Shown here: positions 1 to 64,000 of the stretch, piece by piece | Position numbering within the stretch: position 1 is the stretch's first letter | How the letters are laid out: each line of letters begins with the position of its first letter | Origin: a virus | Length of the DNA: 64,000 nucleotides | IMG/VR virus record: IMGVR_UViG_3300008259_003948 | Coordinates: 1-64,000 of that record | Reading direction: 5' to 3' (one strand) | The notes under the pieces: generated by a model | Told to the model about the DNA's origin: nothing | Databases searched by the model: none | What the model saw: the letters and a program-made list of their open reading frames with translations, nothing else | Program-made: the position numbers and the translations under genes

Positions 1-1
1 G

Positions 2-3000
2 GTAGTTCCAAATGGAATATGGCACGCATATAGTTATTTTACAAAAAATGCCATAAACGATGATATTGAATATTATTTTACAGTTTCCAAATATACAACA
101 GGTGGGACAAAGACATTAATATTCAGTAGTAGCACAGTTCAAATAGGTTGGGAAAATGATAATACAACACCTGTTGAAACAAAAACTAATGGTGTTGCAA
201 CAACTGCAGTATTAGATTTAACGGATAGAATTATTGTTGACTTGTATGTTAATAATAACCAATCTGGTAACAAAACAGTTACTTTTTATACTGAGGGAAC
301 TCAAAACTATTCATATATTGTAACAACATTAGAGGTTGTTGGACAATCAGGTATAAGTGGTTTGTCGGGACTAAGTGGACAATCAGGTTTACAAGGAATT
401 AGTGGATTATCAGGTTTACAAGGTGTAAGTGGATTATCAGGTCTGAGTGGGGCTAATGCAAACCCATTATATGAAGTTGCCATAACAGGAACTCAGGACT
501 CATCCAATAAGACTTTTACTTTGGCATCACCAATTCCTGGTGGTAATCTACATATGTTTTTTAACAATGGTCAGTTGTTAACATATGGTAGTGATTATAC
601 AATTACAGGAACAACTTTAGAATTTGCAACTTTATATCCCTCACCAACCCCAACAGATGTTTTAAGAATATTATTTGGATTATCGGCAATCGCAACTCAG
701 AGTGGTTTATCAGGTATTGCTGGAAGTTCAGGTATAAGTGGTGTTAGTGGTTATTCAGGTTCAGATGGTGTAAGTGGTATATCAGGATTACAAGGAACTA
801 GTGGTATATCAGGATTACAAGGAACTAGTGGTATATCAGGAATAAGTGGATATTCAGGTTCTGATGGTGCTAGTGGAATTTCGGGAATAAGTGGTGTTAG
901 TGGTTATTCAGGATCTGATGGTGCAAGTGGTATATCAGGACTGAGCGGTATAAGTGGAATGTCAGGAATTACATCAAGTGAGATTGCGCCCAATCTTGTA
1001 ACAGTATCTCTTCCTGGTGGAGTTGCTGACTTTAACTCGGTAAAGGATGCGGTAGATAGTATAACCGCGGCAACGGCAACAAGTCCTTATGTTGTATATG
1101 TTCACGCAGGAACTTATTATGAAAACTCATTTTCTTTAAAATCATACATTACATTAAGAGGTGAAAGTTCTACATCAACAATTATTGAAGCGAATGATCC
1201 GAACTCTACTCTGATTTATGGGGCAGATCAATCTATGATTCAGGATGTCCAAGTTCAAGGATGTACCGGAACAGGAGTTTCGGCAATAGTATATTCTTCT
1301 TCAACAACACCACAATTAAATGCAATTTTTTATGTTGAAAATGTAAGATTTGGAACAAACTATACGCATGTTAAAAACATTGGAACAGGTGGCGGTAATA
1401 GTATTATACAATGTTCAAATGTAAAATATGGTGGATATCCTTTTACGGTAGGTTTCTATTGCACAAATGATGGTAGTGGTATTGGTAGGATGCAACTTCG
1501 AAATGTAACATCCACAAATGGTGGAATTACAACAACATCCAATTTAGTTTTTGCCAAAGCAGATAAATCAGGTTGTGGTTTTATTGTAAATGGTTGTTTG
1601 TTGACCAAGGCGGTAGGAGCCGCTGCGGGAACAGGATTTTGGGTTGAAGATGGCGCGTTTTTACGACTTACAGGGGTTAATTTCCAAAGATGGACAACAG
1701 GTATATACGCACCGCAAGTAGGGTCAGCACCAAGTATTGATGCTATCGCATTAAACTTTGAAAACTGCACAACAGATGTCAATATAGTTCATTCAGGAGC
1801 AACAGGAAAAGTCCAAGGAACTGATACCTTTATAAAAACAATCATACCAATTGATGCGCCACTTTATGAAGTAGGACAAGATGCTAGAAGAATTATTGTT
1901 GCCAAAAAAGGTGGAGATTTTACATCAGTCAAAAGCGCTGTAGATTATATAACAGGATCTTCAGCGACTAATAGATTTGTGGTTGAAGTAGGTCCTGGTA
2001 AATTTACCGAAAATGAAATTGATTTAGTTGGTAAACCTTATGTTAGTATTGTTGGATCGAATATTCAAACTACGGAAATAGTTCCTAGTACATCTTCACA
2101 ACATATTTTCAAATTAGGTATTAATAACGAAATATCTTTCTTAACTATATCGGGTGTTGGTTCAGGATATGCCGCAATGTATATCGATGACATAGGAGAT
2201 TTTGCTCAAGCCCATAAAATATCAATCTATGATAGTGACATTGGAATTTGGGTAAAATCTTCGACCCAAGATACCAAATTCTATGGTGAATACATAGACA
2301 TAAATGGTGATTTCAGTTATGGTGTTCGTGTAGAGGCTACCAATTCATTCTTAGCTCTTACAAATATGGAAAACTATTACCTGTTTCCAACATATGACGA
2401 TGTTATAGGAAATAGTGTTGATGGATTAGGTGGTCGATTGAATATATATACCGCAGAATTTGAAGGAGCATTATTAACAGGATCAACAGCCATACTTGTA
2501 TCAGATGAAGCAGAATGTGAGGCCGGAAATTTGGACATTCAGGAATGGAATAATGCTATAGTTGTTCCAAATGTTGGTAATGGTCCGGCAATCAGAATTG
2601 TTGGAACAATGATTCACGATTCGATTACAAATGATTTTGAAATTTTAAATGCCACAACAACATTCAGATTCCAAGGAGTTGCAGATCACACAAAAATTTC
2701 TAATGTAAGTAATGATGTATATTGGAACTTTTTGGACGACACAGATGGTGAAAACGATATTACAAGAAAAATATCTGTAACCTTTGCCGATGGAACTCAT
2801 ACAGATGCTTCGACATTAATCTTCCAAGGAAGTGCAATGGGAAGTATGACAGGTGGGACAATTACATTTGTAAGTGGTTTAACCATAAGCACCGCAGCTG
2901 GATTTGGTTATCTACAAAACACCATAACCCCTGATATTATACAAAGAATTGATTGGAGTGATACACAATTGGTTCTTTCAGCAAATACTGACAATTATAT

Positions 3001-4471
3001 ATTCATCACAGATAATAGTATATTAACCGCATCTGGTGGATTACCAAGTCCAATCAATAATATAGTATTGGGTAGAGTTGTAACAAACTCTACAACAATC
3101 GAGTTCATAGAACAAAGTGCATATGATGCGAATCACACAGGAACATTATTATCGAGTTTCAATAGAAATGGTCTTGGATCAATTTATGCTGAGGGTTCGA
3201 TTGTCACTCAAAATACAACACCATTTCAAATAGACATAACTCAGGGTAGTTACTATTTCTCAGAAAACAATTATCTACCAACAGGTGGAACAGGAGTAAC
3301 ATTCACCCAGTATTATTATAGTGGTTCAGGATGGATTACATCTGCAACAACCTATGTTAATAACTATCAATATAATGCAGGACAAACCTCATTGTCAGCT
3401 CTTACATCATCGGCCTATACTAAACATACTCTTTATACGGTTGGGGATGGTATTGATGAAAAATATTTCTTAGTCTTAGGACAAAATGAATACACAACTC
3501 TTGTTGAGGCGGAGGATGCAAATTTACCAACCCCACCAACATTCTTTAAAGATGCGGTAACACCAATCGCTTCCATTTATATTCAACAAGGATTTTCAGG
3601 TATTACTCAAATAGAAGACATAAGACCTATCATTGGTTTTAAAGCTGCTGGAGTAAATGCAACAGCCGTTCACGGAAATCTTTTGGGATTAGGTGCTGAT
3701 GACCATACTCAGTATCTACTTGTTGATGGGGTAAGAGAAATGAGTGGAGATTTGGGTCTTGGTGGTAATGACATTTATAATACAAACTTAATAACAACCA
3801 ACTATGTTACAACCACAGGAATAACCATATCTAATTTAACACAAGACAATGCTCAGACAAAATTTGTTGTTGTGGATAACGCTGGTGTTGCATATTATAG
3901 AACGGGTGGAGAAAGTGGTTTATCAGGTATTAGTGGAATATCAGGATTACAAGGAACAAGTGGATTAAGTGGATTAAGTGGAATATCAGGTATTGGTGGT
4001 CTTTCAGGTATTTCAGGATTAAGTGGAATATCAGGTATAAGTGGTGATACAGGACCAATTGGTATATCAGGTTTACAAGGTATTAGTGGTTTGGCGGGAA
4101 CTTCAACATCAAACATATCGACAATTAGTTTTACGGTAGATACAGGAGGTGCGGCACCAATATCGTCAGGACTTAAATCATTTGTATATCTTCCTTATAG
4201 TGGTGAGATATTGTCTTGGACAATTCTGACAAACACATCAGGATCAACAGAGTTAGATCTTTACAAATCGACATATGCGAATTATCCTCCTGATATATCA
4301 GATACAATCATAACAACAGATTACCCCTATTTATCTAATATGATAAAGAATCAAAGTTCAAATCTTACAGGATGGACAACAACATTTGATGCCGATGACA
4401 TAATTGGATTATATGTAAAATCTGCATCAACAATAACAAGAATACAATTAATTTTAGAAATACAAAAATAA
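2..4471 (+). CDS. Large tail-fibre protein with collagen-like tracts and two beta-helix modules (5' end outside window)
   Basis: The frame is open from the left window edge, so the gene is 5'-truncated and 1489 residues are visible. A TTG at 242 is not a credible start. Gly-X-Y collagen-like tracts (GLSGLSG, GISGLQG) lie at about residues 116-153, 233-326 and 1304-1371. Two pectin-lyase-like right-handed beta-helix modules follow DFNSVKDAV (about 338-600) and DFTSVKSAV (about 630-880). Near residue 1223 is the common phage-fibre signature HGNLLGLGADDHTQYL. These features are typical of receptor-binding fibres, with the beta-helix as a possible glycan-binding or depolymerase unit. No catalytic residues could be assigned. 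The next gene starts 1 nt after the stop. Fibre assignment is firm; enzymatic activity is speculative. Confidence 0.85.
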   Translation, partial: VVPNGIWHAYSYFTKNAINDDIEYYFTVSKYTTGGTKTLIFSSSTVQIGWENDNTTPVETKTNGVATTAVLDLTDRIIVDLYVNNNQSGNKTVTFYTEGTQNYSYIVTTLEVVGQSGISGLSGLSGQSGLQGISGLSGLQGVSGLSGLSGANANPLYEVAITGTQDSSNKTFTLASPIPGGNLHMFFNNGQLLTYGSDYTITGTTLEFATLYPSPTPTDVLRILFGLSAIATQSGLSGIAGSSGISGVSGYSGSDGVSGISGLQGTSGISGLQGTSGISGISGYSGSDGASGISGISGVSGYSGSDGASGISGLSGISGMSGITSSEIAPNLVTVSLPGGVADFNSVKDAVDSITAATATSPYVVYVHAGTYYENSFSLKSYITLRGESSTSTIIEANDPNSTLIYGADQSMIQDVQVQGCTGTGVSAIVYSSSTTPQLNAIFYVENVRFGTNYTHVKNIGTGGGNSIIQCSNVKYGGYPFTVGFYCTNDGSGIGRMQLRNVTSTNGGITTTSNLVFAKADKSGCGFIVNGCLLTKAVGAAAGTGFWVEDGAFLRLTGVNFQRWTTGIYAPQVGSAPSIDAIALNFENCTTDVNIVHSGATGKVQGTDTFIKTIIPIDAPLYEVGQDARRIIVAKKGGDFTSVKSAVDYITGSSATNRFVVEVGPGKFTENEIDLVGKPYVSIVGSNIQTTEIVPSTSSQHIFKLGINNEISFLTISGVGSGYAAMYIDDIGDFAQAHKISIYDSDIGIWVKSSTQDTKFYGEYIDINGDFSYGVRVEATNSFLALTNMENYYLFPTYDDVIGNSVDGLGGRLNIYTAEFEGALLTGSTAILVSDEAECEAGNLDIQEWNNAIVVPNVGNGPAIRIVGTMIHDSITNDFEILNATTTFRFQGVADHTKISNVSNDVYWNFLDDTDGENDITRKISVTFADGTHTDASTLIFQGSAMGSMTGGTITFVSGLTISTAAGFGYLQNTITPDIIQRIDWSDTQLVLSANTDNYIFITDNSILTASGGLPSPINNIVLGRVVTNSTTIEFIEQSAYDANHTGTLLSSFNRNGLGSIYAEGSIVTQNTTPFQIDITQGSYYFSENNYLPTGGTGVTFTQYYYSGSGWITSATTYVNNYQYNAGQTSLSALTSSAYTKHTLYTVGDGIDEKYFLVLGQNEYTTLVEAEDANLPTPPTFFKDAVTPIASIYIQQGFSGITQIEDIRPIIGFKAAGVNATAVHGNLLGLGADDHTQYLLVDGVREMSGDLGLGGNDIYNTNLITTNYVTTTGITISNLTQDNAQTKFVVVDNAGVAYYRTGGESGLSGISGISGLQGTSGLSGLSGISGIGGLSGISGLSGISGISGDTGPIGISGLQGISGLAGTSTSNISTISFTVDTGGAAPISSGLKSFVYLPYSGEILSWTILTNTSGSTELDLYKSTYANYPPDISDTIITTDYPYLSNMIKNQSSNLTGWTTTFDADDIIGLYVKSASTITRIQLILEIQK
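773..840 (+). repeat. 27-nt tandem direct repeat in a collagen-like tract
   Basis: Two perfect head-to-tail copies of a 27-nt unit (773-799 and 800-826) are followed by a partial third. Each unit encodes SGISGLQGT. The unit is a multiple of nine bases, so copy-number change keeps both the frame and the Gly-X-Y phase. Confidence 0.9.
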
Positions 4472-4472
4472 A

Positions 4473-6851
4473 ATGGGAAAAGTAGCCGTAGAACATATTT
4501 TCACAGGAACCACAACAGGTATTACAACATATGATGCCAACCTGACAATGCTTAGTTCATTATATAAACAATCAACAGGGGCAACCGCACAAGACAACTA
4601 TGTAAGTCTTTTACCATCTAGTATGGTAAACATCGCTGATGTGGCAAATACCACTTACTCATATCCATATGTCCACCAATGGTCGAGTAACATATTTTGG
4701 GTTTTTATGGCAACAACAGTGGCTGCCGCAGCAACAAGAACTTTCGGGTTATTCGAATATAATTTATCCGCAAATACTACAACTTGGAAAGGTTTTATAA
4801 CCCTACAAGGAACACAGCTCGCTGGTAACAAAACCGTAAGAGGATTAAGGGCATATGTTTATGAAACAACAGGTGGAACAGTTTCAGCAACCGCATCATC
4901 AACAATAACAGGATCTGGAACTGCATTTCAAACAGATAGAATTGCGGTTGGCGCAAGAATTGGATTCGGTTCTACTGATCCAACTCAAATATCAACTTGG
5001 TATGAGATTACTGCAATTGCCTCAGATATAAGTTTAACCATAGGTAATACTGTTACAGTATCTGCCGGATCATCTTATGTAATTGAAGAAATCAGAGTTT
5101 ATTTCCTACAAACAAATGCAACTTTACAAAACTCAGGATTGTATATCATTAAAGGTCTAAATTTCTCAACATTTACTTTAGGTGGAACTACCATAACTGA
5201 ATCAACCACCACAGATAACATCAGAGCGTCATATCTCCTCAAAGACTTTGCTCCATCTACTGTAACAATTAGTAACGCCTCCCCTGGTGTTGTAACATTA
5301 GCTAGTCACGGGTTAAGACTGAACGATGCAGTTCATTTCACAACAACAGGTGGTCTACCATTACCATTAGCGACCGCAACAATTTATTATGTAACCTCAA
5401 CATCATTAGCGGCAAATACATTTACCGTTTCAACAACAATCAATGGTGCTGCAATTAACACCACAACTGCGGGTTCGGGTGTTCACACTCTTCATAGTGG
5501 AATGAGTGTTTTGGGTGGTGGATTGGGTATCGATGAACCTGTAAGTGCTACAGAACATTACATTTATTTATTGAATTCAGAAGTCACAAACACGAACGCC
5601 AGACTTGTAAAATACAATGTGAGAGCGGCTCTTACACCAAATAGTGCCAATGGGGCTACAGGTGCTTTATCCTTGAGGACAACTCCTCTAACAGTTACCG
5701 GTACCATTTCAGTAATAAATAATGGAAGGTTGTTTACGGTTCAACACGGATCGGCATCAGGAATTAAAAGTATATATTTTGCAACAACTACAAGGATTTA
5801 TAGATGCACAGAATCTACCATATTGGATAACTCAACAACATTTCTGAGTGATCAAATGATAGAAATTCCACCGGGTGGTCTTGGAAACGCGGCTTATACT
5901 CTAACCTCAGCAATGGCTTCAGTAGATTATAGTTCAACATTAGATAGACTTCTGATAATAACAACATCAGGAAGATTTGGTGTTTATGCCGCACAATATA
6001 ACACAAGTGGGTCACAACAATTTGATAAAATATTCGGAACAAATATGAACCGATATAAACTTGGTATTACGCCAGTTGGAACGGTTGATGGATTATTTCC
6101 TCAAGCGACTCTTACGATTTGGAGTGAAGGAGGGTTGTTCTTTTCCGCCCCCATTTCAACCACCACGGGTTTGAACTGGTTATTGGTTTATCCTGGCGGC
6201 GGTGATGGATATTTTGCCTCATATTCAAACCAAAGAGTTATAACTCCAAAAATGGCAACACCAAATGCCTCGAAATTATATAGAGCGTATGTTGAAAATG
6301 CAGATTATTTGGGAACATATCAATTAGGTTTTCCACCTGAACCATTCAGAGTTTATTTTAGAACATCAGGAATTGATGATAACTCAGGTTCTTGGACTGA
6401 GGTTCCCGAAAGTGGTGATTTAAGTTCTTTCGCAGCATCCACATATATTCAATTTATGTTAGAACTTGACTCTCTTGGTGAAGTTTGTGCTCCCACAAAA
6501 GTATATGCGGTAACTTGTTTATATGACGATTCTACCACAGATGTTCACTATCAACCATCCATAAAATATTCTGACTATGTAAATAAGAGATTTGCTTGGT
6601 GGTTTGCCTTGGCTTGGGGATCTACAGTTCCGACTCTTAGGGTGTTATTATATGATGCGAACACAAACAACTTACTGGTCGATGACAATACAGCATCTCC
6701 AACAGGAACATTTGAAAAATCAACAGATGATGGATCAACTTGGGGAGCATATAATACAACAGATAGGGCAAATGCAACTACTTATATTAGGTATACACCA
6801 GCATCTTTAGGTGATAACATAAAGGTTAAATTCATTTTAACACAATACTAA
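4473..6851 (+). CDS. Tail-fibre-associated structural protein, function unknown
   Basis: 792 residues starting with ATG 1 nt after the large fibre gene and ending 1 nt before a 51-codon gene, so it belongs to the fibre operon. The sequence is rich in Thr, Ser, Gly and Ala with alternating hydrophobic residues, as in beta-structured virion proteins. I saw no enzymatic motif and no collagen tract. The segment at about residues 290-345 (ASHGLRLNDAVHF) resembles repeats seen in phage fibre and adhesin proteins. The role as a fibre or baseplate-distal component is inferred from context and composition. Confidence 0.7.
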   Translation: MGKVAVEHIFTGTTTGITTYDANLTMLSSLYKQSTGATAQDNYVSLLPSSMVNIADVANTTYSYPYVHQWSSNIFWVFMATTVAAAATRTFGLFEYNLSANTTTWKGFITLQGTQLAGNKTVRGLRAYVYETTGGTVSATASSTITGSGTAFQTDRIAVGARIGFGSTDPTQISTWYEITAIASDISLTIGNTVTVSAGSSYVIEEIRVYFLQTNATLQNSGLYIIKGLNFSTFTLGGTTITESTTTDNIRASYLLKDFAPSTVTISNASPGVVTLASHGLRLNDAVHFTTTGGLPLPLATATIYYVTSTSLAANTFTVSTTINGAAINTTTAGSGVHTLHSGMSVLGGGLGIDEPVSATEHYIYLLNSEVTNTNARLVKYNVRAALTPNSANGATGALSLRTTPLTVTGTISVINNGRLFTVQHGSASGIKSIYFATTTRIYRCTESTILDNSTTFLSDQMIEIPPGGLGNAAYTLTSAMASVDYSSTLDRLLIITTSGRFGVYAAQYNTSGSQQFDKIFGTNMNRYKLGITPVGTVDGLFPQATLTIWSEGGLFFSAPISTTTGLNWLLVYPGGGDGYFASYSNQRVITPKMATPNASKLYRAYVENADYLGTYQLGFPPEPFRVYFRTSGIDDNSGSWTEVPESGDLSSFAASTYIQFMLELDSLGEVCAPTKVYAVTCLYDDSTTDVHYQPSIKYSDYVNKRFAWWFALAWGSTVPTLRVLLYDANTNNLLVDDNTASPTGTFEKSTDDGSTWGAYNTTDRANATTYIRYTPASLGDNIKVKFILTQY

Positions 6852-6852
6852 A

Positions 6853-7008
6853 ATGGCTCTTAGTGATATTCTTATGATAGAGGCAGATATTGTTGAACCA
6901 ATATTGGAACTTGACCCAGGAACATTAAATGCTCCACAGGATCAACTAACAGAACAGATGACATTAAATGAATTAACCTTAGTATTAGAAGCAAGTTATT
7001 CAAGCTAA
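6853..7008 (+). CDS. Small acidic protein in the fibre operon (51 aa)
   Basis: ATG at 6853 lies 1 nt after the preceding stop. The TAA overlaps the next ATG by one base (TAATG at 7006-7010), so the frame fits the operon exactly. The 51-residue product is acidic and Leu/Glu-rich (MALSDILMIEAD at the N-terminus) and predicted helical. It could be a fibre chaperone or a small linker. No family recognised. Confidence 0.65.
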   Translation: MALSDILMIEADIVEPILELDPGTLNAPQDQLTEQMTLNELTLVLEASYSS

Positions 7009-9140
7009 TGAGTATTACAAGATTGGGAACATATCCACAGATTAAAGGATCTCCATTTAAGATCCCTTGTCTTGTTTCGACAGATACTGACATTACTTTA
7101 ACAGGTGGAACACCAAATCAAGTAGATGGTGTTAATTTATCTGTTGGTGATAGAATACTTGTTAAATCACAAAACACAACATCACAAAATGGAATATACT
7201 ATGTTCAGACACTTGGATCAGGATCAAACGGAACTTGGGTTAGAAGTGTTGATTTGTCTATTAATGATGATGTATTTCAGGGTGTTACAATTTTTGTAAG
7301 CGAGGGAACATTATATGGCGGAACTTTGTTTGTAATTAACACACCAAATCCAATCGATTTGGGAACAACCTCATACGGTTTTGATGTTGCATTTTCAGGT
7401 GGAACAGGATCTAGTGGTTTATCAGGACTTGAGGGTATATCGGGTATAAGCGGACTTGAGGGGATTAGTGGAATATCAGGTATTGAAGGAATTAGTGGGT
7501 TAGAAGGTTTGAGTGGAATATCAGGTTTGGAAGGAAACTCGGGTATTAGTGGTTTAGAAGGAATAAGTGGAATATCAGGTCTACAAGGGATATCAGGAAT
7601 TGGATTTTCAGCGGTAACAAATTTCTCTGACAACAGAATATTAACCTCTGATGGAACTGCAAATGCCGCAACAGCAGAACCAAATCTTACATTCGATGGA
7701 ACGACTTTAAGAATTACAGGACAAACTACACAACAATATAGTGGACCCAACGGATTCACAATTACGGGAACTTATACAACTACTGCAAACTCTCAAGCGT
7801 TTACTTTGATAAATCCATCAATAACACAAAGGAATACCGCGTCCGAGTCGACTTTCGGAGTCAGTTTAACACCTACATTAGTTGGAACTGCAAACGCTCA
7901 AGAATTAGTTGGTTTGAATATAAGTCCAACATACACAACATTTGGATCAACAACAAATATCTCAAGAAGAGTAGCTTTGAAAGTTGAGGGTGCCTATCTT
8001 GGAACTGTTAATGGTACTAATATTGTTTTTGGCATTAATGCTGGTAGATACATTTCAACGGGATTTAATAATGCTTTTGTTGGTAACAACACAGGTTTAG
8101 CACTACAAAGTGGGTATTATAATACAGGATTTGGTGATGATATTGGTAACTTTGGAGGAGCAGGTGGTGCAATAAATGTAAATATTGGTTGGAGAGCAGG
8201 ACAAGGAAATTTTGGAACAAATGCAAATGTAGTTATTGGCGCTGAGGCTAATAGAGATGGTGGTGCTTTTCCTTATTCATCAGGTAATAATGTTTTCATA
8301 GGTTATAGATCAGGATTTACAAACGGTAACAATAATGGAACTTGTGTGCATGTAGGAGCATCAACAGTAGGATTTGCTAACACAGATTCTAACGCAATTG
8401 CAATCGGATATGGAACATATGCTCAAGGATCTAACACAGCTGTTTTCGGAAACAACTCAATAACAAGAACGCTTCTCAAAGGAGATGTGGGATTAGGATA
8501 TACACCAACCAATTTGGCAGTAACTTTGGATGCTAGGCTTGATATTGTTGGTTCTTCATCAGTCACAGGTAACGCATTGAAAGTTGCCAATTCAACACCA
8601 ACAACACTTTTGGTGGTTCAAAATGATGGAAATGTTGGTATAGGACCAACAAGCCCAACTTCAAAATTGCATGTATCGGGAACAACAAATATTGCATCTT
8701 TTGTTGGTTCGGGTGGAACATTATATTACGATGGAACAACATTAAATTTTTCAGGATCATCAAATGCAAATTTCCAAGACAATCTTTTGGTGAGACCCGA
8801 AATGAAAGATTATTCAGAAACATATTCCTCACCTTCAATATCATCAAGTGCTTTGACACTTAATTTAGAAAATGGAAATGTTTTCAATGTGTCATTGGAT
8901 TCTGATGTTACAACTTTTACAATTAGTAATCCTCCCGCTAGTGGAAAAACGGGATCATTTACACTAGTATTAACAGCTGATGGAACACCAAGAACAATAA
9001 CTTGGGGTGGTAATATCAAATGGGGGTCTGTTGGGTCTCCTACATTAACAAGTGATAGTGGTAGATCTGATATATTTTCATTTATGTCATTAGATGGTGG
9101 GTCTAATTGGTATGCATTTATCGCAGGACAAGCATTTTAA
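7008..9140 (+). CDS. Collagen-like and YadA-like tail-fibre protein
   Basis: 710 residues. Residues 1-125 form a conserved phage-fibre N-terminal domain (GDRILVKSQNTTSQNGIYYV). A Gly-X-Y tract of the GISGLEG type covers about 128-198. Residues 341-488 carry GFNNAFVGNNTG, NVNIGWRAG and NVVIGAEA, resembling the left-handed beta-roll head repeats of YadA-type trimeric adhesins. The C-terminal 120 residues form a beta-rich tip. The start overlaps the preceding stop (TAATG). The same collagen style as the first fibre gene suggests module exchange. Likely a trimeric receptor-binding fibre. Confidence 0.8.
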   Translation: MSITRLGTYPQIKGSPFKIPCLVSTDTDITLTGGTPNQVDGVNLSVGDRILVKSQNTTSQNGIYYVQTLGSGSNGTWVRSVDLSINDDVFQGVTIFVSEGTLYGGTLFVINTPNPIDLGTTSYGFDVAFSGGTGSSGLSGLEGISGISGLEGISGISGIEGISGLEGLSGISGLEGNSGISGLEGISGISGLQGISGIGFSAVTNFSDNRILTSDGTANAATAEPNLTFDGTTLRITGQTTQQYSGPNGFTITGTYTTTANSQAFTLINPSITQRNTASESTFGVSLTPTLVGTANAQELVGLNISPTYTTFGSTTNISRRVALKVEGAYLGTVNGTNIVFGINAGRYISTGFNNAFVGNNTGLALQSGYYNTGFGDDIGNFGGAGGAINVNIGWRAGQGNFGTNANVVIGAEANRDGGAFPYSSGNNVFIGYRSGFTNGNNNGTCVHVGASTVGFANTDSNAIAIGYGTYAQGSNTAVFGNNSITRTLLKGDVGLGYTPTNLAVTLDARLDIVGSSSVTGNALKVANSTPTTLLVVQNDGNVGIGPTSPTSKLHVSGTTNIASFVGSGGTLYYDGTTLNFSGSSNANFQDNLLVRPEMKDYSETYSSPSISSSALTLNLENGNVFNVSLDSDVTTFTISNPPASGKTGSFTLVLTADGTPRTITWGGNIKWGSVGSPTLTSDSGRSDIFSFMSLDGGSNWYAFIAGQAF

Positions 9141-9142
9141 TT

Positions 9143-9886
9143 ATGATCGCAAATAGGATAAGAATGAAGAGTATTGTTGGTGGAGGATTCCAACCAGGAG
9201 ATTTTGATTTTAATGACGGAAGTGTCCCATATACAACAAACACTGTCACATTTACAAAATCAGGAACTTTATACCTTTTAGGTAATCCTGATGGTAATGC
9301 GGATTATGAGGCATATTGTTATAAAAATAATATTGCACAATATTTTTATTTTACAGAAGCAGATGCTATTACATACCAACAAAGTGGAGGTGGAGGAGGT
9401 GTGACATTATTTTTATATAATAATAAATACGCAGTTATACCTGTTGAGATTGGTGATACAATGTATTTTAGTGCTGATGCATTTGGAGGTCCTGAACCTG
9501 GGCAAGCCATTGTAAGTTTTTTTTCTGACACATTCAACGGGACCTTAATTTCTGATTTTACAATAACATATGGTGGTTGTTATTTAACAACCGCAACAGT
9601 TAATTATAAAGGATTACAAGATGATGGTCCCGAATTAACTACAATGAGATCATTAAGAGAATATTATAGAGGAGATCCCTATTATGATAACTTAATAACT
9701 GAATATTATATAAATTCTCCAATTATATTACAAGGAATAAATTCATCCAAAGATCCAAGTATGGAATATGAATTTATATACCAAAGCGTTTTAAGAGTTA
9801 AATATTTTGTGGATAATTTACTGTGGGAAGATGCTAAAAATGAATATGTTAACACTTATTTAATTTTGAAAAACAAGTATATCTAA
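9143..9886 (+). CDS. Fibre-region protein with Cys-LTTA C-terminal domain
   Basis: ATG at 9143 sits 2 nt after the fibre stop. The in-frame ATG at 9107 lies inside the preceding gene and is less likely. 247 residues: a beta-rich N-terminal half with a Gly run (SGGGGGV), then a C-terminal domain beginning GGCYLTTATVNYKGLQ and containing LRSLREYYRGDPYYDN-like sequence. A C-[YF]-[LI]-[AT]-T-A motif followed by an Arg-rich helix recurs at the C-termini of phage and bacterial surface proteins. Probably a fibre-tip or adhesion accessory protein. Function is not established. Confidence 0.65.
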   Translation: MIANRIRMKSIVGGGFQPGDFDFNDGSVPYTTNTVTFTKSGTLYLLGNPDGNADYEAYCYKNNIAQYFYFTEADAITYQQSGGGGGVTLFLYNNKYAVIPVEIGDTMYFSADAFGGPEPGQAIVSFFSDTFNGTLISDFTITYGGCYLTTATVNYKGLQDDGPELTTMRSLREYYRGDPYYDNLITEYYINSPIILQGINSSKDPSMEYEFIYQSVLRVKYFVDNLLWEDAKNEYVNTYLILKNKYI

Positions 9887-9910
9887 TAACATAGATTTGA
9901 CAAAGATTAA

Positions 9911-9917
9911 TATTTAT
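9911..9917 (+). promoter_or_regulatory. Late-promoter-like TATTTAT box
   Basis: TATTTAT 5 nt upstream of the ATG at 9923. TTGACA stands 8 nt upstream (9897-9902). Same arrangement as before 10463. Confidence 0.5.
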
Positions 9918-9922
9918 AAAAA

Positions 9923-10414
9923 ATGGCAATACAAGTAACAGGATTATTTCAAAACCCAATTTCAGGTTTGATTTATCAATCACCAACTCTTAAATTAGTT
10001 CCAATCCTTCAATATTACGGAATGGTTCAAATGGATGTTTTCATAAATGAAAATGTGGGTGCGGTTCCATACCCAATGATTTCAAGAAATGAATTGACTT
10101 ATGATACACAAATAACCGATCCATACGATCAATTGATAGATGCTTTGGAAAACTATGTAATCGATGACTTACAAAATGCAAATTCAATTAATAGTGGATC
10201 AACATTTACCAAATTTACCCCAACTCCACCACCTTTAGTTTGTTTTAGATACACAATAACAAACAACACAGAATCACAAATAGGTGTAGGATTTAAAAAT
10301 TGTTTAGATCAATGGGATAATGCGACGGTAGAACCAAATTCGTCAATTGATGTTTGTGGTCAAGAAGATTTTGTTTATTCGCCAGGCCAAATAACAAAGA
10401 ACGAGTCCTGTTGA
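9923..10414 (+). CDS. Conserved hypothetical protein, probably virion-associated
   Basis: 163 residues with its own TATTTAT box. The N-terminal part (MAIQVTGLFQNPISGL, then MVQMDVFINENVG) looks like a compact beta domain. The last 50 residues contain three of its cysteines (CFRYTI, FKNC, DVCGQEDF). No signal peptide or membrane segment. It follows the fibre operon, so a role in tail-fibre assembly or decoration is a guess from position only. Confidence 0.6.
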   Translation: MAIQVTGLFQNPISGLIYQSPTLKLVPILQYYGMVQMDVFINENVGAVPYPMISRNELTYDTQITDPYDQLIDALENYVIDDLQNANSINSGSTFTKFTPTPPPLVCFRYTITNNTESQIGVGFKNCLDQWDNATVEPNSSIDVCGQEDFVYSPGQITKNESC

Positions 10415-10429
10415 TTTGACAAACATTAA

Positions 10430-10436
10430 TATTTAT
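10430..10436 (+). promoter_or_regulatory. Late-promoter-like TATTTAT box with upstream TTGACA
   Basis: TTGACA at 10416-10421 and TATTTAT at 10430-10436, separated by 8 nt as at 9897-9917. The ATG lies 26 nt downstream, behind a hairpin. Confidence 0.5.
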
Positions 10437-10441
10437 TATAA

Positions 10442-10459
10442 GATTTGTTAAAACAAATC
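10442..10459 (+). promoter_or_regulatory. Perfect hairpin in a 5' leader
   Basis: GATTTGT / ACAAATC form a perfect 7-bp stem with a TAAA loop, ending 3 nt before the ATG at 10463. There is no U-tract after it, so it is not a terminator. It may gate initiation. Confidence 0.5.
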
Positions 10460-10462
10460 AAA

Positions 10463-10735
10463 ATGGGTAACGAATATTATTTAGAAAAACAGTTTAACGA
10501 TTATGCAAGTTCTGAAGATTTTCAGTATTACATTCAGAATAAGATAATGGAATCGGATTATCACAAATATTCAAGAATTGCGCCAGAAGGATTTGTTATA
10601 ATCCCACAACAACTTTTAAATGATTTACAAGATTTTGAAAATTGGAAAGAATTTAAAAATAATCCAAATTACATAAAAGAAAAATCTTTAGAGATTATAA
10701 AAAGTTCACATTTTAAGGGTGAACATCAAGATTAA
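10463..10735 (+). CDS. Small hypothetical protein (90 aa)
   Basis: ATG at 10463 is chosen over a TTG six codons upstream because the TTG lies inside the leader hairpin. The product is charged and aromatic-rich (GNEYYLEKQFNDYASS near the N-terminus, PEGFVIIPQQLLNDL in the middle) and predicted helical. No recognisable domain, signal or membrane segment. Transcription probably starts at the TATTTAT box at 10430. Confidence 0.6.
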   Translation: MGNEYYLEKQFNDYASSEDFQYYIQNKIMESDYHKYSRIAPEGFVIIPQQLLNDLQDFENWKEFKNNPNYIKEKSLEIIKSSHFKGEHQD

Positions 10736-10746
10736 TTTTTAAAAAA

Positions 10747-10875
10747 ATGCCAAAAGTTAACATCAATCACATCGATTTGAATTCAGAAGAACCACAAAAT
10801 TCAAAACAAAAAATCAAAAAAAAGAAAAAAACTGATGTGAAAAAAGACGATAATAAGTCCAACAACAAAAAGTAA
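10747..10875 (+). CDS. Very small Lys-rich protein (42 aa)
   Basis: ATG at 10747, 11 nt after the previous stop, behind an A-rich leader. It encodes 42 residues with a short N-terminal segment (MPKVNINHIDLNSEEP) and a strongly basic Lys-rich tail. The tail suggests nucleic-acid or ribosome binding, but nothing can be assigned. A coding role is supported only by the clean frame, A-rich leader and tight spacing. Confidence 0.45.
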   Translation: MPKVNINHIDLNSEEPQNSKQKIKKKKKTDVKKDDNKSNNKK

Positions 10876-10919
10876 ATAATACTTTACCTAATTTATATCA
10901 TTTTTATTGTATTTTTTAA

Positions 10920-10926
10920 TATTTAT
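10920..10926 (+). promoter_or_regulatory. Late-promoter-like TATTTAT box
   Basis: TATTTAT 16 nt upstream of the ATG at 10943. Confidence 0.45.
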
Positions 10927-10942
10927 ATTAAAAAAACTAAAG

Positions 10943-11572
10943 ATGGATATAATGGAAATTGTTAGATTGATCGTAACTTCCATCACCTCAATCATTGCCG
11001 CACTCATAACGGCTGGATTTTTTAAAAGTTGGTGGGAAAAACAATCGGTCTTCAAATCAAGAAAAAAGCTCGTTGGCCAAATAGAATCAGATACGCTAGT
11101 TTATCAAACAATCAAACAACTAAAACACGATTATTATTGTGATCGTGTGTATATTATACAATTCCATAACGGAGACAATTTTTATACAGAATCTCCAATT
11201 CAAAAAGCATCAGCAACATTTGAAGTATGTTCAACAGGACTTGAAAGGGTTTCGGATAAGTTTCAAAATGTTTTGGTGAGTCATTATTCTTGGTATATAA
11301 ATGAAGCCATCAAAAAACAAATGTATTTTTATAATATAGAAGATGTTGATGATGCAACGACAAAATCACTTTTACATTACAGAGGTGCTCAGTCTCACTG
11401 CGGTGTTCCACTTTATGATGATAGAAAACATTTGGTGGGTTTATTCTGTGTGGATTGGGTGTTTACAGAAGTTCCTGACAATTTCTTAACAAACAATGAA
11501 TTTACAGATGAGTATAAAGAAAACTTTTTTATTCAGGCGAATTCTTTGGTCAAATTAATTAAAACAAATTAA
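10943..11572 (+). CDS. Membrane-anchored GAF-like domain protein
   Basis: 209 residues. ATG at 10943 is preferred to an upstream TTG at 10907, which would place the promoter box inside the gene. Residues about 4-28 (EIVRLIVTSITSIIAALITAG) form one N-terminal membrane helix followed by a basic stretch. The rest resembles a GAF-type sensor fold, with RVYIIQFHNGDNFY and HCGVPLYDDRKHLVGLFCVDW as the typical strand pair. This suggests an inner-membrane protein with a cytoplasmic ligand-sensing or dimerisation domain. It overlaps the convergent DnaJ-like gene by 4 nt. The ligand is unknown. Confidence 0.65.
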   Translation: MDIMEIVRLIVTSITSIIAALITAGFFKSWWEKQSVFKSRKKLVGQIESDTLVYQTIKQLKHDYYCDRVYIIQFHNGDNFYTESPIQKASATFEVCSTGLERVSDKFQNVLVSHYSWYINEAIKKQMYFYNIEDVDDATTKSLLHYRGAQSHCGVPLYDDRKHLVGLFCVDWVFTEVPDNFLTNNEFTDEYKENFFIQANSLVKLIKTN

Positions 11573-12375
11573 TTTAAGAATCGGTATCTAAGCACTTGTA
11601 ACTCACCGTTACTACTTTCAATACTTGATGAGAAGTGAGAAAGATCAACATCTTCTAAATCATCAACTTTATTTATATAAGTAGATCCTCTAAATCGTTG
11701 ATCGATATCAAAATCAGAATCACTTATAGTTTCTGGTTCTTTTTCATCAATAAATATTCTAAAAGTATTTGGTGAGTCAAGTATGTAGCTTTCATCAATT
11801 TCTTCATTTGAGTCTCTGTGTTTGTAAACATAATCAAATACCGAAGTATTATAACTCACATATTCAGAAATTACATATTTTGTCAAATCATTAAATTGTA
11901 TAGATCCCGTTCCATCACAATACTGGCATTCATCACTCCCAGCACCATCACAATGACTACAAGTTTCACGACCTTCACCATCACAATTGTTACACGATTC
12001 TTCGTCTTCACTATCGGGATCTATTCCTGATCCGTCACATTCATCGCAGTTATAATCGCCACTTCCATTACAATAATCACAAGTTATTGTTCCGTCACCA
12101 CCACATTCATCACATCCTTTTTCTATTTCGTCTTCGGAAAAATATACAGAAGAGAATACAAATAAAAATGAATTTATGGTTTGAAGTTCTTTATTTGGAT
12201 CTTTACCATCATTTATTGCTTTGGTTAGAAAAACAATTTTAACGAAATCAAGAGCTGGAATTTTTTTAATAAAAGTTCTAACCAAATTATTTGTCATATA
12301 GTCTCCGTAAATCTTTTGTAATGACTTTGACTTTGTATTTACGGACAAACTTTTTGCAATCCCAACTAAATTCAT
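11569..12375 (-). CDS. DnaJ-type Cys-rich zinc-binding protein without a J domain
   Basis: 268 residues. Start taken at ATG 12375, because the longer frame to 12408 would run through the terminator hairpin. Residues about 88-153 hold six CxxC pairs (CDEC, CDYC, CDEC, CNNC, CSHC, CQYC), most followed by G-x-G as in the DnaJ/Hsp40 cysteine-rich domain. DnaJ normally has four such repeats. There is no HPD-type J domain. The C-terminal third is acidic. Likely a zinc-binding protein-interaction or chaperone-like factor. TATTTAT lies 4 nt upstream of the ATG. Confidence 0.75.
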   Translation of the reverse strand: MNLVGIAKSLSVNTKSKSLQKIYGDYMTNNLVRTFIKKIPALDFVKIVFLTKAINDGKDPNKELQTINSFLFVFSSVYFSEDEIEKGCDECGGDGTITCDYCNGSGDYNCDECDGSGIDPDSEDEESCNNCDGEGRETCSHCDGAGSDECQYCDGTGSIQFNDLTKYVISEYVSYNTSVFDYVYKHRDSNEEIDESYILDSPNTFRIFIDEKEPETISDSDFDIDQRFRGSTYINKVDDLEDVDLSHFSSSIESSNGELQVLRYRFLN

Positions 12376-12379
12376 ATCG

Positions 12380-12386
12380 ATAAATA
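12380..12386 (-). promoter_or_regulatory. Late-promoter-like TATTTAT box
   Basis: On the minus strand TATTTAT ends 4 nt before the ATG at 12375, preceded by TATAATA. It also lies just downstream of the tmRNA terminator. Confidence 0.5.
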
Positions 12387-12397
12387 TATTATAAGTT

Positions 12398-12429
12398 AAA
12401 AAACCCACCTATAAAAGATGGGTTTTTTT
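12398..12429 (-). terminator. Rho-independent terminator after tmRNA
   Basis: A CCCA/TGGG-centred stem flanked by A6 and T7 runs. In the minus direction the stem is followed by a T6 tract and begins 2 nt after the tmRNA CCA end. Confidence 0.75.
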
Positions 12430-12430
12430 G

Positions 12431-12824
12431 TGGTGGAGACGCGGGGTTCCGCCCCCCGGTCTTGCTCATTTCGAATAAAGAAGACTACACGCTTAGGTCA
12501 ATATTGGTTCTCAATATTCCGAAATATTTCGTTTTAATTTTTCCATCAAAACGAATAAAAGTGGAGGATTCACTTCTACTGGGGTAGAACCCTGAACGGA
12601 ACCCACGATACTACGACTTCTGTTGCTAGGTTAGTGTCTGCCGACCCCTTAGTAAAGTAACTATTAAGCTACTGTTACACCTTCAGTGCGGACGAGTCCG
12701 AGAGTCTGAAGTTTTGCGAAAGTTTCGCCATTTAAAGTTTTGTCTCCGTGTATTAGAGTGATAGGAAACCTCTCACTGCGTGCCTTCTATACTTGATAAC
12801 GCCAATCGATACTATGTCGTCCCC
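12431..12824 (-). ncRNA. ssrA: tmRNA (transfer-messenger RNA)
   Basis: tmRNA frees stalled ribosomes and tags the nascent peptide for proteolysis. On the minus strand the 5' end GGGGACG (12824-12818) pairs with CGTCTCC before an encoded ACCA (12431-12434), giving a 7-bp acceptor stem. P2 pairs GAAGGCACGC (12787-12778) with GCGTGT-AGT-CTTC (12492-12480), inside the conserved-looking GACCTAAGCGTGTAG. A first pseudoknot is visible: AGTGA/TCACT (12777-12773, 12761-12757) plus GTTTCC/GGAGAC (12769-12764, 12747-12742). Length 394 nt is typical. A terminator follows immediately. Odd: the T-arm is CGGGG-GGCGGAA-CCCCG, whose loop lacks the TTC and A58 consensus. Covariation was not tested. Confidence 0.92.
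12664..12729 (-). other. Candidate tmRNA tag reading frame (21 codons)
   Basis: Twelve nt after pseudoknot 1, GGC opens a frame starting GETFAKLQ and ending EGVTVA, closed by tandem stops TAA TAG. Canonical tags are about ten residues. From memory, Bacteroidota tags start with GE and end in ALAA. The GET start, spacing and double stop favour this frame; the length and ending are unusual. Another frame could be the real one. Confidence 0.45.
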
Positions 12825-12882
12825 GTATGAATGTAAATATAATAAAACTAATCTAATCTATCAATTTTTTATATTAATAATA

Positions 12883-12889
12883 TATTTAT
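12883..12889 (+). promoter_or_regulatory. Late-promoter-like TATTTAT box
   Basis: TATTTAT 17 nt upstream of the ATG at 12907, between the divergent tmRNA gene and the coding region. Confidence 0.45.
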
Positions 12890-12906
12890 TAAGAAAACCA
12901 AAAAAT

Positions 12907-13467
12907 ATGAAAAGAGTTGTAAAATTGACAGAACAAGATTTATATAGAATCGTAAAAAGAGTTATCAAAGAACAAGGAACCACAACACAACCTCCAGCTG
13001 GTGCTCAAACAACAACACAGTCTCAAGCTGGCGCTCAAACAAGTGCTTTTATTGATGGTGTAACTAGAAACGCTAATAATGATGAACTTTTAAATAAATA
13101 CATAGGTTTGGGAGGTATTACCACAGGTAGGGAAGCGATAGATAAGTTATTATCAGATGGGGATCCCCGAGCAAAAAATTATTTAATTAATCAGGCTGAT
13201 ATAGAAAGAAAAGAACAAAAAACTGGTTTAGCATCAAAATTCAAAGGAATGATAACTGCGTTCTTACAAAAAACTTGGGAAAATAAAGTAGATTTGACAA
13301 CAAAGAACGAATCAATATTCCCCGCTCTTTTAAAAGATACAGATTACTTTGAAACTTATAAAACGCTTACCACCAAATTCGATGGAAAAGAAATTTTAAC
13401 AGCATCCGATTTAAAAAATATCTATAATAAATTAAAAGAATATCAAAGAACATTTAGATTCTCATAA
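12907..13467 (+). CDS. Hypothetical protein with amphipathic N-terminal leader
   Basis: 186 residues. ATG at 12907 is chosen because the longer frame from 12793 overlaps the tmRNA 5' end and the promoter. The N-terminus (MKRVVKLTEQDLYRIVKRV, then IKEQ) is an amphipathic helix ending in I-x-E, a pattern shared with other proteins here and reminiscent of T4 capsid-targeting peptides cut by the prohead protease. A Gln/Thr/Ala-rich linker with a repeated AGAQTTTQ-like unit follows, then a helical charged domain. A strong terminator follows. Possibly a protein packaged inside the head. Confidence 0.65.
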   Translation: MKRVVKLTEQDLYRIVKRVIKEQGTTTQPPAGAQTTTQSQAGAQTSAFIDGVTRNANNDELLNKYIGLGGITTGREAIDKLLSDGDPRAKNYLINQADIERKEQKTGLASKFKGMITAFLQKTWENKVDLTTKNESIFPALLKDTDYFETYKTLTTKFDGKEILTASDLKNIYNKLKEYQRTFRFS

Positions 13468-13475
13468 AGATAAAT

Positions 13476-13499
13476 AAACTCCCCAATTGGGGAGTTTTT
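13476..13499 (+). terminator. Terminator between convergent genes
   Basis: AAACTCCCC/GGGGAGTTT, a 9-bp stem with an AATT loop and T5 tail on the plus strand. Placed to stop transcripts from 12907-13467, and possibly those from the convergent gene. Confidence 0.85.
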
Positions 13500-13504
13500 A
13501 GTTT

Positions 13505-13966
13505 TTAAGACTCTGAAAGTTTCAAATTAGTTGTTGTCCACCCCTTGATATATTTAATACCGTTTTCAACAAAAGACCACCTCACATAAATTACAACTTT
13601 TTTATAATCTTCAGAATGGTCAATTAATACGTGATATTTTTGACCTTCAAAAGATTCAATATCAATATTCATAATGGCATTTGTTGGATTTACACTCAAT
13701 ATTTTACCATTTTCAAATACTTTTTTTCCATCTAAAGTCCAATTACTAGTGAAGATCATATTAGATAGATCATACACAATGTTTAGGCTACCCTGAAAAT
13801 CAACTCCACCTAAAATTTCTAATTTATTCGAATCTAAAGCTTCAATTGTCCCGTATTTGAATTCGTGTTTAAAAAATGTAGTATTATCAATAACTAATGA
13901 AAACTTCTGAGAATAAACAATGTTTGAAAAAATAACAAACAGGATTGAGAGAATTACCTTTTTCAT
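13505..13966 (-). CDS. Secreted hypothetical protein
   Basis: 153 residues with a clear Sec signal peptide: MKK, then the hydrophobic core VILSILFVIFSNIVY and a likely cut near SQ, common in Bacteroidota. The mature part is beta-rich (YGTIEALDSNKLEILGG, then FTSNWTLDGKK) with no catalytic motif. It has its own Bacteroidota-type promoter rather than a phage TATTTAT box, so it is probably expressed early or autonomously by host polymerase. A role in the host envelope, such as superinfection exclusion, is a guess. It could be a recent acquisition from a host. Confidence 0.7.
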   Translation of the reverse strand: MKKVILSILFVIFSNIVYSQKFSLVIDNTTFFKHEFKYGTIEALDSNKLEILGGVDFQGSLNIVYDLSNMIFTSNWTLDGKKVFENGKILSVNPTNAIMNIDIESFEGQKYHVLIDHSEDYKKVVIYVRWSFVENGIKYIKGWTTTNLKLSES

Positions 13967-13994
13967 TTTAATATGTTTTATTGGTTAGACACTA

Positions 13995-14025
13995 CAAAGA
14001 TAAATATTATTTTAATACAAACAAA
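13995..14025 (-). promoter_or_regulatory. Bacteroidota housekeeping promoter (TTTG-N19-TATCTTTG)
   Basis: On the minus strand a -33 TTTG at 14025-14022 (a second copy adjoins it) is followed after 19 nt by TATCTTTG at 14002-13995. This matches the known consensus TTTG-N19-21-TAnnTTTG. It drives the secreted protein gene. Confidence 0.65.
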
Positions 14026-14034
14026 TTATTTTGA

Positions 14035-14041
14035 TATTTAT
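14035..14041 (+). promoter_or_regulatory. Late-promoter-like TATTTAT box
   Basis: TATTTAT 8 nt upstream of the ATG at 14050, divergent from the host-type promoter just to its left. Confidence 0.45.
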
Positions 14042-14049
14042 TTTATAAT

Positions 14050-15168
14050 ATGTCATACGATACATACAGAATATTAAAAATGATTGCCGATGGGGAGATT
14101 AAAAATGAAAGTCCTTTGGTATCATCCGATGCTCTTGTCATAAATGTTTCAATAAATAAGTCTAATCCACAAAGATCGGTAGTTAAATTAGTATTTGGAG
14201 ATAGACAAACAAGTTTTTTCCAAATATTTTCAGATAAATCAAACGACTGGGAAGTTGATTTTGCAAATAATATATATCATTTCGAGTATCACGATTGGGA
14301 ATCATTTGATTGGGATCGGTTTACAGAAGTTTTTTTAGATGGGGAGTATTTTAATGAACGAGAATTAACAAATGAACAACAAGAAACCTTACGAGAAATT
14401 CTATCAATACTTGATATGAAATCGTCTCACGATCTTTTTGATTTAGAAAATCGTGCAAACTATAGTAAAACATTTTTTGATTTTTATGAGACATATGTTG
14501 AAGATTTTTTTGAAGAAGAAATTAGTATTAGAGATAATTGTGAGGTTCAATCAATGAGAGAATCTATGGAAAAAACGGAATCAAATATTTTATTCAAATA
14601 TAATATCTTTGTGAAAAATCCGTTTTATGTGTATTACACAAATGTAGATACTTTAATTAATTTGTATGAAAAGACATCGGCACAAGATAAAGACATTTTA
14701 GGTTTATTAACAAGAGTAGTTTACGAAGACTCAAGTATAGATGGTCTATTTTATGAAGAATATAAATATGAATATGATTGTATGACTAAGTATTGGGATG
14801 ACACACGATATAGTAATGCAATGACTATAATGTTAGACCGTATTTTGGAAAAGGTTGAATCTGAATTTGAAACCGATGATCAAAGAAAAGAATTTATGAA
14901 GTTTTATAAATTTATATCATCAAAGTATACTATCGGGAAATGGTATTTTAGAAAACCAGAAACAAAAGGTTATAATAAAATAAAAATTGATGACATAGAT
15001 AAACAAACATTGGATTTGATTGTAACTGTTGATTCTGTGCACTCTATGAAATTTGTAATTGATAATTACAGTAAATACAACAAAAATGATTATCCAAAAA
15101 AGGTTGTTAAAATGGAATACGATCAATTTTTAAATTTTTTAAATCAACCAACATTATTTGATGATTAA
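14050..15168 (+). CDS. Acidic hypothetical protein with C-terminal clamp-binding-like motif
   Basis: 372 residues, no recognised domain. The sequence is very acidic with many aromatic residues (YHFEYHDWESFDWDRF near residue 80), predicted mostly helical. The last residues, FLNQPTLFDD, contain Q-x-x-L-F, the core of sliding-clamp binding peptides, in the usual extreme C-terminal position. If real, this would tie the protein to replication or to clamp-coupled late transcription, as T4 gp33 and gp55 are tied to gp45. Its 3' end overlaps the next gene's -33 box at the stop codon. Confidence 0.65.
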   Translation: MSYDTYRILKMIADGEIKNESPLVSSDALVINVSINKSNPQRSVVKLVFGDRQTSFFQIFSDKSNDWEVDFANNIYHFEYHDWESFDWDRFTEVFLDGEYFNERELTNEQQETLREILSILDMKSSHDLFDLENRANYSKTFFDFYETYVEDFFEEEISIRDNCEVQSMRESMEKTESNILFKYNIFVKNPFYVYYTNVDTLINLYEKTSAQDKDILGLLTRVVYEDSSIDGLFYEEYKYEYDCMTKYWDDTRYSNAMTIMLDRILEKVESEFETDDQRKEFMKFYKFISSKYTIGKWYFRKPETKGYNKIKIDDIDKQTLDLIVTVDSVHSMKFVIDNYSKYNKNDYPKKVVKMEYDQFLNFLNQPTLFDD

Positions 15169-15200
15169 TTTGTATAATTAAAACTTTTGTTATATCTTTG
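15169..15200 (+). promoter_or_regulatory. Bacteroidota housekeeping promoter (TTTG-N20-TATCTTTG)
   Basis: TTTG at 15169-15172, 20 nt, then TATCTTTG at 15193-15200, only 4 nt before the ATG at 15205. Transcription would start at or next to the ATG, giving a leaderless mRNA. Confidence 0.65.
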
Positions 15201-15204
15201 TGGA

Positions 15205-16032
15205 ATGGAAAGAAATTATCAACTACTCAAAGATGTCCTGTCGGTTCCAACCAAAACTTACAAGGAAGAAAAAATGGTTCAATTTATTTGTGATTGGTTA
15301 ACCCAAAACAATATACCATTTTATAAGGATCAATTCAATAATGTATATGCAACCAAATCAGAAACTGAAGTTGGTGATGGATTCTTTTTTCCTTGTGTGG
15401 TTTCTCATACTGATACTGTTCACAATCTTGACACAATAAATATTGCTGAGGAATATCTTCCAAACGCACAAAAGGAGGTTAAATTGTCATTAAAAGCTTA
15501 TAATGATAACGGAGACCCAACAGGTATTGGTGGAGATGATAAATGTGGTGTTTATGGTTGTTTGGAACTTTTGAAAGAACTTCCACATTTAAAAGCGGCT
15601 TTCTTTGTGTCAGAAGAGACAGGTTGTCACGGATCCAAAAAAGCTGATCCCGAATTTTTCAAAAATGTTGGATACGCAATTCAATTTGATGCCCCTGAGA
15701 ATTGGATGGTTACAGAATATTGTATGGGTGTTTCCCTTTTTGACGCCAAAAGTGATTTCTATGATAAGTGTGAAAATATATTGGTTGAAAACTTTAACGA
15801 AGATCTAAGGTTTATGAAACATCCCTATACTGATGTTTACGCTTTAAAAGCCAAATTCGATTTTTCTTGTATCAATATATCAATCGGATATTATCAATAT
15901 CATACAAGAAACGAATATGTGGTTGTTGAAGATGTTTACAATGGAATCGAAACAGGAAAAAAGATGATTGAATCTTTGGGATATAAAAAGTATGAGTATA
16001 AATTAAAAGAGGACAAATACTTTTTACTTTAA
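15205..16032 (+). CDS. M20-type zinc metallopeptidase
   Basis: 275 residues; ATG 15205 chosen because an upstream TTG lies inside the promoter. Motifs in order: SHTDTVHN (first metal ligands), GGDDKCGVYG (bridging Asp), SEETGCHGS (catalytic Glu plus ligand), and a terminal YHTRNEYV (His ligand). This is the peptidase T-like M20 architecture, a cytosolic dinuclear zinc aminopeptidase. The length is short for M20 (usually near 400), which suggests loss of the dimerisation lid. It may recycle peptides during infection. Its end overlaps the convergent HExxH gene by 4 nt. Host-type promoter implies early expression. Confidence 0.8.
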   Translation: MERNYQLLKDVLSVPTKTYKEEKMVQFICDWLTQNNIPFYKDQFNNVYATKSETEVGDGFFFPCVVSHTDTVHNLDTINIAEEYLPNAQKEVKLSLKAYNDNGDPTGIGGDDKCGVYGCLELLKELPHLKAAFFVSEETGCHGSKKADPEFFKNVGYAIQFDAPENWMVTEYCMGVSLFDAKSDFYDKCENILVENFNEDLRFMKHPYTDVYALKAKFDFSCINISIGYYQYHTRNEYVVVEDVYNGIETGKKMIESLGYKKYEYKLKEDKYFLL

Positions 16033-16643
16033 AAAAAGTCTTCCAATTTATCCATAATTTTTTTAACAATAGGTAAGTCAGAAACATCTACCTTTTCTCC
16101 ATCAGGTAAAGATTTCTTTATTTCTAATACCTGATTGAAAAGTGGAAATGTTGCCCCCTTGATCATTCGAGACATAGTTGGATAGTTCTCAATATAATTT
16201 CCGATCTTAAAGTGTTTGTTTTTTTCTTGTTCAGATAAATTCAAAATGGAAACAATATAATTTGTTCTTTCTTTGGCAAATTCATCTGCATCCATCTCGA
16301 GATCCCAATAAAGTTCAAAAAAATTTTCAAAGTCTTCAAAATCGCCAGATAGAGGATTTTGTTTTTTTAATCTACTAATCTGAATTTCGTGTCTAATTTC
16401 GTGGAATATTACATATACAAAGTCGGCTATTGTATGAAACTTTTGTGGTGAACAAATAATGACAAAATTTCTTGTTCTTACACCTGAAAATCCTGCAGAA
16501 CAAGAATTGTAAAACTTTACAACAAAACCATTTTCACTTACAAATTTTTTTATGAATGTCGAAATTTTGTCTATTTCAATTTTTACATTATCTGGAACTT
16601 CAGATTTAAATTTTTCCATCAATATGTCAAAATTGGATTTCAT
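16029..16643 (-). CDS. HExxH zinc metalloprotease-like protein
   Basis: 204 residues. FHEIRHEIQ at about residues 81-89 is an HExxH zinc site, and WDLEMDADEFA about 25 residues later supplies the likely third ligand, as in gluzincin-type and IrrE/ImmA-like peptidases. There is no signal peptide, so it should act in the cytoplasm. The C-terminal 60 residues are helical. TATTTAT stands 5 nt before the ATG. The target is unknown; a role against a host regulator is possible but only inferred from related families. Confidence 0.7.
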   Translation of the reverse strand: MKSNFDILMEKFKSEVPDNVKIEIDKISTFIKKFVSENGFVVKFYNSCSAGFSGVRTRNFVIICSPQKFHTIADFVYVIFHEIRHEIQISRLKKQNPLSGDFEDFENFFELYWDLEMDADEFAKERTNYIVSILNLSEQEKNKHFKIGNYIENYPTMSRMIKGATFPLFNQVLEIKKSLPDGEKVDVSDLPIVKKIMDKLEDFF

Positions 16644-16648
16644 ATTAC

Positions 16649-16655
16649 ATAAATA
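16649..16655 (-). promoter_or_regulatory. Late-promoter-like TATTTAT box
   Basis: Minus-strand TATTTAT 5 nt before the ATG at 16643, directly after the hairpin that ends the ClpC-like gene. Confidence 0.45.
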
Positions 16656-16657
16656 CT

Positions 16658-16680
16658 AAAGGGGGAACTATTCCCCCTTT
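16658..16680 (-). terminator. Hairpin at the end of the ClpC-like gene
   Basis: AAAGGGGG/CCCCCTTT with a 7-nt loop overlaps the TAG at 16668-16670. The T-tract is weak in the minus direction and stronger on the plus side (TTTTTCTTTTT). Confidence 0.55.
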
Positions 16681-17498
16681 TTCTTTTTCGATTTTTTCTC
16701 TTTCTGTTTTTCCAAGACCAATTTGTCCTCATCACATTTTATGTGGTAACTTTCTCCGACAATCAAATTTGATTTAAGGATCTCTTCAGATATGAAATCT
16801 TCTACCTTATCTTGAATTGCCCTTTTAAGTGGTCTTGCTCCGTATGTGTCATCAATACCAGCTTTTGATATTAATTCCACCAAAGACTCATCATATGAAA
16901 TATTGTATTTGAGTTCTTTGATCCTATTGAACAATTTCTCAAGTTCGATCTTTACAATTTCTTTCACATTACTGTCACTGAGAGTATTAAAGATAATTGT
17001 ATCATCAATACGATTTAAGAATTCGGGGGCAAAAAACTTTTTAAGTTCTTTATTCAATATATCCTTTTTCATTTCTTCTTGAATATATTCATTACTTGAT
17101 GATGAGAATCCCATACCTGTTCCGAAGTCTTGAATCTTTTTAACACCAAGATTTGATGTCATAATAATCAAACAATTCTTAAAGTTAATTTTTCTTCCCA
17201 AACTATCAGTAATATGTCCTTCGTCTAAGATTTGAAGTAAAAGTGAGAAAATATCTTTGTGCGCCTTTTCAATTTCATCAAATAAAACCAAAGAGTAAGG
17301 TTTATTTTTAACTTGTTCAGTTAATTGACCACCTTCTTCATAACCAACATAACCTGGTGAAGATCCTATAAGTCTTGTCATACTAATTTTCTCTTGGTAT
17401 TCAGACATATCAACTCTAATCAAAGCCTCTTCACTACCAAAGATTTCTTTAGCCAATTGTTTTGCCAAATGGGTTTTACCGACACCAGTACTACCCAA
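16668..17498 (-). pseudogene. ClpC-like AAA+ unfoldase, D2 half (frameshifted from N-terminal half)
   Basis: 276 residues covering a complete second AAA+ domain: Walker A GSTGVGKTH, GSSPGYVGYEEGGQLTE, Walker B LVLFDEIEKAH, arginine-finger region FAPEFLNRID and sensor-2 YGARPLKR, then a Lys-rich tail. The frame continues a few codons upstream as GFIFL, as expected before Walker A, but has no good start of its own. It is displaced in frame relative to the N-terminal half, and about 60 residues of linker (the WTGIPV and VIGQDEAV region) are absent between them. It may still be translated alone, but a working double-ring ClpC cannot be formed. Confidence 0.75.
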
Positions 17499-18340
17499 GA
17501 ATATGAAACCAAATCAATCGGAACATCTTTTCTATTTAATAATAGTTCCTTCTCAAACTTCTTTTTTTCGTCTTCGAGTTTTGCCAAGATTTTCTTTTCT
17601 TTGTCTCGTAATTCAGCCGCTTGTTCAAAATTTTGTCTTTTAACAACTTCTAACTTTTCTTTTTTTACATCAGAGGCTTGAGTTTTAAGATCCTCAATAA
17701 TATCAGGTATTTTAATCTCAACTTGACATCTTGCGCCAACTTCATCCATAATATCAAAAGCTTTGTCAGGAAACTCCCTATCGGTTATATACCTGTCGGC
17801 CAATTCAACACAAGATATCAATACTTCTTCACTATAATTTACTTTGTGATACTCTTCGTATTTAATTTTTGATTGTTTTAAAATTTCTAAGGTTTCGGAC
17901 TTTGATGAACCATCAATTACAACCTTTTGAAACCTTCTTTCTACTTGTAACTCTTCAATGATAACTTTCATCCTTTCTTCGAACTGACCCCTATATTTGG
18001 TTCCGGCAACAATTGAAGTCATATCCAAAGACAGGATCCTTTTGTCCAAAAGATTTCTTGGGCAATCTCCTTCAAATATCTTCATTGCCAAACCCTCAAC
18101 AATACTTGTTTTACCACTACCGGCGCCACCTAAGATTATTGGGTTATTCTTTTTTCTTCGAGATAAAATTTGGGCAATTCTGATAATTTCTTTTTCCCTA
18201 CCAATTACAGGGTCTATTTTTCCTTGTTCTGCGAGTTTGATCAGATCCCTTGAAAAATTATCCAACACGGGTGTTGGGGAATCTGTGGTTTTTTGTTTGT
18301 TTTCTTTAGGTGAGTCGTTATCAAAATGTTCGGTCATCAT
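17420..18340 (-). pseudogene. ClpC-like AAA+ unfoldase, N-terminal half with D1 Walker B deleted
   Basis: Begins directly at the D1 region (LAEQGKIDPVIGREKEI) without a ClpN domain. Walker A is GGAGSGKTS. Then GQFEERMKVIIEELQ runs straight into VERRFQKVVID: the roughly 58 residues that in ClpC carry Walker B (ILFIDE), GAGG and the ATTLDEYRKYI segment are missing, in frame. The UVR-like middle segment (NFEQAAELRDKEKK) is present. After about residue 280 (RKDVPIDL) the frame is wrong, and the last 25 residues are not homologous. Two deletions of similar size in one gene point to decay or an assembly artefact. Confidence 0.75.
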
Positions 18341-18413
18341 ATTTTTTTATTAAAAGATAAACTTAACAGAACAATAAATCAACCTTAGAGAATCATTGAC
18401 AAGATTTTGATAA

Positions 18414-18420
18414 TATTTAT
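18414..18420 (+). promoter_or_regulatory. Late-promoter-like TATTTAT box with upstream TTGACA
   Basis: TTGACA at 18396-18401 and TATTTAT at 18414-18420, 17 nt before the ATG at 18438. Confidence 0.45.
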
Positions 18421-18437
18421 TGTTAAAGAAAAAGATT

Positions 18438-18680
18438 ATGGCAATTATCAGAGAAACAATATTGGGAACAAAAATTATCAATGAAATTCAATCTAGTAAT
18501 ATAAAAAGAACTGAATATGATACTGAAACAGAGAATTTAGTTGTTGAGTTTAACAATGGACTTGTCTATGTATATGAGAAGGTTCCTCACAAGGTATACA
18601 CACAATTCAGACTTTCAGAGTCGCAAGGAAAGTTTTTCTCAAGTGAGATATCAAAAAAATTCCCATATAAGAAAGTTTAA
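18438..18680 (+). CDS. KTSC domain protein
   Basis: 80 residues, ATG 18438 chosen over an upstream TTG that overlaps the promoter box. The pattern SSNIKRTEYDTETENLVVEF, then GLVYVYEKVP, VYTQF and S-x-G-K-F-F matches the small KTSC family found in bacteria and phages, often next to lysyl-tRNA synthetase-like or membrane proteins. Biochemical function is not known; it has been suggested to bind nucleic acid or protein. A short AT-rich gap with a new TATTTAT box separates it from the lysin gene. Confidence 0.75.
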   Translation: MAIIRETILGTKIINEIQSSNIKRTEYDTETENLVVEFNNGLVYVYEKVPHKVYTQFRLSESQGKFFSSEISKKFPYKKV

Positions 18681-18700
18681 ATTTTTTTTATCAAACAATC

Positions 18701-18707
18701 TATTTAT
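18701..18707 (+). promoter_or_regulatory. Late-promoter-like TATTTAT box
   Basis: TATTTAT 5 nt before the ATG at 18713. Confidence 0.5.
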
Positions 18708-18712
18708 TGTTG

Positions 18713-20842
18713 ATGGAAAATTCACAAAAAATAATTAAAAGTTTTTCTTTAAAAGAATCTTTAAATCCAAAAATTTGGACTTCACCAACAAATCCAGACT
18801 CCTCAGAACTCAAAGAAAATATTAGACTTAAACTTTTGGAAATATCTAACCAATTTCAAGAGTTCATAGGTTTAGAGATATTTGTTTCTGATATTCATAT
18901 GACAGGATCTTTGGCAAATTTCAATTGGTCTGAATTTTCTGATATCGATTTACACCTAATTGTTGATTTTTCGCAGTTTTCAGAAAAACAAAAAGAATTA
19001 TATACTGAGTTATTCAAACTCAAAAAAACATTATTCAATCTACAACATAACATTAAAATCTTCACTTATGATGTTGAGTTGTATGTTCAAGATGAATCAG
19101 AAGAACATACAAGTTCGGGTGTTTACTCTGTTTTATTTAATGAATGGATCGTAACACCAAAAAAAGAAGATTTTCAAGTTGATAAAAAAGTATTGTTGAA
19201 TAAGGTTAATTCTTGGATTACCAAAATAGATGAAACTATTGAACAGGCCAAGGAAGAAAAAGATTTAGAAAATTCATTGGAATTTTTGAACAAACTTAGA
19301 AAAAAGATAAAAGAATACAGATCAACAGGCCTATCTAAAGGCGGAGAGTTTTCATACGAGAATTTAGTTTTCAAATTCTTAAGAAGAAATGGTTATATTG
19401 AAAAACTATTCAATTTTGAAAATGATATTATTGATAAAAGATTGTCCTTGAAGGAAAGTAGAATTAAAAGACTGATCAATGAAGATTTAATGAATCCAGT
19501 AGGGTCTGACCGGATAACATCAGGATATAGGACAAGTTCAAGACCAAATCATAGGGGTATTGATATAGGTGTTAGTATTATGACGCCAACATACGCCGCT
19601 GAAGATGGTATAGTTAAAAATGCCGATAATACAACAGACCCAAGAAATTGTGGAGGTTTTATTAAAATCGATCACCCCAATAATATAATGACGAAATATT
19701 GTCATATGAAAAAATGGGTTGTTCAACCAGGACAACAAGTTAAAAAAGGGGATTTGATTGGATACTCCGGTGGTGATAAGGGTGGTGTTAATAGTGGTAA
19801 CTCAGAAGGACCACATTTACATTTTGAAGTATGGGTTAATGGTAAAGATGTAGATCCTGAGACAATGATAGGGTCAAAATTGGAAACACCAATACAACCA
19901 CCATCAACTAAAGATCAAACCAATACGGACATTCAAGGTAAAATCGAAGATACAAAAGATAAATTAAAGGACAAACTTGGTGATGTTCAAGACAAAGTAA
20001 AAGATGGTTTTTCTGGTTTATTTTCTTCACCATTTTTCAAAATATTCAAAAAAGATTTATCAGTTAGAATTCAAAAACTAATTGATAAAAATGTTGTTTT
20101 AGAGAAAAAAACAAAAGACGGAAAAGACGAATACAATTTTTCTGTTGTTCCTGTTGAAAAAGCTATGGTATTTTTGGGATATGCGCCCAAGAACTATTAT
20201 GTAACTGCAAAATATAATGACAAATTAATAGAATATATTAAAAAATTCAAAGAAGATAATAATTTGGATTTAGATGACACTATGGATAAGTCAGATCTTG
20301 AGGTTTTGAAAAAATTAGTTAAGAATAAGGAAGATTTAGATAAATCAGAACAGAAAAAGAAAAAAGAAGAAGAAAAAACTAGTGGCGATACACAAAACAA
20401 AGAAAAAGAAACACCAATTATATCATCAACCGATGATGATTTTTACAAAAAAATATTAGAAGGTTTAGGAGCACCAATTACTGACGAAAATTTAAAATTT
20501 CTTTATGGTTGGAGACAAGCAGAAAAGGGAACCGCCAAAAACAATCCTTTTAATACGACATTTAGTTTAACCAAAGACACCAATATGTCTGATTATAATT
20601 CCGCTAAAGTTAAAAATTATTCAAAACCCGAATATGGTATTGAAGCAACTGTAAAAACATTACAGAGTACAAAATATGACTACTCTTGTATTGTTAATGG
20701 TTTAAAAAATAATATCGGTGCCAAAAAAATAAGTGAGTGTCCCGCTTTAGATATGTGGGGTACTGGTGATTTAGTTGCGAAAGTAATCGATGGATATGAT
20801 TCGGGGGCTAGTTTTAAAAATCCACCAATTGTAAGGACTTAA
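18713..20842 (+). CDS. Nucleotidyltransferase / M23 peptidase / glucosaminidase-like fusion lysin
   Basis: 709 residues in three modules. Residues about 55-230: nucleotidyltransferase fold with GSLANFNWSEFSDIDLHLIVD, giving the G-S and D-x-D signature. Residues about 265-388: M23/LytM endopeptidase with NHRGIDIG (His280, Asp284) and GPHLHFEVW (His368, His370), which cuts peptidoglycan cross-bridges. Residues about 570-709: a lysozyme or glucosaminidase-like module with GWRQAEKGTAKNNPFNTT. A Lys/Glu coiled linker lies between the last two. The hinge LKESRIKRLINED between NTase and M23 resembles the leader pattern ending in I-N-E seen elsewhere here. Probably a virion-associated lysin; the NTase role is unexplained. 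Confidence 0.8.
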   Translation: MENSQKIIKSFSLKESLNPKIWTSPTNPDSSELKENIRLKLLEISNQFQEFIGLEIFVSDIHMTGSLANFNWSEFSDIDLHLIVDFSQFSEKQKELYTELFKLKKTLFNLQHNIKIFTYDVELYVQDESEEHTSSGVYSVLFNEWIVTPKKEDFQVDKKVLLNKVNSWITKIDETIEQAKEEKDLENSLEFLNKLRKKIKEYRSTGLSKGGEFSYENLVFKFLRRNGYIEKLFNFENDIIDKRLSLKESRIKRLINEDLMNPVGSDRITSGYRTSSRPNHRGIDIGVSIMTPTYAAEDGIVKNADNTTDPRNCGGFIKIDHPNNIMTKYCHMKKWVVQPGQQVKKGDLIGYSGGDKGGVNSGNSEGPHLHFEVWVNGKDVDPETMIGSKLETPIQPPSTKDQTNTDIQGKIEDTKDKLKDKLGDVQDKVKDGFSGLFSSPFFKIFKKDLSVRIQKLIDKNVVLEKKTKDGKDEYNFSVVPVEKAMVFLGYAPKNYYVTAKYNDKLIEYIKKFKEDNNLDLDDTMDKSDLEVLKKLVKNKEDLDKSEQKKKKEEEKTSGDTQNKEKETPIISSTDDDFYKKILEGLGAPITDENLKFLYGWRQAEKGTAKNNPFNTTFSLTKDTNMSDYNSAKVKNYSKPEYGIEATVKTLQSTKYDYSCIVNGLKNNIGAKKISECPALDMWGTGDLVAKVIDGYDSGASFKNPPIVRT

Positions 20843-20856
20843 TTTAATCATAGTTA

Positions 20857-20905
20857 TATTTATTGTTATTGATTCAATTAAATTTGAATTAAATGATATA
20901 TTTAT
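20857..20905 (+). promoter_or_regulatory. Pair of TATTTAT boxes
   Basis: TATTTAT at 20857-20863 and again at 20899-20905; the second is 13 nt before the ATG at 20919. Between them lies the short inverted repeat TTCAA-TTAAAT-TTGAA. Confidence 0.45.
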
Positions 20906-20918
20906 AAAGAAAAAAACT

Positions 20919-21113
20919 ATGGCAGAAACAATCTCAGCGGGAACATATGTTTATACTGATTGTGTAGTATGTATACCGGTCGATCCTACTGACTCTTATA
21001 CATATACAACAGTAGAACCACCACATCCAATATACTTAGCACAGACTGGTAACACTCAGGTTGTCCAAATTCAAGCAGTTGCCTTAGGTGGATTTAACGG
21101 ATTAAACAATTAA
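20919..21113 (+). CDS. Small hypothetical protein (64 aa)
   Basis: 64 residues preceded by TATTTAT boxes and followed 17 nt later by the head operon. The sequence (TDCVVCIPVDPTDSY early, VQIQAVALGGFNGL late) is hydrophobic and Thr/Pro-rich, with one CxxC. No known family. A small virion decoration or assembly factor is possible from position. Confidence 0.55.
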   Translation: MAETISAGTYVYTDCVVCIPVDPTDSYTYTTVEPPHPIYLAQTGNTQVVQIQAVALGGFNGLNN

Positions 21114-21130
21114 AATTAGATAAATCAGAA

Positions 21131-22414
21131 ATGGGAAGATTAAAACCAATAGGTAGTGAAAAACTACAAGGACAAGAAAAACTCAATAGAATTATTGAGA
21201 TATCAAGATATAAAGAAAACATACCAACCCCAGTAAATGAGGATAAATCAAGAGAATATTCAATAGTAATGTCTAATGGTGTTGAATATGTTATTGATAA
21301 GGAAAAAAACGGATATGTTTTGAAAAAAAGGATTGATGAATCCACTTTTGATTATTTGGAGTCTATGAAAAATAGAAGTTATTATAGGTCATATTCTCAA
21401 GCCTTTAAAAGACTTAATTTGGTGGCTAAAGAGATTAATACACAAACTGGCAATGAAGAAGGAATTTCTTTATTTTCAGAACAGAAGTATGTTTTGAAAA
21501 CACCAAAACCTGAGACTCCACCGGCTCCCGCACCTTCTCCTGAACCATCACCTGCCCCCGATTCTTCTGCAGAACCAATGGATTCGGCTCCTGAAGATAT
21601 GGCTCCTCCTTCAGACGACATGCCAGATATGGGTCCTGAAGGTGGTGAAGAAATGCCAGATATGGGACCTGAAGGTGGTGAAGAAATGGGAAAAGACGAT
21701 GAAGGATCTTCTTTAAAGAGCGTTCAAAAATTGACAGGTAAATTAGCCCAAAAAATAAGAACATTAGATGATGAAGAAATATCCTCAAAAGATATTAAAT
21801 ATGTTATAAATTCTATCTTATCTGCAGTTGACTTGGAAAAGTTGGAAGATGAGGACAAAGACGAAATCTTATCAAGATTTGATGAGGATGAAATGGGTGG
21901 TGAAGAAGGGTCTCCCGAAGCTCCTGATATGGGACCTGAAGGTGATGAAGAAATGCCTGATGAACCCGAAGGAATGGAAGAACCACTTGAAGGCGAATTT
22001 GGTGAAGGTATGGATAACTTTAATAAAAAGGTGTCATCAGCGTTTGCTGGAAATCTTAAATTTGAAGACGACTCAAGTGAAGAAGAAAGTTTTTATAGTA
22101 ATATTTTTGATGGAGTATTTTCAGAATCAAAGGTTGAAAAAGTATTATCAAAATATTTCAACTTATCTGAGATGGAGAAAAAACAACTTCAGAAAAAGAA
22201 AATTCAAGAATCACATAAAAGAAAAATGAATCTAAAATTAAACTTGAAAGAGGCTAATCGTTTATCTGAAACTGAAAAACAAGCCAAAATTGCAGAAGAT
22301 ATTTTGAAAAAATATACCGAAGCTAAAGTATTAGGTTTAACAAATAAGAAAAATTTGGTTATCGAACACAAAGGTAGTCAAATCAAAATAACAACAAAAG
22401 GTGACATACTATAA
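21131..22414 (+). CDS. Head-operon protein with acidic Pro/Met repeats
   Basis: 427 residues. Residues 1-125 are a folded charged region. Residues about 125-185 contain Pro/Ala-rich and DMGPEGGEEMP repeats. A second acidic tract follows at about 245-285. The C-terminal 100 residues are Lys/Glu helical (NLKLNLKEANRLSE). It starts the block leading to the terminase and portal, and its stop overlaps the next ATG (TAATG). The composition resembles phage scaffold or internal virion proteins. Specific role unknown. Confidence 0.65.
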   Translation: MGRLKPIGSEKLQGQEKLNRIIEISRYKENIPTPVNEDKSREYSIVMSNGVEYVIDKEKNGYVLKKRIDESTFDYLESMKNRSYYRSYSQAFKRLNLVAKEINTQTGNEEGISLFSEQKYVLKTPKPETPPAPAPSPEPSPAPDSSAEPMDSAPEDMAPPSDDMPDMGPEGGEEMPDMGPEGGEEMGKDDEGSSLKSVQKLTGKLAQKIRTLDDEEISSKDIKYVINSILSAVDLEKLEDEDKDEILSRFDEDEMGGEEGSPEAPDMGPEGDEEMPDEPEGMEEPLEGEFGEGMDNFNKKVSSAFAGNLKFEDDSSEEESFYSNIFDGVFSESKVEKVLSKYFNLSEMEKKQLQKKKIQESHKRKMNLKLNLKEANRLSETEKQAKIAEDILKKYTEAKVLGLTNKKNLVIEHKGSQIKITTKGDIL

Positions 22415-22818
22415 TGAATCTAATATATGTTAATGGTTTAGGACCTAACTACAAAGGCGATAACATATATGAATTCATATTTGGTAATGTAACAGATGTT
22501 TGGGGTGAAAATTGGGAATCAAAACCTTGTAATGGAAATCCCTTACCACCAAACATCGAAAATGTAAAAAAGGTTGGAGTTCTAAAACAAAGTGACACAC
22601 AATTTACTTTGATACAGGACTCCGATTTCTTTTCTATGGAAGATGCGATGGATAATGTAATTGCTCTTGCATGGGAAACAGAAACAGAAGAATCCGATTT
22701 CTCAAGAAGAAAAAGATTAGTTTTTCATTTTGGCGAATCAGAACAATCGGTTAAGGATAAACTCTACGAACAAGACATTGTATTAGAATTTGAAAAAAAA
22801 GTTGTCTATGAAAAATAA
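22414..22818 (+). CDS. Hypothetical protein in head operon
   Basis: 134 residues, translationally coupled to the gene before (TAATG) and overlapping the next by 11 nt. N-terminal MNLIYVNGLGPNYKGDNIYEFIF and WGENWESKP suggest a compact alpha/beta fold; the C-terminal half is charged. This type of protein often lies between head genes in T4-like phages of Bacteroidota-like GC content, but I cannot name it. Confidence 0.6.
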   Translation: MNLIYVNGLGPNYKGDNIYEFIFGNVTDVWGENWESKPCNGNPLPPNIENVKKVGVLKQSDTQFTLIQDSDFFSMEDAMDNVIALAWETETEESDFSRRKRLVFHFGESEQSVKDKLYEQDIVLEFEKKVVYEK

Positions 22819-23653
22819 AATAATTAAATTGGTTAAAGAAGGTTTCTCAGTTCAAACTTTATCAAAGATGAATGAATCTCAGATTAATACTCTTTATAAA
22901 AGAATCATTGTTGAACAAACTAGTGGTATTCAGAAAAAAGAGTTGAGGGGAACTGAATACACAATTCCGAGAAATGTCGCCCAATCAACTGGCGCTAACA
23001 TAGGAAATATGGATATTACTCAAACTTCGACAGGAGATGTTAAAGTTTTACAAAAATCTGGTAGAGAAAAAGAACTAGGGGAAGAAAAAAAGAAAAAGGG
23101 TAAGAATCCTTGGGCTATTTGCACCGCTACTATGGGTAAAGAATTCGGAACAACTGAAAGAAGTGATTGGTCAAAATCACAAATGAAAAAATATGAAAAA
23201 TGTGTTTTAGGTGTAAAAGAAAAAATTGAAGAGGGTTATGATCCACAAGAATATTTCTTAGAAGAACAAATTATGGAACTTATTGAATCTGAAATGAAAC
23301 CTAAAATGAATAAAAGAGATTTTCTAAATAAGGTATATAGTTCTTCTATTACAGAGTCAGAAGATGCTCCAGTAAAAACACCAACCAAACCAAAGACTCC
23401 AACTAAACCTGGTAAACCTGATACCCCATTTAAACCAAAACACAAACCGAAACCAAAGGCGGAAAAAAATGAAACATCAGTTTCTGAGGCTGAGGAGGCA
23501 CCTGTTAAATCACCACCAAAACCTAAGACACCTGTAAAACCTGGTAAACCAGATACACCTTTTAAACCTAAACATAAACCAAAACCAAAGGCTGAAAAAT
23601 CAGACATACCCACTTGGTTTACTTGGGATGAATTGGGAATTAATTTAAAATAA
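22808..23653 (+). CDS. Hypothetical virion protein with Pro/Lys tandem repeat
   Basis: 281 residues; ATG 22808 chosen over a TTG six codons upstream. The N-terminus has an amphipathic leader with NESQINTLYKRIIVEQT, again ending I-x-E. A central motif is NPWAICTATMG, W-S-K-S-Q-M-K-K-Y-E-K-C-V, a Cys-containing signature also seen as a variant in the 35.6-kb gene. The C-terminal 100 residues hold two copies of a KPGKPDTPFKPKHKPKPKAE repeat. Basic extended tails of this kind suggest DNA or capsid-interior binding. No enzyme motif. Confidence 0.6.
   Translation: MKNKIIKLVKEGFSVQTLSKMNESQINTLYKRIIVEQTSGIQKKELRGTEYTIPRNVAQSTGANIGNMDITQTSTGDVKVLQKSGREKELGEEKKKKGKNPWAICTATMGKEFGTTERSDWSKSQMKKYEKCVLGVKEKIEEGYDPQEYFLEEQIMELIESEMKPKMNKRDFLNKVYSSSITESEDAPVKTPTKPKTPTKPGKPDTPFKPKHKPKPKAEKNETSVSEAEEAPVKSPPKPKTPVKPGKPDTPFKPKHKPKPKAEKSDIPTWFTWDELGINLK
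23370..23600 (+). repeat. Imperfect tandem repeat coding a Pro/Lys segment
   Basis: Two copies of about 90 nt (near 23380-23468 and 23512-23600) encode nearly the same KPGKPDTPFKPKHK segment. Synonymous differences show the copies have diverged while the protein was kept. Confidence 0.75.
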
Positions 23654-23657
23654 AGTT

Positions 23658-24908
23658 ATGGCAAAGAAAAAACTACAAGAAGCACCAATTGATTATGGTG
23701 ATAGTCCAGAAAGAATGGATCCTGAACTCGAAAGAAAATTGGGTTCAAGCCAAACATCTTACGGTAAAGACTATCCTGGTTTTCCTAAATTAAAACCAAC
23801 TGCTAAATTCAGAAATTTTGAAGAGATTGTTGCATCGAAAAGATTCAAAGATGTTGTCGATAAAGTAAAACATTATACTGGCGTTCGTTCCATTCAAGGA
23901 ATGGGTGCTTTACAACAATTAATGATGGCGATGATGCAAGCCTTTAATAATGTGGTAAGAGTTGAAAAAAGAAACAAAGCTGCTTTAGAAAGACTTGCAA
24001 TTGATTTGGTAATAAAGGAGATGGGTATACCAAAAGATGCTTTTCAATATGATGTTAAACTTATTGGTAGAGAAGAAATTGATATGAGTCAAATGGCCAA
24101 AAAGCCAGAAGAAGAACCTGATGAGGAAGAAATAGAACAACAGTTTGGTGTTAACCCAACTGAAGAGATGGAAGATTTTATGTCCGCGATGGATAACTTC
24201 GATTTAGAGAAGGCCAAAAGAAGATTTATAAATGCACTTATACAGGGATCTGCTAAAAAGAGTCACTATATGTTTGTTTTAGTTCAGGATGAATTAGAAA
24301 GATTAGATCCGAACTTGGTTAAAAATTATGGTATTTTGATGTCAGTTAATGATCTTTTATATTGGATGTTACCTGATCAAATGTTGATGGGTGCTGCTGA
24401 AGGTGGTGAAATGGGTGGAGGAACAGAAGAATTAGATCCTGAAACTGATCCACCAACAATTAAAGTTAGAGCGGTATCATTCCCAATATTAATACACGAA
24501 TTGGTCAAAGGTGTTATGGAGGCAGTAGGTAGTCAAGGATTACCTGACGACCCAAGAGCTGCAGAAATGGTAATGGGTCAAACAGATACTTTACCTGCAG
24601 AAATTTGGGATTTAAGAATTGGTCCAGTTCTTTGGGAAAAATTCACTGATACATATCCTGACGAGGTTTTTGAAGAAGATCAAAGACACATACAAAGTTA
24701 TTTGTTTTCAAGATTCTCAAAACTAAACGCTCAAGAGTTCTTAGCTGTCGCTAAAAAGATAATGAGAGGTGATGCTGAAGGTAAATCATTCATACAAAGA
24801 ATGATTACTGAAATTATTACCGATCTTAAAAAAAATAACAAGAAAGAATTAGGTTTTGATTCTGAAGATGAGGATGAAGATGATAATGACGATCTTCAAC
24901 CAAGATAA
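23658..24908 (+). CDS. Head-operon structural protein, function unknown
   Basis: 416 residues directly upstream of the terminase. Charged and Met-rich helices (QGMGALQQLMMAMMQAF near residue 80) and an acidic linker at about 150-175 (EEEPDEEEIEQQ), ending in a very acidic tail. No motif for an enzyme. Position suggests a neck, core or packaging-related structural protein. The short, A-rich 17-nt gap to the terminase indicates co-transcription. Confidence 0.65.
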   Translation: MAKKKLQEAPIDYGDSPERMDPELERKLGSSQTSYGKDYPGFPKLKPTAKFRNFEEIVASKRFKDVVDKVKHYTGVRSIQGMGALQQLMMAMMQAFNNVVRVEKRNKAALERLAIDLVIKEMGIPKDAFQYDVKLIGREEIDMSQMAKKPEEEPDEEEIEQQFGVNPTEEMEDFMSAMDNFDLEKAKRRFINALIQGSAKKSHYMFVLVQDELERLDPNLVKNYGILMSVNDLLYWMLPDQMLMGAAEGGEMGGGTEELDPETDPPTIKVRAVSFPILIHELVKGVMEAVGSQGLPDDPRAAEMVMGQTDTLPAEIWDLRIGPVLWEKFTDTYPDEVFEEDQRHIQSYLFSRFSKLNAQEFLAVAKKIMRGDAEGKSFIQRMITEIITDLKKNNKKELGFDSEDEDEDDNDDLQPR

Positions 24909-24925
24909 AATATAAATTAATTCTA

Positions 24926-26701
24926 ATGTCTTCTTTGACAAGAGAGCAAGTTCTTCTTGAGTATGTTAAGTGTCAAAAGGATACTCCTTATGCTTTTCGA
25001 ACTTACTTACAAACATACGATCAAACCGCATCAAAGTTTGTTCCGTTAGAATTATTTACCGATCAGATTAATCTATTAAAAGATTACGAAAATTTCGAAG
25101 AGAACATCGCTTTGAAATATAGACAGGCTGGCGTATCAACAGTAACTGCGGCTTGGATATCAAAAAAATTGGCTTTTGCCTCCAAAACTAAGCCTGAGAA
25201 AATATTGATAATTGCCAATAAACTTGACACCGCTCAAGAAATGGCAAACAAAATTAGGGCTTTTGTAGGACAATGGCCTTCTTGGTTAGGTGTTGATTTT
25301 TCTGATGAAAAAAATTCACAAAGACATTATAAATTAAATAATGGTTGTGAGGTTAAAGCTGTTGCTACATCTAAAGACGCTTTAAGGGGATATACACCAA
25401 CTATATTGGTTTTTGATGAAGCGGCATATATTGAAGCTGATGGAGATTTTTGGGCGGCTTGTATGGCATCATTATCCACAGGTGGTAAAGTAATTGTGGT
25501 ATCAACACCGAACGGATTTGATCCGATTTATTATGACATATATGCTCAGGCTTTGAAGGGTATGAACCAATTTAAAGTTTCAGAAATGTTTTGGTATAGA
25601 GATCCAAGATATTCTAAAGATTTATATTTTGTTGAAACTGACGACATTGTTCATTTTTTACTCAATAGAGAAGAATATTCACAAGATAGAATTAAAACTT
25701 TTGACTACTTAGAGTTCGACATTGGTCGTGATCTTAGAATAAAAGAAATGATGTCTTTAGGTTACAAACCATCTTCCCCTTGGTATGAAAAAATGGTTAA
25801 AAAACTTAAGTTTGATAAAAGAAAGATAAATCAAGAACTTGAGTGTCAGTTTTTAGGATCAGGTGATAATGTATTTGATTCAAACTTGATGACCAAAATT
25901 CACGAAAATATGATTAAAGAACCGAGTAATAAAATGATGTCAGGTTCTTTATGGATTTGGGATGAGCCTGTTATGGGTCACAAATATGTGATGGGTATTG
26001 ATGCAAGTCGTGGAGACAGTGAAGATTTCTCATCATTTCAAATAATCGATTTTGATGAACGAAAACAGGTATGTGAATATCTTGGTAAGGTTCCTCCTGA
26101 TATACTAGCTGAGATCTGTTTTAAATGGGGTAATATGTATAATGCGTTTGCGGTAATTGATATTACAGGAGGAATGGGTGTTGCAACATCAAGAAAGATG
26201 CAAGAATTAGGTTATAGGAGTCTTTATGTTGATGGAATAGACTATATGAATAAATGGAAATGGGATCCAAAATCAATTGAGAAAATACCAGGAATCAATT
26301 TCAATTCAAAAAGAGTTCAAATAATTGCCGCCTACGAGGAGGCTTTGCGTCACGGATTTACGGTTAGGAGTAATAGACTTTATAATGAAATGAATACTTT
26401 CATTTACATAAATGGAAGACCAGATCACCAAAAAGGGCAACACGATGATTTAATTATGGCAATTTCAATGGCTTGTTATGTTGCTGAAGCTTCATTTACA
26501 AATCTTACAAAAGTAACAGAACAAACCAAATCTATGATTGATGCTTGGACTGTTCAAACTAATGACAATTATCAAAAACAATCAAACTTTAATCCTGTAG
26601 TTCCAAATCATTCTGCTAAATCAAAAGATTCAATATACTCTAACAACCCAACCAAAAATGACTATCAAAACTATTTATGGTTGTTCGGAGGTAAAAGATA
26701 A
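24926..26701 (+). CDS. terL: Terminase large subunit
   Basis: 591 residues, close to T4 gp17 (610). It powers DNA packaging into the prohead and cuts the concatemer. The ATPase domain has a deviant Walker A YRQAGVST (residues 65-72), Walker B LVFDEAA (161-167) and coupling motif VVSTPNG. The C-terminal RNase-H-like nuclease has VMGIDASRGD (Asp359) and a late QHDDLIMAIS. The Walker A lacks the usual Lys before Ser/Thr and has Arg at its start, as in several phage terminases. It sits directly before the portal, the standard T4 order (17, then 20). Confidence 0.95.
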   Translation: MSSLTREQVLLEYVKCQKDTPYAFRTYLQTYDQTASKFVPLELFTDQINLLKDYENFEENIALKYRQAGVSTVTAAWISKKLAFASKTKPEKILIIANKLDTAQEMANKIRAFVGQWPSWLGVDFSDEKNSQRHYKLNNGCEVKAVATSKDALRGYTPTILVFDEAAYIEADGDFWAACMASLSTGGKVIVVSTPNGFDPIYYDIYAQALKGMNQFKVSEMFWYRDPRYSKDLYFVETDDIVHFLLNREEYSQDRIKTFDYLEFDIGRDLRIKEMMSLGYKPSSPWYEKMVKKLKFDKRKINQELECQFLGSGDNVFDSNLMTKIHENMIKEPSNKMMSGSLWIWDEPVMGHKYVMGIDASRGDSEDFSSFQIIDFDERKQVCEYLGKVPPDILAEICFKWGNMYNAFAVIDITGGMGVATSRKMQELGYRSLYVDGIDYMNKWKWDPKSIEKIPGINFNSKRVQIIAAYEEALRHGFTVRSNRLYNEMNTFIYINGRPDHQKGQHDDLIMAISMACYVAEASFTNLTKVTEQTKSMIDAWTVQTNDNYQKQSNFNPVVPNHSAKSKDSIYSNNPTKNDYQNYLWLFGGKR

Positions 26702-26736
26702 CTTTAATTTCTGAATTGATAGTTTAGATTTAAAAT

Positions 26737-28560
26737 ATGGAAAATAACGACAAAAATTTAACGGTTTGGCAAAGATTATCGAGAGCTTTTGGACCTAACT
26801 CTCTACTTAATCAAGACTATCCTGTTTATAAATTCGATAAAACCGAATTACTTAAAACAACAAGTAAACCGGAATACGAAAAGGAAAAGTTACAAGCACA
26901 ACAAACTTTATATATTGCAAACCAGTGGACAAAGATCGAAAACAATCTTTATACACAAGCGGTATACTATGAACCAACAAGGTTAGCGTCTTTTTATGAT
27001 TTTGAAAGTATGGAGTTTACTCCCGAGATATCCGCAGCTTTAGATATATTCGCAGAAGAATCCACAACACCAAATGAAGATGGATTTATGTTACAAATCT
27101 ACTCTGAATCAAAAAGAATAAAAGCTGTTTTGGCGGATTTGTTTAACAATAAATTAGATATTAATACAAATCTCCCAATGTGGACAAGAAACACCTGTAA
27201 GTATGGTGATAATTTTGTCTTTTTAAAACTTGACCCTGAAAAAGGAATTGTGGGTTGTATGCAATTACCAAACATTGAAATTGAAAGATTGGAAAGAGGT
27301 ATGGGTGCAAGAGCGGCAAAAATGGAAGAAGATCCAAAAAATAGAGGATTGAAATTTTTGTGGAAACAAAAAGATATGGAATTTCATACTTGGGAAATGG
27401 CGCATTTTAGATTATTGGGTGACGATAGAAAATTACCATATGGAACATCTATATTAGAAAAAGCGAGAAGAATTTGGAAACAACTATTATTAGCGGAAGA
27501 TGCTATGTTGATTTACAGAACATCAAGAGCTCCTGAGAGAAGAATTTTTAAAGTTTTTGTTGGTAATATGGATGATAAAGATGTTGAAGCGTATGTACAA
27601 CGAGTTGCCAACAAATTTAAAAGAGATCAAACAACTGATCCAAAAACAGGTAATGTAGATTTGAGGTTCAATCAAATGGCTGTGGATCAGGACTACTTTA
27701 TTCCTGTCAGAGATCCCGCAGCACCAAGTCCAATTGACACATTACCTGGAGCACAGAATTTATCAGAAATTGCGGATATTGAATATATACAAAAAAAATT
27801 ATTAACAGCCATAAGAGTTCCAAAAGCGTTTTTGGGTTTTGAGGAAGTGGTTGGTGATGGAAAAAGTTTGGCGTTACAAGATATCAGATTTGCTCGAACT
27901 ATTAATAAAATACAAAATAGTATGTTACAAGAATTGAATAAGATTGCAATTATTCATTTGTTTTTATTAGGGTTTGAGGACGAGTTAGATAACTTCACAT
28001 TGTCTTTGACTAATCCATCATCTCAGGCAGATCTTTTGAAGATCGATGTTTGGAAAGAAAAAATGTTGTTGTATAAAGATGCTGTAACACCAATAGAGAA
28101 TCTTGCTCCTGTATCCGCTTCTTGGGCGAAGAAACATATTTTAGGATTCTCTGATGATGAAATAAAACTTGATATCCAACAACAAAGAATTGAAAGAGCG
28201 GTCGCCAAAGAATTGGAATTGACTCCTGAGATTATTAAGAAAACAGGTCTATTTGATAATATTGATAGAATATATGGTAAGATTACAGGAACTACCGAAG
28301 GTGTTACTGCAACCCCACCTGAACCTCCGATGGGTGGTGAAATGCCAGGTATGGAACCTCCGATGGGTGGTGAAGCTCCTCCTGCAGGGGGTGAATCACC
28401 ACCTGAAGCGGGTGTTACTCCCGAATCTATTAAAGATGATAATGTCAATATACTATTAGAAAAAGACGAACATAATCAAGAAAAGTATTTAAATCTTACC
28501 AAAGCAAAAAAGTCTATGGGTGAAATTGAACAAGAGTTGAAAAAACTGTTGGGGGATTGA
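26737..28560 (+). CDS. gp20: Portal protein (T4 gp20-like)
   Basis: 607 residues (T4 gp20 is 524). Portal rings form the packaging and connector vertex. Diagnostic stretches are LASFYDFESMEFTPEI, AALDIFAEESTT, NTCKYGDNFVFLKLD and SRAPERRIFKVFVGN. They match T4-family portals in order. The extra C-terminal part is Pro/Gly/Met-rich (PPMGGEMPGMEPPMGG). It follows the terminase by 35 nt and precedes the prohead genes. High confidence from motif order and context. Confidence 0.93.
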   Translation: MENNDKNLTVWQRLSRAFGPNSLLNQDYPVYKFDKTELLKTTSKPEYEKEKLQAQQTLYIANQWTKIENNLYTQAVYYEPTRLASFYDFESMEFTPEISAALDIFAEESTTPNEDGFMLQIYSESKRIKAVLADLFNNKLDINTNLPMWTRNTCKYGDNFVFLKLDPEKGIVGCMQLPNIEIERLERGMGARAAKMEEDPKNRGLKFLWKQKDMEFHTWEMAHFRLLGDDRKLPYGTSILEKARRIWKQLLLAEDAMLIYRTSRAPERRIFKVFVGNMDDKDVEAYVQRVANKFKRDQTTDPKTGNVDLRFNQMAVDQDYFIPVRDPAAPSPIDTLPGAQNLSEIADIEYIQKKLLTAIRVPKAFLGFEEVVGDGKSLALQDIRFARTINKIQNSMLQELNKIAIIHLFLLGFEDELDNFTLSLTNPSSQADLLKIDVWKEKMLLYKDAVTPIENLAPVSASWAKKHILGFSDDEIKLDIQQQRIERAVAKELELTPEIIKKTGLFDNIDRIYGKITGTTEGVTATPPEPPMGGEMPGMEPPMGGEAPPAGGESPPEAGVTPESIKDDNVNILLEKDEHNQEKYLNLTKAKKSMGEIEQELKKLLGD

Positions 28561-28567
28561 TATTTAT
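28561..28567 (+). promoter_or_regulatory. Late-promoter-like TATTTAT box
   Basis: TATTTAT directly after the portal stop codon and 11 nt before the ATG at 28579. Confidence 0.5.
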
Positions 28568-28578
28568 AAATTAAAAAG

Positions 28579-29292
28579 ATGAAAAATTTCGGAATTATAA
28601 AATCTAAGATAGAAAAAATTTTGGTAGACTCATATCAAAATAAAACCATTAAAGAATCTTTTGGAAAATTTAGAGAATTGGTTCTACAAGATAAAAACTT
28701 AGTGTCAATGTTTTATTTGTACGATCAGTTATCGTCAAAAAATGGTATCAATAAAGATATTGCGAACGATTATATTAATGAGTGTATAGAAAAATTTGAG
28801 TCAATCAAATTATCAAAAGATAAAATTAATTCATTAAATGAATGGATATCATCAGTGACAACTGAAAATTTATATGAAAATGTAGATAAGTTATTTGATG
28901 ATAATATCCTAAATATTGAATCAAAAGTTAAAAGTAAAAAAGTAGTATTTGAAACAATAACTTCAAAACAAACAACTGAAAAAGAAATAATTAATATTCC
29001 TTTAAAAACATCTTTGAGTATTGCAAACCAATCAATGTATAATTTTATACAAGATTTAACTGAAAGTGAAAAGAAGGAATTTTTAGAAGTTGCTCAAATG
29101 GATTCCAAAAAACTATACGAGGAGTACGAGTCCTTGAAGAATATGACCATAAAAAAATTAGAAGATTTAATGGAATCAGATCAAGAAGATGGAATTAAAA
29201 CTAAACTTCAGGAAACCGTAAACAAAATTAAGAATGATAATATTGATAAATTAAACTACTATCGTTTAAGAAAATTAAACGAAACTATTTAA
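28579..29292 (+). CDS. Helical hypothetical protein in head operon
   Basis: 237 residues, nearly all predicted alpha-helix with Lys/Glu/Asn-rich coiled-coil-like segments (SKIEKILVDSYQNKTIKESF near the start). No cysteine-rich or catalytic motif. Its place between portal and prohead protease corresponds to the T4 positions of small core proteins (gp67/gp68), so a prohead-core role is plausible. Its 3' end overlaps the convergent bS21 gene by 4 nt. Confidence 0.6.
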   Translation: MKNFGIIKSKIEKILVDSYQNKTIKESFGKFRELVLQDKNLVSMFYLYDQLSSKNGINKDIANDYINECIEKFESIKLSKDKINSLNEWISSVTTENLYENVDKLFDDNILNIESKVKSKKVVFETITSKQTTEKEIINIPLKTSLSIANQSMYNFIQDLTESEKKEFLEVAQMDSKKLYEEYESLKNMTIKKLEDLMESDQEDGIKTKLQETVNKIKNDNIDKLNYYRLRKLNETI

Positions 29293-29471
29293 TCATTATT
29301 CTTTTTTTGTTGAATATATTTAGCCTTCTTTATTTGATTTCTTCTTGAAACGCTCTTTTTTTCAAACTCCTTTTTTTCAACAAGTTGTTGAGTTTGTTTT
29401 GTTTTAATAACCTTACTCTTTAAAGTTTTTAACGCTTTTTCAATGTTTTTGTCAATTTTTACAATTATCAT
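29289..29471 (-). CDS. rpsU: Ribosomal protein bS21 homologue
   Basis: 60 residues from ATG 29471; the longer frame from 29534 adds a non-homologous AT-rich extension. The pattern MIIVKIDKNIEKALKTLKSK, K-T, Q-L, F-E-K-K-S-V-S-R-R and IKKAKYIQ aligns well with Bacteroidota bS21 (ALKRYKRKFDKTG, FIKPSVVKR, QKAAYIQ). bS21 sits on the 30S platform next to the anti-Shine-Dalgarno sequence and, in Flavobacterium, helps to hide it. The gene is alone on the minus strand inside the plus-strand head operon and has no Shine-Dalgarno. Probably it replaces host bS21 on ribosomes during infection. Confidence 0.85.
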   Translation of the reverse strand: MIIVKIDKNIEKALKTLKSKVIKTKQTQQLVEKKEFEKKSVSRRNQIKKAKYIQQKKNND

Positions 29472-29542
29472 TTGTTTTTGATTTTCTACTTTAAATATAT
29501 TATATTTTAGAAAAATAATAAACTCGAAGAACATGCAAATTT

Positions 29543-29839
29543 ATGAAAAAAGGAAAAACAATCCGAATAAATGGATTGAAAAAAATAAAAGCGATTTACG
29601 GATCAGTGGATGCAAAGAATTTAAAATCAATTTATTTAAACATACAAACTTGGGTTGACCCAAAAATTGATATGGTAGAGGGGTGGGAAAGAGTAATATC
29701 AAATCTATCAAGACAAATAAAACATACAATATACGACATTATTAATAAAACATTTTTTGAAGATAAATTTATACTTGATTTAGACCTGAGAAGCAGTGGA
29801 ATACAATATGGAAAGAAATCTTTTTTAAATTTTGATTAA
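29543..29839 (+). CDS. Small basic hypothetical protein (98 aa)
   Basis: 98 residues, Lys- and Ile-rich (KKGKTIRINGLKKIKAIYGS at the start), with an ENGWERV-like central WERVISNLSRQIKHTI helix. No family recognised. It lies between the bS21 gene and the prohead protease and ends 12 nt before the latter. Plausibly part of the head operon; alternatives include a small DNA-binding factor. Confidence 0.55.
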   Translation: MKKGKTIRINGLKKIKAIYGSVDAKNLKSIYLNIQTWVDPKIDMVEGWERVISNLSRQIKHTIYDIINKTFFEDKFILDLDLRSSGIQYGKKSFLNFD

Positions 29840-29851
29840 TTGTTTTCAGAT

Positions 29852-30580
29852 ATGAATAATTTAAGAATATTAGGACCAAATGATTTAGGTAAAGGAATTC
29901 TCATCGAGTATGATGCAGGACATATCAATCCAAATGATGAATTTAATAGAAATATATTAAAGGAAAATAAAAATCTTTTGGATCATTCAAAACCATTTGA
30001 GTTCTATGCGGTTCTACAAAAATACAATGTTCCAAATAGAAATGGTAGAATATATCCTGAGAAGATTTTAAAAAGAGAATCTGAAAATTATAAGAAACTT
30101 ATTAATAAAGGGGTATCTCTAAGTGAACTTAATCACCCCGAAAGTTCTTTGATTGACCTTGATAGAGTCTCACATATTATAACGGATATTTGGTGGGATA
30201 AAAATGTATTGTTGGGAAAACTAAGACTTTTAACTTCACCTGGTTTTCACGAAAGAGGTGTAATATCTTGTAAGGGTGATCAGGCGGCTAATTTACTTAG
30301 ATTAGGTGTAACTTTGGGTATATCTTCAAGAGGAGTTGGGTCTTTAAAAAAGGTAGGAGAACAAAATGAAGTTCAAGACGATTTTGAATTGATATGTTTT
30401 GACTTAGTATCTTCACCTTCGACGCCAGGTGCATATCTTTTCTTAGACTCAGATGACAGATTCAAATATGAAGAGAATTTGGAGGATGAGAATAAGATGA
30501 AAATACAAAGAGAAATGAAAGAGTCTGGTAGTAAATCTGTGGATTTAATGAGAAGACTTTCTGACTATTTGGGAAAATAA
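29852..30580 (+). CDS. gp21: Prohead core protease (T4 gp21-like)
   Basis: 242 residues from ATG 29852 (a TTG four codons upstream is less likely). It matures the prohead by cutting scaffold, capsid and internal proteins. Seen: FEFYAVLQKYNVPNRNGRIYP, SELNHPESS (candidate catalytic His95) and LGISSRGVGS (candidate nucleophile Ser158 or Ser159), as in T4-family S77 prohead proteases. The gene order portal, protease, scaffold, capsid is the T4 order. A terminator follows about 80 nt downstream. Confidence 0.9.
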   Translation: MNNLRILGPNDLGKGILIEYDAGHINPNDEFNRNILKENKNLLDHSKPFEFYAVLQKYNVPNRNGRIYPEKILKRESENYKKLINKGVSLSELNHPESSLIDLDRVSHIITDIWWDKNVLLGKLRLLTSPGFHERGVISCKGDQAANLLRLGVTLGISSRGVGSLKKVGEQNEVQDDFELICFDLVSSPSTPGAYLFLDSDDRFKYEENLEDENKMKIQREMKESGSKSVDLMRRLSDYLGK

Positions 30581-30659
30581 GTTGACATTATCGTTTGTAA
30601 TATTTAATTTTAAAATCGATGAAGTAATTAACTGATATTAGTAGTTGGTGTTTGTAAAG

Positions 30660-30687
30660 ATCCGAGAGAAATCTCGGATTTTTTTTT
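30660..30687 (+). terminator. Rho-independent terminator
   Basis: ATCCGAGA/TCTCGGAT, an 8-bp stem with a GAAA tetraloop and a T8 tract. It separates the prohead protease from the scaffold and capsid unit. Confidence 0.88.
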
Positions 30688-30727
30688 GATTTTAAGTGTA
30701 AAAATTAAATTTTTATTAATACTCATA

Positions 30728-30734
30728 TATTTAT
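30728..30734 (+). promoter_or_regulatory. Late-promoter-like TATTTAT box
   Basis: TATTTAT 20 nt before the scaffold ATG at 30755 and after a strong terminator, so it is the likely promoter of scaffold plus capsid. Confidence 0.55.
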
Positions 30735-30754
30735 AAAAAAAAATATATCCTAAT

Positions 30755-32260
30755 ATGGAAAAAAAATCAATCGTGGAAGAAGCTTTACTTTCGATGAAAA
30801 ACTTGGAAGAAGCTGTCTCGGAAAATGCAAAAGGAATACTTGCTTCAACAATGAAGGAAGAAATCAAAGATCTGGTAAAAGAATCTCTCCAAGAACAATC
30901 TGATGAAGATGAGGATGAGGTTGAGGATATCGAAGTATCGAATGATGATACTGAGGTAGATTTTGGATCTGAAGAATCTGATGATGAGTCTGAAGATGAA
31001 ATGGAAATGGATGTTGACACAATGTCAATGGATATGGATATGGAAGATGATGATGAAATGGATATGGATTCTGAGGAAGATGAAATGGAACCAATAGATC
31101 TAACCAATGCTTCTGACGAAGAAATTCTCAAAGTATTTAAAGCTATGGGTGATGAGGATGGTATCATTGTTAAAAAAGATGATAACAGACTTCACTTAGA
31201 AGATGAAAATGCGGATGTAGAATACCTAATCGATTTGGGTGAATCTGAAGAAGAAAAAATGAATGAAGAAGATGACGATGAGTTATACTCAGATGCCATC
31301 AATAAAATATTTGAAAAAGATGTTAATAGCATGGATGAAGATATGAATTTAGAGGGGGATTACAACGAGACCGAAGAGGGTATGTCCTACGAAGGTGAAC
31401 AAGATGAGGTTGTTTATGAAATAAGTTTAGATGATGATGTAGATATGGCCCCTGAAGGAGAATATCTCGAAATGAATGATCTTGAAGAAACTATGGAAAT
31501 GACTCAGGATGAACCATCTGAAGATTATGATTATACAGAATCTTATAAAATGGAAACCAAAGAAGGTAAAATGTCAGTTAAACCAAAAGGTGTTGGTATG
31601 GGTAAACCTAAGTTTACTTATAAGAAATCACAAGGTGGTTTTGACGAAAATAAAAAACATGCAAATCCTACAAAAGGAACTGGTAAACCAAAATTCGAAT
31701 TCAAAGAGGGTGAAATGGCAGATATTAAAAAGTCAGACAAAAAGGCTGAAACAAAAGAAGCTGCTAGAACTTTGGGTAATGGAAAATACTTTAGAAAAGG
31801 TGGTCTTCCAAAACCAAGATCTCATTCTAAATTTAACGCTAACATTGAAGAAAGCGTTAATCAATACGAAGAACAACTTAGAGTTCTTAGAGAAAAGAAT
31901 GAAGAGTATAGAAAGGCTCTCAATATCTTCAGAGAAAAGTTGAATGAAGTTGCTGTTTTCAATTCTAACTTAGCTTACGCAACAAGATTGTTCACAGAAC
32001 ATTCAACAACAAAACAAGAAAAAATAAACATTCTTAGAAGATTTGATGGTGTTGAGTCATTAAAAGAATCTAAGGGCCTTTATCGGACTATAAAGGAAGA
32101 ATTAGGTGATCAACCATCTAAAGTTGTTACTGAATCAATTACTAACAAAATTGAAAGAGAAGTTTCTTCAGGAAGCGCAACTAATTTGATTGAATCTAAA
32201 ACTTATGAAAATCCTCAATTTATGAGAATGAAGGATCTTATGTCCAAACTAATAAAATAA
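30755..32260 (+). CDS. gp22: Prohead core scaffold protein (T4 gp22-like)
   Basis: 501 residues, longer than T4 gp22 (269). Residues 50-260 form an extremely acidic Asp/Glu/Met tract (EMEMDVDTMSMDMDMEDDDE), typical for a scaffold that is later degraded. The conserved part is C-terminal: KLNEVAVFNSNLAYATRLF, then EKINILRRFDGVESLKESK, which matches the gp22 family core. It lies directly before the capsid gene with 24 nt between, in the standard order. Likely processed by the protease encoded upstream. Confidence 0.88.
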   Translation: MEKKSIVEEALLSMKNLEEAVSENAKGILASTMKEEIKDLVKESLQEQSDEDEDEVEDIEVSNDDTEVDFGSEESDDESEDEMEMDVDTMSMDMDMEDDDEMDMDSEEDEMEPIDLTNASDEEILKVFKAMGDEDGIIVKKDDNRLHLEDENADVEYLIDLGESEEEKMNEEDDDELYSDAINKIFEKDVNSMDEDMNLEGDYNETEEGMSYEGEQDEVVYEISLDDDVDMAPEGEYLEMNDLEETMEMTQDEPSEDYDYTESYKMETKEGKMSVKPKGVGMGKPKFTYKKSQGGFDENKKHANPTKGTGKPKFEFKEGEMADIKKSDKKAETKEAARTLGNGKYFRKGGLPKPRSHSKFNANIEESVNQYEEQLRVLREKNEEYRKALNIFREKLNEVAVFNSNLAYATRLFTEHSTTKQEKINILRRFDGVESLKESKGLYRTIKEELGDQPSKVVTESITNKIEREVSSGSATNLIESKTYENPQFMRMKDLMSKLIK

Positions 32261-32284
32261 ACATAAAACTAAAAAACTAATAAA

Positions 32285-34087
32285 ATGGGAGTATTACTCG
32301 AAAGTGGATTAGTGGGTAACATCGGTCTTAAGCACCTTAAAGTTATCAAAGAAGACACTATAAACAAATGGGACAAATTAGGCTTTCTCGAAGGTCTAAG
32401 AGGTCATTTAAAAGAAAATGTTGCTCAGTTGTATGAAAACCAAGCATCACATTTAATAAACGAAGCTACTGGTGAAGGTTCAAACGGAGCTTTCGAAACA
32501 GTTGTGTTCCCTATCATCAGAAGGGTATTCTCTAAGCTTTTAGCTAATGAGATCGTTTCTGTACAGGCTATGAACCTTCCTATCGGAAAGTTATTCTATT
32601 TCGTTCCTCGTATCCAAGGATACACAGGATCTTCAACTTATGCTTCAGGTGATCATTACGCACCTGTAGGTTCTCCTGGAAATTATCCTGGTGACCCTAA
32701 TGCTGGATATCCTGATAACTCAAATGCTTATAAGAAAAACTTGTATGATTTGTTTTATGAAGGAAATGAACCAGGTCTTGATCCTGAAGGTTTATTCGAC
32801 TATTCAAAAGGTCGTTGGTCAGCAATTCAGGCTACTGTTGTAACTGTTGCTTGGGATGGTGGATCTTTAATTCCATCAGGTTATAGCTCAGGTGTTTCTG
32901 GTAACTACAGAAAAGTTATTGTTAGTATGTGTGGATTCTCATCTACAGGTGCAGGTAAACTTATCGGACCTGATGGTCAAGAAATGGATAGTGAAGCTTT
33001 CCTTTCTGGTCTTAAAGTATTCCCCGCCGCTGGTGGAGCCCCTCAACTCTTCAGAGTTGTTACTCAGAAATACGGTAAAGGTATCGTAGAATATGGAACA
33101 ACAACACAAACTGTATGGCCTGGCACTCAAACCGGTGGAGGTAATGGTGGTTCTTTCTACAACATTTGTTCACCAACTGGTTGTATCTATCTTGAGATAG
33201 ATCTTCAAGTACCAGTATGTATCGACTGTGGTGCCGAGTCTTTGGATGGCTACACAGGATCAACATTCTCATCTACTTCTGCTGACAACCAAGCGTTCGT
33301 TGCTTACTACAGAAGATATGAAGAACTTGAGTTCGAAGACAAGATTGGTGAAGTATCTTTCGATCTTGAGTCTGTAACAGTTTCTGTTACTGAAAGAAAA
33401 CTTAGAGCACAATGGTCTCCTGAACTCGCTCAGGACGTTGCGGCATTCCACAACATTGATGCAGAAGCTGAGCTTACCGCTCTTCTTTCTGAACAAGTTG
33501 CTGCTGAAATTGACCGTGAAATCCTCCGCGATCTTAGAAAGGGTGCCGCTTGGACTCTACGTTGGGACTACAATGGTTGGAAGAGATTTACCAATGGTAC
33601 TACTCCTTACACTCAGAAGGATTGGAACCAAACTCTTATCACAACAATCAACCAAATCTCTGCTCAAATCCACAAGTCTACCCTCCGTGGTGGTGCTAAC
33701 TGGATTGTTGTATCGTCTGAGATCTCAGCTATCTTCGATGATTTGGAATACTTCCACGTATCGAACGCTTCACCTGAGCAAGACCAATACAATATGGGTA
33801 TCGAAAGAATCGGTACTTTAGCTGGACGTTATCAAGTATATCGTGATCCTTACTTCCCACCTAACACTGTGTTACTTGGACATAAGGGTACTTCATTACT
33901 TGATACTGGTTACATTTACGCTCCGTATGTACCACTTCAGTTGACTCCGACAATGTATAACCCATTCAACTTTACCCCAATTAAGGGTATTATGACTCGT
34001 TACGCTAAGAAACTCGTTAACAACCGTTTCTATGGTCGTATCACAGTTGATGGTGTTCGCACATTTGACCTCAGAGAACTTCGTTAA
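32285..34087 (+). CDS. gp23: Major capsid protein (T4 gp23-like)
   Basis: 600 residues (T4 gp23 is 521). It forms the icosahedral shell with an HK97-type fold. Seen: VFPIIRRVFSKLLANEIVS near residue 80, VQAMNLPIGKLFYFVPR, EVSFDLESVTVSVTERKLRAQWSPELAQD as overlapping conserved stretches, and IKGIMTRYAKKLVNNRFY near the C-terminus, all diagnostic. Codon use is visibly more C-rich than in neighbours, as expected for a highly expressed gene. A strong terminator follows 21 nt after the stop. The insertion near residues 115-160 is longer than in T4. Confidence 0.95.
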   Translation: MGVLLESGLVGNIGLKHLKVIKEDTINKWDKLGFLEGLRGHLKENVAQLYENQASHLINEATGEGSNGAFETVVFPIIRRVFSKLLANEIVSVQAMNLPIGKLFYFVPRIQGYTGSSTYASGDHYAPVGSPGNYPGDPNAGYPDNSNAYKKNLYDLFYEGNEPGLDPEGLFDYSKGRWSAIQATVVTVAWDGGSLIPSGYSSGVSGNYRKVIVSMCGFSSTGAGKLIGPDGQEMDSEAFLSGLKVFPAAGGAPQLFRVVTQKYGKGIVEYGTTTQTVWPGTQTGGGNGGSFYNICSPTGCIYLEIDLQVPVCIDCGAESLDGYTGSTFSSTSADNQAFVAYYRRYEELEFEDKIGEVSFDLESVTVSVTERKLRAQWSPELAQDVAAFHNIDAEAELTALLSEQVAAEIDREILRDLRKGAAWTLRWDYNGWKRFTNGTTPYTQKDWNQTLITTINQISAQIHKSTLRGGANWIVVSSEISAIFDDLEYFHVSNASPEQDQYNMGIERIGTLAGRYQVYRDPYFPPNTVLLGHKGTSLLDTGYIYAPYVPLQLTPTMYNPFNFTPIKGIMTRYAKKLVNNRFYGRITVDGVRTFDLRELR

Positions 34088-34108
34088 TCGATTGATCTCA
34101 ATAAAAAA

Positions 34109-34134
34109 AAGGGACGAGAAATCGTCCCTTTTTT
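34109..34134 (+). terminator. Strong bidirectional terminator after capsid gene
   Basis: AAGGGACGA/TCGTCCCTT with a GAAA loop, flanked by A8 and T6 tracts, so it can act on both strands. It ends the capsid transcript and any minus-strand transcript from the next intergenic region. Confidence 0.92.
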
Positions 34135-34146
34135 ATTGCTTAATAA

Positions 34147-34244
34147 TTTGTGTGAGGTGAACATTGTCTCTAAAGAGTCTTCCATTCCACCTCCAAGTTG
34201 GGATTGTTTCACCCCCAACCTGATGGTTTTTAATCACACACAAA
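34147..34244. ncRNA. Candidate structured RNA (three-way junction), strand uncertain
   Basis: The 174-nt gap after the capsid gene can fold as a three-way junction: TTTGTGTG/CACACAAA (34147-34154 with 34237-34244), GAGGTG/CACCTC (34154-34159 with 34188-34193) enclosing CTCTAAAGAG, and GTTGGG/CCCAAC (34197-34202 with 34214-34219). Local GC is higher than in the surroundings. On the minus strand a TATCTTTG box (34248-34241) overlaps the outer stem and the shared terminator lies downstream. No known RNA family recognised. Confidence 0.4.
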
Positions 34245-34260
34245 GATATAATAAATTTTT

Positions 34261-34950
34261 TTAAAATTTTGTTTCCAAAAATTCATCTGTATCTGAACTT
34301 TCTATATTCTGATTGTGTGAGAGTTCTACCGTATTTTCCTCATCATTTGGATAAAAATAAAAATATCCTGATGATCCTTCATTAATTTCCCAACCCCCGT
34401 GATGATTTTCCAATTCATTGTAACACCAATCTTCCAAAAGTCCTTCTAAATCACTAATATCTTTTCCTGAAGGTATTGTTGACCAATCTTCTATTCCTCC
34501 ACTATCTCCTGAACCATCATAAGCAACATTAAGTTGTTTTATATTTCTTTGTTTCATTAGGTCAATTGCGGTCATTACATTTTCATTATCAGATATTTCT
34601 TCTAATGACCAACTATTTCCAAATGATTCGGTGTCATTATAATACCCAACAATCTCAATATCAAAAGTTCTTTCTTCAACTTTAATATTGAAATAAATAT
34701 TATATCTGTTTTCACTATCTAAATCATCATTAATATAATTTTCAAAGATTTCTACACAAAATGTTCTGAATTTTTCTGTTATTGGACATTGTATTTCAGA
34801 TCTCCAATCACTTGTATAAAAATTTTTTTGGTCCCAATATACATCCCCATATCCAGATTCTATTTCAAAACGACCATCTTTTTTTCCGTAACTTTTAAGG
34901 TGCATCGAGGTTATCAATAAAAGTCTTTTTTGTTCATTAGTTAATTCCAT
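34261..34950 (-). CDS. Conserved hypothetical protein with YDGSGDSG motif
   Basis: 229 residues, acidic and aromatic-rich. The conserved part is LNVAYDGSGDSGGIEDW, followed by LEDWCYNELENHHGGWEINEGSSG. This arrangement (YDGxGDSGxI, then a Cys/His-containing helix and HGGWE) occurs in a family of phage and plasmid proteins of unknown function, close to DUF6878-type proteins. The N-terminal half is not recognised. It has a TATTTAT box 11 nt upstream. Cytosolic; function unknown. Confidence 0.7.
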   Translation of the reverse strand: MELTNEQKRLLLITSMHLKSYGKKDGRFEIESGYGDVYWDQKNFYTSDWRSEIQCPITEKFRTFCVEIFENYINDDLDSENRYNIYFNIKVEERTFDIEIVGYYNDTESFGNSWSLEEISDNENVMTAIDLMKQRNIKQLNVAYDGSGDSGGIEDWSTIPSGKDISDLEGLLEDWCYNELENHHGGWEINEGSSGYFYFYPNDEENTVELSHNQNIESSDTDEFLETKF

Positions 34951-34961
34951 AGTTTTATTTT

Positions 34962-34968
34962 ATAAATA
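34962..34968 (-). promoter_or_regulatory. Late-promoter-like TATTTAT box
   Basis: Minus-strand TATTTAT 11 nt before the ATG at 34950, just after the stop of the upstream gene. Confidence 0.5.
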
Positions 34969-34970
34969 TA

Positions 34971-35324
34971 TCAATCATCAACTTCGAGTTTTAAAGTTCT
35001 TAGAACCCAATGAGGTTTTTCGTGATTTTGAAGAACTTCAATCCAATCTTTGGCCGATGGTATCACATTATTGCAATCTTCTTTAACATGCTGTTCTCCA
35101 ACATAACGAGTATATACAACTTTACCATCACTATTGGTAAAGGATGATCCAAACTTCTTCTCACACTCGAATATACCCTCGCTGTGATGACGAAACGCTC
35201 TATGTAGGGAATGACCTACCCAAGCCTTAGTTTCGTCGAACCAGTTGTGTATTTCGATGTAATCGTCTACTTTACCTCCGAACTTCTTTACAGAGGATTT
35301 AGCGTGTTGTATCGGGTGTGCCAT
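34971..35324 (-). CDS. DUF6915-like conserved protein
   Basis: 117 residues. MAHPIQHAKSSVKKFGG, DYIEIHNWFDETKAW, HRAFRHHSEGIFECE, and GEQHVKEDCN with IPSAKDW match a small conserved family (DUF6915-type) found in phages and bacteria. The many invariant His, Asp and Glu residues suggest metal binding, but no activity is known. It overlaps the upstream gene by 26 nt, so the two are probably co-translated. Confidence 0.75.
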   Translation of the reverse strand: MAHPIQHAKSSVKKFGGKVDDYIEIHNWFDETKAWVGHSLHRAFRHHSEGIFECEKKFGSSFTNSDGKVVYTRYVGEQHVKEDCNNVIPSAKDWIEVLQNHEKPHWVLRTLKLEVDD

Positions 35325-35556
35325 CTTCTATATTTTGTTTTTCTTTGGAGATAGTTCTAATACATTTTGCCAATAGTTCTGCTTCACCCAAAGTGAAAGC
35401 TCCTCTTGAATTACAGAATTTAACCGCCTCAACAAGACAATATAATGATGAGTTTGAATCTAATGTCTGTAAAAATAGCTCCAAATGTTCTTCAGATGTA
35501 AACTGAAGAGATCCTAACATTTGAAAAGGTGTGTTCTTTGTTTGATTGTTTTCCAT
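35299..35556 (-). CDS. Small hypothetical protein (85 aa)
   Basis: 85 residues, predicted helical (FTSEEHLELFLQTLDSN, then GAFTLGEAELLAKCIRTI). No family recognised. It is the first gene of a two-gene minus-strand unit with the DUF6915-like gene (26-nt overlap). The upstream region is AT-rich without a clear promoter box on this strand; an A-rich leader precedes the ATG at 35556. Confidence 0.55.
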   Translation of the reverse strand: MENNQTKNTPFQMLGSLQFTSEEHLELFLQTLDSNSSLYCLVEAVKFCNSRGAFTLGEAELLAKCIRTISKEKQNIEDGTPDTTR

Positions 35557-35599
35557 ATTTTAATAATAATAAAAAAAATAACAAAAGGAAAATATTGAA

Positions 35600-35606
35600 T
35601 ATTTAT
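35600..35606 (+). promoter_or_regulatory. Late-promoter-like TATTTAT box
   Basis: TATTTAT 4 nt before the ATG at 35611. An earlier in-frame ATG at 35605 overlaps the box and is therefore unlikely to be used. Confidence 0.5.
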
Positions 35607-35610
35607 GTGT

Positions 35611-36261
35611 ATGGGAAAGAGAATTTTTGTTTCTGAGTCTGAAAAAAACACCATATTAAAACTTCATAATTTATTGGAAGCAGATACTACGGTAAGTGCT
35701 GGTGAATATACAGGACCAATTGAATTGAAAATTAAAGATTGGCATGAAAATTCTTTAGCCCCTTTTGTTGAAAAGTCTCATATTGAAAAATCTGAAGATA
35801 ACTTGGATGGAAATATTAATAAAGAAGTTGGTGTGTGGGAATTAGATACACAATGGAAAAAAACAAAAAAGAATTTACCAAAAAAGAAAAAACAAAAGGT
35901 TAATGAGGATTTGGCGGTTTGGTTCGGAACAAAAAAGAAACCAAAAGGTAGTAAACAACCTAAAGGTCCTTGGGTTAATATTTGTAGAAAAGTTGAAGGT
36001 AAACACCCCCCTTGTGGTAGATCGGAATCAAAACCTGGTTCATACCCAAAATGTAGAGCTGCAGGAGTTGCCGGCAAAATGACAGACTCTCAAAAAAAAT
36101 CTGCGTGTCAACAAAAAAGAAGGGCTGAGAAGAAAGAACCAAAAGTAGGAAAAGGTAACAAACCTACAATGGTTTCTTACAAACCAAAAAAGAAAAAAAC
36201 AAATGAATCAAATTTGGATAACAAAATCCTTATGATTCTTGAATCTTTTTTAAGAAAGTGA
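35611..36261 (+). CDS. DUF5872-like Lys-rich conserved protein
   Basis: 216 residues from ATG 35611. The N-terminus (MGKRIFVSESEKNTILKL) resembles the leader pattern of other proteins here. The core is GPWVNICRKVEGKHPPCGRS, then YPKCRAAGVAGKMTD and ACQQKRRAEKK: a Cys-rich basic domain known from many marine phages (DUF5872-like) and possibly zinc-binding. The rest is Lys-rich. It may bind DNA within the capsid. Its 3' end overlaps the convergent gene by 12 nt. Confidence 0.68.
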   Translation: MGKRIFVSESEKNTILKLHNLLEADTTVSAGEYTGPIELKIKDWHENSLAPFVEKSHIEKSEDNLDGNINKEVGVWELDTQWKKTKKNLPKKKKQKVNEDLAVWFGTKKKPKGSKQPKGPWVNICRKVEGKHPPCGRSESKPGSYPKCRAAGVAGKMTDSQKKSACQQKRRAEKKEPKVGKGNKPTMVSYKPKKKKTNESNLDNKILMILESFLRK

Positions 36262-36684
36262 TTGATCTGTTTTAAGTCCCTCAAGTATTTTGTGTAGAGA
36301 ATAATCAATTTGTGATTTTATTTGATCTTCATATTCAGACCTTCTCCTTTCACATTCATTATCATATACAAACATTAACTTTTCCCAATCCCTATTACTA
36401 AGGAATACTGAATAATTATAGACGTGATTAATTATGTTAATGTGTCTGTCTTGAAGAACAACAAACATATGAAGTCGACTGTTTGTGATATACCTTTTTC
36501 CTGAAATTGGGGCTAAAAGAAGTTGTGTATCTTTTTGATTAATAAGTTTTCGGCAAATTGCCATACAAGTTCTTCTGTATTCTAATTCTTCTTGTATTTC
36601 ATTTAATTGGGATTTTCTAACATTGATTTTAAATTTTGCGTATTGACGCTTGAAAAATCGTTTTATCCAACTATCCAGTTCCAT
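36250..36684 (-). CDS. Hypothetical helical basic protein
   Basis: 144 residues, Arg/Lys-rich and helical, with MELDSWIKRFFKRQYAKF at the start and EELEYRRTCMAICRKLI in the first third. No catalytic motif. It has a Bacteroidota-type promoter 14 nt upstream instead of a TATTTAT box, so early expression by host polymerase is likely. Transcription converges with the 35.6-kb gene. Confidence 0.6.
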   Translation of the reverse strand: MELDSWIKRFFKRQYAKFKINVRKSQLNEIQEELEYRRTCMAICRKLINQKDTQLLLAPISGKRYITNSRLHMFVVLQDRHINIINHVYNYSVFLSNRDWEKLMFVYDNECERRRSEYEDQIKSQIDYSLHKILEGLKTDQSLS

Positions 36685-36698
36685 TAACTTTTTTGTTA

Positions 36699-36729
36699 CA
36701 AATATAACAAAATAAACTTAGGAATCAAA
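36699..36729 (-). promoter_or_regulatory. Bacteroidota housekeeping promoter (TTTG-N19-TATATTTG)
   Basis: Minus-strand TTTG at 36729-36726, 19 nt, then TATATTTG at 36706-36699, 14 nt before the ATG at 36684. Matches TTTG-N19-21-TAnnTTTG. Confidence 0.62.
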
Positions 36730-37299
36730 CTAACAATAAGGTGGTGAACATCTTTTTTTTCCATCTAAACCTTTCATTCTACCTTGGCAGACCTGAACGG
36801 CGAAGCCATTTGAATATGCTGAGGGATAAACCTTAAATTTTGCTTTTGCCGCGGCTTTACCTCTAGCACAAAGTTTAGTTCCTGATTTTTTCTTTCCTTC
36901 AGTCACTTCCATATTTTTGATACTATCATCTAATACTTCTGTTTTAGAAGTTGTTAAAAAATTATAAACTTCCTCAACATCATCTTTGGCGGTTGATATG
37001 TGATCAGCCGCCCAATCGTGGCCATCTTGTAAAATAGAATCTATTTCACTTTTACTCATCTGTAATAGACGACCTATTTGTTTGTGAATTTGTTTTAAGT
37101 TTTGAAAAAACATATAATATTGAGTTTCTTGTTCCATTCCACTTTGTTTGGGTAGAATCATATCATCATTATACGATTTCTCGTTAACTGATTTTCCTAC
37201 AGAAAACATTTTACCAATAGGAAGGTCCATTTTAGAAGTTCCTACTAATTTACCCATCAATTCATTTATTTGTCTTTCTGATACAATATATTTTTTCAT
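36730..37299 (-). CDS. Conserved phage protein with KLCARGKAAAKAKFKVYPSA motif
   Basis: 189 residues. The C-terminal 60 residues carry TKLCARGKAAAKAKFKVYPS, then SNGFAVQVCQGRMKGLDGKK and a terminal RCSPPYC: a basic Cys-containing domain common in marine phage proteins. The N-terminus (MKKYIVSERQINELMGKL) resembles the shared leader pattern but lacks the I-x-E end. The middle is helical. ATGA overlap of 4 nt with the upstream gene shows coupling. Possibly a structural or DNA-associated protein. Confidence 0.65.
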   Translation of the reverse strand: MKKYIVSERQINELMGKLVGTSKMDLPIGKMFSVGKSVNEKSYNDDMILPKQSGMEQETQYYMFFQNLKQIHKQIGRLLQMSKSEIDSILQDGHDWAADHISTAKDDVEEVYNFLTTSKTEVLDDSIKNMEVTEGKKKSGTKLCARGKAAAKAKFKVYPSAYSNGFAVQVCQGRMKGLDGKKRCSPPYC

Positions 37300-37637
37300 T
37301 TTTTTATTTTAACTAATTGTTTATCAATTTCACCTTTTTTATTTGGTACAGGTATTTTATCGGCCCCTTTTTCTGCCAATTTTATGATGTCATCAACCTG
37401 TACTTTTGGTAAAGTGTCTTGTTTTGAAATAAAACCTAAAGATGCGGTTATTCTTAATGATCCATCCGCTTGTGGTTTTATATCATCAACATTTACATCT
37501 ATACCTGACTTTTGAAGTTTGTATTTATATCCTGCAATAATAACCGCTCCTTCATCTGCTAATTTTACAGACTGCTCATTTACAATCTTTTTTATCAAAC
37601 TTACGAGTTCACTTTCTTTCAAAACGATCTTCTTCAT
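37296..37637 (-). CDS. Hypothetical protein with amphipathic leader ending I-V-N-E-Q
   Basis: 113 residues. The first 23 residues (MKKIVLKESELVSLIKKI, then VNEQ) closely resemble the leader of the 12.9-kb protein. The rest is a small alpha/beta domain (AVIIAGYKYKLQKSG, then LRITASLGFISKQ). It is coupled to both neighbours by 4-nt ATGA overlaps, in an operon behind a tail gene. A packaged or virion-associated protein is a reasonable inference. Confidence 0.62.
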   Translation of the reverse strand: MKKIVLKESELVSLIKKIVNEQSVKLADEGAVIIAGYKYKLQKSGIDVNVDDIKPQADGSLRITASLGFISKQDTLPKVQVDDIIKLAEKGADKIPVPNKKGEIDKQLVKIKK

Positions 37638-39142
37638 TTCTTATTAACTATTTGAAACTTCAGTGTCCTTTTATAGGTATCAACCTGGCCGGAGATATTA
37701 ACTTTAAAGTCTATAAAATACTCATTTGGAATTTTATCCGTAGTATCGAACATAAAATAATACTCGTTAGGTGTTTTATTTATTATTGTCCAATTTTGAA
37801 CTTGAACTTCTGTCTGTCCTTCACGAACATATATTCTATAATAAGCCTCTATTTTGTTTAAAGGTTGATTTGATGTATAAGCTTTTTTGATCATAACACC
37901 TACTTTTCTGATGTCTGTATTCAATATCTTCTCATCTTGGTGTATACCATATATGTCAAAACCAAACAACTCAGGATCCTTTGTATTTGTTCCTATTTGA
38001 ATGCTTTTCGAGTATGGGTAAAGTGTGAAGTCATTTGTAATATTACCCAAAGTAACCCCATCTAATATTATATTAGACCATCTGTCGTATAATTGACATA
38101 GATTTGTATATCCTGTGATTGGGGGTATTTCTATTTCATATATTCCTTTTGTTCTTGTACAAGATGTTAGACCACTCAATCCATTTACGACCAAATTATT
38201 AGTATCAAATATTGTAACCAAAGGGTTTTGATCCAAGTTAACAGGAACCCCATTATCATAAACATATAGATATAGTTTGTTTGTTCTACCCAAAGTGAAC
38301 AGGTTTCTATCGTCTCTAACTGAATCATCATACTCTGTTAACAAATATGGTTCATAAAATGTTTGAGTGTGTCTTGAAAAGAAATATACTGAATACCCTG
38401 CGGTTTTACCAGTAATGTTTTCAACTTGAGGTTTATATGCAATTCCCCAACCTGTAACACCCGTTAAAGTTCCGTCCAATATTGAGTTTATTTCATTTGT
38501 CATATCAAATTCAATATCTTCATTACCAAATTCGAAGTGTTGTGTATCAATAATTGTTAAAGCCGAATAATGAACGGCGTTTCCTGTCATTGAATTTGTG
38601 TTGTCGTAAATTCCCTCAGTTCCCCAAGTGTCTATTGTTGTTGTCTGATACCAATTTGAAGGTCTATCTGAGAATGAACGATCATTTGGTATTCCATCAG
38701 TCTTCAAATAAGCGTAAGGAGAATTAAGAGTTTTATCAACATCATAATAATCATACCCAACACCCTCGTCCCATATCTGTGGATCACCAGTATTTCCCGA
38801 TGTTAGGGGAATTCTAAATAAAATTAAGTCAAAAGAAGTTGCTCTTATATTTCCTAATGAATCTGTCGCATTTAAAGTATTAGGATCAAAAAAACAGGTG
38901 TTTCTCATTAATAAAGTGTGGGTAACTCCTGTTGAGCATTCTAAACTTATAATTTTCTCATTATATTTTTCTTGTAATTTAGATAAATCTAAATCAAATA
39001 TAAATCTAGAGAAACCTGGAATCCAAACATCATATATAGAACTACCATAATATAGTTGTGTATATGGAGATCTTCCTGTGTTTGTATACCTATCAGATAG
39101 TATAGTGTTATTCCTACTGAAAAAGGATTGATGAATTGACAT
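37634..39142 (-). CDS. Baseplate/tail structural protein, unassigned
   Basis: 502 residues, beta-rich and aromatic (SRFIFDLDLSKLQEKY, HTLLMRNTCFFDPNT, then EAYYRIYVREGQTEVQ). No enzyme motif. It is downstream of the gp5-like gene in a minus-strand tail cluster, and a TATTTAT box sits 13 nt before the ATG. It could correspond to a baseplate wedge protein, but I cannot align it to a T4 gene by eye. Confidence 0.65.
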   Translation of the reverse strand: MSIHQSFFSRNNTILSDRYTNTGRSPYTQLYYGSSIYDVWIPGFSRFIFDLDLSKLQEKYNEKIISLECSTGVTHTLLMRNTCFFDPNTLNATDSLGNIRATSFDLILFRIPLTSGNTGDPQIWDEGVGYDYYDVDKTLNSPYAYLKTDGIPNDRSFSDRPSNWYQTTTIDTWGTEGIYDNTNSMTGNAVHYSALTIIDTQHFEFGNEDIEFDMTNEINSILDGTLTGVTGWGIAYKPQVENITGKTAGYSVYFFSRHTQTFYEPYLLTEYDDSVRDDRNLFTLGRTNKLYLYVYDNGVPVNLDQNPLVTIFDTNNLVVNGLSGLTSCTRTKGIYEIEIPPITGYTNLCQLYDRWSNIILDGVTLGNITNDFTLYPYSKSIQIGTNTKDPELFGFDIYGIHQDEKILNTDIRKVGVMIKKAYTSNQPLNKIEAYYRIYVREGQTEVQVQNWTIINKTPNEYYFMFDTTDKIPNEYFIDFKVNISGQVDTYKRTLKFQIVNKK

Positions 39143-39155
39143 TTAAGTTTTCTTT

Positions 39156-39162
39156 ATAAATA
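39156..39162 (-). promoter_or_regulatory. Late-promoter-like TATTTAT box
   Basis: Minus-strand TATTTAT 13 nt before the ATG at 39142, immediately after the stop of the gp5-like gene. Confidence 0.5.
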
Positions 39163-40689
39163 TCAATTAATTCGAATATTCTGATTTAAAATGGTATTAG
39201 GGGCATTAAACAATTTTGACATAATATCTGCCGAGTTTGTTCCGTCAGTTGCAACTGGAACAGGGGGCATTCCGTGATACGGATGTACATGCGCCAGCAT
39301 AAATTTAACAATTACATTCAAAAGATCAATTAATTGTTCACCTCTTACCATTGAATTTGTGTCTGTTTGAATTTGAGAAAACTTCTCAACGGGTATTCCA
39401 TATAATGTTTCGTTTAAATTAATTTTTTGTTTATTAGGTATTTGAGAATTGTGAGATAATAGATATAAAAAATCACTACCCATAACACCAAATGAAACAT
39501 TTTCCGAAACATACTCAGAGGGGGTATATTCACTTACAGTAGGTTTTTTTGTTTGGTTTGTTGTATTCTGTTTAAAAACAATAATACAACCTACTTTGTT
39601 ATCACCATTTATTTTAATGTCAGATATGAAGTTTTGTATTGTATCTTTTTGTAAAGAATTATTTGGATCTGTGTCATATGCAAACCTATATGATAAAGAA
39701 TTAGGTCTTACCGCGAAAGGATATCTATCATTTGGTGAATTGAATATGTCATATGATGGTATGTTTATTTTACCACTATCAAATCCTCTAATAAAAGTGT
39801 TTATAAGTGAAACGGTATCATTATAAGTAACACCAATAAAAGTAATTGAGTATATTGGTGCGGATAAGAAATTATTAATTTCTGAGTTAATTTTTAAATT
39901 TGCAGTGTTTGTTGATAAATCAGGTTTAACACTATAGATTGTGATTATACCTGTATATGCATCAAAATTATTATCAGGGTTATATATAGCCCATTCTATG
40001 AGATATTTTACACTTTGAATTACATCTTCTAAAGCAAAAATTGTTTCTTTTTCTAAATCAACCTTTTTTTGTTTAAAGTTACTGAGTTGAACAAATGATC
40101 TTTTGTTATTTAATTTTGGTAATGTTTTTGGATTAAGTATTTCATCTTCATATTTTCCAGCTCGTAATAATACTTCATTTTCTTTTAAAATTAAATCCGC
40201 AGATCCTCTTCCTAGTAATGCATTGTCTCCTGGTTCGGGATAAATTCCTTTGGTTTTTATTGGATCGGTTAATTCTCCCTGTGGATTTTTTAACGGAACA
40301 TTTGTTGAATCAATTTTCCCACTTAACATATAGTTTTGTACAGAAACACTTGTTTCCAAGTAACTTGACATTGGTGACGAAAAAGGTCCTTGTATATAGA
40401 ATTGATTTTTGAATTTTGTGTTTCTGTCGTAATAAATGATATGAACAAATTCATCATTCTTAGGTGTTTGAAACATAAAATACGGTAATAGTGGTAAAAA
40501 CAAAAACGGATCTTCTGATGACCATTGTTGTTTTACAGGTATATCATCAAAACAAGTATCACAAAATGCCTTTACAATCTTATCTCTTTCCTCATTCAAT
40601 GGAACAGCTCTAATTCTACCTAACATCATAGGATCGTTTGAATTAATAACAGATCCTGGAAATATGATTTGTCTATCTCTATTAAACAT
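39163..40689 (-). CDS. Baseplate hub/spike OB-fold protein (gp5-like)
   Basis: 508 residues. The N-terminal 120 residues fit a gp5-type OB-fold: MMLGRIRAVPLNEERDKI, DPFLFLPLLPYFMFQTPKND and EFVHIIYYDRN. The C-terminal region contains LAHVHPYHGMPPVPVATDG, a His/Pro segment frequent at the end of these hub proteins. No lysozyme domain is visible, unlike T4 gp5; the lysin function may sit in the 18.7-kb fusion. The start overlaps the upstream 69-aa gene by 8 nt. Assignment as hub or spike is moderate. Confidence 0.7.
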   Translation of the reverse strand: MFNRDRQIIFPGSVINSNDPMMLGRIRAVPLNEERDKIVKAFCDTCFDDIPVKQQWSSEDPFLFLPLLPYFMFQTPKNDEFVHIIYYDRNTKFKNQFYIQGPFSSPMSSYLETSVSVQNYMLSGKIDSTNVPLKNPQGELTDPIKTKGIYPEPGDNALLGRGSADLILKENEVLLRAGKYEDEILNPKTLPKLNNKRSFVQLSNFKQKKVDLEKETIFALEDVIQSVKYLIEWAIYNPDNNFDAYTGIITIYSVKPDLSTNTANLKINSEINNFLSAPIYSITFIGVTYNDTVSLINTFIRGFDSGKINIPSYDIFNSPNDRYPFAVRPNSLSYRFAYDTDPNNSLQKDTIQNFISDIKINGDNKVGCIIVFKQNTTNQTKKPTVSEYTPSEYVSENVSFGVMGSDFLYLLSHNSQIPNKQKINLNETLYGIPVEKFSQIQTDTNSMVRGEQLIDLLNVIVKFMLAHVHPYHGMPPVPVATDGTNSADIMSKLFNAPNTILNQNIRIN

Positions 40690-40891
40690 TTTTTATTCTA
40701 TTGTTATATTCTTTCAATACCATATCATAAGTTTTTTCTAACTTATCTAAATGGTTTGTTAATTTTAAAACAGATTCTTTTGTTAAATCAAAATCTTTTT
40801 TTATAAATTCCATAACAAAAATCAAATCTTTATTCGATTTATTTTTATAATCGTTAATTATGTCCAATGCCTTTGTCGAGTCCTTGTTCAT
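40682..40891 (-). CDS. Small coiled-coil protein (69 aa)
   Basis: 69 residues, charged and helical with a heptad-like Leu spacing (ESVLKLTNHLDKLEKTYDMV). It overlaps the gp5-like gene by 8 nt and lies 2 nt after the 654-aa tail gene, so it is inside the tail operon. Small helical proteins here often serve as tail chaperones, but that is inference from context. Confidence 0.55.
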   Translation of the reverse strand: MNKDSTKALDIINDYKNKSNKDLIFVMEFIKKDFDLTKESVLKLTNHLDKLEKTYDMVLKEYNNRIKNV

Positions 40892-40893
40892 TT

Positions 40894-42858
40894 TTATATT
40901 TTCTTTCCGTATGCTTTATTCATAATTGTTCCATAAGGAGTTACTGAAAGACTTGGTATGAATATTTCAACTTTTCCGTTTTGTGATTCTTCTTTATCTT
41001 GTCCTTTCATTCCACTGTACATAGCCGCCATTCCTATATTTGGACTACCATCTGGCATAGGACCTGTAGGTATTCCCAATTTTTGCATTTCCTCAATACC
41101 ATTTATAAAACCCCTATCGGCAGAATAACCTGGTAAAGCTTGTGAAAAAGATAACAAAGATAATGGTATACCACCCCCCAAATAAGCACCGGCTAAACTT
41201 AAAAGGGCTAATAACTCATCTATAACACTTTTGCATTGTCTCCAATCCTTTATAAGTTTTGACAATATCATTGCCACTTCTACAAGAGCAAGAATTATTG
41301 CGTATTTTTTTGTGGCCGCGTTACTTGCAAGTGTTTTACCAATTGACCTAACAAGTGCCGCAATATCTTTTTTAATCAACTCAAAGAGTTCTCTAACAAA
41401 TAAAGCCCCAATTCTTGAAACTAAATTTATAAAGAAAGTTCTAAAATTCTTAATAAAATTATTTACATCATCAATTACATCAACAATTGATTGGCCTAAA
41501 GATTTTAACATTATTATCAATGGTAGCAATACCTTTGGTGAAAGTATTGCAAAGATCAATGCTTTTGGTAGTTGGGTAATAAAATTTAGATTAAGTTTAA
41601 CTTTTATATTCAAACCTGTTGGTATTAAAAATTCCCAAACAGGGTTATTGGCAACAGTAGTCGTTAGATTAGAAATTGTCTCATCTTGTTGCTCTAATGA
41701 TGTTGTATTTCCACCGTTCTCAATTTCTAACAAATTATTATAGATTGACCCAAAGTCTATGGGTAATTTTAAATCACCACAATCTTGGAATTGTGCGACA
41801 CCACTTCTTGTGTTATTTATTTTCTCATCGATCATTCTAAGATCAATATCAGTTAACTCAAAAAATCCATCATCAATATCATCCTCTTCAGATATTTTAG
41901 CATTTCCTTGTACATCAATTTCTCTTTTGTCACCAAAACATAAACCTAATATTCTTTGGATTATAATCCCAATTTTTTCATCTGTTGATATTTTGGAGTT
42001 ACTAACATTTGCTTGTATGTCAATACATCCTGTCAAACCGTTCATTAGATTGGAGAATATATTTGTCGTATCTGCGATTTTTATAGTGGCATAATAATCT
42101 GTAATAAAATCCTTAATTCTATTTGTATTAATAATTTGAGTTGATCCATCAGGTATTGAATTTCTATTAGATAAATCTATTTTAAAGAAATCACCAGTGT
42201 TACCAAATCCATCTGTGGTGGTATATTGTATGTTGAAAAGATTTTGACCTGAGGCTCCTTTATATAAAGATCCTGCAGATGCTTGGTAAGATTGATTTGT
42301 TGAAATTGTTTTGAACAATTCTCTGTTCATACTAAATGGTCTTGTACCATAATTGATTGGATTTGCCTCATATTTTACTTTTCCCGAATCTGAATTTGGG
42401 TCTTCTTTCAATAAATCCAATAAATCAACAGAGGAAACTTTAATGTACAAAGGAGTGCCTGTTTGAAATGTCTGTTCTTGAGAACATCCTATAGTTTTGA
42501 TAACTTCTTCTGTTAATATTTTTTTTATCTCAGGACTTATTTTTCGATAGGCCTTTATTACTTTTTTCATTAAGAATTTAGAAGTATCAAGACCAGAACC
42601 TTTTGTTTGTTGGGCAACACCTAACAATTCTTCTAATTGGTTCTTAATTTGTTTAGCGTACTTTTTAGAATTACTTGTTGAACCAGTAACTTGTTCTTTT
42701 AATTTGTCTAACTGAGTAACTAACTTATCCTTGTTTTCTTGAAAAGCATTAGAAGCGTCATCCTTTAAACTTTTAATGTCTTCATTGACTTGATTAAAGG
42801 CCTTATAGGATTTTATTTTACCTGTAACATCACCAAAGGAACTTTCGAGTGCCATCAT
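40894..42858 (-). CDS. Large tail/baseplate protein with hydrophobic helices
   Basis: 654 residues. Residues 1-110 are a long charged coiled-coil. A beta-rich middle follows (TPLYIKVSSVDLLDLL, then SMNRELFKTIS). Residues about 430-590 contain several hydrophobic helices (LPKALIFAILSPKVLLPLI; TKKYAIILALVEVAMILS; LALLSLAGAYLGGGIPLSLL). Coiled-coil plus hydrophobic segments are seen in tape-measure and baseplate hub proteins that reach the membrane. It overlaps the upstream gene by 1 nt (TAATG). Exact role unassigned. Confidence 0.62.
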   Translation of the reverse strand: MMALESSFGDVTGKIKSYKAFNQVNEDIKSLKDDASNAFQENKDKLVTQLDKLKEQVTGSTSNSKKYAKQIKNQLEELLGVAQQTKGSGLDTSKFLMKKVIKAYRKISPEIKKILTEEVIKTIGCSQEQTFQTGTPLYIKVSSVDLLDLLKEDPNSDSGKVKYEANPINYGTRPFSMNRELFKTISTNQSYQASAGSLYKGASGQNLFNIQYTTTDGFGNTGDFFKIDLSNRNSIPDGSTQIINTNRIKDFITDYYATIKIADTTNIFSNLMNGLTGCIDIQANVSNSKISTDEKIGIIIQRILGLCFGDKREIDVQGNAKISEEDDIDDGFFELTDIDLRMIDEKINNTRSGVAQFQDCGDLKLPIDFGSIYNNLLEIENGGNTTSLEQQDETISNLTTTVANNPVWEFLIPTGLNIKVKLNLNFITQLPKALIFAILSPKVLLPLIIMLKSLGQSIVDVIDDVNNFIKNFRTFFINLVSRIGALFVRELFELIKKDIAALVRSIGKTLASNAATKKYAIILALVEVAMILSKLIKDWRQCKSVIDELLALLSLAGAYLGGGIPLSLLSFSQALPGYSADRGFINGIEEMQKLGIPTGPMPDGSPNIGMAAMYSGMKGQDKEESQNGKVEIFIPSLSVTPYGTIMNKAYGKKI

Positions 42859-43226
42859 TAATTAATTTTGAATCCGCTTTCTTTGGAGATATCCTTATCT
42901 ATCAAATTTTTCAAAAGATCTTCATCCATATCGGTTAAAACAAAAGGTTCGTCTTTACCCGATGAAGATTCTTTTTGCCAAAGACCCGATTGTAATTTTG
43001 ATAGTTGTAATTTTTTCTCAACACAATCATTTATGATTTTTTGTTGTTTTTCAATCACAGGCCCAATAAGAGTCATATCTTCAGGATCTTTCATCATTGA
43101 AAGCATTTTGTTTTGTATTCTAATTGCGGTATTTCTTTGTTCTACAAGTTCATTATATATCTCCTGCATCAAGGATAATATTGAATCTTTGCTAAGATTT
43201 ATCGATTTTTTTGCTGGTCTTGCCAT
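42858..43226 (-). CDS. Helical hypothetical protein in tail operon
   Basis: 122 residues, coiled-coil-like (DSILSLMQEIYNELVEQRN, then IRIQNKMLSMMKD). It has a TATTTAT box 4 nt upstream and starts a four-gene minus-strand tail unit through overlapping stops and starts. Possibly a chaperone or baseplate linker; no family recognised. Confidence 0.58.
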   Translation of the reverse strand: MARPAKKSINLSKDSILSLMQEIYNELVEQRNTAIRIQNKMLSMMKDPEDMTLIGPVIEKQQKIINDCVEKKLQLSKLQSGLWQKESSSGKDEPFVLTDMDEDLLKNLIDKDISKESGFKIN

Positions 43227-43230
43227 ACCA

Positions 43231-43237
43231 ATAAATA
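43231..43237 (-). promoter_or_regulatory. Late-promoter-like TATTTAT box
   Basis: Minus-strand TATTTAT 4 nt before the ATG at 43226, between the sigma-factor stop and the tail operon. Confidence 0.5.
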
Positions 43238-43246
43238 GGTTAAATT

Positions 43247-43999
43247 TTATTTTATTGTTGATTGAAGAACTGTAAAATAAAGTTTCTTATATTTTTTTAA
43301 AGATGATCTTATCTCTTTTGTTGACAGATTTGTCATTTCTCTTAGAGAGAGAAGTATCAAATTTTTATTAAATTTATTATTTGATGTCCCAATAAAAATT
43401 GTATGGTGATTATCAAAAACATCATAAAGAGCTAAACCTAATTTATATTCATTATCAGATAAATTGTTTTTTTCTAATGTAATTCTTAATTCTGTTTTGA
43501 AGTTTTCTATAATGATATCCGTATCAATAATATCTTCATCGATCTCATACATAAATTGAGGATCATTTTCTAAACTACTTGAGATGTCTTCATATGATAT
43601 TTTTCTATTTTGATCTTTTTGGTCTTTAATAATTTGACCCATCAAATAGTTTTTACATATTGTACCCAAATATGAATATGCCTTTTTTTCTTTCGAAGGT
43701 TTGAACTTATCAATCTTCGTCATAAGAAATGAATGTGTATCAGAATGGATTTCGTTAAAATCCATATCTCTTCTATACAATTTATATCGTCGAATTATTG
43801 ACGATATCATTTTATCCAAAGGTTTTTTCAAAAAATCATTATAAATTTTGTTTTTTTCGTCATAAGATTCGGCGGTTATAAAAAGTCTAACCGCCGTCTC
43901 TTCAGCAACATCAAAATAATTTAAATTTTTTGGTTTTCTTCCCTTTCTTTTACTTTCAACATTCGTTGTTTCGCCTGTTAAAATTTCTTCAACCAACAT
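43247..43999 (-). CDS. gp55: Late-transcription sigma factor (T4 gp55-like)
   Basis: 250 residues; ATG 43999 is used because the longer start is TTG. The middle resembles sigma-70 region 2: KPLDKMISSIIRRYKLYRRD, MDFNEIHSDTHSFLMTKID, and KAYSYLGTICKNYLMGQIIK. The AYSYLGTICKN element corresponds to the -10 recognition and melting helix, as in gp55 of T4-like phages. It would direct host RNA polymerase to late promoters, here presumably the TATTTAT boxes. The C-terminus has no obvious clamp-binding motif. Its ATG overlaps the upstream stop by 1 nt (TGATG). Confidence 0.78.
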   Translation of the reverse strand: MLVEEILTGETTNVESKRKGRKPKNLNYFDVAEETAVRLFITAESYDEKNKIYNDFLKKPLDKMISSIIRRYKLYRRDMDFNEIHSDTHSFLMTKIDKFKPSKEKKAYSYLGTICKNYLMGQIIKDQKDQNRKISYEDISSSLENDPQFMYEIDEDIIDTDIIIENFKTELRITLEKNNLSDNEYKLGLALYDVFDNHHTIFIGTSNNKFNKNLILLSLREMTNLSTKEIRSSLKKYKKLYFTVLQSTIK

Positions 44000-44805
44000 C
44001 AAACCATTTGTGGTTCGTATTTTATGGATCTATCGTCCTTATAATAATATTCTTTCTTCGCTGTTTGGATCCAAAATTTAACTTCATCTTCACTCATAAT
44101 AGGTGTTCCATTTTTGTAATTCCAAAAAATAGATCCTTCTCTAAGGTTAATGTGTTTATATCCAATTTTTGGAATTGTCATAATTCTAGCAGAATTAAAT
44201 GTAAATCTTAACAACAATTCATAAACAAAAGTAAGTTTCATAGTAGGTTTGAATCCTCCAAAATCCTCAATCAAAGATTTTTTAAAAACCATACCAGATG
44301 TTTGGAAATTTTGGTATTGATGTAAAGTGTCGTTTGTTAAATAACCAACTTCTTGTGAGAATGACATTGCAAAAGTTGCTTCGTTAGTAAATCCGGCAAA
44401 AACACCCTTATTATCCACATCAACAACGATTGGTAAAAATGCATCCACATCAGGAAAAAATTCAGAATACTTTTTTACATTTTTAAACCAAATGTTTGAA
44501 TACTCGTCATCAAATTCAAAAATGGATACCCACTCAGACTTTGATTTAGAAATACCATAATTAACTTGTTTTGCAAAGTTTGGTTCCTCTGCCCATTCGT
44601 ATTTAGATACGGTTAAATCGCCAAAATCATAAGATGATAGTTTTGTAACAAGTTGTTCTTCACTTGTGTGAACAATAATCAATTCATTAATATTTGTTTG
44701 TTGTTGTTTTAACGAAAGGATTGCCTTTTCAAAATAATCATCAAAGTCTCTAACAACAGCAGACCTGATAGGTAAAATTATAGATACATTAAAGTTATTT
44801 TCCAT
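43999..44805 (-). CDS. GT2-type glycosyltransferase
   Basis: 268 residues. NVSIILPIRSAVVRDFDDYF starts a GT-A fold, SEWVSIFEFDDEYS supplies the D-x-D-like metal site, and NFQTSGMVFKKSLIEDFGGF is the acceptor-side motif of GT2 enzymes. It should transfer a sugar from a nucleotide donor in the cytoplasm. It is joined to the next gene (GT-B-like) and to the sigma factor by 1-nt overlaps, away from the main glycan island. Target may be a virion protein made at the same time. Confidence 0.78.
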   Translation of the reverse strand: MENNFNVSIILPIRSAVVRDFDDYFEKAILSLKQQQTNINELIIVHTSEEQLVTKLSSYDFGDLTVSKYEWAEEPNFAKQVNYGISKSKSEWVSIFEFDDEYSNIWFKNVKKYSEFFPDVDAFLPIVVDVDNKGVFAGFTNEATFAMSFSQEVGYLTNDTLHQYQNFQTSGMVFKKSLIEDFGGFKPTMKLTFVYELLLRFTFNSARIMTIPKIGYKHINLREGSIFWNYKNGTPIMSEDEVKFWIQTAKKEYYYKDDRSIKYEPQMV

Positions 44806-45869
44806 TATTGTTCAATTGTTTCAAGTTTATTTAATTGTTGTTCAAAAGAATTCAATCTTTCCATCATATATCCTGAGAATAAGAATACCACATTAGATTC
44901 AAATCCCTCAAAGTCACTATACTTAGCGGCTGTCTCATACCCTGTTTCGTAAATCTTTGGGTGAACATTATCTTCTAACCAATTTTGTACAAAATCCGCA
45001 ATTACATCAACAAATGAGTTGTTATCTGTAATCCAAATACCATTATCTTGTGTTAACCATTCAGGAGAGAGATAAGGAGCTCTACCTATTACTGGTACGC
45101 CAACTTTCATAGATTCCAAAGGATATGTTCCAAATCCGCTTGTAGGATCAATCCAAACCGATAAGAATGCGTCTTTCAATGAGTTAGCAAAATCTCTTTC
45201 ACCTAAACCTCTCATATCTCTGAAGGTAATCCATCTGTATTGAGGATACTTTAGATAGAAAGTCTTGATTATATTCAAAGAATCTCTTTGGTCTCTTGAG
45301 TGAATACACACAATTGGTTTTGGAGGTAATTCTTGTTTTTCAAAAACATTTGATATTGTTGGAGTAATAATATCAAAGGATGTGTTTCTCATAATTTGAG
45401 AAATATAATTTTTCTGAGCTTCAGATGTTGTAATACATTTCAAAAATGAGTATTGAGACCAAGATTGTCCAGGTTGTAAGGTCTCTAACATATGATCATA
45501 TGCTTGACACAATACAATCTTACCACAAGGTAAATTTTTAACCTGATCCATAATGAATCCATAGATCTCAGGAATAACCAAAAGGTCTTCAGGTGATACA
45601 GGTAATTGTTGACCCTCAATTTTTGCGTGAGGTAATTTGGACATATAGTCTCCTTCGAGCCACGAATTAACAGGTGTATAGTCATCTTTTTCATGCAACA
45701 TAATTGCGTTATAACCAGCATTTTTAAGCGCCATCGCCATCTGATAAATTATTCTTATCGAAGCTTTGGCATTACCTTTTGTGTCTTGAACAAAAAAGTA
45801 AATTCTCGCAGTTTTATCCTTGAGATTTTTGATTGAAACTTCAAGTTTTTTGATGTTTTCTTGATCCAT
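44805..45869 (-). CDS. GT-B-type glycosyltransferase
   Basis: 354 residues. ARIYFFVQDTKGNAKASIRI with GYNAIML forms a GT-B N-terminal Rossmann start, and DAFLSVWIDPTSGFGTYPLE plus SMKVGVPVIGRA is the C-terminal donor-binding motif (E-x7-G-x-P). It pairs with the adjacent GT2 gene through a 1-nt overlap. Donor and acceptor are unknown. Placement next to the late sigma factor suggests late expression and possible virion glycosylation. Confidence 0.75.
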   Translation of the reverse strand: MDQENIKKLEVSIKNLKDKTARIYFFVQDTKGNAKASIRIIYQMAMALKNAGYNAIMLHEKDDYTPVNSWLEGDYMSKLPHAKIEGQQLPVSPEDLLVIPEIYGFIMDQVKNLPCGKIVLCQAYDHMLETLQPGQSWSQYSFLKCITTSEAQKNYISQIMRNTSFDIITPTISNVFEKQELPPKPIVCIHSRDQRDSLNIIKTFYLKYPQYRWITFRDMRGLGERDFANSLKDAFLSVWIDPTSGFGTYPLESMKVGVPVIGRAPYLSPEWLTQDNGIWITDNNSFVDVIADFVQNWLEDNVHPKIYETGYETAAKYSDFEGFESNVVFLFSGYMMERLNSFEQQLNKLETIEQ

Positions 45870-45872
45870 AGT

Positions 45873-46130
45873 TTAAAATTTATTTATTAAGTTTTTATGT
45901 AATAATGTGTTAAATGCTATTTTGAATGGTATTGAAACCTGAGCTTTACTACCCAATGTCTCATCAACTTCGTCTCTTTCTGTCAAAAGAATTTCCATTA
46001 ACATTTTTACCATTTCATACTTTGTTACGCTGATGGTATTCTCTTCCGCTCCTGAATACGAGATAACCTCAATGTATGCCTCTACTTGATCTAAATCTAA
46101 GTAATAATTTTCTCCTAATACTTTTATCAT
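45873..46130 (-). CDS. Small hypothetical protein (85 aa)
   Basis: 85 residues, acidic, with MIKVLGENYYLDLDQVEAY and a C-terminal helical part. Coupled to the HAD-like gene upstream by an ATGA overlap and 3 nt from the glycosyltransferase downstream. No family recognised; cotranscription is clear. Confidence 0.58.
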   Translation of the reverse strand: MIKVLGENYYLDLDQVEAYIEVISYSGAEENTISVTKYEMVKMLMEILLTERDEVDETLGSKAQVSIPFKIAFNTLLHKNLINKF

Positions 46131-46750
46131 TTTTTAATTTGTTTAAATATATCTGTTAATTCACTCAAAGATCTGATCGTATATTTCGAATCTGTTGTTT
46201 TATTATATTCAGTTTCGAATTTTATGACAATTTTTTCAGTCGGATAGTTTAATAATAATTCAGGATTTGATGTAAGTAAAATATCAATATCATCCCAAAT
46301 TGAGTCTTTTGTTGTTTTTGAGTAAAATCTGATCTTTTCAATAAGACATCCAAACTTAGACAAGAAAAATAAAGTTGCTGGTTTACCTTTACCAACCTCT
46401 TCAGAAATTATCATTATCTCATTCTCAACTCTTTGATCTAAATAAAAGTCATTTAACAAGTTAAATGTATTGTTTTCAGAAGATCCGGCATGTCCAAAAA
46501 TTTGCATTGGAAATTCCTCATACATAAATTTTAGATATTCCTCCTCATCCTTAAATTTAAAAAAATCTGTCAGAGTTAATGAAGTAATAGGTGTTGTCAT
46601 CTCATATACAAAGTCATCAGTTTCACCTGTGACTATCATATTATTCTCACCAATCTCTAAATTATTTTCTATTAGATAGGATTCATAAACTCTTGTGAAT
46701 TTACCAATAGTATCTCTTAGGACACCATTAACATCAATTGCAATTCTCAT
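46127..46750 (-). CDS. HAD-like phosphatase/nucleotidase family protein
   Basis: 207 residues from ATG 46750; the frame extends to 46789 but without a better start. RIAIDVNGVLRDT is a HAD motif I, in which the nucleophile Asp is kept and the second Asp (acid/base, position +2) is Asn. PATLFFLSKFGCLIEKIRFY is near motif II/III, and DSIWDDIDILLTSNPE is motif IV-like. Such phage proteins resemble 5'(3')-deoxyribonucleotidases and may act in nucleotide metabolism. The D-to-N change would reduce phosphatase activity. Confidence 0.65.
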   Translation of the reverse strand: MRIAIDVNGVLRDTIGKFTRVYESYLIENNLEIGENNMIVTGETDDFVYEMTTPITSLTLTDFFKFKDEEEYLKFMYEEFPMQIFGHAGSSENNTFNLLNDFYLDQRVENEIMIISEEVGKGKPATLFFLSKFGCLIEKIRFYSKTTKDSIWDDIDILLTSNPELLLNYPTEKIVIKFETEYNKTTDSKYTIRSLSELTDIFKQIKK

Positions 46751-46802
46751 AGTCAGATAATAATAAAAAAAATAAACTTGTAAACCCACATTATATGAGT
46801 GA

Positions 46803-46830
46803 TATTTATATATGTTAATAAACTATTTAT
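46803..46830 (+). promoter_or_regulatory. Two TATTTAT boxes before the endolysin
   Basis: TATTTAT at 46803-46809 and 46824-46830; the second is 11 nt before the ATG at 46842. Confidence 0.5.
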
Positions 46831-46841
46831 TTTAAAAAATT

Positions 46842-47312
46842 ATGTTACTTTCAGAAAATTTATCTTTAGCAGAGGTAGTTAAGTCAAATACAGCCAAAAG
46901 ACTTGGTATTAATAATAACCCAACACCCGAACATTTGGAAAATCTTAAATTGGTTGCAAAACACATATTCCAACCAATAAGAGAACACTTCAAAAAACCA
47001 ATCAATGTTTCTTCAGGTTATAGATCAAAAGCATTAAATGATGCAACACCAGGATCTTCTCCCACATCTCAACATTGTACGGGAGAAGCTTTGGATTTGG
47101 ATCAAGATGATATGAATACAGGAGTTACCAATAAAATGGTGTTTGAATTTATCAAGAACAATTTAAATTTTGATCAATTAATCTACGAATTTGGTAATGA
47201 TCAAAACCCTGATTGGGTGCATGTTTCGTATGAATCAACAGGAAGACAAAGAAAACAAATTTTAAGAGCGGTAAAAGTTAATGGTAAGACAACCTACAAA
47301 CCTTATGTTTAA
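46842..47312 (+). CDS. M15-type peptidoglycan peptidase (endolysin)
   Basis: 156 residues. NVSSGYRSKALND, SQHCTGEALDLDQDD and NPDWVHVSY carry the His, Asp and His zinc ligands of the M15 (VanY/peptidase A-like) family, which cleaves stem-peptide bonds in peptidoglycan. No signal peptide, so release at lysis would need a holin or other membrane damage; no holin was identified here. It is the only plus-strand gene in this region and its end overlaps PhoH (convergent) by 4 nt. Confidence 0.88.
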   Translation: MLLSENLSLAEVVKSNTAKRLGINNNPTPEHLENLKLVAKHIFQPIREHFKKPINVSSGYRSKALNDATPGSSPTSQHCTGEALDLDQDDMNTGVTNKMVFEFIKNNLNFDQLIYEFGNDQNPDWVHVSYESTGRQRKQILRAVKVNGKTTYKPYV

Positions 47313-48046
47313 TGGTTGTCTTCGTATCTTTTTAGTATCTTACTAATAAGAGGATTCCTCACAACATCTCCGTCTTTAAATTCGTGAACTCCGATATCAT
47401 CTAAGTTTTGAAACTTCTTGATAGCATCCCATAGACCTGTTTGTGTCTTGTCTTTGTGTCTGTCAAATTGTTCCAAATCACCAGAAATGAAGAACTTGGA
47501 ATTGAATCCAATTCTTGTTAATAAAAGTTTCATTTGGTTAGGAGTTGAGTTTTGAGCTTCTTCAAAAATCAATATGGAATTATCAATGTTCATTCCTCTC
47601 ATATATGCTAGTGCAAAAACTTCAATTATATCAGATTGGACTAATTTGTCTTTTGCCTCTTTTCCAATTATTTTGGTTAAAAGATAGTATGATGGAAAAA
47701 TATAAGGATCTAATTTTTCTTCTACATTACCAGGAAGAGAACCTAGTTTTTCTTCAGCTTCAACTGCGGGTCTTACAATGATGATCTTTTCATATGTGTT
47801 ATTAGTATCTGTTAATAAATCAACTGCCGCTTTCATTGCTATATAACTTTTACCAACCCCTGCAGGACCTGAACAAATTGTTATTTGATGGTTACATAAT
47901 TTTTCGTAGTATTCTTTTTGACTTTCAGTTAAAAACTTATTTCTTGTTTTTTTTTGAACAATATTGTTAATTAAGTCTTTTTTGGTAAAAGACCTTGGTT
48001 CTGATTCTTCATTTGTTTTACGAGGTTTTGTGTTTCTTCTTGTCAT
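47309..48046 (-). CDS. phoH: PhoH-like ATPase
   Basis: 245 residues; ATG 48046 is used since the longer start is TTG. Walker A SGPAGVGKSYIA (about 59-70), VRPAVEAEEKLGSLPGNVEE, Walker B ILIFEEAQN and SGDLEQFDRH are all family hallmarks. PhoH proteins are RNA-helicase-related ATPases common in phages, with a suspected role in RNA metabolism or phosphate stress. The ATG overlaps the Gmd stop by 1 nt. Confidence 0.92.
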   Translation of the reverse strand: MTRRNTKPRKTNEESEPRSFTKKDLINNIVQKKTRNKFLTESQKEYYEKLCNHQITICSGPAGVGKSYIAMKAAVDLLTDTNNTYEKIIIVRPAVEAEEKLGSLPGNVEEKLDPYIFPSYYLLTKIIGKEAKDKLVQSDIIEVFALAYMRGMNIDNSILIFEEAQNSTPNQMKLLLTRIGFNSKFFISGDLEQFDRHKDKTQTGLWDAIKKFQNLDDIGVHEFKDGDVVRNPLISKILKRYEDNH

Positions 48047-49026
48047 CAATTTTTAGTTTTGAAATGGTTTAACCAATATTCTATCATTTCATCTAACATA
48101 TCTTCGAAAGTGTATTTAGGTTTCCACCCCGTGAGAGTTCTTAGTTTAGATGAATCGCCTTTCAAATTATTTAATTCTTCCGGTCTGAGATATTTTTTAT
48201 CTTGTTTAACATATGTTTCCCAATCCAAAGATAGTCTACCAAAAACATATGTACATAAATCTTTTACTGATTTAGAAATGCCCGTGGAGCAAACAAAATC
48301 GTTCGGTTTTTCTTGTTGTAGAATTAACCACATTGCCTCAACATAATCTTTGGCGTGTCCCCAATCTCTGGTGGCGTCCAAATTACCTAATTTTAGTTCG
48401 TTAGATAATCCTAATTTTATTTTTACGGCTTCTTTCGCAACTTTATTTGTTACGAAGTTTGTACCTCTCCTTGGTGATTCGTGATTAAAAAGTATACCAT
48501 TTGATATAAACATACCATAAGAGTTTTTATAATTTCTAGATATGTTATAACTAAAAACTTTAGCGCATCCATAAGGAGATACTGGATTCATTGGAGTTGT
48601 TTCTCTTTGATATCCGTCATCGTCTATTGAATTTCCAAACATCTCGGAGGAAGAGGCTTGATATATTTTGATTTTTGTGTCATTTAACCTAACCGCTTCC
48701 AAAAGATTTAATGTGCCTAATCCTGTTACATTACAAGTGTATATAGGTTGATCAAAAGAAATTCTAACATGTGATTGCGCGGCTAAATTATAAATTTCAG
48801 AAGGTTTTACTTTTTGAATTACACCATATAATGAGGATAAATCTGTCATATCTGCATAATGAAGATTTATTTCATCATAAACATTATCTAATCTTGTTGT
48901 TTGATTTTCAGATATTGAATTTCTCTTTAAGGTTCCGTGAACTTCATATCCTTTATTCAATAAAAACTCTGTCAGGTAAGATCCATCTTGTCCGTTTATA
49001 CCTGTTATTAAAACTTTATTTTTCAT
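48046..49026 (-). CDS. gmd: GDP-mannose 4,6-dehydratase
   Basis: 326 residues from ATG 49026, giving a 4-nt ATGA overlap with the next gene; a longer frame starts at TTG. It converts GDP-mannose to GDP-4-keto-6-deoxymannose. Motifs: ITGINGQDGSYLTEFLLNKG (Rossmann NADP site), YNLAAQSHVRISFDQP, and YGCAKV with the S-x24-Y-x3-K catalytic set, plus ESPRRGTNFVTNK and LGNLDATRDWGHAKDYVEAM, nearly invariant in Gmd. It starts the GDP-fucose pathway and lies next to the GT11 fucosyltransferase. Confidence 0.95.
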   Translation of the reverse strand: MKNKVLITGINGQDGSYLTEFLLNKGYEVHGTLKRNSISENQTTRLDNVYDEINLHYADMTDLSSLYGVIQKVKPSEIYNLAAQSHVRISFDQPIYTCNVTGLGTLNLLEAVRLNDTKIKIYQASSSEMFGNSIDDDGYQRETTPMNPVSPYGCAKVFSYNISRNYKNSYGMFISNGILFNHESPRRGTNFVTNKVAKEAVKIKLGLSNELKLGNLDATRDWGHAKDYVEAMWLILQQEKPNDFVCSTGISKSVKDLCTYVFGRLSLDWETYVKQDKKYLRPEELNNLKGDSSKLRTLTGWKPKYTFEDMLDEMIEYWLNHFKTKN

Positions 49027-49805
49027 ATTAATATCCAATCATTTACGAATAAATCTTTTGTATTTAATTTTACTGATGACCCAAACCAATTTTTAGGGGC
49101 AACAACTTTTTTGTTTTTGTTTTGATTTAACCAAGCCCCCCACCATGAAAAAGAAGAATTTGCAATAATATTATTTTCACATTTCGACATAAGAATTAAT
49201 TCTATAACTTGATCATTATCATCAACAAAAAATGAATTTTTAATTTTTAAATTATTTTTACACCAATCAATGTCATCTGAAAATATCAAAAAATTTATAT
49301 TTTGTAAATCTCTTCCATAAATCTGATCAATTGCCGTTTCATAATAACTTATTTGCAATGTTGGGTGAATATTTTGTAAATTCAAATAGTCACCCCTTCT
49401 GATGTGTATAGAGCAAGAATTATTTAATAGATTATTATACTTTTGTTCTATTTGTTTCTGATAGGATAAATTTAATTCTAAATAATTTAATAAAATATCT
49501 CTAACTTCGATGAAGTACTTTTCACTTTGGAGGTAACCAAATAAATCAAAATTGTTATTTTTATTTTCAATTTTGATTTCAGAAAATGTAAAATCATTTT
49601 CATTTATACTAATACAATTATTCAAAACTTTATAAGGTAAAGAATTTTTAAAATATTTAGATATATCTTGATTCGTATAAAAACAAAACCAATGAGGAAA
49701 ACAAAAATCAATGTCATTTTTTATTGCAATTCCTATTGTTGATGAAATTTGGAATAGTTGGTTTCCCAATCTACCGTATCTACCTAGTTTAGAGAATGTT
49801 ATCAC
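49023..49805 (-). CDS. Alpha-1,2-fucosyltransferase (GT11)
   Basis: 260 residues with a GTG start at 49805 overlapping the previous stop by 1 nt. GT11 motifs are clear: GRLGNQLFQISS (motif IV region), CSIHIRRGDYLNL (H-x-R-R-x-D donor motif), and NSSFSWWGAWLNQ. It transfers fucose from GDP-fucose in alpha-1,2 linkage. There is no membrane anchor, so it acts in the cytoplasm. It is coupled with gmd, so donor synthesis and use are encoded together. Confidence 0.92.
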   Translation of the reverse strand: MITFSKLGRYGRLGNQLFQISSTIGIAIKNDIDFCFPHWFCFYTNQDISKYFKNSLPYKVLNNCISINENDFTFSEIKIENKNNNFDLFGYLQSEKYFIEVRDILLNYLELNLSYQKQIEQKYNNLLNNSCSIHIRRGDYLNLQNIHPTLQISYYETAIDQIYGRDLQNINFLIFSDDIDWCKNNLKIKNSFFVDDNDQVIELILMSKCENNIIANSSFSWWGAWLNQNKNKKVVAPKNWFGSSVKLNTKDLFVNDWILI

Positions 49806-50335
49806 TATTTAATTGATATAACATTTAGAGACATTAAATCACCATTAATTTTATCCATATGTGGAAGATAACATTGACTATAATCATCAATATATGAATG
49901 ATCAGTTGATCTCCAATCCCATAAATTAATATTTGTGAACCCAATTTCTTCTAAATCACTTTTTAATGTTTCAAAATCAAATCCAATGTAATGGTAATTG
50001 TTTTCATATGTTTGACCACCGTACAATAGTCCCCAAAGAGACTTCAATTTTGCACCTCTATTATACTGGTCAATTACCGCACCTATGTCAGGTACTGCCA
50101 ACTTCAAGGTCCCTCCTTTTTTTAATAACTCAAACCATCTTTTTAAAACTAACTTATATTCGTGTCTACCAAAATGTTCCAAAACATGCGAAGCGTAAAT
50201 CTCATCTATTGATCCATTCTTAAACTGCTCCAATTTTCTAACATCAGATATTAAATCGCATGATAAATTTTCTCTAACATCGATGTTTATGTATCCATTT
50301 ATTATTTTATTACCACAACCTAAATGTAATTTCAT
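49805..50335 (-). CDS. SAM-dependent methyltransferase
   Basis: 176 residues. KLHLGCGNKIINGYINIDV is the SAM-binding motif I; IDEIYASHVLEHF and LLKKGGTLKLAVPDIGAVI are the other class-I methyltransferase landmarks. This subtype is common in polysaccharide gene clusters. Substrate not known; methylation of a sugar in the same glycan is plausible given its operon. Confidence 0.78.
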   Translation of the reverse strand: MKLHLGCGNKIINGYINIDVRENLSCDLISDVRKLEQFKNGSIDEIYASHVLEHFGRHEYKLVLKRWFELLKKGGTLKLAVPDIGAVIDQYNRGAKLKSLWGLLYGGQTYENNYHYIGFDFETLKSDLEEIGFTNINLWDWRSTDHSYIDDYSQCYLPHMDKINGDLMSLNVISIK

Positions 50336-50346
50336 TTTTAATATAT

Positions 50347-51252
50347 TTATTTTCTTGTTATTTCATAATTCGAGACAAACCAATTAATAGTTTCCTCAAG
50401 AGCTTCTCTTATTGGAGTAAATTTAAATTTTGTATTTAAGGACATCAACTTAGAATTATCGGTAGGTTTCCTGAACTGACCTTCGGGTTTTGTTGTATCA
50501 TACATAACATTACCTCTGAAGTCAAATATATCCACAATTATTTCGACAATATCTCTAATTGATATTTCTTCTGAATTCGAAAGTATTAAAGGTTCGATAT
50601 CGTCGTATTCCTCCAAAACCCAAGTCATTAATTTTGCAATATCTTTACTAAATATAAATTCTCGTAATGGTGATCCTGATCCCCATATGATAAAATCAGT
50701 TTTATTCTTTTTTGCCAAATAACATTTATGAATTAATGAAGGAATGACATGTCCATTTATTATATTGAAGTTATCAAAAGGACCAAATATATTTGTGGGT
50801 ATAACACACACATTATTACACCCATATTGTTGTTTATAAAGTCTACTTTGAACCTCGAGCATCCTTTTGGAATATGCATACCCCTCATTTGAAAAGTGAG
50901 GAGGTCCATTATGGATTTTTTTTTCAGTCAGTGGGTAATCTATATCATCAGGAAATATACAAGTAGATAATGTCGAAATTACTTTTTTTATTTTCATTAT
51001 TCTACATACTTCCAAAACATTTGAATTCATCATAATGTTCTGATAAAAAAAATCTCCATTATTTGTCATATTATAACCAACACCACCAACCATTGCCGCG
51101 GTGTGAATTACATAATCAGGATTATACTTTTCAAAAATTTTTTTAGTTTCGTCAAATGATATTAAATTAGCATCCTTAGAATTTATTTTGAAATCAGATT
51201 TTATCTGAGATCCAACCAACCCTGACCCACCAGTGACTAAAATTTTTTTCAT
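50347..51252 (-). CDS. fcl: GDP-L-fucose synthase
   Basis: 301 residues from ATG 51252; the frame extends further but overlaps the next gene. It epimerises and reduces GDP-4-keto-6-deoxymannose to GDP-L-fucose. Motifs: KKILVTGGSGLVGSQIKSD, HTAAMVGGVGYNMTN, LSTCIFPDDIDYPLTEKKI, then YAYSKRMLEVQSRLY (catalytic Tyr and Lys). These are diagnostic for the WcaG/Fcl subfamily. It directly follows the product of Gmd in the pathway. Confidence 0.93.
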   Translation of the reverse strand: MKKILVTGGSGLVGSQIKSDFKINSKDANLISFDETKKIFEKYNPDYVIHTAAMVGGVGYNMTNNGDFFYQNIMMNSNVLEVCRIMKIKKVISTLSTCIFPDDIDYPLTEKKIHNGPPHFSNEGYAYSKRMLEVQSRLYKQQYGCNNVCVIPTNIFGPFDNFNIINGHVIPSLIHKCYLAKKNKTDFIIWGSGSPLREFIFSKDIAKLMTWVLEEYDDIEPLILSNSEEISIRDIVEIIVDIFDFRGNVMYDTTKPEGQFRKPTDNSKLMSLNTKFKFTPIREALEETINWFVSNYEITRK

Positions 51253-51256
51253 AATT

Positions 51257-51928
51257 TTATGATAAGTGTCCTTTCCAAACAGAATAATTTGATAAATCTT
51301 TATACTTCCAAGATCCTCCAGTATCATCATTATGTTCAGGTAATTTGTCAAATATTTCAATACCTCTTGCCGCTTGTTCTGGTGGCATGTAAAAATTCCA
51401 ACCCAACACGGTTAAATCTGTTATTGTTTCGTGTGGTTCTCTATTATTTCTTCCTTCATATCTAGCTAACCTAAACCATTGATATGCATCATAATCATCG
51501 GTTAATATCATGCCACCTTTGGCTATTGGTAAAACTTTCCTTATGTGAAAAGATAAACAATGAAAAGTACCTTTGATATACATATCTTTTGTAAATCTAG
51601 TCGCCCCATCAATAACAGGATAAGGATTTAAAGGGTAAACACCACTCCACTCAATATCTTCAAATTTTATATTACATCCTGAATGAATTATTAAACCTGG
51701 TACTGATAGATAAGTCTTTTTGGGTATTGTAATTGTACCAGTCGCTTTCAAATATTTTAAACACATGAACATAGCGTTGGTACAATTATCACAAGATACC
51801 GCATATTTGCTACCGGCGTATTTGGCAACTTTATCCTCGAACGCATCAACAATGTCCCAAGGATCATCAATTTTGTATCCTTGACTAATTAATTTTTCTT
51901 TTGTTTTTGTTAAATCTGAAATAAACAT
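51257..51928 (-). CDS. Short DegT/DnrJ-type sugar aminotransferase
   Basis: 223 residues; typical DegT family members have 360-400. The N-terminal large domain is present: GSKYAVSCDNCTNAMFM, TYLSVPGLIIHSGC and the PLP-lysine motif SFHIRKVLPIAKGGMIL, with Lys in the expected place. The C-terminal small domain is missing. Next to gmd and fcl it could aminate GDP-4-keto-6-deoxymannose (perosamine route) or another keto sugar. It ends 4 nt before fcl. Short versions of this fold occur in other phages; activity is uncertain. Confidence 0.75.
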   Translation of the reverse strand: MFISDLTKTKEKLISQGYKIDDPWDIVDAFEDKVAKYAGSKYAVSCDNCTNAMFMCLKYLKATGTITIPKKTYLSVPGLIIHSGCNIKFEDIEWSGVYPLNPYPVIDGATRFTKDMYIKGTFHCLSFHIRKVLPIAKGGMILTDDYDAYQWFRLARYEGRNNREPHETITDLTVLGWNFYMPPEQAARGIEIFDKLPEHNDDTGGSWKYKDLSNYSVWKGHLS

Positions 51929-51932
51929 AATT

Positions 51933-52640
51933 TTATAATTTTTTTTTCCAATTTTCCCAACAAAAATGGTAACACCAAGTCAAATTATGGGATATTGATA
52001 GTTTATTGTATAAATTTTCTTTCAAAGTAATATAATCATCAATACCATCACTTTTTGAATGAAACTGAACTTGTAAATTATTAATTTTATTTATAATCCC
52101 TGTCTCAATCAAATTCGAAATTACATTATATTCCCCACCCTCAATGTTAATTTTCAATAAGTCAATTTTTTCTAAATCTAAAATATTAAGTGTTTCCGAA
52201 ACATTTTTAAAAAAAACAATTTCTTTTTGATATTGATTGTTGTTAATAAATTCAGAACTACCGTCATTGTTTAAAATTATTGGACATTCCTTATCGATGT
52301 TAGATAGGCCATAATTAAAAACTTTGACCTTGTCGTTATTTTTGAATCTATTTACAATTTCGTCGTAAAATTTTTTAATTGGTTCAAAAATATAAACGTT
52401 ACTGTTGTATCTATTTATGATTTGATTTGTCCATTCACCTTTATATCCACCAAAATCAAGAACTATTGAATTTTCACTCAAGTCATAATTTAACCTTAAA
52501 GTGGTATCACCAGAGTCCCTGAACCATCTAACGTGTTCGTAATCAATGATTTTTGATTCGGTATCGTCATCATTATTGTCCTTAATGTTAAGTAGATTAA
52601 TACTTTTAACTCTACTATATAATTCATATCTTTCGTACAT
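51933..52640 (-). CDS. FkbM-type methyltransferase
   Basis: 235 residues, ATG 52640 chosen (an upstream TTG would overlap the preceding gene by 32 nt). SIVLDFGGYKGEWTNQI is motif I, VYIFEPIKKFYDEIV the acidic loop, and IDLLKINIEGGEYNVISNL is the signature of the FkbM family, which methylates sugar hydroxyls in glycans and antibiotics. Fits sugar methylation in this island. Confidence 0.82.
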   Translation of the reverse strand: MYERYELYSRVKSINLLNIKDNNDDDTESKIIDYEHVRWFRDSGDTTLRLNYDLSENSIVLDFGGYKGEWTNQIINRYNSNVYIFEPIKKFYDEIVNRFKNNDKVKVFNYGLSNIDKECPIILNNDGSSEFINNNQYQKEIVFFKNVSETLNILDLEKIDLLKINIEGGEYNVISNLIETGIINKINNLQVQFHSKSDGIDDYITLKENLYNKLSISHNLTWCYHFCWENWKKKL

Positions 52641-52641
52641 A

Positions 52642-53292
52642 CTATTTATGCATGGTATTGTAATAACCACCAATTACAAATTTATTTTTCATAGTAGCGC
52701 TCTCCAACGAGTAATTAGATTCATAATTAACCGGTGGTACAACTCTAAAATCAAAACTACATCTGGTCACTTTAGTGTCATTTAATTTATTAAAATGTCT
52801 TTGTTTGTTACCATAAAAAAGTAAAATCTCACCAAATTCCATTTCGATAGGTTCATAATCACCCAAACCAGGTATTGATTCAAGATACATCGAATTATTA
52901 CCAAATGATTTTGTTAGTGGTAAGAATATGTTAATTTCTCCAGATGGATGTTTATGTAAAGCGTCGCCATCTGAATGGGGAACATATACTGCTTTACCGC
53001 CAGGTTGTGTAACTCTGAATGAAGGTGTTTTTTGATAAATGATATATTCCTCTTCAGGAAATAAAGGGCAAATTACTTCCTTAATGAACTTTTTGTATAG
53101 TTCTATAAATTCAGGAAACCCAGATCTCAGATGATCGTAGAAAATTTTGTGAAAAACTGAATCAGTATCTTCCCCCAATTTTTTATTAGAGTGGTCTAAA
53201 CCATCAAATAATTTATCTAAATCATCATCGTATAAATTTCCAATCATTTTATCAAATGGAAATTTTTCTTTGTCAAATTTTATTTTTTTCAT
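52642..53292 (-). CDS. Fe(II)/2-oxoglutarate dioxygenase-like protein (StrG-like)
   Basis: 216 residues. YVPHSDGDALHKHPSGEINI supplies an H-x-D metal pair, INIFLPLTKSFGNNSMYLES and EFGEILLFYGNKQRHFNKL supply the distal His, and RCSFDFRVVPP the 2-oxoglutarate Arg. The arrangement resembles StrG-type oxygenases from sugar-antibiotic clusters. It could hydroxylate a sugar or a linked group. It ends 1 nt before the FkbM ATG, so the two may act in sequence. Confidence 0.75.
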   Translation of the reverse strand: MKKIKFDKEKFPFDKMIGNLYDDDLDKLFDGLDHSNKKLGEDTDSVFHKIFYDHLRSGFPEFIELYKKFIKEVICPLFPEEEYIIYQKTPSFRVTQPGGKAVYVPHSDGDALHKHPSGEINIFLPLTKSFGNNSMYLESIPGLGDYEPIEMEFGEILLFYGNKQRHFNKLNDTKVTRCSFDFRVVPPVNYESNYSLESATMKNKFVIGGYYNTMHK

Positions 53293-53295
53293 TTT

Positions 53296-53862
53296 TTATA
53301 GTTTTTTTGATATCATATAACCCTCAACTCTATCAATTGGTAAATTTTTGATAAAGTGTGGAGGTAAATCCGCAAATAATATGTTTTCGAAACCATTTTC
53401 TATCATAAGTTCCTCAAATTTAAATTTAGCTCTATTCAAATTATTATTACCCATCACATAACCACCAGGTATAATATTTTTAATTAACCATTTTTGTACT
53501 TTTATTTTTAATTCAGGGGTATGTGGCATGCTACCGATGTCGTTGTGAACAAATGCTATTGGGATATTATCTTCCTCAGACAATTCATTACAATCTTTTA
53601 TAATTACTTTTTCATGACTATTGGGGTTATATAAATCGAAACCGATACATCTATCATATCCGTACTTTTGACATAATAAATCGAATGATATTGATTTGGC
53701 CGTACCAAATACTACAATATAACCTTCTTTAGGTATATCTAAATTAAATGTTACATCTTTGTAGAAATTATTGACGTAATATTTTTCTCCAAATTGATCA
53801 TGTTCATCAAATTCGGGGTTATTGAACCAAAAGTCATAAGACTCACTTTTTTTATTTGACAT
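53296..53862 (-). CDS. Methyltransferase-fold protein
   Basis: 188 residues from ATG 53862; an upstream ATG at 53901 would overlap the GT10 gene more. GYIVVFGTAKSISFDLLCQK, RCIGFDLYNP and PIAFVHNDIG suggest a Rossmann-like SAM-binding order without a classical GxGxG. IKNIIPGGYVMGNNN occupies the usual post-motif position. Likely a divergent class-I methyltransferase acting on the same glycan. Assignment is by fold pattern and context only. Confidence 0.58.
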   Translation of the reverse strand: MSNKKSESYDFWFNNPEFDEHDQFGEKYYVNNFYKDVTFNLDIPKEGYIVVFGTAKSISFDLLCQKYGYDRCIGFDLYNPNSHEKVIIKDCNELSEEDNIPIAFVHNDIGSMPHTPELKIKVQKWLIKNIIPGGYVMGNNNLNRAKFKFEELMIENGFENILFADLPPHFIKNLPIDRVEGYMISKKL

Positions 53863-54775
53863 ATTTGAAGTATTCTTTTGTATTGTAATTTGGGTTTTCA
53901 AAACACATATTGATTAATGTTAATAAAGTATCATCAGGATTAATATATTTTTTGGAAATCTCGTGATTTATTTTTATATACGGTAACATCTCCATATATA
54001 ATTCAATACTAATATTATTAATAATATTGTCAACATTAGTGATATCATTAAATTCTATAATTCCCCGAGAATCAAAAAAATCACTTATATTGGGACATCC
54101 TCTATATATTGGTATATTACCGGTAATAAAACAATCTAGTATTTTTTCAGTATAATAATTTTCGGAAATAGAATTTTCAATCGATATCGAATACATATAC
54201 GGAACTAAAGAGTCTGATTTAGCATCTAGTTGTCCTTTTATTGTTCCCGAACCGAAGAGATCAATTTTATTATTCAGTCTGTTTGCAACTTCTTTTCTTA
54301 AATTACGATCTAATCCTCCTTTAGAAGAATATACCATCGAAACTAATTTGTTTTTCTCATTCAATCCATGCGATTCCTTTTCTATACACACCCAATCTGC
54401 TGGGAAATACTTGTATTTTTTAGGATTTTTTTTTAATAAGTTTTCATTAAATGTAAAAATTAAATCCAAACTATCCTCAACAGATAAAACATCATTATAT
54501 GGTTGGGGCGAATAATCAATAGGCTCGAAGATTAAACCGATTTTGAAGTCGGAGTAAATCGAATTAATTAAATTGTTAGTTAAAAAATTATCAGTGAAAA
54601 CCGTTATACCATTTTTTGTTGTATTTGTAAAATTTTTTTCTTTGTGAACCCATTTGACATTTTGTTCAAATTCAATTTTTTTTACATTGTTACGCACACC
54701 ACAACGTAAACCAGCTTCTTTTATATTTGAGCAATGGGATACATTACTATCCCAAATATTTATTATCATTTCCAT
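53852..54775 (-). CDS. Alpha-1,3-fucosyltransferase (GT10)
   Basis: 307 residues. The GT10 signature is YMYSISIENSISENYYTEKI followed by GNIPIYRGCPNISDFF, matching the alpha-1,3/4-fucosyltransferase core (FENS, then YVTEK, then PVYWG-like). The N-terminal half is divergent. Soluble, cytoplasmic. It is the second fucosyltransferase in the island, so at least two different fucose linkages may be made. A downstream in-frame ATG at 54769 would give a 4-nt overlap with the sulfotransferase. Confidence 0.85.
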   Translation of the reverse strand: MEMIINIWDSNVSHCSNIKEAGLRCGVRNNVKKIEFEQNVKWVHKEKNFTNTTKNGITVFTDNFLTNNLINSIYSDFKIGLIFEPIDYSPQPYNDVLSVEDSLDLIFTFNENLLKKNPKKYKYFPADWVCIEKESHGLNEKNKLVSMVYSSKGGLDRNLRKEVANRLNNKIDLFGSGTIKGQLDAKSDSLVPYMYSISIENSISENYYTEKILDCFITGNIPIYRGCPNISDFFDSRGIIEFNDITNVDNIINNISIELYMEMLPYIKINHEISKKYINPDDTLLTLINMCFENPNYNTKEYFKYVK

Positions 54776-55392
54776 ATATTCTCAAATTTCTTGTTTATTG
54801 TGTGATCGAATTTTTCATAGAATTCTTTTTTAATCTTTGAATAATTACCATCAAAATGTCCCTGATTAATTACTTTTGGGTCTAATATATGTTCTTTTGA
54901 TTTTTTAATTGAAAATTCCTTATATATTCTGTCTAACTTATGTATGTCGAATTCGAATCCCAAAAAAGAAATAATTTTTTCGAATTCTACTAAATGATTA
55001 TTCATTATGTCATCATATTTTATAAAAATAATTTTATGACAATCTTCATTATGATATAACCATCTATTCAAATGATTATAATATTCATTTGAAATTATTT
55101 CAATATTGTTTAAATTAAACGGATCAATATTTTCATACATCAATAATGAAAATATAGTATCAGTGGGTTTTCGATATAGATATACAACCTTGTCAAACCC
55201 CCCTGTTAATCCTTCATCCCCTTTACCAACAACTCTATCATGAAGATGATATCCCCAATAATCTTTTTTATTAAAAAAACTTGTAGGTAAACAATATTTA
55301 TCTAAATATTGTTCTAAAATTAGTCTAACCCAATGACTTCCGCACCTTGGGTATGACACCAATTGTGTAATTTTAGGGTCAAAATTTTTCAT
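54766..55392 (-). CDS. PAPS-dependent sulfotransferase
   Basis: 208 residues. LVSYPRCGSHWVRLIL is the PAPS 5'-phosphosulfate binding loop (S-Y-P-R-S/C-G-S-H/T-W), VVYLYRKPTDTIFSLLMY the 3'-phosphate motif, and CHKIIFIKYDDIM the following strand. Such enzymes sulfate sugar or protein hydroxyls. It overlaps GT10 by 10 nt (or 4 nt if GT10 uses ATG 54769), suggesting action on the same product. PAPS would have to come from the host; no PAPS synthetase is in this window. Confidence 0.88.
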   Translation of the reverse strand: MKNFDPKITQLVSYPRCGSHWVRLILEQYLDKYCLPTSFFNKKDYWGYHLHDRVVGKGDEGLTGGFDKVVYLYRKPTDTIFSLLMYENIDPFNLNNIEIISNEYYNHLNRWLYHNEDCHKIIFIKYDDIMNNHLVEFEKIISFLGFEFDIHKLDRIYKEFSIKKSKEHILDPKVINQGHFDGNYSKIKKEFYEKFDHTINKKFENIWK

Positions 55393-56009
55393 AATTTTTT
55401 AATTTTTGTATTATTATTTAGTTCTTGATTTGTAATACAACACCATCCTGTAAGCTTATGAAAATTGGATGTCTGATCGGTATAATTTGGTATGTAAATA
55501 ATGTCATTAGGATTCAATATTTTTTGAATGTCTGAAAGCTTATATCCATTATTTGTAAAAATTGGATTATTTATATCAATATCATCTGCAAAAATATAAT
55601 AATTTTTAAAATTTTTCACAATAAAATTAATTTCTTCAAAAATTATATTTTCCCCTCCATTGAAATGAGCGTCTAACCAAAAAAAACAAATATTATTTAG
55701 TAGTTCTGGTTTATTGGAAACCAAATCATAAATAAAATGAGGCGAACCAATATTTTTAAAATAAACATTTTTATAATCAAAAACAAAATTTGGTGTATTA
55801 CTATGTACTTCACAGGAATAACAATTTATGTCATAATTTCTTGAAACAAAAAATAAAGTATTTCCCATATTTGTTCCAGTTTCGATGAAACTATCACATT
55901 TTCCTAATATGGTATCTACAAAATTTATTAGATGAATGTCCCCGTGGAATCCAGGCCCATCTTCACTTGTTTTAAAATTTTTCAAAAGAGAGTCGTAACT
56001 TTCAATCAT
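55389..56009 (-). CDS. Methyltransferase-like protein in glycan island
   Basis: 206 residues. CDSFIETGTNMGNTLFFV is a SAM-binding G-x-x-x-G type loop, CYSCEVHS and NICFFWLDAHFNGGEN follow as in sugar O-methyltransferases (macrocin/CmcI-like). An ATGA overlap links it to the sulfotransferase. Substrate unknown, presumably a sugar of the island's glycan. Confidence 0.65.
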   Translation of the reverse strand: MIESYDSLLKNFKTSEDGPGFHGDIHLINFVDTILGKCDSFIETGTNMGNTLFFVSRNYDINCYSCEVHSNTPNFVFDYKNVYFKNIGSPHFIYDLVSNKPELLNNICFFWLDAHFNGGENIIFEEINFIVKNFKNYYIFADDIDINNPIFTNNGYKLSDIQKILNPNDIIYIPNYTDQTSNFHKLTGWCCITNQELNNNTKIKKL

Positions 56010-56049
56010 GGCGTATAATAATTAAAAAAAATTGATTTATATATAATTT

Positions 56050-56202
56050 TCAAAATTTATGTTTCGATACTAAAATAGTTTGACCGATTGATCCTATATT
56101 TCCTGATGTCATAATTACTTCTGAATCACCAAACAATTTATTGCCCATAATATAATCATTCAAAAGTTCATTTTGGGTATGTTGATGCGGAACAATAGGC
56201 AT
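56050..56202 (-). CDS. Small hypothetical protein (50 aa) in glycan island
   Basis: ATG 56202 to TGA 56050, filling the otherwise empty 200-nt gap, 7 nt after the upstream gene. The 50 residues (MPIVPHQHTQNELLNDYIMG at the start, SGNIGSIGQTILVSKHK near the end) show no family. It could be a real microprotein or the remains of a larger gene; the clean frame and operon spacing favour a gene. Confidence 0.5.
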   Translation of the reverse strand: MPIVPHQHTQNELLNDYIMGNKLFGDSEVIMTSGNIGSIGQTILVSKHKF

Positions 56203-56209
56203 ATTAATC

Positions 56210-56842
56210 TTATTTTATTAACCAATTATAGTCTGTCTTTTTATTTTGTATATCTGAAAAATCAACTATTTGTTTGGCGATTGCTGGGTAAAAAGAATAG
56301 ACATTTCTATCTTTTTGTAATTTTACGTATGATAAATCAAGTGGTTCCGATAATAAATTTAATTTTTTAATAGTTTCATTGAAAATAGAATTTTTAATTC
56401 CAACTAAATGGGTTGAATAAGTTGTGTGTAGTTTACAAACTTTTTCATTAATTACTACGGGTGGCGTCACACCCATATGTGTATTATGATTACCTCCCAT
56501 ATATAACATATCCCAATCGTAAGGGAGTTCATTGAAATATGAGTCAATATTTTTTATTTCATCTGTAAAATAACAATCGTCTTCCAAAATCAATATTTGA
56601 TGATAAGAATTTTTTATAGATTCTGAAATAATGTTAATATTTGTAAGAACTAGTCCTAATTCTCCTGGTAACAATTTAGTTTTTATAGATTTGATATCTA
56701 AAGTTCTACCATCAACAGCACTTACTCTTTCGAATGAACCTAAATCGTATTTTTCAACCTGAGATTGGAAATTAATCATTCTATCTTTTCTTCGATCTAA
56801 ATTGATACAAAAAACTTTATCAAATCTATCAAAAAATTTCAT
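56210..56842 (-). CDS. GT25-type glycosyltransferase
   Basis: 210 residues. KVFCINLDRRKDRMINF, FERVSAVDGRTLD, LLPGELGLVLTNINII and ILILEDDCYFTDE are the four GT25 (LPS beta-galactosyltransferase) hallmarks, with EDD as the metal site. It transfers galactose or glucose onto LPS or glycoprotein glycans in bacteria. It ends 7 nt before the 50-aa gene. Confidence 0.85.
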   Translation of the reverse strand: MKFFDRFDKVFCINLDRRKDRMINFQSQVEKYDLGSFERVSAVDGRTLDIKSIKTKLLPGELGLVLTNINIISESIKNSYHQILILEDDCYFTDEIKNIDSYFNELPYDWDMLYMGGNHNTHMGVTPPVVINEKVCKLHTTYSTHLVGIKNSIFNETIKKLNLLSEPLDLSYVKLQKDRNVYSFYPAIAKQIVDFSDIQNKKTDYNWLIK

Positions 56843-56846
56843 AATA

Positions 56847-57398
56847 CTAATGATTTATTTTATAATACACCTCTTTAGTTACTATATAATTATTTGTCCT
56901 TTCTAATATTAATTTTATAAAATCTAAGTCTTCCCCATCTCTATTTGTTAAAAATCTTAGATTTTCAAATTTATTCTTATAACAAAAAGATATCCCAACA
57001 TTCCCAAAAATTATTCTGTCATCGTATATTGGTGGTAGAATACGACCATTATGAAACTTCATTCTCCAAAGAACAAAATCAAAATTAGAATACTTTGTTA
57101 ACAGGGTTTCAACATAATTTTCATCTAAGGTATCATCATCATCAAGAAATCCGATCCATTCCGTGTCACATACATCAATACCAAAATTTCTAACCAATCC
57201 TGCCATACCATGAGCATTACTTCTACTTCCCGTTTTTTCAATAATTAAAGTTTTAATCCTTTCATCATTAAATTCTCTACCTTTAACACCATCATATACT
57301 ATTATACATTTCCAATTGTTATTAGTCTGTTTCAATAGTGAATCTATAGTTCTAATAATACTATCTCTATTGATGGAGGGAATAATAAATGTTATCAT
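56847..57398 (-). CDS. GT2-type glycosyltransferase (short)
   Basis: 183 residues. ITFIIPSINRDSIIRTIDSL starts the GT-A fold; WIGFLDDDDTLDENYVETL holds the D-x-D cluster. It is shorter than most GT2 proteins (220-300) and ends just after the nucleotide-binding half, so the acceptor part is minimal. Coupled by ATGA overlap to the large GT upstream. Confidence 0.75.
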   Translation of the reverse strand: MITFIIPSINRDSIIRTIDSLLKQTNNNWKCIIVYDGVKGREFNDERIKTLIIEKTGSRSNAHGMAGLVRNFGIDVCDTEWIGFLDDDDTLDENYVETLLTKYSNFDFVLWRMKFHNGRILPPIYDDRIIFGNVGISFCYKNKFENLRFLTNRDGEDLDFIKLILERTNNYIVTKEVYYKINH

Positions 57399-58909
57399 TG
57401 ATTTAAATTTATAATATATTTAGAAAATTTATTAATATTGTTGTGAATGAAGGGTATTAATAATTGATTCATATCCATCATTTCTTGATTTTGAACAGAT
57501 TCTGTTTTACCTCTAGTTTGACTTTCATAATGATAAGCAACTGATCGACCATCAAAATAATTTTCTAATCCCATAGAAATACATTTTAAATTTAATTCAA
57601 CATCCTCAAAACAGGTCGTGTAATTCTCATTAAACATTCCACATTTTATAAAAGTATTTCTTCTTATCATTAATAAAGCCCCTGTATTACCAATAACAGG
57701 TTTTACATAATTAGTATAGTTATAATAAGAGAATAATCCATGATGTGATACAAGTATTGAATTATTTTTTTTCATATGGGCAACAAATATTCCATCATGT
57801 TGAATAGTATTGTCACCAAAGTGTAATCTACATCCCACTGTACCGGTCAACGGTTTTTCCTTAAAAACATTCACCATATTACCAATGACATCATTTAATA
57901 ATTTTATATCATTATTACAGAAAAGTAAAAACTCGTATTCATTTCCTATATAATTTTTGACGACATCATTGTTTATTTTTGCAAAATTATAATAGTCATA
58001 ATTGACTAATGTAATATTTGATAATTGTGAAATTTTGTTTTTAATCTGTTCTAATTCGTGGTATGATGATCCTGTGTCCGCAATGAAAATATGAAATGTT
58101 AATGGATTTGAGTTTGCAAAAATTGAATCAATACAATTAAATAACAAGTCAAGTTTACTCTTAGTGGGAATTATTATTGCAACCTTATAGTTCTTTTTTA
58201 TTATTTTTTTATTTTCAGGTATTTGTATGAAATTAGGTTTAAGATCTAATGGTAAAACTTTTGAATATTTACTAACAAATTTGTCCTTACTTTCAAAAAA
58301 TTCTTGATTTGGTTTACCAACAGATCGATGTGTTATTTCAAACGAGGATGTAACACCAATTTTCACACCGTCCAAATAATTTGGAACACAAAACCCGTGA
58401 TCGTAGAAGTGGAATTTACCAATAGATTCGTCAAAACTATGTTTAATTTTTGTTTTATCAAAAGCCATAAATAACCCATCAATTGTTACCACAGGAATTA
58501 AAAAATCAAATTTTGGACAATATCTGTTAATCCATTTTTTTTGACCATCTGGATGGTGATATACCTGGCCAACCATAGTTTGATTCATTCTCTCCCAATA
58601 CACTCCAGACGTTGGGAAATAACAAGATCCTGCTTTTCCGATTATTGAGTATTCGGGATTTATTTGAAAATCGCGTAATAACTTTTTTCCCCAACCATTC
58701 TCTAAACTAATGTCATTATGAATACAGACAACAATATCATATTTAGACTTAGAAATACCTTTATTATAAATTTCTGCTAAAGAATATTCATTATTATTTT
58801 GGTATTCTAAAATTTCGTATTCTTTAAGGCCTACAGTTCTAATCAAATGATCTTTGAATAAACTATTGTATGTTTTATCCTTATGGGTTGAGTAGACTAT
58901 TGTTATCAT
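57395..58909 (-). CDS. Two-domain glycosyltransferase
   Basis: 504 residues with two GT-A modules. Residues 1-215: ITIVYSTHKDKTYNSLF, YDIVVCIHNDISLENGWG (D-x-D-like) and VVTIDGLFMAFDKTKI. Residues 240-504: YKVAIIIPTKSKLDLLF, FLLFCNNDIKLLNDVIGNM, VIGNTGALLMIRRNTF and FNENYTTCFEDVELNLK, a full GT2 core. Possibly adds two sugars in series. ATGA overlaps join it to the dUTPase gene and to the short GT2, so the island is one transcription unit. Confidence 0.82.
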   Translation of the reverse strand: MITIVYSTHKDKTYNSLFKDHLIRTVGLKEYEILEYQNNNEYSLAEIYNKGISKSKYDIVVCIHNDISLENGWGKKLLRDFQINPEYSIIGKAGSCYFPTSGVYWERMNQTMVGQVYHHPDGQKKWINRYCPKFDFLIPVVTIDGLFMAFDKTKIKHSFDESIGKFHFYDHGFCVPNYLDGVKIGVTSSFEITHRSVGKPNQEFFESKDKFVSKYSKVLPLDLKPNFIQIPENKKIIKKNYKVAIIIPTKSKLDLLFNCIDSIFANSNPLTFHIFIADTGSSYHELEQIKNKISQLSNITLVNYDYYNFAKINNDVVKNYIGNEYEFLLFCNNDIKLLNDVIGNMVNVFKEKPLTGTVGCRLHFGDNTIQHDGIFVAHMKKNNSILVSHHGLFSYYNYTNYVKPVIGNTGALLMIRRNTFIKCGMFNENYTTCFEDVELNLKCISMGLENYFDGRSVAYHYESQTRGKTESVQNQEMMDMNQLLIPFIHNNINKFSKYIINLNQ

Positions 58910-59514
58910 ATTCCTGTTGATCCAAAACCTTTATCTTGTCTTGGGCTATCACTAACATTTATTTTTTCGTTGATTAGATTCAACCATTTTCCTGCAACTA
59001 CAGGACACACTACTCCTTGAGCTACTTTCATTCCTTTTTTAACCACAAATTCGTGATTGTTAACATTGAACAAAATAACTTTTATTTCACCCAAATATCC
59101 CTTGTCCACGGTTCCTGGTGAATTCAAAACCATTAAACCTTGTTTGATTGCAAGTCCACTTTTACTCCTAACTTGCATTTCGTGACCATCAGGTAAATCA
59201 AAAGACAGTCCTGTGGGAATCAAAGCTCTACCAAATGCAGGTATCGTAACTTCCTCAGTTGAATAAAAATCAAACCCTGAGTCCAATTCATAATTATATA
59301 CCGGATCCACGGCACTCTCATCCAACTTATGGTAAACCAATTTTAGTTTTGGTGTTGTGTTGATCATTTCTTGTTCTAACTTTTTAATGTCGAGTCCATA
59401 TTTTTCCAATATTTCATCATACATTTTTTCATCATTATCTGTGTCAAACATTTCCAAGATTTCATCTGGATTTGAATCCTCATATTCTTCAAAATCTTTA
59501 ATATCCATATTCAT
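58906..59514 (-). CDS. dut: dUTPase with acidic N-terminal extension
   Basis: 202 residues; trimeric dUTPases have about 150. The five motifs are present: SGFDFYS (1), RSKSGLA (2), GTVDKGYLGEIKV (3), a region around KGMKVAQGVV (4), and RQDKGFGSTG (5, at the C-terminus). It hydrolyses dUTP to dUMP and keeps uracil out of phage DNA. The extra N-terminal 50 residues are very acidic (FEEYEDSNPDEILEMFDTD). Overlaps the exonuclease stop by 4 nt. Confidence 0.92.
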   Translation of the reverse strand: MNMDIKDFEEYEDSNPDEILEMFDTDNDEKMYDEILEKYGLDIKKLEQEMINTTPKLKLVYHKLDESAVDPVYNYELDSGFDFYSTEEVTIPAFGRALIPTGLSFDLPDGHEMQVRSKSGLAIKQGLMVLNSPGTVDKGYLGEIKVILFNVNNHEFVVKKGMKVAQGVVCPVVAGKWLNLINEKINVSDSPRQDKGFGSTGI

Positions 59515-60212
59515 TTTAATTCTTTTAGTTTAGTTACAACATCAATTAATACATCAACATCTTGTTCACAATATTTTGTTATGGCCTCAAGCTGATCTTC
59601 TTCCCAATAAGCTTTATGAACTTTGTTTCCCGTTACTTCAGATGTTTTGGAAGAAGGGACACCCAAAGAAAGACACATAAGTTCCAAAGATCCAATGGAC
59701 CCAAATTGACCAAATTGCCAAATATCTTTGGTATCTAATGCTTTTATATCCCAAGGTTTGGTATCATAGGAAGGTAATATCTTTGGTGGTAATAATCCAT
59801 TAATAACCATTCTTTTGCTAACAACAGGAATATCAAAATTCTTAATATTATGACCACAAAGAACAAACCCTAATGGTTCAACCCTATTTAATAATGATTG
59901 AACACCCAATAATAATTCCTTTTCGTCTTTCGATGAAAATGATTGTTTTCTTTTTTTATTTTCGTGATCAATAAAAGAAAAACTGGCACAAACAATTTTT
60001 GAAAATTCTGTAACAAGTGCTGATTTTTGATAGAACATATCTTCTATCGATAAATGAGAGTCTTCATTAAATCTTTTTTTAAACCAATCGTAATATACTT
60101 CGAATAGGTATGCCAAATCAGGGTTCTGTTGTTGTAACTCTGAATAATTTGCGGCAATACCTACCGTTTCGATATCGAAGAATAATAGTTTGTTTAAAGG
60201 ATAGTTTATCAT
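59511..60212 (-). CDS. DEDD-type 3'-5' exonuclease
   Basis: 233 residues. KLLFFDIETVGI (motif I, D and E), FVLCGHNIKNFDIPVVSKRM (motif II, D) and AITKYCEQDVDVLIDVV (motif III with Y-x3-D) define the DEDDy class, as in PolB-type proofreading exonucleases. It is a stand-alone enzyme with no polymerase domain. It may act in repair or DNA degradation. ATGA overlaps link it to dut and to the GT upstream. Confidence 0.85.
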   Translation of the reverse strand: MINYPLNKLLFFDIETVGIAANYSELQQQNPDLAYLFEVYYDWFKKRFNEDSHLSIEDMFYQKSALVTEFSKIVCASFSFIDHENKKRKQSFSSKDEKELLLGVQSLLNRVEPLGFVLCGHNIKNFDIPVVSKRMVINGLLPPKILPSYDTKPWDIKALDTKDIWQFGQFGSIGSLELMCLSLGVPSSKTSEVTGNKVHKAYWEEDQLEAITKYCEQDVDVLIDVVTKLKELK

Positions 60213-61426
60213 TTTACAATTGATTTATACCACTGAGATCTGTCATTGGTTATGTTTCTCAAATCATAGGTATCTTTTACGGTTTCATATAATCTGTTAC
60301 CCATATCTTCGATCATATTTGGATTATCAATAAGTTTTTTTACAAACTTAGACCAATCTGAATGATTTTTATTTTCATCAACAAGAAGAGCATTACCATC
60401 AACAAAATTACCATTTTGTAGACAATGTTTCAAATCTATACTATAAGGTCCAACATTAGATGCAATAATTGCTTTTTTATAAAATCCAGCTTCGATTACT
60501 TTCAGTTGTGATTTAACTCTGTTGAAGATATGATTTTTGATGGGAGCCAAGGATATATCAAATTTAGAATAATTTTTGGCATATGTGGTTACGGGCAAAG
60601 TCCATACCCTTTCATAATTTTCTTCAGAAAGATTTGAATATGATTTAACAGAATCAAATCTATTTAAATATTCTTTATATTCAGGAGATACAATCCTATA
60701 CCCATCCGTAAAAATTTCTTCGTATTTTACCCAAACGGTTTCGTGAGGTTTGATAGGTCTTTGTTTTTGTTTACCTGTTGCTTTGTCGATCTCAGTCATA
60801 GTTCCTCTAGTGTCAAATCCACATAAAACATATTTTAATTTAGACTGATAATCAGATAGCTTAGACACCATACCTTCTAAAAGTAAAAGATCGTGATAGT
60901 GGGATGATCCACCTAACCAACCAACTCTAATTTTATCAGATGGTAAAGTCTTTTCTTTGAATTGTGATTCTTCGGGATTGATACCATTTGGGAAAATAAA
61001 AACATTTTTGTTGTGTTTTTTTATTTCATCGGCAAATAAAGTAGTTGTTGTTGTAACATACTTAGCAATCTTTAAATTCTCGATAATCTTTTCGTGTATC
61101 TTGTTTTCTTTTATAATTGCATGAATAGGGTGTTCTTTGGTTGGCAACCAATAATCATCAATATCAACAATTGTTACAATACCCATTGCATTTAGATTTT
61201 GTATTATTTGGTATCCTACTTCATAATTAGGACCAACATTTCTATGGATGTGAACAATTTGGTATTGAGACCAATACCTAGGGTCATTTATTCGTGGTTC
61301 ATAGTCGATGTCAATATGAAAATCATCACCATATTGTGTTTGTAATGCAATGTGAGGGTCAACAGACCTAAATTTGGAAACACCACTTCTGTCTGAAGGT
61401 AATACTAAAACTTTGATTTTGGACAT
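60209..61426 (-). CDS. GT4-like (GT-B) glycosyltransferase
   Basis: 405 residues from ATG 61426 (the longer frame is AT-rich and begins in the terminator region). KIKVLVLPSDRSGVSKFRS opens a GT-B fold; VFIFPNGINPEESQF and IRVGWLGGSSHYHDL are donor-domain landmarks, and VIEAGFYKKAIIASNVGPYS is the E-x7-E-like C-terminal motif. Function likely in the same glycan system. It starts the operon leading through the exonuclease and dUTPase into the glycan island. Confidence 0.78.
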   Translation of the reverse strand: MSKIKVLVLPSDRSGVSKFRSVDPHIALQTQYGDDFHIDIDYEPRINDPRYWSQYQIVHIHRNVGPNYEVGYQIIQNLNAMGIVTIVDIDDYWLPTKEHPIHAIIKENKIHEKIIENLKIAKYVTTTTTLFADEIKKHNKNVFIFPNGINPEESQFKEKTLPSDKIRVGWLGGSSHYHDLLLLEGMVSKLSDYQSKLKYVLCGFDTRGTMTEIDKATGKQKQRPIKPHETVWVKYEEIFTDGYRIVSPEYKEYLNRFDSVKSYSNLSEENYERVWTLPVTTYAKNYSKFDISLAPIKNHIFNRVKSQLKVIEAGFYKKAIIASNVGPYSIDLKHCLQNGNFVDGNALLVDENKNHSDWSKFVKKLIDNPNMIEDMGNRLYETVKDTYDLRNITNDRSQWYKSIVK

Positions 61427-61449
61427 AATATATTTTTGAAAAAAAATAA

Positions 61450-61480
61450 TAAAAAAAAGACGAATTATCAATTAATTCGT
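61450..61480 (-). terminator. Second hairpin of a tandem terminator
   Basis: ACGAATTA/TAATTCGT, an 8-bp stem with a TCAAT loop (61460-61480), followed on the minus strand by C then T8. Confidence 0.75.
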
Positions 61481-61514
61481 GAAAACAAAAAATCCACGAT
61501 TTTGGTCGTGGATT
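61481..61514 (-). terminator. First hairpin of a tandem terminator
   Basis: AATCCACGA/TCGTGGATT with a 6-nt loop (61491-61514), then a T6 tract on the minus strand. It ends the 61.5-64 kb operon. Confidence 0.88.
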
Positions 61515-61534
61515 CTCCTTAATTATTTTTTATT

Positions 61535-62125
61535 TTATTTAACTTTTTTTATTTTGGTTACCTTACCCTCAAAAATATGTTGACCAACTCTAAATGTGAA
61601 TACATCATTTGATTTGGTTACATTTTCGACTAATAATCCATTTTCACTGAGTATTTCCATCATTGTTTCCTTAATCATTTCTTTTAGATCGGTGTTATTG
61701 TAAGTTGGTGATGGTAATACATTTGATTTTCTTTTTTCTTGTTCTTGATGAGGCGCATTTTCTTTCATCAATCTAGATGCCTTTTCTACTAATTCATCTG
61801 ATAATACAGGACCTGCTGATTGTGCTGGTTGACTAATAGGATGTTCGATCATTAATTTTTTTATGCTATCAGGAAGTTTGGAGCTCATAATTCTTTCTTT
61901 TGGGTTTCCTCCTTTAGGTACAACAGGTTTGGATACTGTTGGTGAAGGAGAAAACTCTTCAGGAATATTATACTTACCTTGAACGGGTGCGAAGTCCTCA
62001 ACCAATGGTTGTGTAGTTGTATGTTCACCATATGAAGACTCACTAACTTGTCCTCTTGGCATTTCTTTATGTCGATCCATAATCTTTTTTGAGATCAACA
62101 ATTTTTGCATTAAATCTTCTGTCAT
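61535..62125 (-). CDS. Conserved phage protein, C-terminal VGQHIFEGKVTKIKKV domain
   Basis: 196 residues. The N-terminus MTEDLMQKLLISKKIMDRH, ERIMSSKLPDSIKKLMIEHP in the centre, and FTFRVGQHIFEGKVTKIKKV at the end form a pattern I associate with a conserved T4-like phage protein of unknown function. The middle is Pro/Ser-rich. It lies last in its operon before a tandem terminator. Possibly a structural or assembly protein. Confidence 0.65.
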   Translation of the reverse strand: MTEDLMQKLLISKKIMDRHKEMPRGQVSESSYGEHTTTQPLVEDFAPVQGKYNIPEEFSPSPTVSKPVVPKGGNPKERIMSSKLPDSIKKLMIEHPISQPAQSAGPVLSDELVEKASRLMKENAPHQEQEKRKSNVLPSPTYNNTDLKEMIKETMMEILSENGLLVENVTKSNDVFTFRVGQHIFEGKVTKIKKVK

Positions 62126-62126
62126 A

Positions 62127-62510
62127 TCAATCGAAATTTGCTATTTGTATTATTTTGGTCATACTCTTGTCACCAGTTCTATTAAAGTCAGGTCTTATCG
62201 TGTCATATATTTCTCCCGTCGGTTTAAAGGAGAGAATTTTGTCAACTCTAAATAATCTCCATCCCGGTAAAGGTTGTTCACCCTTATAGGCAGTATGTGA
62301 CGATCCCTCGGAATCCCATGCACGCAATACTTGGTTATTCGCTTTACTATAACCTAAACAAACAGGTTCAATTTCTCTTAAACCACGACCACCTGGCTCA
62401 TCACCATCGTAGTAGATAACCACCTTTTGTCTCTTTTTTATCGCGTCCATTATTGAATTTACCGAAGCTATTTCAACAATAAGAGATTTAAAAGAGTTGT
62501 AAAGTTTCAT
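62127..62510 (-). CDS. WYL-like domain protein
   Basis: 127 residues. MDAIKKRQKVVIYYDGDEPG, GLREIEPVCLGYSKANNQVL, RAWDSEGSSHTAYKGEQPLP and GWRLFRVDKILSFKPTGEI resemble the SH3-like WYL fold (ligand- or nucleic-acid-sensing) found in phage and CRISPR-associated regulators. There is no HTH domain, so it may act as a stand-alone sensor or virion protein. The start overlaps the upstream stop by 1 nt. Confidence 0.72.
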   Translation of the reverse strand: MKLYNSFKSLIVEIASVNSIMDAIKKRQKVVIYYDGDEPGGRGLREIEPVCLGYSKANNQVLRAWDSEGSSHTAYKGEQPLPGWRLFRVDKILSFKPTGEIYDTIRPDFNRTGDKSMTKIIQIANFD

Positions 62511-62806
62511 TACCTTGGCGCTTTATAAGGTTTTGCTGGTTGATATTCGTTGATCTTTATTTCATTTTTTCTTTCAGCAATATCAAGATTGTTACCCGCG
62601 TCTTGGTTATATACATCCAAATATTTACCAGTACCTTTACCCTTTTCATCACCATCTGACATAGCATCGGGAGATGTTGAGGAGTATTGTTTATTTATGA
62701 AATAGTCATTTCTAGCTGCCGCTTTTTTTCTTTCTATATCGGCTACTTTTGATAGGTCATCACCTTTAGGTTGTGATAAATCGATTTGATCTGAACTTGT
62801 TGCCAT
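62510..62806 (-). CDS. Small polar hypothetical protein (98 aa)
   Basis: 98 residues, highly polar and probably disordered (MATSSDQIDLSQPKGDDL at the start, EYQPAKPYKAPR at the end). Tight TAATG overlap with the next gene and 1-nt gap from the previous. Similar small proteins sit beside WYL-like genes in other T4-like phages by my recollection; function unknown. Confidence 0.6.
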   Translation of the reverse strand: MATSSDQIDLSQPKGDDLSKVADIERKKAAARNDYFINKQYSSTSPDAMSDGDEKGKGTGKYLDVYNQDAGNNLDIAERKNEIKINEYQPAKPYKAPR

Positions 62807-62807
62807 T

Positions 62808-63281
62808 TTATATTATTTTTTTCATTAATTGGTTTATTCTTTTCAAAGCTTCAGTAACAGCTGTGTCATATTTTTCAACTGAGGACTTGTGACTTTGAGT
62901 TGGTCTGTTTATATTGTTTAAATTGTTTTTTTCGTGTGGTTGTATAAATTGATTTGATAATCCTCCTTCTGATTTATTTTTTTTTGTTGTATAAACATTA
63001 TTTCTTTCTGATTGTAAAACATTATTTACCCAATTCTTCATATAGTCTTCACCATTCAAGATATATTCATAAGTATTTTTATCACCATTATAATTATCAA
63101 ACCAATTTTTAATTCTTTTAAGTTGTTGGTAAGTTATTGAATCTGAGTTTCTCAGTTGTTGATTTCTTTTATACCCTTCAGTTCTTTCAGAAGCTCCTGA
63201 AGCTCTACTGAAACACTTTTCCAAATGATTTCTCATTTTCTCATCTAAAGGAACTGACTTACCATATAAATCCTTATTCAT
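62808..63281 (-). CDS. Hypothetical protein (157 aa)
   Basis: 157 residues, Asn/Lys-rich. SITYQQLKRIKNWFDNYNG and EDYMKNWVNNVLQSERNN are helical; the C-terminal part is polar with a final helix AVTEALKRINQLMKKI. It overlaps the partial gene upstream by 8 nt. Phage structural or assembly proteins of this kind occur next to terminase or baseplate genes. No specific call. Confidence 0.6.
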   Translation of the reverse strand: MNKDLYGKSVPLDEKMRNHLEKCFSRASGASERTEGYKRNQQLRNSDSITYQQLKRIKNWFDNYNGDKNTYEYILNGEDYMKNWVNNVLQSERNNVYTTKKNKSEGGLSNQFIQPHEKNNLNNINRPTQSHKSSVEKYDTAVTEALKRINQLMKKII

Positions 63282-64000
63282 TATTTTTCAAATAAGTAAT
63301 TAATTGATTTATGGTAATACCTTCTTTATCTGCAATTTTCTTTATTGATTTTAAATTTTTTTCCAAAAATTTTGAAATGTTTTTTTCTTTAGATTTCGAT
63401 TTTTCTTGTTCGGATTCTTTGTTTTTAACAATCTCTTCTATCATTTCAATCATTTGTTGTCTTTGAGTTTCCATCAAAGTTAATCTATCAATAAATCCTT
63501 TCTGTTTTCTTATATTTTTTGGGGCTTTAAGTTTCCTTTTACCCATTGGGTCTTTTCCTTGTTGTAAAGTTCTTTCTCTGGCTTCGAATGGATCCAAGTT
63601 CATTTTCTCTTTAAAGAAATTGTAGGTTTCTTTACCATCCATAAACTTAGTTTCTTCATAACCAAAAGCGTCAGAATAATCTGTTTCATTAACTTTTGAT
63701 TCTCCGTAATAAACCCTATATCCTCTTGTTACAGGATCATTAGATATACGACCAGTAACGATAGACTGATCGGTTGTTCCTTTTGGAGAAACTCTTGGGT
63801 CTAGAATCGGAATTCTAGATGTTGACCAAGAACCATCACTATCAATTAATTCATTTGTATTCGACTTTTTAAATTCCAAAGAGGAATCATTTTTTCTTGC
63901 CTCTGATAGTGTGTTTGAATAGTTATAATATAGAACAACTTTATCACCTTTATCTTTCAGAAAAAAGTAATAAGGATTCTCAAAATATTCTTTATTTGAT
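63274..64000 (-). CDS. Phage structural/assembly protein (5' end outside window)
   Basis: The frame is open to the right window edge: upstream of a TTG at 63879, about 40 more codons (including KEYFENPYYFFLKDKGDKV) contain no stop, so the gene is 5'-truncated. The visible part includes WSTSRIPILDPRVSPKG, GYRVYYGESKVNETDYSD, then a Lys-rich coiled-coil and the end ITINQLITYLKN. No family identified. Confidence 0.6.
   Translation of the reverse strand, partial: SNKEYFENPYYFFLKDKGDKVVLYYNYSNTLSEARKNDSSLEFKKSNTNELIDSDGSWSTSRIPILDPRVSPKGTTDQSIVTGRISNDPVTRGYRVYYGESKVNETDYSDAFGYEETKFMDGKETYNFFKEKMNLDPFEARERTLQQGKDPMGKRKLKAPKNIRKQKGFIDRLTLMETQRQQMIEMIEEIVKNKESEQEKSKSKEKNISKFLEKNLKSIKKIADKEGITINQLITYLKNNE

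What the first reader, a model, noticed from the sequence alone, without database searches (positions are those of the whole stretch)
54766..55392. Sulfotransferase overlapping GT10: possible sulfated fucose glycan
A PAPS-binding SYPRCGSHWVR sulfotransferase is coupled to the alpha-1,3-fucosyltransferase. Together they could form a fucosylated, sulfated glycan, like the fucose-containing sulfated polysaccharides of marine algae that many flavobacteria meet. This would be an unusual surface for a phage. PAPS must be supplied by the host.
Basis: inference. Interest (0 to 1): 0.7.

Follow-up and report, generated by a model that had tools for sequence, protein, structure and literature searches.

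The report
Phage sulfotransferase in fucose-glycan gene island
A large T4-like phage carries a sulfate-attaching enzyme gene inside an exchangeable block of sugar-building genes that also makes its own activated fucose, so it probably decorates a phage-made (most likely virion) glycan with sulfate; similar gene sets exist in cyanophages, but nobody has shown what they make.

Summary
The gene is real. ORF 54766-55392 (-), 208 aa, is a PAPS-dependent-type sulfotransferase: Pfam Sulfotransfer_1 E=2.3e-13, fold match to SULT/Teg12/StaL, PAPS P-loop and R74/S82 present. The catalytic His is unresolved. It overlaps a GT10 fucosyltransferase in an operon that also encodes GDP-mannose dehydratase, GDP-L-fucose synthase and a GT11 fucosyltransferase, so the phage can make its own GDP-fucose. 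The operon has no transporter, polymerase or membrane protein, and overlaps are routine in it, so the overlap itself proves no coupling. The window is a fragment of a T4-like myovirus. The cassette lies in a hypervariable island between dUTPase and PhoH. This sulfotransferase was found in no related record searched. A sister phage (capsid protein 81% identical) carries, in the same island, a carbohydrate-type sulfotransferase beside a full APS kinase, the enzyme that makes PAPS. Fucose cassette plus sulfotransferase also occur in cyanophage S-SRM01. Best reading: a tailoring enzyme that sulfates a phage-made fucosylated glycan, probably on the virion, perhaps on its Ser-rich collagen-like fibres. 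Sulfate on fucose, the algal-fucoidan parallel and a flavobacterial host are not supported. New variant of a known kind; interest 0.5.

The parts
54766..55392 (-). Sulfotransferase (Sulfotransfer_1, 208 aa, shortened)
   Evidence: Pfam E=2.3e-13; PDB phmmer; AF2 model and Foldseek; P-loop residues 13-21, R74, S82
53852..54775 (-). GT10 (alpha-1,3-fucosyltransferase family) protein
   Evidence: Pfam 36.4 bits; 2nzw E=1.8e-9; ENS..YYTEKI motif
49023..49805 (-). GT11 (alpha-1,2-fucosyltransferase family) protein
   Evidence: Pfam E=6.9e-31
48046..49038 (-). GDP-mannose 4,6-dehydratase
   Evidence: Pfam E=8e-119; TIGR01472 402 bits, just under cut-off 415; PDB 1n7g E=3e-102
50347..51252 (-). GDP-L-fucose synthase
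   Evidence: GDP-L-fucose synthase 4e5y E=2.5e-102 over full length; S-x-C, Y-x3-K and GHV kept in the alignment
51257..51928 (-). DegT/DnrJ-family short sugar aminotransferase-like protein
   Evidence: Pfam E=1e-19; same short length in L231
51933..52673 (-). FkbM-family methyltransferase
   Evidence: Pfam E=9.7e-6; homologue in L231
52642..53292 (-). 2OG-Fe(II) oxygenase-like protein
   Evidence: weak TIGR04324 match, 24.8 bits, below cut-off; homologue in L231
53296..53901 (-). Methyltransferase-like protein, conserved beside GT10
   Evidence: no Pfam hit; homologue in L231 at the same place; function read from sequence only
49805..50335 (-). SAM-dependent methyltransferase
   Evidence: Pfam Methyltransf_11 E=5e-6
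55389..56009 (-). Methyltransferase-like protein, 4-nt overlap with the sulfotransferase
   Evidence: no significant Pfam hit; function read from sequence only
56210..56842 (-). GT25 glycosyltransferase
   Evidence: Pfam E=3.7e-7
56847..58909 (-). Two GT2 glycosyltransferases (56847-57398, 57395-58909)
   Evidence: Pfam
58906..60212 (-). Fixed upstream flank of the island: dUTPase-like and exonuclease-like genes
   Evidence: kept in relatives; names from sequence reading, no family search run
43999..48049 (-). Fixed downstream flank: PhoH (47309-48049), h46127, GT1 (44805-45869), GT2 (43999-44805)
   Evidence: Pfam (the GT1 and GT2 matches are near but just below cut-off); PhoH+h46127+GT1+GT2 together in 88 of 88 related loci
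242..4471 (+). Tail fibre with collagen-like G-X-Y repeats, candidate glycan acceptor
   Evidence: PHROGs; Pfam Collagen E=1.9e-25; Ser in most Y positions
7008..9140 (+). Second fibre-like protein with collagen-like repeats, candidate acceptor
   Evidence: PHROGs; repeats

Best explanation
The gene encodes a soluble PAPS-dependent sulfotransferase that works as a tailoring enzyme in a phage-encoded glycan pathway. Shown by sequence: the phage encodes GMD and GDP-L-fucose synthase (GDP-mannose to GDP-fucose), GT10 and GT11 fucosyltransferases, further GT2/GT25 transferases and methyltransferases, with no membrane protein in the island; these genes sit in an exchangeable island flanked by fixed genes. 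Inferred: cytosolic transferases build a short fucosylated, partly methylated oligosaccharide on a phage protein, most likely a virion protein (the Ser-rich collagen-like fibres are the best candidates), and the sulfotransferase adds sulfate from PAPS supplied by the host or by genes outside this fragment. The island's turnover suggests that the outer glycan is changed repeatedly, for shielding or host adsorption. Step probabilities: active sulfotransferase 0.75; substrate is the cassette's glycan 0.6; glycan on virion 0.45; sulfate on the fucose itself 0.2.
For: Family and fold. Complete GDP-fucose pathway plus two FucT families in the same operon. No transmembrane segment in any island protein. 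Fixed flanks with variable contents; GMD+GFS in 24, GT10 in 24 and GT11 in 24 of 88 related loci. A sister phage of the same lineage (MCP 81%) has a Sulfotransfer_2 enzyme next to a full APS kinase inside the same island, so an unrelated sulfotransferase was acquired at that locus. Further sulfotransferase types occur elsewhere in sister genomes. Distantly similar cyanobacterial sulfotransferases, in three sampled loci, lie next to glycosyltransferases, epimerases or a polysaccharide-type ABC transporter. Fibres: 88 G-X-Y triplets, 66 with Ser/Thr at Y. Precedents: PBCV-1 encodes GMD+GMER and has fucose in its virion glycan (PMC4691112); mycobacteriophage capsid and tail-tube glycans (cited in PMC12619734).
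Against: The sulfotransferase was not found in any related phage searched, so no conservation ties it to the GTs; L231 keeps much of the same gene order around GT10 without it. Nearest solved folds are cytosolic aryl/steroid and glycopeptide-antibiotic sulfotransferases, not Golgi carbohydrate ones. The K-T-H motif is aligned in only one of two alignments and residues 40-63 are modelled poorly. No PAPS gene in the fragment. No direct evidence that any virion of this lineage is glycosylated.
Confidence: 0.5

Rival explanations
1. Host-surface modification: the cassette products (fucose and sulfate) alter host lipopolysaccharide or exopolysaccharide during infection, for example to block superinfection or stop new virions sticking to debris.
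For: Distantly similar cyanobacterial sulfotransferases lie in surface-polysaccharide clusters. Cytosolic GTs could extend host lipid-linked glycans (inference).
Against: No flippase, initiating transferase or polymerase in the island. Fixed core GTs travel with the phage in 88 of 88 loci, which fits a phage-borne acceptor better.
Confidence: 0.2
2. The sulfotransferase acts on a protein (tyrosine of a virion or host protein) or on a small molecule, and its place in the glycan operon is incidental.
For: Best structural matches are SULT, Teg12 and StaL, whose acceptors are phenols, steroids and glycopeptide antibiotics; the gene was absent from all related islands searched.
Against: Sulfotransfer_1 also holds sulfotransferases next to GTs in polysaccharide clusters; a sister phage puts a Sulfotransfer_2 enzyme plus APS kinase in the same island.
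Confidence: 0.15
3. DNA hypermodification: the glycosyltransferases decorate modified bases in phage DNA and the sulfotransferase modifies that glycan.
For: T4 glucosylates hydroxymethylcytosine, and virus-encoded GTs hypermodify DNA with diverse glycans (Pyle 2024, cited in PMC12619734).
Against: No homologue of T4 gp42 (dCMP hydroxymethylase) or beta-glucosyltransferase in the window or in 203-kb sister G050; weak, because the same search missed gp43 and UvsX. GT10/GT11 and a GDP-fucose pathway are typical of protein or lipid glycans (family knowledge).
Confidence: 0.08
4. Degenerate gene: a shortened sulfotransferase that no longer acts, kept only briefly in a fast-turning island.
For: 208 aa against a 255-position profile with only the C-terminal part matched; K-T-H column replaced by G-K-G in one alignment; C-terminal motif changed.
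Against: Open frame with P-loop, R74, S82 and the Y-D-D at 126-128 kept; H51 aligns with the catalytic His in the other alignment; confident fold outside residues 1-3 and 40-63.
Confidence: 0.1

Closest known systems
Cyanophage S-SRM01 (Kyanoviridae) fucose cassette and sulfotransferase
   Same: T4-like cyanophage with GDP-L-fucose synthase, GT10-like transferase (tblastn), two alpha-1,2-FucTs, FkbM methyltransferase, GT25 and a sulfotransferase
   Different: Its sulfotransferase lies about 26 kb past that cassette, beside another glycosyltransferase and epimerase; it is Sulfotransfer_3-type per PMC10580990, and the window protein has no tblastn match there; no function known
Phage sulfotransferases (Sulfotransfer_3) of cyanophages S-SKS1 and S-SCSM1 and of OM43 phages
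   Same: PAPS-sulfotransferase superfamily genes in phages; PMC10580990 states that their function in phage genomes remains unclear
   Different: Other subfamily; the S-SCSM1 one lies among replication genes, not in a fucose operon
Chlorovirus PBCV-1 autonomous glycosylation
   Same: Virus-encoded GMD and GDP-fucose synthase feeding a fucose-containing virion glycan (PMC4691112)
   Different: Eukaryotic algal virus; N-linked glycan; that review does not mention sulfotransferases
Mycobacteriophage virion glycosylation (Freeman 2023, cited in PMC12619734)
   Same: Glycans on capsid and tail-tube subunits, acting as a shield
   Different: Own knowledge: different GTs, no known fucose pathway or sulfation
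Mimivirus L230 and collagen-like proteins
   Same: A viral enzyme hydroxylates and glucosylates collagen-like virus proteins (PMC4691112)
   Different: Hydroxylysine glucosylation; here the candidate sites are Ser at the Y position and nothing has been measured

Membership tests
PAPS-dependent sulfotransferase superfamily (Sulfotransfer_1) | Profile match above curated cut-off | tested here: met
   50.6 bits vs 22, E=2.3e-13
PAPS-dependent sulfotransferase superfamily (Sulfotransfer_1) | 5'-phosphosulfate loop (YPKSGTTW-type) | tested here: met
   SYPRCGSHW at residues 13-21; S13, P15, G18 invariant in 44 sequences; C17 and H20 deviate
PAPS-dependent sulfotransferase superfamily (Sulfotransfer_1) | 3'-phosphate binding Arg and Ser 8 residues apart | tested here: met
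   R74 invariant, S82 in 42 of 43 relatives
PAPS-dependent sulfotransferase superfamily (Sulfotransfer_1) | Catalytic His of the K-T/S-H motif | tested here: inconclusive
   H51 aligns with it, not in A3; region has pLDDT below 50
PAPS-dependent sulfotransferase superfamily (Sulfotransfer_1) | C-terminal RKG...W 3'-phosphate motif (secondary; varies among bacterial members) | tested here: inconclusive
   HFDGNY: F180 and G182 kept, but no Arg-Lys, and the column that is W in 37 of 43 relatives is I187
PAPS-dependent sulfotransferase superfamily (Sulfotransfer_1) | Sulfotransferase fold | tested here: met
   Foldseek probability 1.00 to many PAP(S)-bound structures, query TM up to 0.62
Carbohydrate sulfotransferase (as opposed to aryl, protein or small molecule) | Sugar acceptor | not testable with these tools
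   Nearest solved folds are not carbohydrate enzymes; genomic context points to glycans
GT10 alpha-1,3/4-fucosyltransferase | Profile match and conserved ENS...YxTEK motif | tested here: met
   36.4 bits vs 23.9; 2nzw alignment over the motif
GT10 alpha-1,3/4-fucosyltransferase | Linkage and acceptor | not testable with these tools
   needs assay
De novo GDP-L-fucose pathway | GMD and GDP-L-fucose synthase | tested here: met
   PDB E=3e-102 and 2.5e-102; both score below NCBIfam equivalog cut-offs (402 vs 415; 214 vs 500)
Sulfated fucan (fucoidan-like) biosynthesis | Polymerase or export machinery for a fucan chain | tested here: not met
   No membrane protein, polymerase or transporter in the island; the record is a fragment

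The most novel reading that the evidence does not exclude
T4-like phages of this lineage carry an exchangeable glycan island that builds fucosylated and, in some members, sulfated virion glycans, with certain members making their own PAPS through a phage APS kinase. This would be the first sulfated glycan on a phage particle that I know of, and a role for orphan phage sulfotransferases.
Probability: 0.35. Interest if true: 0.75.

Novelty: new variant of a known kind. Interest (0 to 1): 0.5.

Why it matters
Phage genomes carry sulfotransferases whose purpose is unknown (PMC10580990). Here one lies inside an operon that makes GDP-fucose and fucosyltransferases, and a sister phage has sulfotransferase plus APS kinase at the same exchangeable locus. 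That turns a vague 'auxiliary metabolic gene' label into a testable proposal: sulfation of phage-made glycans, perhaps on collagen-like tail fibres, with consequences for adsorption and shielding. It also warns against reading phage sulfotransferases as sulfur-cycle genes.

Tried and rejected
Single-protein scans for close relatives of the sulfotransferase in viral contigs, genome contigs and phage records found none. The exact YPRCG[ST]HW pattern gave only chance hits in genomes and in viral contigs. The first structure prediction, without an alignment, was useless (pLDDT 32). Considered and rejected: fucoidan-like polymer (no polymerase or export), specific coupling from the overlap (overlaps are generic), APS kinase in the window (absent). 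The APS-kinase-like genes in G084 and G047 match only profile positions 4-110 and 2-110 of 152, so they were not counted as PAPS makers; only G050's is full-length. The search for T4 DNA-modification genes in G050 was uninformative because it also missed gp43 and UvsX. A sample of 395 Bacteroidota genomes gave three weak matches, of which the best two look like an unrelated FAD-linked oxidase. Papers on sulfated phage virion glycans: none found.

Full report
Observation. The ORF at 54766-55392 (-) is as described. It is a sulfotransferase beyond chance: Pfam Sulfotransfer_1 E=2.3e-13, only sulfotransferases among PDB sequence matches, and, once 43 viral homologues were aligned, a model (pLDDT 77.9, pTM 0.76) whose PDB matches are PAPS enzymes (Teg12, SULT1C3, StaL, SULT7A1). 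The PAPS loop (residues 13-21), R74 and S82 are kept. The protein is about 50-80 residues shorter than most relatives, mainly between the P-loop and the 3'-phosphate strand. The catalytic His is not settled: H51 in 'HLHD' aligns with the K-S-H of cyanobacterial relatives in one alignment but not in the larger one, and residues 40-63 are poorly modelled.

Where it sits. The record is a 64,530-base virus contig with T4-like portal and major capsid genes; nearest named capsid proteins are those of Microcystis phage Mel-JY01 and Flavobacterium phage immuto at about 40%. Sister records with 79-81% identical capsid proteins reach 203-326 kb, so the window is a fragment and genes missing from it may be elsewhere. 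The host is unknown.

The operon. On the minus strand the island runs from the dUTPase-like gene to PhoH: GT2, GT2, GT25, a methyltransferase-like gene, the sulfotransferase, GT10, a methyltransferase-like gene, a 2OG-oxygenase-like gene, FkbM methyltransferase, a DegT aminotransferase-like gene, GDP-L-fucose synthase, methyltransferase, GT11 and GDP-mannose 4,6-dehydratase. GMD and GDP-L-fucose synthase match solved enzymes at E=3e-102 and 2.5e-102, the latter much closer to 4e5y and its group than to 1bws and 1gfs. The phage can therefore convert GDP-mannose to GDP-fucose and owns two fucosyltransferase families. No island protein has a predicted transmembrane stretch by hydropathy, so there is no exporter, flippase or polymerase.

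Is the overlap meaningful? Of 21 junctions in and around the island, 8 overlap by exactly 4 nt and others by 1 to 50. The sulfotransferase stop overlaps the second GT10 ATG as ATGA. In L231, whose GT10 is 50% identical, GT10 overlaps by 4 nt a cytidylyltransferase-like gene. Overlap shows operon membership only.

An exchangeable island. With 80 PhoH relatives and 8 further loci from the GDP-fucose synthase search, the block PhoH-h46127-GT1-GT2 is kept in 88 of 88, and dUTPase-exonuclease flank the other side where visible, while the interior differs in length (2.8-9.6 kb where both flanks are seen; 10.9 kb in the window; the 10-kb flank limit biases this) and content. GMD plus GDP-L-fucose synthase occur in 24, GT10 in 24 and GT11 in 24 of the 88. 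L231 keeps the genes GT10, methyltransferase-like, FkbM, 2OG, DegT, epimerase, GT11, methyltransferase in nearly the same order but has no sulfotransferase. The window sulfotransferase was found in no related record searched.

Sulfation recurs. Sister phage G050 (IMGVR_UViG_3300031857_024884; MCP 81%) carries in the same island a Sulfotransfer_2 protein (56 bits over the whole profile), a full-length APS kinase (229 bits) and a DUF2061 protein. G026 and G084 carry Sulfotransfer_3/1-type enzymes after a GT9-like gene (my reading), outside the island, and G048, G036, G064 and G027 carry Sulfotransfer_2 genes elsewhere, beside 2OG-oxygenase-like genes where the neighbourhood was read. Unrelated sulfotransferases have thus entered this lineage several times. 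Cyanophages do likewise: S-SRM01 has a fucose cassette at 194-205 kb and a sulfotransferase at 231 kb. The function of phage sulfotransferases is stated to be unclear (PMC10580990).

What it most likely does. Shown: family, fold, operon, GDP-fucose pathway, absence of membrane proteins, island turnover. Inferred: cytosolic assembly of a fucosylated, methylated oligosaccharide on a phage protein, sulfated by this enzyme. Candidate acceptors are two fibre-like proteins (242-4471 and 7008-9140) with collagen-like repeats in which 66 of 88 Y positions are Ser or Thr; Ser/Thr-glycosylated bacterial collagen-like proteins such as BclA are known (own knowledge). This acceptor is a guess. Distantly similar cyanobacterial sulfotransferases (25-31% over part of the protein) lie beside GTs, an epimerase or a polysaccharide-type ABC transporter in three sampled loci, which favours sugar acceptors without proving it.

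Fucoidan is a polymer of fucose; this cassette lacks a polymerase and has branch-type fucosyltransferases. No evidence points to a marine or flavobacterial host. PAPS need not always come from the host in this lineage. Sulfate on the fucose itself, rather than on another sugar, is undetermined.

Verdict. This is a new variant of a known kind: phage sulfotransferases and phage fucose cassettes are both on record, but a sulfotransferase embedded in a complete fucose operon, and a sister with sulfotransferase plus APS kinase in the same exchangeable island, give a concrete handle on what such genes do.

Noticed in passing
L085:6961-9344 (G050, IMGVR_UViG_3300031857_024884): Sister T4-like phage carries, in the same glycan island, a Sulfotransfer_2 gene, a full-length APS kinase and a DUF2061 gene, that is, a phage PAPS-making and sulfation module.
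   Followed up: partly
L101:324-2936 (G084) and L105 (G047): GT9-like gene, Sulfotransfer_3 gene, short APS-kinase-like gene and cytidylyltransferase-like gene in a row in G084; the last two also occur together in G047. The short kinase lacks the C-terminal part of the APS kinase profile.
   Followed up: partly
L098, L099, L102 (G048, G036, G064): Sulfotransfer_2 genes, next to 2OG-oxygenase-like genes in L098 and L099, outside the dUTPase-PhoH island in related phages.
   Followed up: no
window 242-4471 and 7008-9140: Fibre proteins with collagen-like G-X-S repeats: 63 of 88 triplets have Ser in the Y position.
   Followed up: partly
window 43999-60212: Hypervariable glycan island bounded by fixed genes (exonuclease-dUTPase and PhoH-h46127-GT1-GT2) across the lineage; 88 of 88 related loci keep the PhoH side.
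   Followed up: yes
window 50347-51252: GDP-L-fucose synthase is far closer to 4e5y and its group (E 2.5e-102) than to 1bws/1gfs (E about 1e-43).
   Followed up: no
window 16668-18340: Two adjacent, overlapping ORFs together look like a ClpA/ClpB-type AAA chaperone (AAA_lid_9 and AAA_2 plus ClpB_D2-small), possibly one gene split by a frameshift.
   Followed up: no
L005:272-1641 (IMGVR_UViG_3300030616_000002): Two tandem sulfotransferase-like genes followed by methyltransferase and glycosyltransferase-like genes in an unrelated viral contig.
   Followed up: no
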